22,032 bases of DNA from the IMG/VR virus record IMGVR_UViG_3300023301_000127, positions 1 to 22,032 of that record; one strand, written 5' to 3'. Origin of the DNA: a virus. The notes below the pieces were generated by a model. The model had not been told where the DNA came from. It made no database searches and saw nothing but the letters and a program-made list of their open reading frames with translations. Of this stretch, positions 1 to 22,032 are shown piece after piece (the first letter of the stretch is position 1; each line of letters opens with the position of its first letter). A program made the translations under genes and the position numbers.

Positions 1-104
1 CCTTCTAATAATCCTGATTTAACCCATTTGTCAGATAGACGTCTTGCATCGTCGGATACCTGCTTAAATTGGTTAGATGATTCTAATAATTGTTCTACGT
101 TCAT
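1..104 (-). CDS. 23: Major capsid protein gp23, N-terminal fragment (runs off the left edge)
   Basis: Reading the minus strand from the ATG at 104-102 gives 34 codons with no stop before the window ends, starting MNVEQLLESSNQFKQVSDDA and continuing to a segment ending in KWVKSGLLEG. T4-like gp23 precursors begin with a short helical scaffold-like region containing a KW...LLEG stretch, and this matches that general shape. Its position directly after gp22 and gp21 is the conserved T4 order, which is the strongest argument. gp23 would form the hexamers of the prohead shell and be trimmed by gp21. The maturation cleavage site, expected around residue 65 in T4, lies outside the window. The leader is A-rich (a run of A before ATG) with no Shine-Dalgarno motif. 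Only the start is visible, so identity rests on context plus this short match. Confidence 0.75.
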   Translation of the reverse strand, partial: MNVEQLLESSNQFKQVSDDARRLSDKWVKSGLLE

Positions 105-131
105 AGTAATTTGTTTTTTTTTGTTTTTAAA

Positions 132-1088
132 TTATTTATTAATTCCTGCTAATTGTTGCATTCTAGAAACACTATCATTTACTTCAAATATTTGTTTCTT
201 TACAGGTGCTACTCCAGCAGCTTTTGAAGCAAATCCTAATGATTCTTTAATTTGTGACTTATTGCTAAATGTAGCAGTTAAAGTACCTTCTAAAGATTCA
301 AATACAATTTTAGCTTCTTTTGCAGTTGTTGCTTTGTCAAACGAAGCAATAACTTTTACTTTTTGTGATTCGGTTAGGTTTTTAGATTTGAAGATTTTAT
401 TAACATAAAGTAATTTAGCATTTAATAAATTAACTTCCTGCAATTCATTACGTAATGTTTTGATAGTTTTAATAGCTTCTTTTAATTCTTCTTTATCATG
501 GCTTTCTTCAACTTCTTTAGTTTTATCTAAAGCATCTAATTCAGCTAATAATTCTTCCAAATTAATTTCTTCATCATCATCACTTATAATTTCATCTTCT
601 CCACCCATATCCATTTCATCTTCTTCACCATTTTCTTCTGAAGATTCTACTTCTTCTTCATTTTCTAATTCTTGAGAGACAATATCCTTAATAATGTCTT
701 TTAATTGCTCAATACTTAAATCATCCACTTTCATTGAATCATCATCTTCTCCATCTTCTCCGGCTTCTCCAGCTTCATCAGCTTCATCATCTTCTTTAAC
801 TTCAAATAAAGATTCATCTTCTAATTCTTCTACTTCTTCAGCTTCTAATTCCGCTAAAATAGCAGATAAATCAAAATCTTCTTCCATATCTTCTTCTTGA
901 ATGTTAGATAATGCATTTTCATCCATGTCTTCATCTTCATATTCCATTTCTTGGAGTTTAGTAGATAACATAGATTGAAGTCTTGGTGTAAGTGCCTCTT
1001 CTAGGGCCACTTTTGCGTTGGCTAAAGCTGCTTCACGTACTTGTTTAGCATCAGCAATAGCTTCCTTGAATAAATCCTTGTTTGTCAT
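132..1088 (-). CDS. 22: Prohead core scaffolding protein gp22
   Basis: This 318-residue protein matches the gp22 family, the main internal scaffold on which the T4-like head assembles before gp21 degrades it. The N-terminus (about residues 17-45) is a charged helical segment containing ALANAKVALEEALTP, characteristic of gp22 in marine T4-like phages. Residues about 45-190 are extremely acidic, with long Glu/Asp runs. The C-terminal third is helical and basic/mixed and ends with VNDSVSRMQQLAGI, also typical. An LFKE|A site near residue 9 fits the gp21 (L/I/F)xE cleavage rule, and several other candidate sites follow. It lies between gp21 (after a terminator) and gp23, the T4 order. The start is supported by AAGGA about 9 bases upstream, one of the few Shine-Dalgarno-like sequences in the window. 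The long plus-strand open frames here are shadows of the acidic region. Confidence 0.93.
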   Translation of the reverse strand: MTNKDLFKEAIADAKQVREAALANAKVALEEALTPRLQSMLSTKLQEMEYEDEDMDENALSNIQEEDMEEDFDLSAILAELEAEEVEELEDESLFEVKEDDEADEAGEAGEDGEDDDSMKVDDLSIEQLKDIIKDIVSQELENEEEVESSEENGEEDEMDMGGEDEIISDDDEEINLEELLAELDALDKTKEVEESHDKEELKEAIKTIKTLRNELQEVNLLNAKLLYVNKIFKSKNLTESQKVKVIASFDKATTAKEAKIVFESLEGTLTATFSNKSQIKESLGFASKAAGVAPVKKQIFEVNDSVSRMQQLAGINK

Positions 1089-1296
1089 TTTTTTTTGTCC
1101 TTAAATTTGTTTCGGGAAATAAGATTATTATGAATCTTAATAGAATAATTAATAATACCGTATTATATGAGATAATACATTGTGGTTCAAGCATAAATAT
1201 ATAAAAATGATGAAAAACGAAAAAGAAAACACCTCTCTGTAAGGAAGGTGTTCAGTCTATACAGACTATATATAGAGGGGTTTATTTTTTAAATTA
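1089..1296 (-). promoter_or_regulatory. gp21-gp22 intergenic region, likely holding the gp22/gp23 promoter
   Basis: This 208-base gap is the second largest non-coding stretch in the window. It contains the gp21 terminator at its upstream end, then about 140 bases of AT-rich sequence before gp22. An ATATATTTATG stretch lies at about 1193-1203 on the coding strand, one of several ATATTTAT boxes that precede genes here. Because a terminator separates gp21 from gp22, a promoter for gp22-gp23 is expected in this gap, but I cannot point to a consensus T4 late promoter (TATAAATA on the coding strand). Confidence 0.4.
1228..1252 (-). terminator. Intrinsic terminator between gp21 and gp22
   Basis: On the minus strand a 7-bp stem AACACCT/AGGTGTT encloses an 11-base loop and is followed by TTTTCTTTTTC. 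It lies 45 bases past the gp21 stop and would end the upstream head-gene transcript or attenuate it before gp22. That fits a need for much more gp22 and gp23 than protease. A second small inverted repeat (agtct/agact, 1254-1267) sits just upstream. Confidence 0.75.
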
Positions 1297-1914
1297 TTAA
1301 CATAGAGGGCAAGGGCACACACCCGTGGAGTTACAGATTATATCAGTGATAAGGGAATTGATCTTACTGTAGTCTTTCAATGATTGATATTGTTTTGATT
1401 CTGCTAATGACATATATGCGTTGGGGGTTGAAGGAACACTAACTAGATCAAATGCTACTAGTTCAAAATCATCTTGTACTTCAACAGTTTCACCAATTTG
1501 TTTAACTGATCCCATACCACGAGATGAAATACCTACGGGGATATTTGCAGCAATTAATTCTTGAGCAATTTTACCTGCGGGGGTATTTAATAACATTAAT
1601 TCACCCATCACATTATTACCATCCCACCATACTCTGGTAATATTGTGAGAAACATTACTTAAATTAACAATTGATGATTCGGGATGATCTAATTCTCCCA
1701 TAGCAGTGTTAGATTTTACGGGGCCTTGAATATATTTCTCAATTTGTTTTTCTAATATTTCTCTAGGATAAACACGACCATTACCGTTTTTTGCTTCTGC
1801 TTCTTGTAATTTACCTTTAATACGCATCCTACCATCACTCACCGATTTAACTTCGATTAATGATAATTTAGCTATGTGAAAGGGGGTATGATCTATCAAT
1901 AATATTTTACTCAT
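1297..1914 (-). CDS. 21: Prohead core protease gp21
   Basis: This 205-residue protein is the T4 gp21-type serine protease that digests the scaffold and trims capsid and internal proteins after (L/I)xE motifs. Landmarks align with T4 gp21 in order: NGNGRVYPREILEK (44-56; T4 has a NRNKRLYPKRILEK-like block), MGELDHP with the likely catalytic His77, GISSRGMGS (128-136) with the likely nucleophile Ser130 or Ser131, and VPSTPNAY near 160-170. Length is close to T4 (212). The last 12 residues are odd: four cysteines in a CNSTGVCPCPLC tail that I do not know from T4. The gene follows the leader-only gene by 13 bases and is followed by a terminator. The start at 1914 is the only upstream ATG giving a full N-terminus; the leader is AT-rich without Shine-Dalgarno. 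Confidence 0.93.
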   Translation of the reverse strand: MSKILLIDHTPFHIAKLSLIEVKSVSDGRMRIKGKLQEAEAKNGNGRVYPREILEKQIEKYIQGPVKSNTAMGELDHPESSIVNLSNVSHNITRVWWDGNNVMGELMLLNTPAGKIAQELIAANIPVGISSRGMGSVKQIGETVEVQDDFELVAFDLVSVPSTPNAYMSLAESKQYQSLKDYSKINSLITDIICNSTGVCPCPLC

Positions 1915-1927
1915 TGTTTAATTTATA

Positions 1928-2035
1928 TTAGTTATTTTTAACTGCAATTAAATAGTTTTTTTGACGTTCCTCCGGGGAACGCCTTGAAATAAGAATCGAT
2001 TCTTGTTCTATAAGGAGATCTATTAATTTTATCAT
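1928..2035 (-). CDS. 35-residue leader-only gene (truncated LRR-like cargo gene)
   Basis: The minus strand from ATG 2035-2033 to TAA 1930-1928 encodes 35 residues beginning MIKLIDLLIEQESILISRRS and ending ...LIAVKNN. The first 31 residues match the start of the LRR-like proteins at 2039-3154 and 18357-19310, and the DNA is nearly identical to both over 92 bases. It starts three bases after the stop of the 2039-3154 gene and ends 13 bases before gp21. It contains the proposed gp21 cleavage site LIE|Q but no repeat domain. It may be a decayed third copy left by tandem duplication, or a functional free leader peptide. The frame is intact, so I list it as a coding sequence, but a pseudogene remnant is equally possible. 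Confidence 0.55.
   Translation of the reverse strand: MIKLIDLLIEQESILISRRSPEERQKNYLIAVKNN
1944..2035 (-). repeat. Leader dispersed repeat, copy 1 (92 bp)
   Basis: This is one of three ungapped 92-bp copies (others at 3063-3154 and 19219-19310) that differ by about 3-5 bases by hand count. It holds two inverted repeats in the coding sequence: CGTTCC/GGAACG with a 5-base loop (1965-1981) and the 14-bp perfect palindrome AAGAATCGATTCTT (1991-2004). Confidence 0.9.
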
Positions 2036-2038
2036 TAT

Positions 2039-3154
2039 CTATATACGTATGTCACCTTTAACACCAAGTGCCATTGTTTTAATTTGTTCTATAGTGTTAT
2101 TTTTTGATAATGGGGTATTTTGTAAATAAAGCTCACCTCCAACAGTTAATCCTTGTGGTAATGAGGTGATTGAGGTATTTTGTAAATAAAGCTCACCTCC
2201 AACAGTTAATCCTTGTGGTAATGAGGTGATTGAGGTATATTGTAAACTAAGATCACCTCCAACCTTTAAATCTTGTGGTAATGATGTTATTTTAGTATTA
2301 TATAAATCAAGATAATCTCCAACAGTTAATCCTTGTGGTAATGAGGTTATTTTAGTGTTATATAAATCAAGATAACCTCCAACAGTTAATCCTTGTGGTA
2401 ATGATGTTATTTTAGTGTTATATAAATTAAGATCACCTTTACCTCCATCCTTTATGTATTGTTGGATTTTTTGCTGCCCCTTCATGTCAGTCATATTATC
2501 ATCATCATCATCAATCATCTCTTTCATTATCTTACGAACCATTTCTTTTAACTTATGTTTTTGTGATTTATCTTTATCTTCTAATCTTAGACCTCTATCG
2601 CTGGTTCTTAATTCATCTAAATTTATACGTATGTCACCTTTAACACCAGGAGCCATTGTTTTAATTTGTTCTATAGTGTTATTTTTTGATAATGGGGTAT
2701 TTTTTAAATTAATATAACCTCCAACAGTTAATCCTTGTGGTAATGAGGTTATTAGGGTATTTTCTAAACTAAGATCACCTCTAACAGTTAATCCTTGTGG
2801 TAATGTGGTTATTTTAGTGTTATATAAATAAAGAGAACCTCCAACAGTTAATCCTTGTGGTAATGAAGTGATTGAGGTACTCTGTAAATAAAGATTACCT
2901 CCAACCTTTAAATCTTGTGGTAATGAGGTGATTGGGATATTAGATAAATCAAGATAACCTCCAACAGTTAATCCTTGTGGTAATGATGTTATTTTAGTGT
3001 TATATAAATTAAGATCACCTTTACCTCCATCCTTTATGTATTGTTGGATTTTTTTATGTGTTGCAATTAAATGGTTTTTTCGGCGTTCCTCAGGGGAACG
3101 CCTTGAAATAAGAATCGATTCTTGTTCTATAAGGAGATCTATTAATTTTATCAT
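2039..3154 (-). CDS. Double-cassette LRR-like repeat protein with prohead-targeting-type leader
   Basis: This 371-residue protein is built from modules. Residues 1-10 (MIKLIDLLIE) are a leader like those of T4 internal proteins, with LIE|Q as the proposed gp21 cut. A basic stretch (SRRSPEERRKN) and KKIQQYIKDGGKGDL follow, then five 20-residue repeats of the type ITSLPQGLTVGGNLYLQNTP and a cap (NTPLSKNNTIEQIKTM...GVKGDI). An acidic linker with LKEMVRKIMKEMIDDDD comes next, then a second KIQQYIKDGGKGDL, five more repeats and a second cap. The linker and second cassette copy the C-terminus of the upstream gene (3158-5017) almost base for base. The repeats should form a solenoid like other LPxxLxVGGxLxLxxT LRR-type proteins, so binding to another macromolecule is the likely role. 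It is 3 bases from both neighbours and is probably co-translated. Exact function is unknown; an internal head protein is my inference. Confidence 0.85.
   Translation of the reverse strand: MIKLIDLLIEQESILISRRSPEERRKNHLIATHKKIQQYIKDGGKGDLNLYNTKITSLPQGLTVGGYLDLSNIPITSLPQDLKVGGNLYLQSTSITSLPQGLTVGGSLYLYNTKITTLPQGLTVRGDLSLENTLITSLPQGLTVGGYINLKNTPLSKNNTIEQIKTMAPGVKGDIRINLDELRTSDRGLRLEDKDKSQKHKLKEMVRKIMKEMIDDDDDNMTDMKGQQKIQQYIKDGGKGDLNLYNTKITSLPQGLTVGGYLDLYNTKITSLPQGLTVGDYLDLYNTKITSLPQDLKVGGDLSLQYTSITSLPQGLTVGGELYLQNTSITSLPQGLTVGGELYLQNTPLSKNNTIEQIKTMALGVKGDIRI
2112..2435 (-). repeat. 60-bp tandem repeats, array 1 (second cassette of the double LRR-like gene)
   Basis: Five 60-bp units in strict register, anchored on ccttgtggtaatga. 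Each encodes one 20-residue LPQGLTVGG-type repeat, and two adjacent units (2161-2220 versus 2101-2160) are almost identical. Confidence 0.92.
2433..2578 (-). repeat. Acidic-linker dispersed repeat, copy A (146 bp)
   Basis: Near-identical to 3492-3634, differing by a few substitutions and one 3-base (tca) unit that adds an Asp codon. It encodes LKEMVRKIMKEMIDDDD through KIQQYIKDGGKG and shows that the tail of the upstream gene was copied into this one. Confidence 0.9.
2693..3015 (-). repeat. 60-bp tandem repeats, array 2 (first cassette of the double LRR-like gene)
   Basis: Five 60-bp units with the same ccttgtggtaatga anchor as the other arrays, flanked by the leader and the NTPLSKNNTIEQIKTM cap. 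Confidence 0.92.
3063..3154 (-). repeat. Leader dispersed repeat, copy 2 (92 bp)
   Basis: Second copy of the leader DNA. Here the hairpin is longest: GGCGTTCC/GGAACGCC, 8 bp with a 5-base loop (3082-3102). The 14-bp palindrome AAGAATCGATTCTT is at 3110-3123. Confidence 0.9.
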
Positions 3155-3157
3155 TAT

Positions 3158-5017
3158 TTACATAAGTATGTCACCTTTAACACCAGGAGCCATTGTTTTA
3201 ATTTGTTCTATAGTGTTATTTTTTGATAATGGGGTATTTTTTAAATAAAGATCACCTCCAACATTTAATCCTTGTGGTAATGAGGTGATTGGGGTATTAG
3301 ATAAATAAAGATTACCTCCAACAGTTAATCCTTGTGGTAATGAGGTGATTGGGGTACTCTGTAAATAAAGAGAACCTCCAACAGTTAATCCTTGTGGTAA
3401 TGAAGTGATTGAGGTACTCTGTAAATAAAGATTACCTCCAACCTTTAATCCTTGTGGTAATTTGGTTATTTTAGTGTTATATAAATCAAGATCACCTTTA
3501 CCTCCATCCTTTATGTATTGTTGGATTTTTTGCTGTCCCGTCATGTCAGTCATATTATCATCATCATCAATCATCTCTTTCATTATCTTACGAACCATTT
3601 CTTTTAACTTATATTTTTGTGATTTATCTTTATCATCACTAATATTTTCATTCAATTTGTCTGAAATATAGTATTGATATATTTCTGTTTCTCCTTCATC
3701 ACTAAGTCTATCTTCATCTACATTAAATGAATTTTTTAATTTATCTAAATCATTGAATGGTAGTTTTTTATAATTATTATATATAATACTGATGTTTCCT
3801 TTATCTCCACCAATGTCTGATTTATTAATGGTTTCATCAGATAATAATGCTTTGATATCTTCTACTTTAACTTCTTTAAGATTAGCAATATTGCTAATTT
3901 TATTTTTTAAACTTTCCAAATTATCAAATGGTGATATATTAGATAAATCCCATCCTAACTCATTTGCTGGTTTAGTTTTGTTAGTATTATTTTTCATAAC
4001 TATATAATCATTTAAATCTTCTCCTAGTTCATTTTTTAATGAATATAAAACAGATTTTAATCTATTTATAGGTAAAGATGTATATATAGGTTCAGTACTT
4101 AAATATATAGAATAATTATCTCCATGTCCTTCTTTAACTAATTGCATTTTATTTTTTACATCAACAAAGTTGTCTCCATTTTTGGATATTTCTTCTTGTT
4201 GGTCGAATCCAAATTTGCGTTTGGTTGGAGTTGATTCTTGAGGTAATTGACATCTAACACCGGTTAATTTATAATTAGTATAGTAATATGGATCTTTGTT
4301 AAGGTTTTTAATTACTAATTTACATGCTTCTTTCTTATCAATTTCAGGATTATCAATTTTTTCCATAACATATCCTGCCATTATTTCTTGAGCGTTCATG
4401 GTATCTAGTTCATCAAATTTAGCAATTTGTTCTTTACCGTCTTGATTGTAGTATCCTGTGTCTTTAGCTTCTTTTAATATATCTTTTACTTTTTTAGGTA
4501 ATTTAAATCCACCTTGTTTAAATTCATCAGCAAAATCTTCAGCATCGCTTTCAGAGTAACCAGCATCAATTAATTTTTGTTTATTAGATTTTTTATCTTT
4601 ATCTTCGTTTAATGATTCGTTAGAATTAGATTTTGTTAAGTCTTTAATATCATCAGCATATAATCCTCTATCAGGTTTTTTATCTGTACCATATAATTCT
4701 TTACCAGTAAGATTACTCCATGTTTTTACAATTTTAAGTTTATCTCCTATTTGTAAATCCTCATAAGATTGAGGAAGATTATCCATATTGTTAACTGTGA
4801 ATTCATCTCCTACTTTATATGTTCCAAAGTTAGCTTTATCAATATTAGGTCCTATTTCATTAATAATACCCTTATTAATTAAGATTCTTTCAGCTTGTTT
4901 AAATAATGTTACGTTACTGATGTATTCAGGTAAAGACATTCTTATATTACGCATAAATTGCGCTTCGGTGATTTTGCCTTCCTTAAGAGCAATATATTGG
5001 TTTTTTACAGATTTCAT
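3158..5017 (-). CDS. Large head-region protein with a C-terminal LRR-like cassette
   Basis: This 619-residue protein sits between portal and protease genes. The N-terminal region (MKSVKNQYIALKEGKITEAQ and on, to about residue 55) resembles the start of conserved unnamed head-region proteins of T4-like phages; I know no function for it. The middle (about 130-470) is charged and mixed, with DKKEACKLVIKNLNKDP near 230 and several (L/I)xE sites that gp21 could cut. The C-terminal quarter begins with LKEMVRKIMKEMIDDDD, then KIQQYIKDGGKGDL, four 20-residue LPQGLxVGG repeats and the NTPLSKNNTIEQIKTM cap. That cassette matches the downstream gene at DNA level and was probably acquired by recombination, making this a fusion. 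The gene is one base from its upstream neighbour. A prohead-core or internal role is inferred from position. Confidence 0.8.
   Translation of the reverse strand: MKSVKNQYIALKEGKITEAQFMRNIRMSLPEYISNVTLFKQAERILINKGIINEIGPNIDKANFGTYKVGDEFTVNNMDNLPQSYEDLQIGDKLKIVKTWSNLTGKELYGTDKKPDRGLYADDIKDLTKSNSNESLNEDKDKKSNKQKLIDAGYSESDAEDFADEFKQGGFKLPKKVKDILKEAKDTGYYNQDGKEQIAKFDELDTMNAQEIMAGYVMEKIDNPEIDKKEACKLVIKNLNKDPYYYTNYKLTGVRCQLPQESTPTKRKFGFDQQEEISKNGDNFVDVKNKMQLVKEGHGDNYSIYLSTEPIYTSLPINRLKSVLYSLKNELGEDLNDYIVMKNNTNKTKPANELGWDLSNISPFDNLESLKNKISNIANLKEVKVEDIKALLSDETINKSDIGGDKGNISIIYNNYKKLPFNDLDKLKNSFNVDEDRLSDEGETEIYQYYISDKLNENISDDKDKSQKYKLKEMVRKIMKEMIDDDDNMTDMTGQQKIQQYIKDGGKGDLDLYNTKITKLPQGLKVGGNLYLQSTSITSLPQGLTVGGSLYLQSTPITSLPQGLTVGGNLYLSNTPITSLPQGLNVGGDLYLKNTPLSKNNTIEQIKTMAPGVKGDILM
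3229..3497 (-). repeat. 60-bp tandem repeats, array 3
   Basis: Four 60-bp units of the LPQGLxVGG type at the 3' end of the 619-residue gene, with the same anchor sequence as the arrays in the neighbouring and the distant LRR-like genes. Confidence 0.92.
3492..3634 (-). repeat. Acidic-linker dispersed repeat, copy B (143 bp)
   Basis: Partner of 2433-2578, one tca unit shorter. The (tca)n tract encodes the Asp run and is a likely slippage site. Confidence 0.9.
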
Positions 5018-5018
5018 A

Positions 5019-5612
5019 TTAATGTAAATTTTTAATTTTTGTATTTAAATTTTCAACCATTTCTGCTATTTTTGAAATGTTAGATTCCGTTGTTTTCCAA
5101 TATATTAATCCCTCTCCATCTTCCGATAGATCTTGTTTTATCATATATGTGTATTCAACTATACGATTGATTTCCATTAGTTTACGTTTTACTTCTTTAA
5201 TAGCTTTATGAAGAAGTTCATTTTTAGAACGTAGTTTTATTTCGTTTTTAAATTTAGTGTAAGTAATTTCATTTAATAATTCTTCTCTAACAATTTTCTC
5301 TAGGGATTGTTTTTCTTTATTTAATAAAGTTTGAATTTTTTTAACAGTTTCTTTTCCTTCATATATTTTATATGTTTTAGGTTTTTTACCTGTAATTTGT
5401 TTATAATCAAATATTTTTGAATCGGATGGCATTCCTTTTACTTTAGTAAACCCTTCATCTTCTGATGTTTGAGTTGCAGAGTTTGTTTTTTGTCCTTTTT
5501 TAGAAAAAGCATATGGAGTAGAATAAGCACCTACATCCGCTGATGTTGAATCTTCATCTATTATTTCATATACTAGTGTTTTTATATATTCTTTTAATGT
5601 TTTATCATTCAT
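5019..5612 (-). CDS. Putative prohead core/internal protein
   Basis: This 197-residue protein begins with a helical charged segment (MNDKTLKEYIKTLVYEIIDE) followed by STSADVGAYSTPYAFSKKG. That motif style recurs in head-region proteins of marine T4-like phages. The remainder is mostly helical and charged, with EKIVREELLNEITYTKFKNE near 105-125 and a probable coiled coil to the end. Candidate gp21 sites are IIDE|D near residue 20 and LNE|I near 115. It occupies the slot where T4 carries the small core genes 67 and 68, but I see no clear homology to either. Its ATG overlaps the stop of the upstream gene (TAATG), so translation is probably coupled, and the next gene starts one base after its stop. 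Function is inferred only from shape and position. Confidence 0.72.
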   Translation of the reverse strand: MNDKTLKEYIKTLVYEIIDEDSTSADVGAYSTPYAFSKKGQKTNSATQTSEDEGFTKVKGMPSDSKIFDYKQITGKKPKTYKIYEGKETVKKIQTLLNKEKQSLEKIVREELLNEITYTKFKNEIKLRSKNELLHKAIKEVKRKLMEINRIVEYTYMIKQDLSEDGEGLIYWKTTESNISKIAEMVENLNTKIKNLH

Positions 5613-6466
5613 TATTTAATTGCTTTAATCTCATTAATTAATTGATGGTATTGTAATAAGACAACTATATTATCATCTTTAACATTTTGATGTTTCTCAA
5701 TAGGTTTTAATAATGTAATAACTTCAGTTAATTTAATTTGGATTGTTTTATCGTCAATAGTAGGGATTAAAGATGTTAATTCTTTAATTAATTTCTCATT
5801 ACTGGTATTTACGAATTCTCTTAATTTAGTTGTATTTGAAATATTATTAATGTATTCTTTTAGTACTAATTTTTGGGATTCATTTAGATTAGAATACTTT
5901 TCATTAAATTTTTCAAGTAACATACGATATGCTAATATACGAGTACCTTTATCCATGTTAATATATTCTTCCATCACACGATCTTCAACCTCTTCTCTAT
6001 TTATTGATTTATTCGATATATGTTCTAATAAAGTAACTTTATTTTTAATAATATCCGAAGGCTCAATAAATTCATTTGAGTTATGTGATTCAATTAAAAT
6101 ATATATAGCAGCATATTGTGAATAATTATTAATTTTAGACTTAAAAAAATCATCAATGTTGTATTGTTCGCGAATTTCTTTAATTAAATTATACTTTTCC
6201 TTACGTAAAGTAGATCTATTTAACCTAGAGGATAAATTCAAAGTAGTATTAATTAAAGATTCTGCTCTACTTTCACTTAAGGAGGGAGAACTAATTATTG
6301 TTTGATATAATTTATATTCTTTACTTAACTCTGTTTTAGAAAAATATTTTCTAATAAGTCCTATAGATGTAGAATCTTTACCAGATACGGTATCAGATGC
6401 TATTTGTCTAACTAAAATTTCGAATAAGATCCCTGTATTCTTAAACTTACTATGCGATATATGCAT
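5612..6466 (-). CDS. Conserved head-region protein of unknown function
   Basis: This 284-residue, almost wholly helical protein starts MHISHSKFKNTGILFEILVR. I associate that opening with an unnamed family found next to the portal gene in T4-like phages, but I cannot give it a function. No transmembrane segment, signal peptide or catalytic motif is apparent. Lysine, asparagine and isoleucine are abundant, reflecting the AT-rich genome. It follows gp20 after a 49-base gap with an ATATATTTATAAA stretch about 35 bases before its start. It is joined to the next gene by a TAATG stop/start overlap. A scaffold or head-assembly role is plausible from its location between gp20 and gp21. Confidence 0.78.
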   Translation of the reverse strand: MHISHSKFKNTGILFEILVRQIASDTVSGKDSTSIGLIRKYFSKTELSKEYKLYQTIISSPSLSESRAESLINTTLNLSSRLNRSTLRKEKYNLIKEIREQYNIDDFFKSKINNYSQYAAIYILIESHNSNEFIEPSDIIKNKVTLLEHISNKSINREEVEDRVMEEYINMDKGTRILAYRMLLEKFNEKYSNLNESQKLVLKEYINNISNTTKLREFVNTSNEKLIKELTSLIPTIDDKTIQIKLTEVITLLKPIEKHQNVKDDNIVVLLQYHQLINEIKAIK

Positions 6467-6500
6467 TTTTCAATATTATGTGATATGAAATGTACTGTTT

Positions 6501-6508
6501 ATAAATAT
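6501..6508 (-). promoter_or_regulatory. ATATTTAT box upstream of the 5612-6466 gene
   Basis: This is one of a set of ATATTTAT boxes (coding strand) found in intergenic gaps here, 35 bases before the start codon. It could be part of a phage promoter, but the sequence is the reverse complement of the T4 late -10 element (TATAAATA), so the role is uncertain. Confidence 0.2.
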
Positions 6509-6515
6509 ATGTATT

Positions 6516-8390
6516 TTATATATCCTTAATATTTTTTTCATCCAATAATGAAGAAACTGAATCGTCTTTGGGTTTAAATACAATGTATTTTAATAAATTT
6601 TCATTTCTTTTATATTCAACTAATGATAAGGGTGAACCGCCTTTTGGTGTACCACTTTCTTCAGGTTTATTAGCAGTATATAGTGTTGCATTTTCTTTAC
6701 TTCCTAATCTATCTTTACCTAAAGGGTCATTTTGAGTTCCAATAATTGATGCTTTTTCTTTAGGACGTCCAACAGGTTGCGTTTCATCATATCCTGGAGG
6801 TACAGGTCCCTTAACGTCACCAACACCATTTCTACCTTTCCCATATAATGTAGCTAAATCATGAGGGGTTCCATATGATTTTCCAGATTGTGCTGGATCA
6901 TTACCTTCGTTTTCTATTTGGGATATCCTGAATGCACGTTTTTTATCCTCAATAATTAAGTCTCTATATTCATCAAATTGATCTTCAGAGAATTGGAATA
7001 TTTTATCATATACCCAATCAGAAGGCATTAGGTTACTATCTTGAATGTCTTTAGCTAATGCTACTTTTTCTTTCCATAATGCTATTTTTTCTTGTTCATA
7101 AATAATTGAAGGAATAGTTAAGGATAATTCAAAATTCCCTAAACTTTCACCATCAAATCCTTGAGTATATAAATGGACTAATGCTATTTTATATAATTCA
7201 GACAACACAATACGTTGAATACGTTCAACTGTTCGGGCAAATCTAATATCCTCAGCAGCTAAAGTAGCTTTACCTGTTAAATCTTTTTCAAATCCAAAAA
7301 ATGCTTTAGGTACTTTTAAAGCAGCTAGCATTTCATCTCTTAAAAATTCAACATCGTCAATAGCATTGTATTCTAAACCTTTAATAGTGTCAATTTTAGT
7401 ATTGGAATTTCCCCCACGTTGAGGAATATAAAAATCCTCCATTAAGTTTTGGACGTTGTATTTTAGATTATAATCTCCAGTATTCTGGTCCATATATGGA
7501 GTTTTTTTCATTTTGTTTTTCAACTTCTCCATATACCCATCAACTTCCGCATTAGGTAAATTACCAATATCAACATAAAATACTCGTTTTTCCGGCGCTC
7601 TAGTGATGCGGTGTAATAACATCGCATCCTTCATTAGAACATATTGTTTATACGTTTTACGTGCGGGTTCAATGTATGATCTTCCGTATGGGAGGTAATT
7701 AGCATCAGTCAATAAACGAAAATGAGCTATTTCATAATTTTCAAATTTAATTTTCCCATCTCTATCTTTAACTCGAGAATTTAACCCCCCGGCAGCTATT
7801 GAAGATGGTTCAATTTTGAAACAAACATATGACGGATTTTGTGGATCTGAACCTTCTTCACGTACCATATCATATATTGATAATGGTGTTACATTATATA
7901 TACCAAAATTTTCAGCAACTTCTAAATGTAGATAAAAATCCCCATATTTACTCATGTTACGAATCCATAACCACAAATTAAATTCTATATTTAATATATC
8001 GTAAAATAAGTTATAAAGTATTTTTTGTATTTTTTCATCAGGGGATCTAATCTGTAGTACTTCTCCCGATTCATTTTTTAGAGTTGCTTCATCAGAAATA
8101 ATATCTAAAGCAGAAGCTATAATAGATTCAGTATCCATTGCTTCATAATCAGTATATAACTGGATACGAAGTGTTTGATAATTTATAGTTGGGTTATACG
8201 GCATATTAGCTCCGTATCTGTGAAGTTTAGTAAATCTATCTATCAAGGCATTGGTTTTAACATTACCAAATGCTTGTATTCTATCAGTATCTAATGTTTT
8301 TAATTGTTTACCACCTACATTTCGGATGATAACATCTGTACTAAACAAACGTTTTAGATTTCCAAATAGTCCTTGATTATTTTCGGCCAT
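6516..8390 (-). CDS. 20: Portal vertex protein gp20
   Basis: At 624 residues this is a T4 gp20-type portal, the dodecameric ring at the unique head vertex through which DNA is packaged and on which the prohead is initiated. Recognisable family features include PYNPTINYQTLRIQLYTDYE near 65-84, DIISDEAT near 100, a WIRNMSKYGDFYLHLEV core near 140-160, and the RITRAPEKRVFYVDIGNLP block near 260-280. KVPKAFFGFEKDLTGKATLA follows near 365. It is about 100 residues longer than T4 gp20 (524), mainly through a Gly/Pro/Lys-rich C-terminal tail from about 500 (YGTPHDLATLYGKG onward). The gene follows gp17 with only 33 bases between them. The start codon has an A-rich leader and no Shine-Dalgarno. Confidence 0.93.
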   Translation of the reverse strand: MAENNQGLFGNLKRLFSTDVIIRNVGGKQLKTLDTDRIQAFGNVKTNALIDRFTKLHRYGANMPYNPTINYQTLRIQLYTDYEAMDTESIIASALDIISDEATLKNESGEVLQIRSPDEKIQKILYNLFYDILNIEFNLWLWIRNMSKYGDFYLHLEVAENFGIYNVTPLSIYDMVREEGSDPQNPSYVCFKIEPSSIAAGGLNSRVKDRDGKIKFENYEIAHFRLLTDANYLPYGRSYIEPARKTYKQYVLMKDAMLLHRITRAPEKRVFYVDIGNLPNAEVDGYMEKLKNKMKKTPYMDQNTGDYNLKYNVQNLMEDFYIPQRGGNSNTKIDTIKGLEYNAIDDVEFLRDEMLAALKVPKAFFGFEKDLTGKATLAAEDIRFARTVERIQRIVLSELYKIALVHLYTQGFDGESLGNFELSLTIPSIIYEQEKIALWKEKVALAKDIQDSNLMPSDWVYDKIFQFSEDQFDEYRDLIIEDKKRAFRISQIENEGNDPAQSGKSYGTPHDLATLYGKGRNGVGDVKGPVPPGYDETQPVGRPKEKASIIGTQNDPLGKDRLGSKENATLYTANKPEESGTPKGGSPLSLVEYKRNENLLKYIVFKPKDDSVSSLLDEKNIKDI

Positions 8391-8411
8391 TTTTTATATT
8401 TTAATATGTTG

Positions 8412-8419
8412 ATAAATAT
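8412..8419 (-). promoter_or_regulatory. ATATTTAT box upstream of gp20
   Basis: The coding strand reads ACATATTTATCAAC, 22 bases before the gp20 ATG. It is a member of the recurring intergenic ATATTTAT set. A promoter or A/T-rich ribosome landing site are both possible. Confidence 0.2.
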
Positions 8420-8423
8420 GTAA

Positions 8424-10010
8424 TTATAAAACCCAACTGATATCTTCCATAAATCCCATTCCATTATTTAATTGATAGGGATTATGTTGTCCGCTAGGGA
8501 ATGTAGGATACATACCATCATAACCCGTTTTAGACATTCCTGTTAATGCTGCTCTCGTTATGTCCATTCCTGTTGAATGATATTTCAATGCTGTATCTCT
8601 TAAAAATAAACCAATACCTGCACTTATTGTTAAATCATCATTGTATCCGTTTTGGGATTGTGCTTTACCATTTAACCAAATAAATACTCTCAATTCTTCA
8701 AGTAAGCGTTTTGATCTAAATATAAATACACGTTCGCGAATATACGACTCTAATTTTGCGATGACAAGTGGTCTAGTGCGAGTGGAGTTTGTGAATCCAG
8801 GAACTGTTTGATCATTTTCTAATTTATCAAGATATTTATCCATTGACATGTCTCCATAAGAACGAGGGGAATAATATAGATTTGAATATCCACGTTCTAT
8901 AATTGTATTAACAACATCCCACCCAATATTAGCATTTTCTACTACTAATAATGCATTATTGTATTCGCTAGCAACAGAAACTAACATATGGCCAAATTCA
9001 CGAGTACCGATTTGGGATTTGTATTCAGCTACTTGTTCACAACCTTCAATATCTATAACATGGAATGCTGAAAAATCACTACCATCCCCACGGGCGACAT
9101 CCGCACATATTAAATATTGTTTACTATAATCAGGATATTGCCATATCCAAAAATCGCTTCCCATAAATCTACGTTCAATAGGATCTTGAATAAAATTATC
9201 CTCATAATATTTAAGTGTATCAGGTTCAACAACTGAATTACCTGATCCTAAGAAATCACAATCATATTCTTGAGCAAATTCACGAGCAGACATGGTGTTT
9301 TTTTCAGTTTCATACCATTTTTGATCTCTATCAGGATGTAAATCCCATTTTAATTCAGTAGCATAAAATTCATTATCTTGCATTACTGCATTAGAATATG
9401 TTTTATGAAACCAATTTCCAATACCATTAGGTGATGACAATGCTATAATTCTTCCCCCTGTTGCGATTGTAGGTTTTATACTAGTATAAATCTTATCAAT
9501 ACCTTCAATAAATGCACCTTCATCTATTATTAATAAAGATACAGCATATGAACGACCAGCATCAGATGCTGCTGATGTGGCTATGATTTGGGAATTATTG
9601 GATAATTTTAAAGATAATTTATTATCGGATATAGGTTTTTTACTACCTCTTAACCAACCAGGTAAATTATTGTACATAAATTGTACTTTATCAACCATGC
9701 CTTTAGCTGTTTCTTGTTTAGTAGCAATACATAATATTGTTTTATCTTTATTAAATAACATTGTATGTAATGCATAACCAGCAGCTAATGTTGATATTCC
9801 TAATTGACGAGATTTATTTATTATATTGAAACGATGATTACGGAAATCATCTAATACATTTTCTTGGAATGGATATAGATGGAATAATATTCTACCTTTG
9901 ATGGGATGTTGGATATAACAATATTTTTTGAAAAAATGAATAGGATCTTTACTACATTTAATATATTCTTGGAGGATGATATTTTTTATATTTGCTTGTT
10001 GTTCTGCCAT
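8424..10010 (-). CDS. 17: Large terminase subunit gp17 (packaging ATPase-nuclease)
   Basis: This 528-residue protein is the motor that pumps DNA into the prohead and cuts the concatemer. The ATPase half shows a Walker A-type segment SRQLGIST (67-74), Walker B LLIIDEGAF with D163/E164, and the coupling motif LSSPNGIGNW (191-200). The RNase H-like nuclease half shows the three acidic clusters: ADVARGDGSD (Asp304), VVENANIGWD (Glu358) and GYNDDL (Asp458/459). It is shorter than T4 gp17 (610), mostly at the ends. The Walker A lacks the usual lysine of T4's SRQLGKTT, having isoleucine there. No small terminase (gp16) is visible in the window. A terminator lies upstream, so gp17 likely has its own promoter, possibly near the TATATTTATATA stretch at about 10033-10044. 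Confidence 0.95.
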   Translation of the reverse strand: MAEQQANIKNIILQEYIKCSKDPIHFFKKYCYIQHPIKGRILFHLYPFQENVLDDFRNHRFNIINKSRQLGISTLAAGYALHTMLFNKDKTILCIATKQETAKGMVDKVQFMYNNLPGWLRGSKKPISDNKLSLKLSNNSQIIATSAASDAGRSYAVSLLIIDEGAFIEGIDKIYTSIKPTIATGGRIIALSSPNGIGNWFHKTYSNAVMQDNEFYATELKWDLHPDRDQKWYETEKNTMSAREFAQEYDCDFLGSGNSVVEPDTLKYYEDNFIQDPIERRFMGSDFWIWQYPDYSKQYLICADVARGDGSDFSAFHVIDIEGCEQVAEYKSQIGTREFGHMLVSVASEYNNALLVVENANIGWDVVNTIIERGYSNLYYSPRSYGDMSMDKYLDKLENDQTVPGFTNSTRTRPLVIAKLESYIRERVFIFRSKRLLEELRVFIWLNGKAQSQNGYNDDLTISAGIGLFLRDTALKYHSTGMDITRAALTGMSKTGYDGMYPTFPSGQHNPYQLNNGMGFMEDISWVL

Positions 10011-10034
10011 ATATTGTTACAATTATTATTGTAT

Positions 10035-10042
10035 ATAAATAT
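10035..10042 (-). promoter_or_regulatory. ATATTTAT box upstream of gp17
   Basis: The coding strand reads TATATATTTATATAC, 25 bases before the gp17 ATG and just downstream of the spanin-operon terminator. A new promoter is expected here because the terminator should stop upstream transcripts. The match to a known consensus is weak. Confidence 0.3.
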
Positions 10043-10058
10043 ATAATAGAAAGGGAAA

Positions 10059-10076
10059 ACCCGCATTTATGCGGGT
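10059..10076 (-). terminator. Intrinsic terminator after the spanin-like pair
   Basis: A perfect stem ACCCGCAT/ATGCGGGT is followed on the minus strand by TTTTCCCTTTC. It is GC-rich against a very AT-rich background. It lies 37 bases past the stop of the upstream gene and 49 bases before gp17, separating the two transcription units. Confidence 0.85.
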
Positions 10077-10113
10077 CTTCGAGATTGCACTGTATCCTCG
10101 GGAGAAGAGAATG

Positions 10114-10536
10114 TTATTTAGTTATATATAAATATGTTAATGCTGTTAAACCAATAGTAAACCCTAATTTAGTATAAAATCCTTTCACTTTAGCCTTTCT
10201 TAAATCTTTTTGCAAAGTATTAGTCATATTTTTATATGCTGTTGATTGTAAATCATAATCATTAGTCATTTGTTTCCAATGACCATCTTTAATTTCATAT
10301 TGTTGAATTATGGAAGATTGGATTAATAATTGATTTTCCAAATTTACAACTAATAATTGAGTTTTGATTAGTTCTAATTTAACACCATCATATGCTACTA
10401 AATCTTTAACAACTTGTCTTGCAATTCTGGTAGGTAATATTACTACACTATCTTTATTATTTGTACCGGTCTGTGAAAAAGTGTTGGAGCTCAGTATTAT
10501 TAAACTTATCAACCATATCAACTTTATTTTTTGCAT
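10114..10536 (-). CDS. Signal-peptide protein, probable spanin partner (outer or periplasmic)
   Basis: This 140-residue protein has a classic export signal, MQKIKLIWLISLIILSSNTF then SQTG. An ending in ...FSQ is common in Flavobacteriia. A conserved-looking block follows (DSVVILPTRIARQVVKDL, about 30-47), then a helical coiled-coil-like middle, and a short hydrophobic C-terminal segment (GFTIGLTALTYLYI, about 125-138). The gene starts inside its upstream neighbour in another frame (80-base overlap), the hallmark arrangement of Rz/Rz1 spanin genes that fuse inner and outer membranes at lysis. Against a standard outer spanin, no lipobox cysteine is present. With hydrophobic segments at both ends it may be a single-protein-type spanin or another envelope protein. 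A lysis role is inferred. Confidence 0.6.
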   Translation of the reverse strand: MQKIKLIWLISLIILSSNTFSQTGTNNKDSVVILPTRIARQVVKDLVAYDGVKLELIKTQLLVVNLENQLLIQSSIIQQYEIKDGHWKQMTNDYDLQSTAYKNMTNTLQKDLRKAKVKGFYTKLGFTIGLTALTYLYITK

Positions 10537-10798
10537 TTTGTTTTATAGATTTAATATCTTCTTTTAATAAATCATTTTGATTTTTTAAGTTTATTAATTC
10601 ACCCCCCATCGATTCTATTAATCTATCTGATTCTTTTAGTTCAATTTTTAATGAATCAATACTACATTGTGTTGAATCTATTATTTTTTTATATTTTTCA
10701 ATATTTTCAGGAATAGATGGAGATTTAAAGTAATATATTATAACAATAATTAATATTATTATAATAATTATTATTTGACCTATAATATATTTTTTCAT
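10457..10798 (-). CDS. Inner-membrane coiled-coil protein, probable i-spanin
   Basis: This 113-residue protein has one N-terminal membrane segment (about 5-23, nearly all Ile/Val/Leu) after a short basic MKK. An extended charged coiled coil follows (about 30-95), ending in NNTELQHFFTDRYK. This is the layout of Rz-like inner-membrane spanins, and an ELxxxFTDRY-type ending is frequent in Rz-like proteins. The downstream signal-peptide gene begins within it in a different frame, as in Rz/Rz1. Its own ATG overlaps the stop of the upstream gene (TAATG). No holin or endolysin is visible next to it. Spanin assignment rests on architecture and gene overlap. Confidence 0.62.
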   Translation of the reverse strand: MKKYIIGQIIIIIIILIIVIIYYFKSPSIPENIEKYKKIIDSTQCSIDSLKIELKESDRLIESMGGELINLKNQNDLLKEDIKSIKQNAKNKVDMVDKFNNTELQHFFTDRYK

Positions 10799-11697
10799 TA
10801 TCTTTGATTCTTATCTTCAGGTGCTTTACGACGTTGTAAATAGGGGCTAGAAGCAAATAAATCAGCAATACGTTTTTCTAATTCATCCTTTTTAATTTTT
10901 AATTTATCTTCTTCACCTCTATCTTTAGAAATCATATCATCTCCACTCCTAGAGATTTTTCTATTTTGTCTTAAAGCACTATCAATATTTCTTAAACGTT
11001 CTTTAGCATTTAAAAATTTCATTAATTTATCATATTCTTCATCAGAAATAGAAGACTTTATTTTAGAAGCATCTTTAGGAAGTAATGTAGTAAAATCATC
11101 ATCACCACCTGCATTTCTAGCAGCAGCAAATGAAGCTGCAATTTCTTCTTCACTTGGATCATTTGTAGATGTATTAAATTTCTCCCCATCACCTATAAAA
11201 AAATCTTCAGGATCAATTATTTGTTTTGTTGTTGGGGGAGCGATTTTACCACCTTTATCAATGCGAGAAGCAGCTATACCTGATCCACTTACTGTATCTA
11301 ATACACCTGCTTGAGTTAATGCTACTATTATAGGATTTATTGCTTGTTGAGGACGATCGAATTGATCTTTAGCTATTGTAGCAACAGGAGACTGTCCTTT
11401 ATCTTGTAAATATGAAATAATACCTTGAACTCCTTTTGAATTTTTTACTTTATCGCCTAAACTATCTAATTTAGATAAATCTGCAATCTTATAAAGGATG
11501 GGAATACGAGCCATCTCATTCATATCACCTTCTAATGTTACTGTACCTCTTTGAAGGGTTTGTTTTTCCTTAGCTAATGCTTGTTCTTTTGCTTTAAGTA
11601 ATTCAATAGCTTTATTTTTTACATTTCTATCAGTAGATGCATCTTCATTTAATACTTCTAAAATAGCTTCTTTAATTAATTTTTCTAATTTTTTCAT
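10798..11697 (-). CDS. Head-region protein with leader-like N-terminus and possible winged-helix segment
   Basis: This 299-residue protein begins MKKLEKLIKEAILEVLNEDA, a helical leader with possible gp21 cuts at IKE|A and LNE|D. Residues about 60-135 read like a compact helical domain (MNEMARIPILYKIADLSKLD, then ...SPVATIAKDQFDRPQQAINP...ALTQAGVLD). The pattern of the last part suggests a winged helix-turn-helix, so DNA binding is possible but unproven. The C-terminal half is charged, with a DPEDFFIGDGEKF acidic patch and coiled-coil-like stretches to a basic end (RRKAPEDKNQR). It overlaps the upstream gene by four bases (ATGA) and the downstream one by TAATG, so translation is coupled through the cluster. 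I do not recognise a characterised family. Confidence 0.72.
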   Translation of the reverse strand: MKKLEKLIKEAILEVLNEDASTDRNVKNKAIELLKAKEQALAKEKQTLQRGTVTLEGDMNEMARIPILYKIADLSKLDSLGDKVKNSKGVQGIISYLQDKGQSPVATIAKDQFDRPQQAINPIIVALTQAGVLDTVSGSGIAASRIDKGGKIAPPTTKQIIDPEDFFIGDGEKFNTSTNDPSEEEIAASFAAARNAGGDDDFTTLLPKDASKIKSSISDEEYDKLMKFLNAKERLRNIDSALRQNRKISRSGDDMISKDRGEEDKLKIKKDELEKRIADLFASSPYLQRRKAPEDKNQR

Positions 11698-12218
11698 TTT
11701 TTAATTACATTAAAACCATCTCTGATGGTATATAAATTGTAGTTGGTTAAGGTTTTGATTTGTTTATCTAAATATGCTTGATATAAATATGACTTTTGTT
11801 GTTTCCCCGTTAAGAGATTTAAATCTTTATTATTAGCCTCTATATATAAACCATCGGGATTATTATTTGATATAAATTCTTTAACAATATATGATAATGT
11901 TGACATTATTTTTAATATTGTTTTTAAATCTGATTTTATTGCTTGATATTCTTCCCCATTAATAGTAAAAGCTACATTATAAAATTCTTTATTTTTATAA
12001 TTAGGTACTTTATGAAAATAATAGTGTTTGCTAATTGTATCTTCTATAAGTTCAAATTCAACTTTAACGTTAATGTTTTCATTATTGAATGGAAAACCAA
12101 ATGAATATTTAAAATTATTAATTTTATTATATTTAATGGGTTCTATAGATGCTTCCCCAATCTCATTAAGAATAATATTATTTAATATTTCATTAACTAA
12201 AGTACGTAATGAAGCCAT
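11694..12218 (-). CDS. Hypothetical phage protein with leader-like N-terminus
   Basis: This 174-residue protein starts MASLRTLVNEILNNIILNEI followed by GEAS. Three consecutive (L/I/V)xE sites (VNE, LNE, IGE|A) within the first 23 residues would suit gp21 processing. The body alternates predicted beta strands (NFKYSFGFPFN, INVKVEFELIED, FYNVAFTINGEEYQ) with a helical C-terminal half ending in GKQQKSYLYQAYLDKQIKTL. I recognise the general pattern from unnamed proteins of T4-like phages, but no function is known to me. Its stop overlaps the next start by four bases. An ATATTTATAATC sequence immediately precedes the ATG. Confidence 0.72.
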   Translation of the reverse strand: MASLRTLVNEILNNIILNEIGEASIEPIKYNKINNFKYSFGFPFNNENINVKVEFELIEDTISKHYYFHKVPNYKNKEFYNVAFTINGEEYQAIKSDLKTILKIMSTLSYIVKEFISNNNPDGLYIEANNKDLNLLTGKQQKSYLYQAYLDKQIKTLTNYNLYTIRDGFNVIKK

Positions 12219-12220
12219 GA

Positions 12221-12739
12221 TTATAAATATTTCATAATTTCGAAAATACGTTCTTCTGTAGTGCCTTTAATCTCAACCAATTTAGTTGGTTTAAATTCAT
12301 TTAATAATCCTTTAATAGCAAAATCAATTTGATCCCTATATTTAGGATCAGTTTCCCTAACACCATTATCTTCAATCTCAAGTCCTTCTGGTGATATATA
12401 GAATACAATATCATAATAAGGCATTAATGTAGTAGCTGCTTCTATCAATAATTGTTTACCTCTCCATTTAATTGATTTAGCACTCATTGTAAAAGCACAT
12501 ACATCCCATATAGTACGATCAGTTAATAAATTATCATGTATTAGTTCTTGGGCTCTTTCAGCCATGAATATGAATTGACCTCTAACGGATGAATCTGTGT
12601 TTAATGGAATACCTAAATCTCGTAGGTATTTTGAACGTTCTGTAGAAACAAAATAATCTTTAAATTCAGGGAGTTCTGATAGTGCTTTAATTAATGTGGT
12701 TTTACCTATGGATACAGTTCCGCATAATCCTATTCTCAT
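12221..12739 (-). CDS. P-loop nucleoside/NadR-type kinase (AAA_28-like)
   Basis: This 172-residue P-loop protein has Walker A GTVSIGKTT at residues 7-15 and an LLTDRTIWD motif with Asp74-Arg75, as in nucleoside and nicotinamide-riboside kinases and the AAA_28 ATPases. A basic helix (KSIKWRGKQLL) and FYISPEG near 115 follow. The C-terminal part has a lid-like charged region (DNGVRETDPKYRDQ). Likely activity is ATP-dependent phosphorylation of a small nucleoside-type substrate, feeding nucleotide or NAD supply during infection; the substrate cannot be read from the sequence. It lies 1 base after the upstream gene and 2 bases before the next. Confidence 0.82.
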   Translation of the reverse strand: MRIGLCGTVSIGKTTLIKALSELPEFKDYFVSTERSKYLRDLGIPLNTDSSVRGQFIFMAERAQELIHDNLLTDRTIWDVCAFTMSAKSIKWRGKQLLIEAATTLMPYYDIVFYISPEGLEIEDNGVRETDPKYRDQIDFAIKGLLNEFKPTKLVEIKGTTEERIFEIMKYL

Positions 12740-12740
12740 A

Positions 12741-13028
12741 TTATTTCTTTTTAGGTTTAATTTTCTTACTAGGTTTATGTGATTCTATTTTACGTCTATC
12801 GCGATCAATACGACGTTCATCTTTTGCAGCTTTACGTTTTGCATTCCAATATTTTTGAGTATCAGATCCATTTCTATATTTAATTTCTACACTAATAGGA
12901 CCTCTATCGGTTATATCTAAATCAAAGGTCCATATTATAGTTTCATCTTCATGTTCATATATGCGTTTAAATTGCCTTGGACATTCAGTTATTTCTAATT
13001 TGGGTCTTCCCCTACGTTCTATTACCAT
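12741..13028 (-). CDS. Small basic protein, unknown function
   Basis: This 95-residue protein has an N-terminal part with mixed strands (EIKYRNG, TIIWTFDLDI) and a strongly basic C-terminus (ERRIDRDRRKIESHKPSKKI, then KPKKK). A basic tail suggests nucleic-acid or nucleotide-partner contact. It is one base upstream of the P-loop kinase and is probably co-transcribed with it. A weak AAAGG lies 4 bases before the ATG. I do not recognise the family. Confidence 0.7.
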   Translation of the reverse strand: MVIERRGRPKLEITECPRQFKRIYEHEDETIIWTFDLDITDRGPISVEIKYRNGSDTQKYWNAKRKAAKDERRIDRDRRKIESHKPSKKIKPKKK

Positions 13029-13077
13029 AACCTTTATTTATTATACGTGAATATAATGAATGAATTTTGATTAAGCT

Positions 13078-13338
13078 CTACATACCTCCCTTTTTAATAG
13101 ATACTTGTTTGAACCAAGGTAAACCATTATTGTGTTTTTTGATTTCATCAAATTGTTTCCTAGTGTAAGGAATACCGAAAATAAAATATTCTGCTTTCCT
13201 TGTATTACCTTCAGGTATTAAGGCAGGTCCATCAAAATTATGTAATTGATTATATTTAACATAACGGATAGTACCATTAGGTGACTTATATATTATAGAT
13301 GGTTCGATTAGGGTTTTCTTTTCTTTTAGTTTTGACAT
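13078..13338 (-). CDS. Small protein with a MORN-like DGPA motif
   Basis: This 86-residue protein contains YKSPNGTIRYVKYNQLHNFD followed by GPALI and YFIFGIPYTRKQFDEIK. The pattern of a short strand, H/N-x-x-DGPA, a strand, then an F/Y-G turn and helix is found in many phage and bacterial small proteins related to MORN-type repeats. No enzymatic residues are evident. It lies between the FAD oxidoreductase (39 bases upstream) and the basic 95-residue gene (49 bases downstream). Function is unknown. Confidence 0.7.
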   Translation of the reverse strand: MSKLKEKKTLIEPSIIYKSPNGTIRYVKYNQLHNFDGPALIPEGNTRKAEYFIFGIPYTRKQFDEIKKHNNGLPWFKQVSIKKGGM

Positions 13339-13377
13339 ATTTTATTTAATTGATTTTTAATATATTATGGTATTATT

Positions 13378-14685
13378 TTAAATAAATATACCAGCATCTT
13401 GAAGAATATACTCAGCAACATATATCCCATGAGCACCACTCACAGTTATACCACGAGCACTTAAAGCATCACCTACAAAATGAACATCTGAATATTTGGT
13501 TAGAGATAGATTAGTGTAATTCACTAATGGTTCTGGGGATAGATATTTTACTTCTCCAATATATATACCCCAATCATCTTCCATTTCAGGAAATATCTTT
13601 TTCATATCATCAATAAAGTTTATAATATATTGAGCATATTTCCCATATGATTCTTTAAATATATTTAATGAGTCTATTTGATGACATAATATTATTTTTC
13701 CTTCAGATGTAAAAGAAGGTTTACGAGATGGCGAATAATATAATCCTTTTCCATCTATTTGACATTGACTAATTATATTACGTGACCATTTAAATGGATC
13801 TTCAATACCTTTAATTTCCATCAATATACCAAAATTAGTTATATCGTTCCTGAATTCTACCCCCTTCTTCGCATGACCATTGTAGCTAATATCTCCATAA
13901 GTTTCTTCAACAGCAACAAAGGCAGCGTTATTATTAGTACAAAAGCTACGAAGAGATACGTTATCAAATTTCTGATATAATTTAAAATCATAACTAATAT
14001 CGATTAATTTTTGGAAATATTTTTGTGGTGCTTCAAAACGTACTCCAATTTGTACTGACTTAGGTTCATCTGGTAATTCATATTGATTGGATAGTTGTTG
14101 GGAGAAATCAATACCACTCTTTCCAACAGCAAATATCAATTTATCATATTCAATACTATGACCGTCATGTAAATATACAGTATGAATATGAAATAATATA
14201 TCAGTTACTTTAGTTTCCCAATGAAATTGGACATTTTTTTCTATTAAATATTGATACCACTTTTTAGCAATTACATGCAGAAAATCAGTACCTATGTGAT
14301 ATACAGGGAATAAACGAAGACCAAAGTAAGGTTTAATAAAATCGGGTTCTTCAACTGGGTTTGAGTACATTATTTTAGAAGGATAAGGATGGAAACGTTT
14401 CCACATTTCAATAGATTGATCCATTAATTCATATGCTTTTTCTTCACCACAATATTTTGATAATTGACCACCTATAGATGTGTGGTAGGTTAATTTACCA
14501 TCAGAGAAGCCTCCAGCTCCTGCGAAACCTATCATTACTTCTTCAGGTTTACGATTATATGGATCTTTTCCTTTATCAATTATAGTGATTAATTCACCTG
14601 GGTAATTATTATCAACTAATTTTAAAGCAGCACTAATACCTGAAACTCCACTTCCTATAATTACAATTTTCTTTGTATATTTCAC
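13378..14685 (-). CDS. FAD-dependent oxidoreductase, COG2509-like (auxiliary metabolic gene)
   Basis: This 435-residue flavoprotein has an N-terminal Rossmann motif VVIIGSGVSGISAAL-like with GSGVSG at 11-16, followed by IIDKG as the acidic end of the ADP-binding fold. GFAGAGGFSDGKLTY is near 53-67. The C-terminal FAD-binding block is VHFVGDALSARGITVSGAHG (401-420). This layout fits the uncharacterised FAD-dependent dehydrogenase family related to HI0933/geranylgeranyl-reductase-like flavoproteins. Substrate is unknown. The start is GTG: an in-frame TAA lies just upstream and the only nearby ATG is out of frame and reads straight into TGA. A TATAAATA sequence (14692-14699) lies 7 bases before the GTG. 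A flavoenzyme in a head-gene region is unusual. Flanking gaps suggest it is an inserted module. Confidence 0.85.
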   Translation of the reverse strand: MKYTKKIVIIGSGVSGISAALKLVDNNYPGELITIIDKGKDPYNRKPEEVMIGFAGAGGFSDGKLTYHTSIGGQLSKYCGEEKAYELMDQSIEMWKRFHPYPSKIMYSNPVEEPDFIKPYFGLRLFPVYHIGTDFLHVIAKKWYQYLIEKNVQFHWETKVTDILFHIHTVYLHDGHSIEYDKLIFAVGKSGIDFSQQLSNQYELPDEPKSVQIGVRFEAPQKYFQKLIDISYDFKLYQKFDNVSLRSFCTNNNAAFVAVEETYGDISYNGHAKKGVEFRNDITNFGILMEIKGIEDPFKWSRNIISQCQIDGKGLYYSPSRKPSFTSEGKIILCHQIDSLNIFKESYGKYAQYIINFIDDMKKIFPEMEDDWGIYIGEVKYLSPEPLVNYTNLSLTKYSDVHFVGDALSARGITVSGAHGIYVAEYILQDAGIFI

Positions 14686-14691
14686 ATTATT

Positions 14692-14699
14692 TATTTATA
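14692..14699 (-). promoter_or_regulatory. TATAAATA sequence before the FAD oxidoreductase
   Basis: The coding strand carries an exact T4 late -10 element (TATAAATA) 7 bases before the GTG start. A transcript from it would begin almost at the start codon, so it would be nearly leaderless. Chance occurrence in such AT-rich DNA is also likely. Confidence 0.3.
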
Positions 14700-14767
14700 T
14701 TTCCATTTAAATCAAACATTAACACTAACATATTTTAATATATTAATTTTATTGTGACAGAACAAAT

Positions 14768-14796
14768 GTAACCCCTACTATTTAAGCAAGGGCTAC
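14768..14796 (-). terminator. Possible terminator hairpin before the FAD oxidoreductase gene
   Basis: The minus-strand RNA can pair GUAGCCCUUG with UAGGGGUUAC using three G-U pairs, closing a 9-base loop. The same pairing is broken on the plus strand, so the hairpin suits minus-strand transcripts. The following ATTTGTTC is a poor U-tract, so termination would be weak. A second hairpin, CCTC/GAGG with a 4-base loop, lies at 14814-14825, and GAATAG/CTATTC repeats lie just beyond. The whole 176-base gap (14686-14861) has no gene. Confidence 0.4.
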
Positions 14797-14861
14797 AGAT
14801 CCTAATCATTATTCCTCTAATGAGGCGAATAGGCTATAAATCTATTCTATATGTTATATAA

Positions 14862-15101
14862 TTATTTAATAATACCAGCCATATATTGTAATCGTTCTTG
14901 TAATTCATTTATTTTTATAATATCATTATAATCACCCATAGTTAATGTTTGACCAGATGTACTTAATGATATTGCATTTTCTGCTACTTTATGTAAATCC
15001 ATATCTGTTTTAGCATCCTCTCTAGCAGCATATTCTAATAATCGAATAAACAAAGGAATATCTATTGATATTTTATCTGACGAGTTGTAGTTATTATCCA
15101 T
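14862..15101 (-). CDS. Small conserved T4-like phage protein
   Basis: This 79-residue protein contains IDIPLFIRLLEYAREDAKTD-like sequence (actual: FIRLLEYAAREDAKTDMDLH) and GQTLTMGDYNDIIKI. I associate these with a widespread short protein of marine T4-like phages whose function is unknown. It is helical and mildly acidic, with no membrane segment. It ends a run of closely spaced genes (22 bases after the upstream gene) and is followed by the structured 176-base gap. ATATTTATAACC lies directly before its ATG. Confidence 0.78.
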   Translation of the reverse strand: MDNNYNSSDKISIDIPLFIRLLEYAAREDAKTDMDLHKVAENAISLSTSGQTLTMGDYNDIIKINELQERLQYMAGIIK

Positions 15102-15123
15102 GGTTATAAATATAATAAAAAAA

Positions 15124-16593
15124 TTATGACACCTTTAAAAAGGCAGAACTTATTTTTGTTGATGAAGAAGCATATCTAATTAAATCGGATATAAATTCAT
15201 CTTGTTTGGCAATGTTTGTTTTAACAATATCTCCTAATTTAATTGATAAATATTTAGAAACTTTCCAATCCATGTCCTTTGAATTAAATAAATTAATAAA
15301 TTCTTCATCCGATATGGGTTCTACAATTTTATTATAAATATCCATAAAATCCTTAATTATATTTTCAGGATTATTTGATTCAAAAGATGATTTAGTTTCT
15401 TGTGTTGATGGTAATGGAGGTAAATTATTTAATTTTAAAGCATCATTTATAGCACCCATCCCTACTTTACCGTGAGATGCTGTTTTGCCTTGAATTTCTC
15501 CAGCAAAATTAGTTGTAAAATTAAATGTTCTAAAAGCAACTACACCATCATTATATTTTATTCTAGCTTCTTTACTTTTATTTGATGATATTACTTCTTC
15601 AAATGTGTATCCTTCAACATCTTCTTTAGATATATTATATAATGATAATTCAGGAGTACCACTTATTTTCTTTAAGGATACACCAATTAATTTTCCACTG
15701 GATAATAAATCTATAATAGTATTATTTAATTCATCTAATTTAATGGGAAAATTAATCCCTTTTATGGATGTATCAACTAACCAAATATCAGCAGGATTCC
15801 ATTTATCTGGTTGCATTAATATTTCTTGTTTCTTTGATGCTGTTTTATATGAATTGTAAATATTATTTACAAATTTAGATCCTCTATGAAATTCAAAATT
15901 TGAATTAGGGTAGGAAGAAAGCAAAGCATTTGCAGTATTTATAAAAGTAGGGATCCATGATTCATTTTGTAAAAATGACTTCATTTCTTCTATTGATGAC
16001 GTTACATCAACAAATTTAACAGCATCCTCAATATTTTTATCTGTTATATCTTCCTTACTAATAGAACCTGATTTAATTTTATAAGCAATAGCATTAATAA
16101 CGCATTGAGTTGATTCTTGAATTGATGTATTTAATGATCCTCCTCCACTTCCTTTACCACTACCAAATTCATTAGTTTTTTTAAAGTGTGATAAACTATG
16201 TTTATTCCCCTCAATATCAACTAATATTTGATTTCCACCACCTAAAGATTTATATTTTTTATTCTTTAATAATTCTATAGCATCGGAGGATGATTTTATA
16301 TCTATTTTAATTTTAGATCCATCAATTAATTCAAATTCTTCTCCCTGTAATATTTTTTCTAAAAATTTTTCACCTCTATCTTGATATTGCCCATTAAATT
16401 CTGATTGTTTAGAGAATGGTTTTTCTAACTGAGTAGGGGATAAATTCACTTCGGTAATTTCTTCAGCATCATCAATACCTAATTCATTTAATATTTCATT
16501 AAGTATATTAACTTTTTTAGGATCATTGATATTAACAACTCCATCATAACATCTATAAGACCATTCTAATAATATTTTATCTAAAGTAATCAT
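15124..16593 (-). CDS. Putative packaged nuclease-like protein with leader
   Basis: This 489-residue protein begins MITLDKILLEWSYRC, a leader-like peptide with LLE|W as the candidate gp21 site. A glycine-rich loop, FGSGKGSGGGSLNTS (143-157), precedes a helical ESTQCVINAIAYKIK block. KWNPADIWLVD (264-274) followed by KLIGVSLKK (301-309) resembles the D...(E/S)xK arrangement of PD-(D/E)XK nucleases, with Asp269 and Lys308 as candidate active-site residues and Ser replacing the usual acid. HGKVGMGAINDALKLN lies near 375-390. I have seen similar SGGG...WNPADIW proteins in T4-like phages annotated only as hypothetical or structural, so nuclease activity is inference. Its ATG overlaps the upstream stop (TAATG). 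Confidence 0.7.
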   Translation of the reverse strand: MITLDKILLEWSYRCYDGVVNINDPKKVNILNEILNELGIDDAEEITEVNLSPTQLEKPFSKQSEFNGQYQDRGEKFLEKILQGEEFELIDGSKIKIDIKSSSDAIELLKNKKYKSLGGGNQILVDIEGNKHSLSHFKKTNEFGSGKGSGGGSLNTSIQESTQCVINAIAYKIKSGSISKEDITDKNIEDAVKFVDVTSSIEEMKSFLQNESWIPTFINTANALLSSYPNSNFEFHRGSKFVNNIYNSYKTASKKQEILMQPDKWNPADIWLVDTSIKGINFPIKLDELNNTIIDLLSSGKLIGVSLKKISGTPELSLYNISKEDVEGYTFEEVISSNKSKEARIKYNDGVVAFRTFNFTTNFAGEIQGKTASHGKVGMGAINDALKLNNLPPLPSTQETKSSFESNNPENIIKDFMDIYNKIVEPISDEEFINLFNSKDMDWKVSKYLSIKLGDIVKTNIAKQDEFISDLIRYASSSTKISSAFLKVS

Positions 16594-17078
16594 TATATTT
16601 CTTTTTCAGGAATTTCTTCTTTAGCAGGAACTTTAACATTAATTAAATCATCTCCTAATTCTTTATCTTTATCCTTCACTTCATTTTTAACCTCTGTAGG
16701 AGCATAATTAAGTTCTAAAAGGGAGGTAATGGCATCTGATGCTCTTTCTAGTTCACCTAGGTTAAGTGTATAATATTTTCTACCTGATATTTTGACCATG
16801 AATTCATCTTTACCTAAATAGTAAATATAAAACATTTGTGAATTTATTAAATCAATTTTAAAGGTTGTTGGTTTGGGGGAAACAATTTCTATATGAGAAA
16901 TATACCGTCCAAATGAAGGGGACATAAGTTCTTCTAATATCTTTTTCAAACCAGGAAATCGATATACTAAATACATCGACTTATCTGATTTACGTTGTTG
17001 TTCTTCTTGTTCTTTTAATGCTTTTTGAACGGCAACTCTAATATATTTTTCTAATAATAATTTTTTCATATTTACCAA
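16593..17078 (-). CDS. Putative internal/structural protein with leader-like N-terminus
   Basis: This 161-residue protein has two possible starts. The ATG at 17078 overlaps the upstream gene by 7 bases; the ATG at 17069 lies two bases after the upstream stop and gives MKKLLLEKYIRVAVQKALKE, which fits the leader pattern (LLLE|K) better. The central part (about 35-115) alternates strands, for example YISHIEIVSPKPTTFKIDLI and KDEFMVKISGRKYYTLNLGE. The C-terminal 45 residues are acidic and low-complexity, ending PAKEEIPEKEI. No catalytic motif is seen. It belongs to the tightly packed block with the 17072-17491 gene and the putative nuclease. Function is unknown. Confidence 0.75.
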   Translation of the reverse strand: MVNMKKLLLEKYIRVAVQKALKEQEEQQRKSDKSMYLVYRFPGLKKILEELMSPSFGRYISHIEIVSPKPTTFKIDLINSQMFYIYYLGKDEFMVKISGRKYYTLNLGELERASDAITSLLELNYAPTEVKNEVKDKDKELGDDLINVKVPAKEEIPEKEI

Positions 17079-17491
17079 GCTTTACAAGACCAATAATTTG
17101 CTTTCCATTTAGGTCCTGGGTTTTTGCAATTGTGTCTTTTTCTATAAGCACTTCTACGTTTTGGATTATTTACTTTAATATGCATTCTTTTACCTTTAGC
17201 TGATTTACCACCAAATCCAAAATTTACTTTAATAATTTTACCTTTATCATTTTTAACATATACTTTAAATTTCTTAATATCACCTTGCATTGGTTTATTA
17301 AGAGTTACTGTACGTCCCTGATATTTAGCTTCATTTAAGTTATTATCTTGTTGAAGTTGAGCTAATTCATATAGAAATTCCTCAATCTTGTTTTCACAAA
17401 CATCGAATGTTTCTTCTAAATTAATTTTAACGATTTTTTCCTCTTTAGAATATAATCCTCGTTCAAAAAGAATATCAATTAATTTAATCAT
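17072..17491 (-). CDS. DUF5872-like basic protein behind a cleavable leader
   Basis: This 139-residue protein has two parts. Residues 1-54 are acidic and helical, starting MIKLIDILFE and ending in NNLNE. Residues 55-139 are strongly basic (AKYQGRTVTLNKPMQGDIKK, FGFGGKSAKGKRMHIKVNNP, RHNCKNPGPKWKANYWSCKA). The basic part resembles a short conserved phage domain with an RHNC...NPGPxxKAxYWSCxxW ending, which I believe corresponds to DUF5872. The two cysteines could bind metal or form a disulfide. LNE|A at 52-55 lies exactly at the acidic/basic boundary, so gp21 could remove the front half and leave a DNA-binding-type internal protein. Processing is inference; the boundary and motifs are visible. 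Confidence 0.8.
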   Translation of the reverse strand: MIKLIDILFERGLYSKEEKIVKINLEETFDVCENKIEEFLYELAQLQQDNNLNEAKYQGRTVTLNKPMQGDIKKFKVYVKNDKGKIIKVNFGFGGKSAKGKRMHIKVNNPKRRSAYRKRHNCKNPGPKWKANYWSCKAW

Positions 17492-17499
17492 TATTAGTT

Positions 17500-17928
17500 T
17501 TAATTTTCTTTTTTAGCAGGTTCTGCTTCTACTTTTTCTTCTTCTTTTTTAATTGGTTTTTTACCTTCTTTTTTAGCAGCAGGTTCAATCATACCCATCA
17601 ATTCTTTAATTTTTTGGGTTTCAGATTTGATTTTTTCTTCAACTATGCTAATTTGATTTCCTAATGTTTCTGATAGTTTTGATGATGCATCTTTAATTTT
17701 TGAATACTCATTCATATATTTTTGCATATGAGAATATTCAGCTATTAATGATTCTTCACCTCCCTCATTCATTGTAAGTTGACTTACAGATTCTTGCATT
17801 TTTTTCAAACCTGCTAATTCTTTTTTAAGATGTACTAATTTTCCACCACTTTTAGGTAATTCTGATTTTTTCTCTTTAGCCTCAGAAATTACTTGTTGAA
17901 TAATTTGTTTTATTTCGTTGATTTTCAT
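17500..17928 (-). CDS. Coiled-coil prohead-core-like protein
   Basis: This 142-residue protein starts MKINEIKQIIQQVISEAKEK, with ISE|A near residue 16 as a candidate gp21 site. A long coiled coil follows (about 25-115, for example KKELAGLKKMQESVSQLTMN and GNQISIVEEKIKSETQKIKE). A Lys/Glu/Ala/Pro-rich tail ends PAKKEN. The composition resembles scaffold or internal head proteins, and it lies 8 bases before the DUF5872-like gene. An AAATATTTATACAC stretch lies about 25 bases before the ATG, in a 67-base gap, so transcription of the downstream block may restart here. No enzymatic motif is seen. Confidence 0.75.
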   Translation of the reverse strand: MKINEIKQIIQQVISEAKEKKSELPKSGGKLVHLKKELAGLKKMQESVSQLTMNEGGEESLIAEYSHMQKYMNEYSKIKDASSKLSETLGNQISIVEEKIKSETQKIKELMGMIEPAAKKEGKKPIKKEEEKVEAEPAKKEN

Positions 17929-17952
17929 AATTAATAATTTTTGTTTATGTGT

Positions 17953-17960
17953 ATAAATAT
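17953..17960 (-). promoter_or_regulatory. ATATTTAT box upstream of the coiled-coil gene
   Basis: The coding strand reads AAATATTTATACACA, 25 bases before the ATG at 17928. This is the same spacing as the box before gp17 and close to that before gp20 (22 bases). Confidence 0.22.
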
Positions 17961-17995
17961 TTATTTTTTCTTATTTCTTGATAAAAGATATTCTA

Positions 17996-18136
17996 TTACC
18001 CTTGTCCCCTACTTAATTTAATATAGTTGGTTGAGTGTTTTAATTTGGATGATTTTGTTTTTGTATGTATACCTTTTCTGCGTACTTTTGAATGTTTTTG
18101 AAAAGTTTTTATTGTTTGGGTTTTTGCTTTAGCCAT
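17996..18136 (-). CDS. Small very basic conserved protein (46 residues)
   Basis: The minus strand from ATG 18136 to TAA 17996 encodes 46 residues starting MAKAKTQTIKTFQKHSKVRR and ending KLSRGQG. Lys and Arg make up roughly a third of it. The pattern VRRKGIHTKTKSSKLK...Y...RGQG resembles tiny basic proteins I recall from other phages, where they are unnamed. It may bind nucleic acid or be an internal protein. It is 5 bases downstream of the stop of the next small gene, in the same orientation, which supports it being real. It is too short to be obvious in a length-filtered gene search. Confidence 0.65.
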   Translation of the reverse strand: MAKAKTQTIKTFQKHSKVRRKGIHTKTKSSKLKHSTNYIKLSRGQG

Positions 18137-18141
18137 TGTTT

Positions 18142-18303
18142 TTATTTATATTTTAAATAATCTTTTAATTGATTTAATATTTTAATTTGGGATTTATAAT
18201 TTTCAGCATTATTGAATTGGGTTTGAAGATATATTCTATCACCTTGATCAATTTTAATAATAAATTTATTGAAAATATCTTTTATTGTTTCTGGTGTAAT
18301 CAT
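18142..18303 (-). CDS. Small hypothetical protein (53 residues)
   Basis: The minus strand from ATG 18303 to TAA 18142 encodes 53 residues starting MITPETIKDIFNKFIIKIDQ and ending LKDYLKYK. It is helical and mixed-charge with no membrane segment or motif. It fills the gap between the 12-repeat LRR-like gene (53 bases upstream) and the 46-residue basic gene (5 bases downstream). Frame, orientation and tight packing support it. Function is unknown. Confidence 0.58.
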   Translation of the reverse strand: MITPETIKDIFNKFIIKIDQGDRIYLQTQFNNAENYKSQIKILNQLKDYLKYK

Positions 18304-18356
18304 TTTTTATTTTAATTTTAAAATATTTGATATAAATTGTTTTTTATATTTTATCA

Positions 18357-19310
18357 TTATATAAATATGTTACCTTTAACACCAGGAACCATTGTTTTAA
18401 TTTGTTCTATAGTGTTGTTTTTTGATAATGAGGTATTTTGTAAATAAAGCTCACCTCCAACAGTTAATCCTTGTGGTAATGAGGTTATTGGGGTACCCTG
18501 TAAATTAAGATCACCTCCAACAGTTAATCCTTGTGGTAATGAGGTGATTGGGGTATTTTCTAAATCAAGATAACCTCCAACAGTTAATCCTTGTGGTAAT
18601 GAGGTGATTGGGGTAGTATATAAATTAAGATTACCTCTAACCTTTAATCCTTGTGGTAATGATGTTATAGGTGTATTTCCTAAATAAAGATCACCTCCAA
18701 CCTTTAAATCTTGTGGTAATGATGTTATTAGGGTACTAGTTAAACCAAGATTACCTCCAACAGTTAATCCTTGTGGTAATGAGGTTATTTTGGTATTATA
18801 TAAATCAAGACCACCTCCAACAGTTAATCCTTGTGGTAATGAGGTGATTGGGGTATTTTCTAAATTAAGATTACCTCCAACAGTTAATCCTTGTGGTAAT
18901 GAGGTTATTGGAATATCAGATAAATTAAGATTACCTCTAACCTTTAATCCTTGTGGTAATGAGGTGATTGGGGTATTAAATAAATAAAGATTACCTCCAA
19001 CAGTTAATCCTTGTGGTAATGAGGTGATTGGGGTATTTTCTAAATCAAGATAACCTCCAACCTTTAAATCTTGTGGTAATGAGGTTATTGGGGTACTCTG
19101 TAAATTAAGATTACCTTCAACATTTAATCCTTGTGGTAATGAGGTTATTGGGGTACCTTTTAAATAAAGATCACCTTTACCTCCATCCTTTATATATTGT
19201 TGAATTTTTTTCTGTGTTGCAATTAAATAGTTTTTTTGACGTTCCTCAGGGGAACGCCTTGAAATAAGAATCGATTCTTGTTCTATAAGGAGATCTAATA
19301 GTTTTATCAT
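18357..19310 (-). CDS. 12-repeat LRR-like protein with prohead-targeting-type leader
   Basis: This 317-residue protein starts MIKLLDLLIEQESILISRRS, the shared leader (candidate cut LIE|Q). KKIQQYIKDGGKGDL follows, then twelve 20-residue repeats of the type ITSLPQGLTVGGNLYLxNTP and the same NTSLSKNNTIEQIKTM...GVKG cap as the genes 15 kb away. Within repeats, xLxL positions and LP turns are fixed while the residue before L-x-L (N, Y, D, G, E) and the three before the next I (ENT, FNT, QST, TST) vary. That is the pattern of a solenoid with a variable exposed face. Leader, repeat and cap DNA are nearly identical to those at 2039-3154, so exchange between the loci is recent. It overlaps the upstream GAF-like gene by four bases (ATGA). 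Ligand or target is unknown. Confidence 0.86.
   Translation of the reverse strand: MIKLLDLLIEQESILISRRSPEERQKNYLIATQKKIQQYIKDGGKGDLYLKGTPITSLPQGLNVEGNLNLQSTPITSLPQDLKVGGYLDLENTPITSLPQGLTVGGNLYLFNTPITSLPQGLKVRGNLNLSDIPITSLPQGLTVGGNLNLENTPITSLPQGLTVGGGLDLYNTKITSLPQGLTVGGNLGLTSTLITSLPQDLKVGGDLYLGNTPITSLPQGLKVRGNLNLYTTPITSLPQGLTVGGYLDLENTPITSLPQGLTVGGDLNLQGTPITSLPQGLTVGGELYLQNTSLSKNNTIEQIKTMVPGVKGNIFI
18428..19176 (-). repeat. 60-bp tandem repeats, array 4 (twelve units)
   Basis: Twelve in-register 60-bp units with the ccttgtggtaatga anchor. Variation is concentrated in a short window of each unit just after the ATT/GTA junction, which encodes the variable face of the solenoid. Confidence 0.94.
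19219..19310 (-). repeat. Leader dispersed repeat, copy 3 (92 bp)
   Basis: Third copy of the leader DNA, about 16-17 kb from the other two. It carries the CGTTCC/GGAACG hairpin (19240-19256) and the AAGAATCGATTCTT palindrome (19266-19279). Confidence 0.9.
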
Positions 19311-19924
19311 TTTTGTAGAAATGTATTTAAAGCTCCTCCTATAGATGCAGCTTCTATTAATAAATCATTTATAATAGAAATATCTAAGTTTTTCTTAGAT
19401 TTAACATAGTCTAAACCTAGTATAGCAATAAATCTACCCTCTAAATTTCTTATAGAAAATAAATAAGTACTTTTACAATTGTTTCCCTCACCTATATATT
19501 TTAAACCATAAGTACATATTTTTGAATCTTTATAATCGGGAATAATAATATTATTTTCCTTAAGTAATTGATTAATTGATTGACTGAATAAACTTACAGG
19601 AATATTAGAAAATGAAGATTGTATGGATGAAATATCAGGAGATACTAATTCATATATAATACTAAATTTCTGAATTGATTTACCTGTTGGATAAAAATTT
19701 CCACCATTATGGAATTGTGAAATAAATATTCTATCAGCTTTAGTATAATTTTTAATTTCATCTAATCTATTATAAATTAAATTACTATTATTAATAGTTT
19801 CTACAAGAGTATCTTTTTTATTTTCTTTATATTTGTTGATTTTATTGCTTAGTAGGATTATTAAAATAGGCCCTATTATTCCGGTAATAAAAGCAGTAAT
19901 AAGGGGTATTGGAAAAAACTCCAT
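19307..19924 (-). CDS. Membrane-anchored GAF-like protein
   Basis: This 205-residue protein has one N-terminal membrane segment (about 7-26: PLITAFITGIIGPILIILLS), a short basic linker, then a soluble domain. Its sequence ADRIFISQFHNGGNFYPTG (about 63-81) and later LFSIRNLEGRFIAILGLDYV (about 150-169) resemble GAF-type sensory domains; the HNGGNFYPTG motif recurs in phage proteins I recall as unnamed. The soluble part should face the cytoplasm. No kinase or cyclase domain is attached, so if it senses a ligand it must act through a partner. It overlaps the start of the LRR-like gene by four bases. An ATATTTATGATT stretch lies 41 bases before the ATG. Confidence 0.75.
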   Translation of the reverse strand: MEFFPIPLITAFITGIIGPILIILLSNKINKYKENKKDTLVETINNSNLIYNRLDEIKNYTKADRIFISQFHNGGNFYPTGKSIQKFSIIYELVSPDISSIQSSFSNIPVSLFSQSINQLLKENNIIIPDYKDSKICTYGLKYIGEGNNCKSTYLFSIRNLEGRFIAILGLDYVKSKKNLDISIINDLLIEAASIGGALNTFLQK

Positions 19925-19971
19925 ATAATATATTATAAATTATTTCTAAAAGTAAATACTAATCATAAATA

Positions 19972-20556
19972 TTATAGATTATGAATTTCCTTAAGGTATT
20001 TGATATATCCAGATATTTCTTCTATATTTGAATTTTTATCAATATTACCCCCTGACCATTTTTCAATATCTCCTGCTTCAGTAATGAAAGATTCACTATT
20101 ATTGTTTAAGGCTAATTCCAGCATTAAATCTTCTAATTCTTTAATGTAAATAATAACACCTTTTTGGATGATGTTTTGTTCATATTCTTTATATTTACCT
20201 TGAATTTTTAAATTAGATTCAAATTCAATAACACAATTAAAACACATTTTATGCATGAAATACATTTTTCTATTTAAATCAAAATCTTTTATTGATTTTT
20301 TACAATTAGGACATATTAAAGGTAATTGGAGGATTTTTTTAATTTCATCTAATTTAGATATAGTTTGTTTAATACCACTTTTAATAGTCCAATTTTTATT
20401 ATTTTCTTCCCAAACATCACCTTCATTATGTTCAATATATTTTTTAACATATCCTATTTGTACTCCTGTTTTTGCATTATAATCTTTAGTAATAATGTTC
20501 CTCATTCGGGAAACATCTTTGGTTTTAAAATCCTTTATTAATTTTGATTCAGACAT
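19972..20556 (-). CDS. Zinc-ribbon-containing conserved phage protein
   Basis: This 194-residue protein has an N-terminal block (LIKDFKTKDVSRMRNIITKD, then GYVKKYIEHNEGDVWEENNK and WTIKSGIKQ). I associate this with a conserved T4-like phage family of unknown function. A four-cysteine zinc site follows: CPNC (82-85) and CFNC (105-108) with a 19-residue spacing. The C-terminal half is helical with FITE|AG near 157, a possible gp21 site by chance. The zinc ribbon suggests nucleic-acid or protein contact. It begins seven bases after the HAD gene's stop, so the two are probably co-transcribed. Confidence 0.8.
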   Translation of the reverse strand: MSESKLIKDFKTKDVSRMRNIITKDYNAKTGVQIGYVKKYIEHNEGDVWEENNKNWTIKSGIKQTISKLDEIKKILQLPLICPNCKKSIKDFDLNRKMYFMHKMCFNCVIEFESNLKIQGKYKEYEQNIIQKGVIIYIKELEDLMLELALNNNSESFITEAGDIEKWSGGNIDKNSNIEEISGYIKYLKEIHNL

Positions 20557-20563
20557 AACTTTA

Positions 20564-21073
20564 TTATATTCCTAATTTCTCTAATTGTTTGATTGTATCT
20601 TCTGATGATGAATGGAGAATTCCTATACCACCAGCATCTTTCCATCTTTGTATATTATCTGCTCTATCATCTATTAATACAGAATTAGGAGAAGCATATT
20701 CTTGTTTAAGATTTGCGGGGGTTAATATTAAATTAAATCCAGGAATGTTGATTTCCACCCACATTTGTTTTCCTATTTTTGATGATTTGTCTCTTGAAGG
20801 GGCTGATAGTATATTTGGTTTATACTTTTTAATATAATTCCATAATTGTTTCCCATCAGGCATCCAATGTAAATTTTTCCAAAAGTCAACACCCTTATCC
20901 GTTATTGGTTGCCAGAAATTCTTATCACCTTTAACATTATTCCCTTTAATATTTTTCCCTGTTAATTCTTCATAACCACGTTCAAAATCTACTAATACTG
21001 AATCTAAATCACAATATATTTCATACTTCATTTTTGATGATTTTTCTTTTAAAAGGGAGATTAGTTTTATCAT
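20564..21073 (-). CDS. HAD-family 5'-nucleotidase-like phosphatase behind a leader peptide
   Basis: This 169-residue protein carries HAD motifs: motif I CDLDSVLVDF with nucleophile Asp22 and acid Asp24, a motif II-type Ser in ILSAPSRDK (about 93-101), and motif IV VLIDDRADN (Asp135/136). The arrangement fits the cytosolic 5'(3')-deoxyribonucleotidase (NT5C) family, releasing phosphate from nucleoside monophosphates. The family normally starts at about the MKYEIYCDLD methionine (residue 15). Here 14 residues, MIKLISLLKEKSSK, precede it and match the leaders of the LRR-like and DUF5872-like proteins, with LKE|K as candidate cut. The internal Met15 is an alternative start, but the leader match favours 21073. 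A TATAAATA sequence lies about 20 bases upstream (near 21094-21101). Confidence 0.85.
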   Translation of the reverse strand: MIKLISLLKEKSSKMKYEIYCDLDSVLVDFERGYEELTGKNIKGNNVKGDKNFWQPITDKGVDFWKNLHWMPDGKQLWNYIKKYKPNILSAPSRDKSSKIGKQMWVEINIPGFNLILTPANLKQEYASPNSVLIDDRADNIQRWKDAGGIGILHSSSEDTIKQLEKLGI

Positions 21074-21091
21074 TATATTTTATAATGAATG

Positions 21092-22027
21092 TTATTTATA
21101 TTTCATAAAATAAATTTCAGGATTATTTCTTCCAAACATACGCATGTATTTACCAGCATATGAATTAGACTCATTCTCAAAAACATCTCCATCTTCACCA
21201 GCATTTAGAGTTAATCTCTCTTCAGAATTTTGTTTGGCATGATAAAGTTCATGACATAAAGTAACCATTGAATCTTTTAACAATCTTCCATATATTACTA
21301 ATTTTATTTCATTACTTTTGGGGAAGTAACCCCCATAGCTTTTATTAGTTTCAGTATATTTCGGATTATTTATTATAGTAATCTTAGGTATTTCTATTTT
21401 TAATTCTCCACAACATTCATTTGTTAATTTATTTAACATATGAATATATTTATTTTTATCTGAAATAATATTTTCATTAATGGTAGATTTTTTATCATGT
21501 TGTTTGTTTGTATTTGATTTAGATTCTTGAAGATTCAAAGTACCCTGTAATACAGTAGGGATTACTTTTAAAGCACGATATAATGATAATATTATCTCCC
21601 CACTAATTAACCAATATTTATCTTGACCATAACATAACACTAAAGGTAAGGGCATTTCTTTACCCATTTTTATTGCCTCAATATAAGGTTTTACTTTAAT
21701 CCCTTTACCATGAGCATATCTAATAGCTTGTTCTAAAGTTTCAATATTATATGAATTTGTATTTTGCAATATAGACCAAACATTATCACCTAATACAACA
21801 GGATTACCAACATTAAAAGCATATTCCATATCAGGAATGGGTAAATTAAAATAAGCAGCTGCTTTTTCTATTTTATCTCTTTGAATTAAAATATAATCTT
21901 GATAATCATCTTGTTCAAATTCAGGGGGTACTGCTTCATGTAATTCCTCTTTATTTGAATAATTAATGGCATTTTTAAAATCAAGAACATCAATACCTTT
22001 AGGTAAATATTTTTCTAAAGAATTCAT
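21092..22027 (-). CDS. ParB-like domain fused to a zinc metallopeptidase-like domain
   Basis: This 311-residue protein has a ParB/sulfiredoxin-like segment (about 126-164: MPLPLVLCYG, YWLISGEIILSLYRALKVIP). The usual G-x-x-R pocket is seen as SGE...YRAL with Arg151. A low-complexity linker (about 165-190) holds two candidate gp21 sites, LQE|S and INE|N. The C-terminal domain carries HELYH (259-263), the HExxH zinc motif, and ENES with Glu286 as a possible third ligand, as in gluzincins. The protein ends MFGRNNPEIYFMKYK. ParB-like pockets in phages often act as NTP/ATP-binding or adenylating domains, so a two-enzyme protein is possible, but activity is not shown. It lies 18 bases upstream of the HAD gene. 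Confidence 0.72.
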   Translation of the reverse strand: MNSLEKYLPKGIDVLDFKNAINYSNKEELHEAVPPEFEQDDYQDYILIQRDKIEKAAAYFNLPIPDMEYAFNVGNPVVLGDNVWSILQNTNSYNIETLEQAIRYAHGKGIKVKPYIEAIKMGKEMPLPLVLCYGQDKYWLISGEIILSLYRALKVIPTVLQGTLNLQESKSNTNKQHDKKSTINENIISDKNKYIHMLNKLTNECCGELKIEIPKITIINNPKYTETNKSYGGYFPKSNEIKLVIYGRLLKDSMVTLCHELYHAKQNSEERLTLNAGEDGDVFENESNSYAGKYMRMFGRNNPEIYFMKYK

Positions 22028-22032
22028 ATCCC

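Follow-up and report, generated by a model that had tools for sequence, protein, structure and literature searches.

The window, i.e., the whole 22,032-nucleotide stretch of viral DNA that was analyzed, carries on its minus strand a leader-bearing nucleotidase gene, a head maturation protease gene, further genes whose products start with a leader, and the remainder of a polyprotein gene. The features are as follows.

20564..21073, minus strand: leader-bearing HAD 5'(3')-deoxyribonucleotidase gene, 169 aa (ATG-start ORF, PHROG_2643, and fold matches)
21044..21073, minus strand: capsid-targeting leader MIKLISLLKE, codons 1-10 (T4 rule, T4 IPII/IPIII N-termini, enrichment, purifying selection)
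21041..21046, minus strand: predicted head-protease cut LLKE↓KSSK, codons 10/11 (inferred from the L/I-x-E rule)
21032..21043, minus strand: linker KSSK, codons 11-14, predicted to be retained on the mature enzyme (leader likeness stops at position 10)
21029..21031, minus strand: Met15, an alternative start present in the window copy only, among the standalone genes inspected
20567..21028, minus strand: HAD nucleotidase fold, residues 16-169 (model pLDDT 90; VIA-align Z 15.2 to 3bwv and 14.9 to 4yih)
21002..21010, minus strand: HAD motif I, Asp22-x-Asp24, nucleophile and acid/base (invariant in alignments A1 and A4)
20705..20707, minus strand: HAD motif III, Lys123 (invariant in alignments A1 and A4)
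20666..20671, minus strand: HAD motif IV, Asp135-Asp136 (invariant in alignments A1 and A4)
1297..1914, minus strand: gp21-type head maturation protease, with the leader as its predicted target (PHROG_207, E 1.9e-57)
2039..3154, minus strand: LRR-like protein, leader MIKLIDLLIE (fits the leader rule)
18357..19310, minus strand: LRR-like protein, leader MIKLLDLLIE (fits the leader rule)
17072..17491, minus strand: protein with leader MIKLIDILFE (fits the leader rule)
15124..16593, minus strand: protein with leader MITLDKILLE (fits the leader rule)
10798..11697, minus strand: protein with leader MKKLEKLIKE (fits the leader rule)
19972..20556, minus strand: downstream gene, retained next to the nucleotidase in relatives (similar neighbor, by eye, in L045, L053, L083, L092, and phage immuto)
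21092..22030, minus strand: rest of a polyprotein with ParB-like and HExxH-type peptidase regions, running off the window end (52-54% identity to the fused proteins of L023/L024/L026)

The nucleotidase was assigned by profile and by structure. PHROG_2643 (5'-3' deoxyribonucleotidase) aligned with residues 14-168 of the window protein (E 2e-27). No Pfam model matched the protein at E 0.1, and PF06941 reached 23.9 bits, against a cut-off of 24.8, with the homologous nucleotidase of immuto, a cultured Flavobacterium phage. A PDB sequence search with the nucleotidase alignment (A1) found no match. Although the sequence searches of Pfam and PDB were empty, fold comparison gave matches. The AlphaFold model had a mean pLDDT of 90, with the first strand starting at residue 18 and a pLDDT below 50 for leader residues 6-13. 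Its top Foldseek match was 2i7d, the human cytosolic deoxyribonucleotidase. VIA-align ranked highest the Staphylococcus epidermidis protein 3bwv (Z 15.2, 142 residues, 2.5 Å) and human cdN 4yih (Z 14.9, 147 residues, 2.6 Å), with human mdN entries near the top at Z about 14.5. A different HAD hydrolase, 3cnh, tied with 4yih (Z 14.9), and most others scored Z ≤12. Residues D22, D24, S93, K123, D135, and D136 were invariant among the relatives, and HAD motifs I-IV are intact. Thus, the window protein shares fold and catalytic motifs with the NT5C family (human cdN/mdN, 3bwv; PHROG_2643), but it is a phage protein with a head-targeting leader, too divergent for the Pfam model. Homologues without a leader begin right at the fold (L081 MVEYKIYCDMDG, Atu_ph07, OLIVR1, and XacN1), showing that the fold needs no leader to be complete. 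Together with the model strand starting at residue 18, this bears out the initial annotation, which had described the added N-terminus as having no part in the fold.

The leader was compared with the capsid-targeting sequence of T4 internal proteins. This sequence is 10 residues long; in IPIII, residues 4 and 7 serve targeting and residues 8 and 10 processing (PMC9026906), and gp21 cleaves after L/I-x-E (PMC9026906). In T4, processing is blocked when residue 10 is Asp (PMC9026906). T4 IPII and IPIII, read from NC_000866, both start with MKTYQEFIAE↓A. MIKLISLLKE has Leu at positions 4, 7, and 8 and Glu at position 10; under the T4 rule, L4 and L7 are the targeting positions and L8 and E10 the processing positions. 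When the rule was applied as M..h..h[LI].E, it fitted 6 of the 24 ORF starts in the window and none of its 110 internal Met sites. At related loci it fitted 29/243 ORF clusters, as against 5/984 internal Met sites and 72/52,054 internal 10-mers. In this phage group, the rule is thus about 23-fold enriched at ORF starts over internal Met. A leader arising by chance was ruled out by these two controls, internal Met sites and internal 10-mers. Two enzymes of the window, both in the same gene block, one dehydrogenase-like (13378-14685) and one thymidylate-kinase-like (12221-12739), are leaderless and serve as internal contrasts.

We also determined where the leader ends. Clusters were picked by M[IK]KL, i.e., by the first four residues only and not by positions 5-10. 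Glu10 was present in 27 of these 30 clusters, compared to 8% of the other clusters, and the likeness stopped at position 10, indicating a leader of 10 residues. The initial annotation had proposed a packaging-type leader of 14 residues like that of the LRR-like proteins; the likeness is borne out by the enrichment of the rule, but the length is not, since only 10 residues are conserved and KSSK is a variable linker. In 13 distinct leader DNAs of standalone genes, the leader codons had a pN/pS of 0.36, which indicates purifying selection. Positions 4, 7, 8, and 10 were fixed or conservatively replaced and positions 5, 6, and 9 were free, as expected from T4 mutagenesis. Glu10 was found in 12 of the 13, the exception (L088) having Lys at 10 and Glu at 9. 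The packaging type of the leader is upheld by its match to the T4 sequence in length, in positions 4/7/8/10, and in the E10 boundary, and by the gp21-type protease of the phage. We strongly infer that the leader marks the protein for the head, by targeting and cleavage. The mature N-terminus KSSKMKYEIY put forward earlier agrees with the product predicted for an L/I-x-E cut. The residue after the predicted cut differs among relatives (K, I, V, A, Q, R, W), in contrast to the E↓A of T4 IPII/IPIII. This variability is the main sequence-level reservation on cleavage, and the protease of the window lineage may cut elsewhere.

For the analysis of relatives, we used the best 80 of 404 in IMG/VR; another search added 19, largely from the same contigs. 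Four layouts were found. First, the nucleotidase is a standalone gene with its own leader, in 18 distinct domain sequences besides the window copy (among the best 80 of 404). Second, it is the C-terminal module after a leader and a zeta-toxin-like P-loop kinase. Third, as the C-terminal module, it is preceded by a leader, an NMNAT-like domain, and an HExxH peptidase; related layouts were grouped here. In these fused relatives, CTP_transf_like was at the cut-off in L003 (22 bits vs. 21) and just under it in another protein, and peptidase models were under the cut-off. Fourth, the nucleotidase of L081 is leaderless and lies in a different genomic setting, showing that the fold can function in the cytoplasm as well. 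The leader is thus indeed carried by a metabolic enzyme, as noticed initially, but the window copy is not alone as a clean case, given the 18 other standalone examples among the best 80 of 404 relatives.

The immuto terminase was the closest in the phage collection (53% identical). Its standalone nucleotidase (gp087, L022:5938-6537) starts, if Met5 replaces the annotated start, with MGNLADLLLE↓ESDF, in exact leader register. Judged by this match, which depends on the replacement, the true start is probably Met5, four codons after the annotated one. In immuto, the leader rule fitted 4 of 215 ORFs, the nucleotidase among them, and none of 779 internal Met sites. The rarity of the leader in this phage indicates that a large tagged set is a trait of the uncultured relatives.

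The relation between fused and standalone forms is visible in the window itself. The ORF upstream of the nucleotidase aligns with the fused proteins of L023/L024/L026 up to ...NPEIY, where those run on through a linker to the nucleotidase. In a tree of 68 nucleotidase domains, the window copy was sister to the fused L023 (100/77), within a mostly fused group. A single origin of all standalone copies with leader was rejected (p-AU 3.6e-6). The position of the window copy among fused relatives and the end of the upstream ORF at their linker indicate that the nucleotidase split off there, and it has its own leader; the direction of this change depends on the tree, in which support for the sister fork is moderate by SH-aLRT. 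As read from these sequences, the leader was joined to a standalone nucleotidase at least twice independently in related phages. A broken or frameshifted polyprotein gene was also considered as a candidate; it was ruled out by the added leader, the replaced linker, and the 18 other standalone tagged copies (best 80 of 404). A need for the leader is argued most strongly by one finding: the enzyme either follows a tagged protein or carries the tag itself.

In the fused forms, 38 of the 40 distinct linkers have an L/I-x-E site no more than 22 residues ahead of the nucleotidase, compared to 17% of background windows. All five linker types (IFE/IYE, LAE, LNE, LRE/LQE, and LKE plus INE) contain such a site; because the phages are related, many counts of linkers and leaders are non-independent, but the five types are independent of each other.

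Other candidate cargo was found among the leader-bearing proteins. These include a KptA/Tpt1-like protein, a protein-kinase-like protein (Kinase-PolyVal), a zeta-toxin-like kinase, and a protein with a YHYTNYDSA motif (L017:6896-7282, L070:8092-8619, L087:2984-3793, and L092:4357-4944). On L092, whose contig also has a tagged standalone nucleotidase, a further protein (9491-10384) starts with MIKLIDLLKE↓CVIAAV. In its family (with relatives in L103-L140), L/I-x-E immediately precedes an invariant Cys in 18/18 distinct members with differing leaders; the background of L/I-x-E in this comparison was 0.7% per position. This family supports L/I-x-E as the predicted cleavage site independently of the nucleotidase linkers. 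The protein matched no Pfam family, and a PDB sequence search was without match. When modeled from the Cys onward (pLDDT 88), it adopted an Ntn hydrolase fold. Residue 1 of the model aligned with the first mature residue of N-acylethanolamine acid amidase, acid ceramidase, isopenicillin N acyltransferase, bile salt hydrolases, and penicillin V acylase (Z 16-20), which is the catalytic N-terminal Cys of these enzymes. If the Cys directly after Glu is the catalytic N-terminus, a cut after Glu would both free and activate the enzyme. According to sequence and model, the head protease may thus activate this Ntn hydrolase in a zymogen-like manner. A literature search on prohead proteases and N-terminal nucleophiles found no such case.

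In summary of this evidence, we consider it quite likely that the window gene encodes a T4-type internal head protein with a 5'(3')-deoxyribonucleotidase as cargo, which would be packaged, cut, and delivered with the DNA. The nucleotidase would be made together with the head genes. MIKLISLLKE would bind the prohead core via Leu4 and Leu7, so that the enzyme is built into the prohead, and the gp21-type protease would cut after Glu10 (L-K-E↓K). The mature enzyme, starting with KSSKMKYEIY, would stay in the head and enter the host with the DNA. There, it would dephosphorylate nucleoside monophosphates from the onset of infection, alongside other packaged nucleotide- or NAD-acting cargo. In related phages, the nucleotidase would enter the head as the last polyprotein module and would be freed by the L/I-x-E cut just ahead of it. 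Packing of the enzyme into the particle and its delivery into the bacterium with the DNA are probable from the sequence, and core binding, cleavage, packaging, and injection of this particular nucleotidase appear reasonably likely. Whether the head protease of these phages is a general cargo-maturation enzyme is evenly poised: it would untag many enzymes, cut polyproteins in the prohead and so free the nucleotidase, and activate the Ntn hydrolase via its N-terminal Cys; the particle would deliver ready enzymes, and split genes would acquire the tag. A possible purpose at time zero is nucleotide-pool remodeling or the removal of defense nucleotide products. The NMNAT-like partner favors a nucleotide or NAD setting.

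The substrate is where an alternative fares best. For dNMPs as the main substrate, an assignment read from fold and motif alone, we see a roughly even prospect. It is possible, but doubtful, that the packaged and injected enzyme acts on something else, such as nicotinamide- or ADP-ribose-derived nucleotides, defense signal nucleotides, or nucleic acid ends, like a polynucleotide kinase/phosphatase. NMNAT-like, zeta-toxin-like kinase, and KptA-like proteins are found as fusion partners or neighbors, and one fused protein matches, among others, a PHROG named polynucleotide kinase. The kinase and HAD fusions are also similar in layout to T4 polynucleotide kinase/phosphatase. Against it, the nearest solved folds are specifically 5'(3')-deoxyribonucleotidases, PHROG_2643 is so named, and the homologue of Caulobacter phage Cr30 sits among dNTP genes. 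It is unlikely that the leader targets the prohead core but the enzyme then acts in head assembly or stays in the particle, without delivery to the host. T4 IPIII mutants do alter head morphology (PMC9026906), but T4 Ip1-3 enter the host by injection and act there (PMC12373910), and the occurrence of the leader on unrelated enzymes (zeta-toxin-like kinase, protein-kinase-like protein, KptA-like protein, and Ntn hydrolase) is better suited to effectors. We consider it very improbable that the leader forms a generic amphipathic helix at the N-terminus, e.g., for host factor or membrane binding, unrelated to gp21. Residues 3-12 are predicted to be helical, at low confidence, but the likeness stops sharply at Glu10 and fits the four T4 functional positions, and L/I-x-E also occurs where a cut would release the nucleotidase or expose the Ntn nucleophile.

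The least probable reading is a plain cytoplasmic phage nucleotidase starting at Met15, with the upstream codons as a chance open frame: the A-rich context upstream of Met15 equals that of Met1, homologues without leader begin at the fold, and the leaderless Cr30 gene has genes for ribonucleotide reductase and dCMP deaminase nearby, but 18 other standalone copies (best 80 of 404) also have a leader, nearly all without another start before the catalytic Asp, the leader is under purifying selection, five further window ORFs fit the leader rule, and the distance to the upstream gene is 18 bases from Met1 vs. 60 from Met15. A check of every codon from the leader Met to the catalytic Asp in 15 standalone relatives found no further ATG, GTG, or TTG, apart from an in-leader ATG in L092. 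This and the pN/pS value make initiation at Met15, which would have undone the initial annotation, very unlikely, and the leader is taken as translated.

A packaged and injected nucleotidase would extend a known principle. T4 IPI/IPII/IPIII (Tequatrovirus) likewise have a leader of 10 N-terminal residues, with hydrophobic residues at 4 and 7, L/I at 8, and Glu at 10, on unrelated proteins matured by a gp21-type protease. However, Ip1-3 are restriction-enzyme inhibitors, and the cargo proposed here is a HAD nucleotidase with a tag variant, MIKLxxLLxE, in a distant T4-like lineage with immuto as its nearest cultured member. T4 Alt, a packaged ADP-ribosyltransferase, is a head-packaged, gp21-cut, and injected enzyme, as proposed for the window protein on the basis of its sequence, although enzyme and domain differ. 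The fused relatives resemble polyvalent proteins (Iyer et al. 2017, PMC5512222), which are multidomain, combine peptidase and nucleotide-acting modules, and are predicted to be injected. In contrast to these, sites of the head-protease type bracket the modules here, the leader is of T4 type, and in the window the modules are split into genes. Virion packaging of NAD- or ADP-ribose-acting proteins in myoviruses has been argued from genomes (PMC9503650), and the abstracts retrieved in our literature search described no packaged nucleotidase. The T4 principle is known; cargo class and lineage are new, with polyprotein fission and possible zymogen activation.

The head-targeting signal of T4 has been known chiefly from small proteins that counter restriction; these data extend it to a widespread uncultured T4-like group, and M..h..h[LI].E lists candidate injected enzymes from sequence alone. 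The split of a polyprotein at an L/I-x-E site, after which the freed gene bears a tag, provides natural evidence for the importance of the tag. If true, the L/I-x-E↓Cys junction would let a viral assembly protease turn on an enzyme, the Ntn hydrolase. Much of the model is opened to testing by immuto, which is cultured on Flavobacterium sp. LMO8.

Further observations were made in the window and beyond. The LRR-like repeat proteins at 2039-3154, 3158-5017, and 18357-19310, two of which have a leader, have long near-identical stretches in common (DGGKGDLxLYNTKITSLPQGL), and the repeat block is present in a second copy inside the 2039-3154 protein. The ORF at 16593-17078 was called with a TTG start; LVNMKKLLLE is then in leader register, favoring TTG. 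In the marine, T4-like Melnitz phage (L021:1590-3542 and 7982-8377), two proteins, one containing a GRFNPPTTGH motif and another small one, start with the near-T4 leaders MKKFSEIIEA and MKNFKNHIAE, which suggests that this phage has tagged cargo too.
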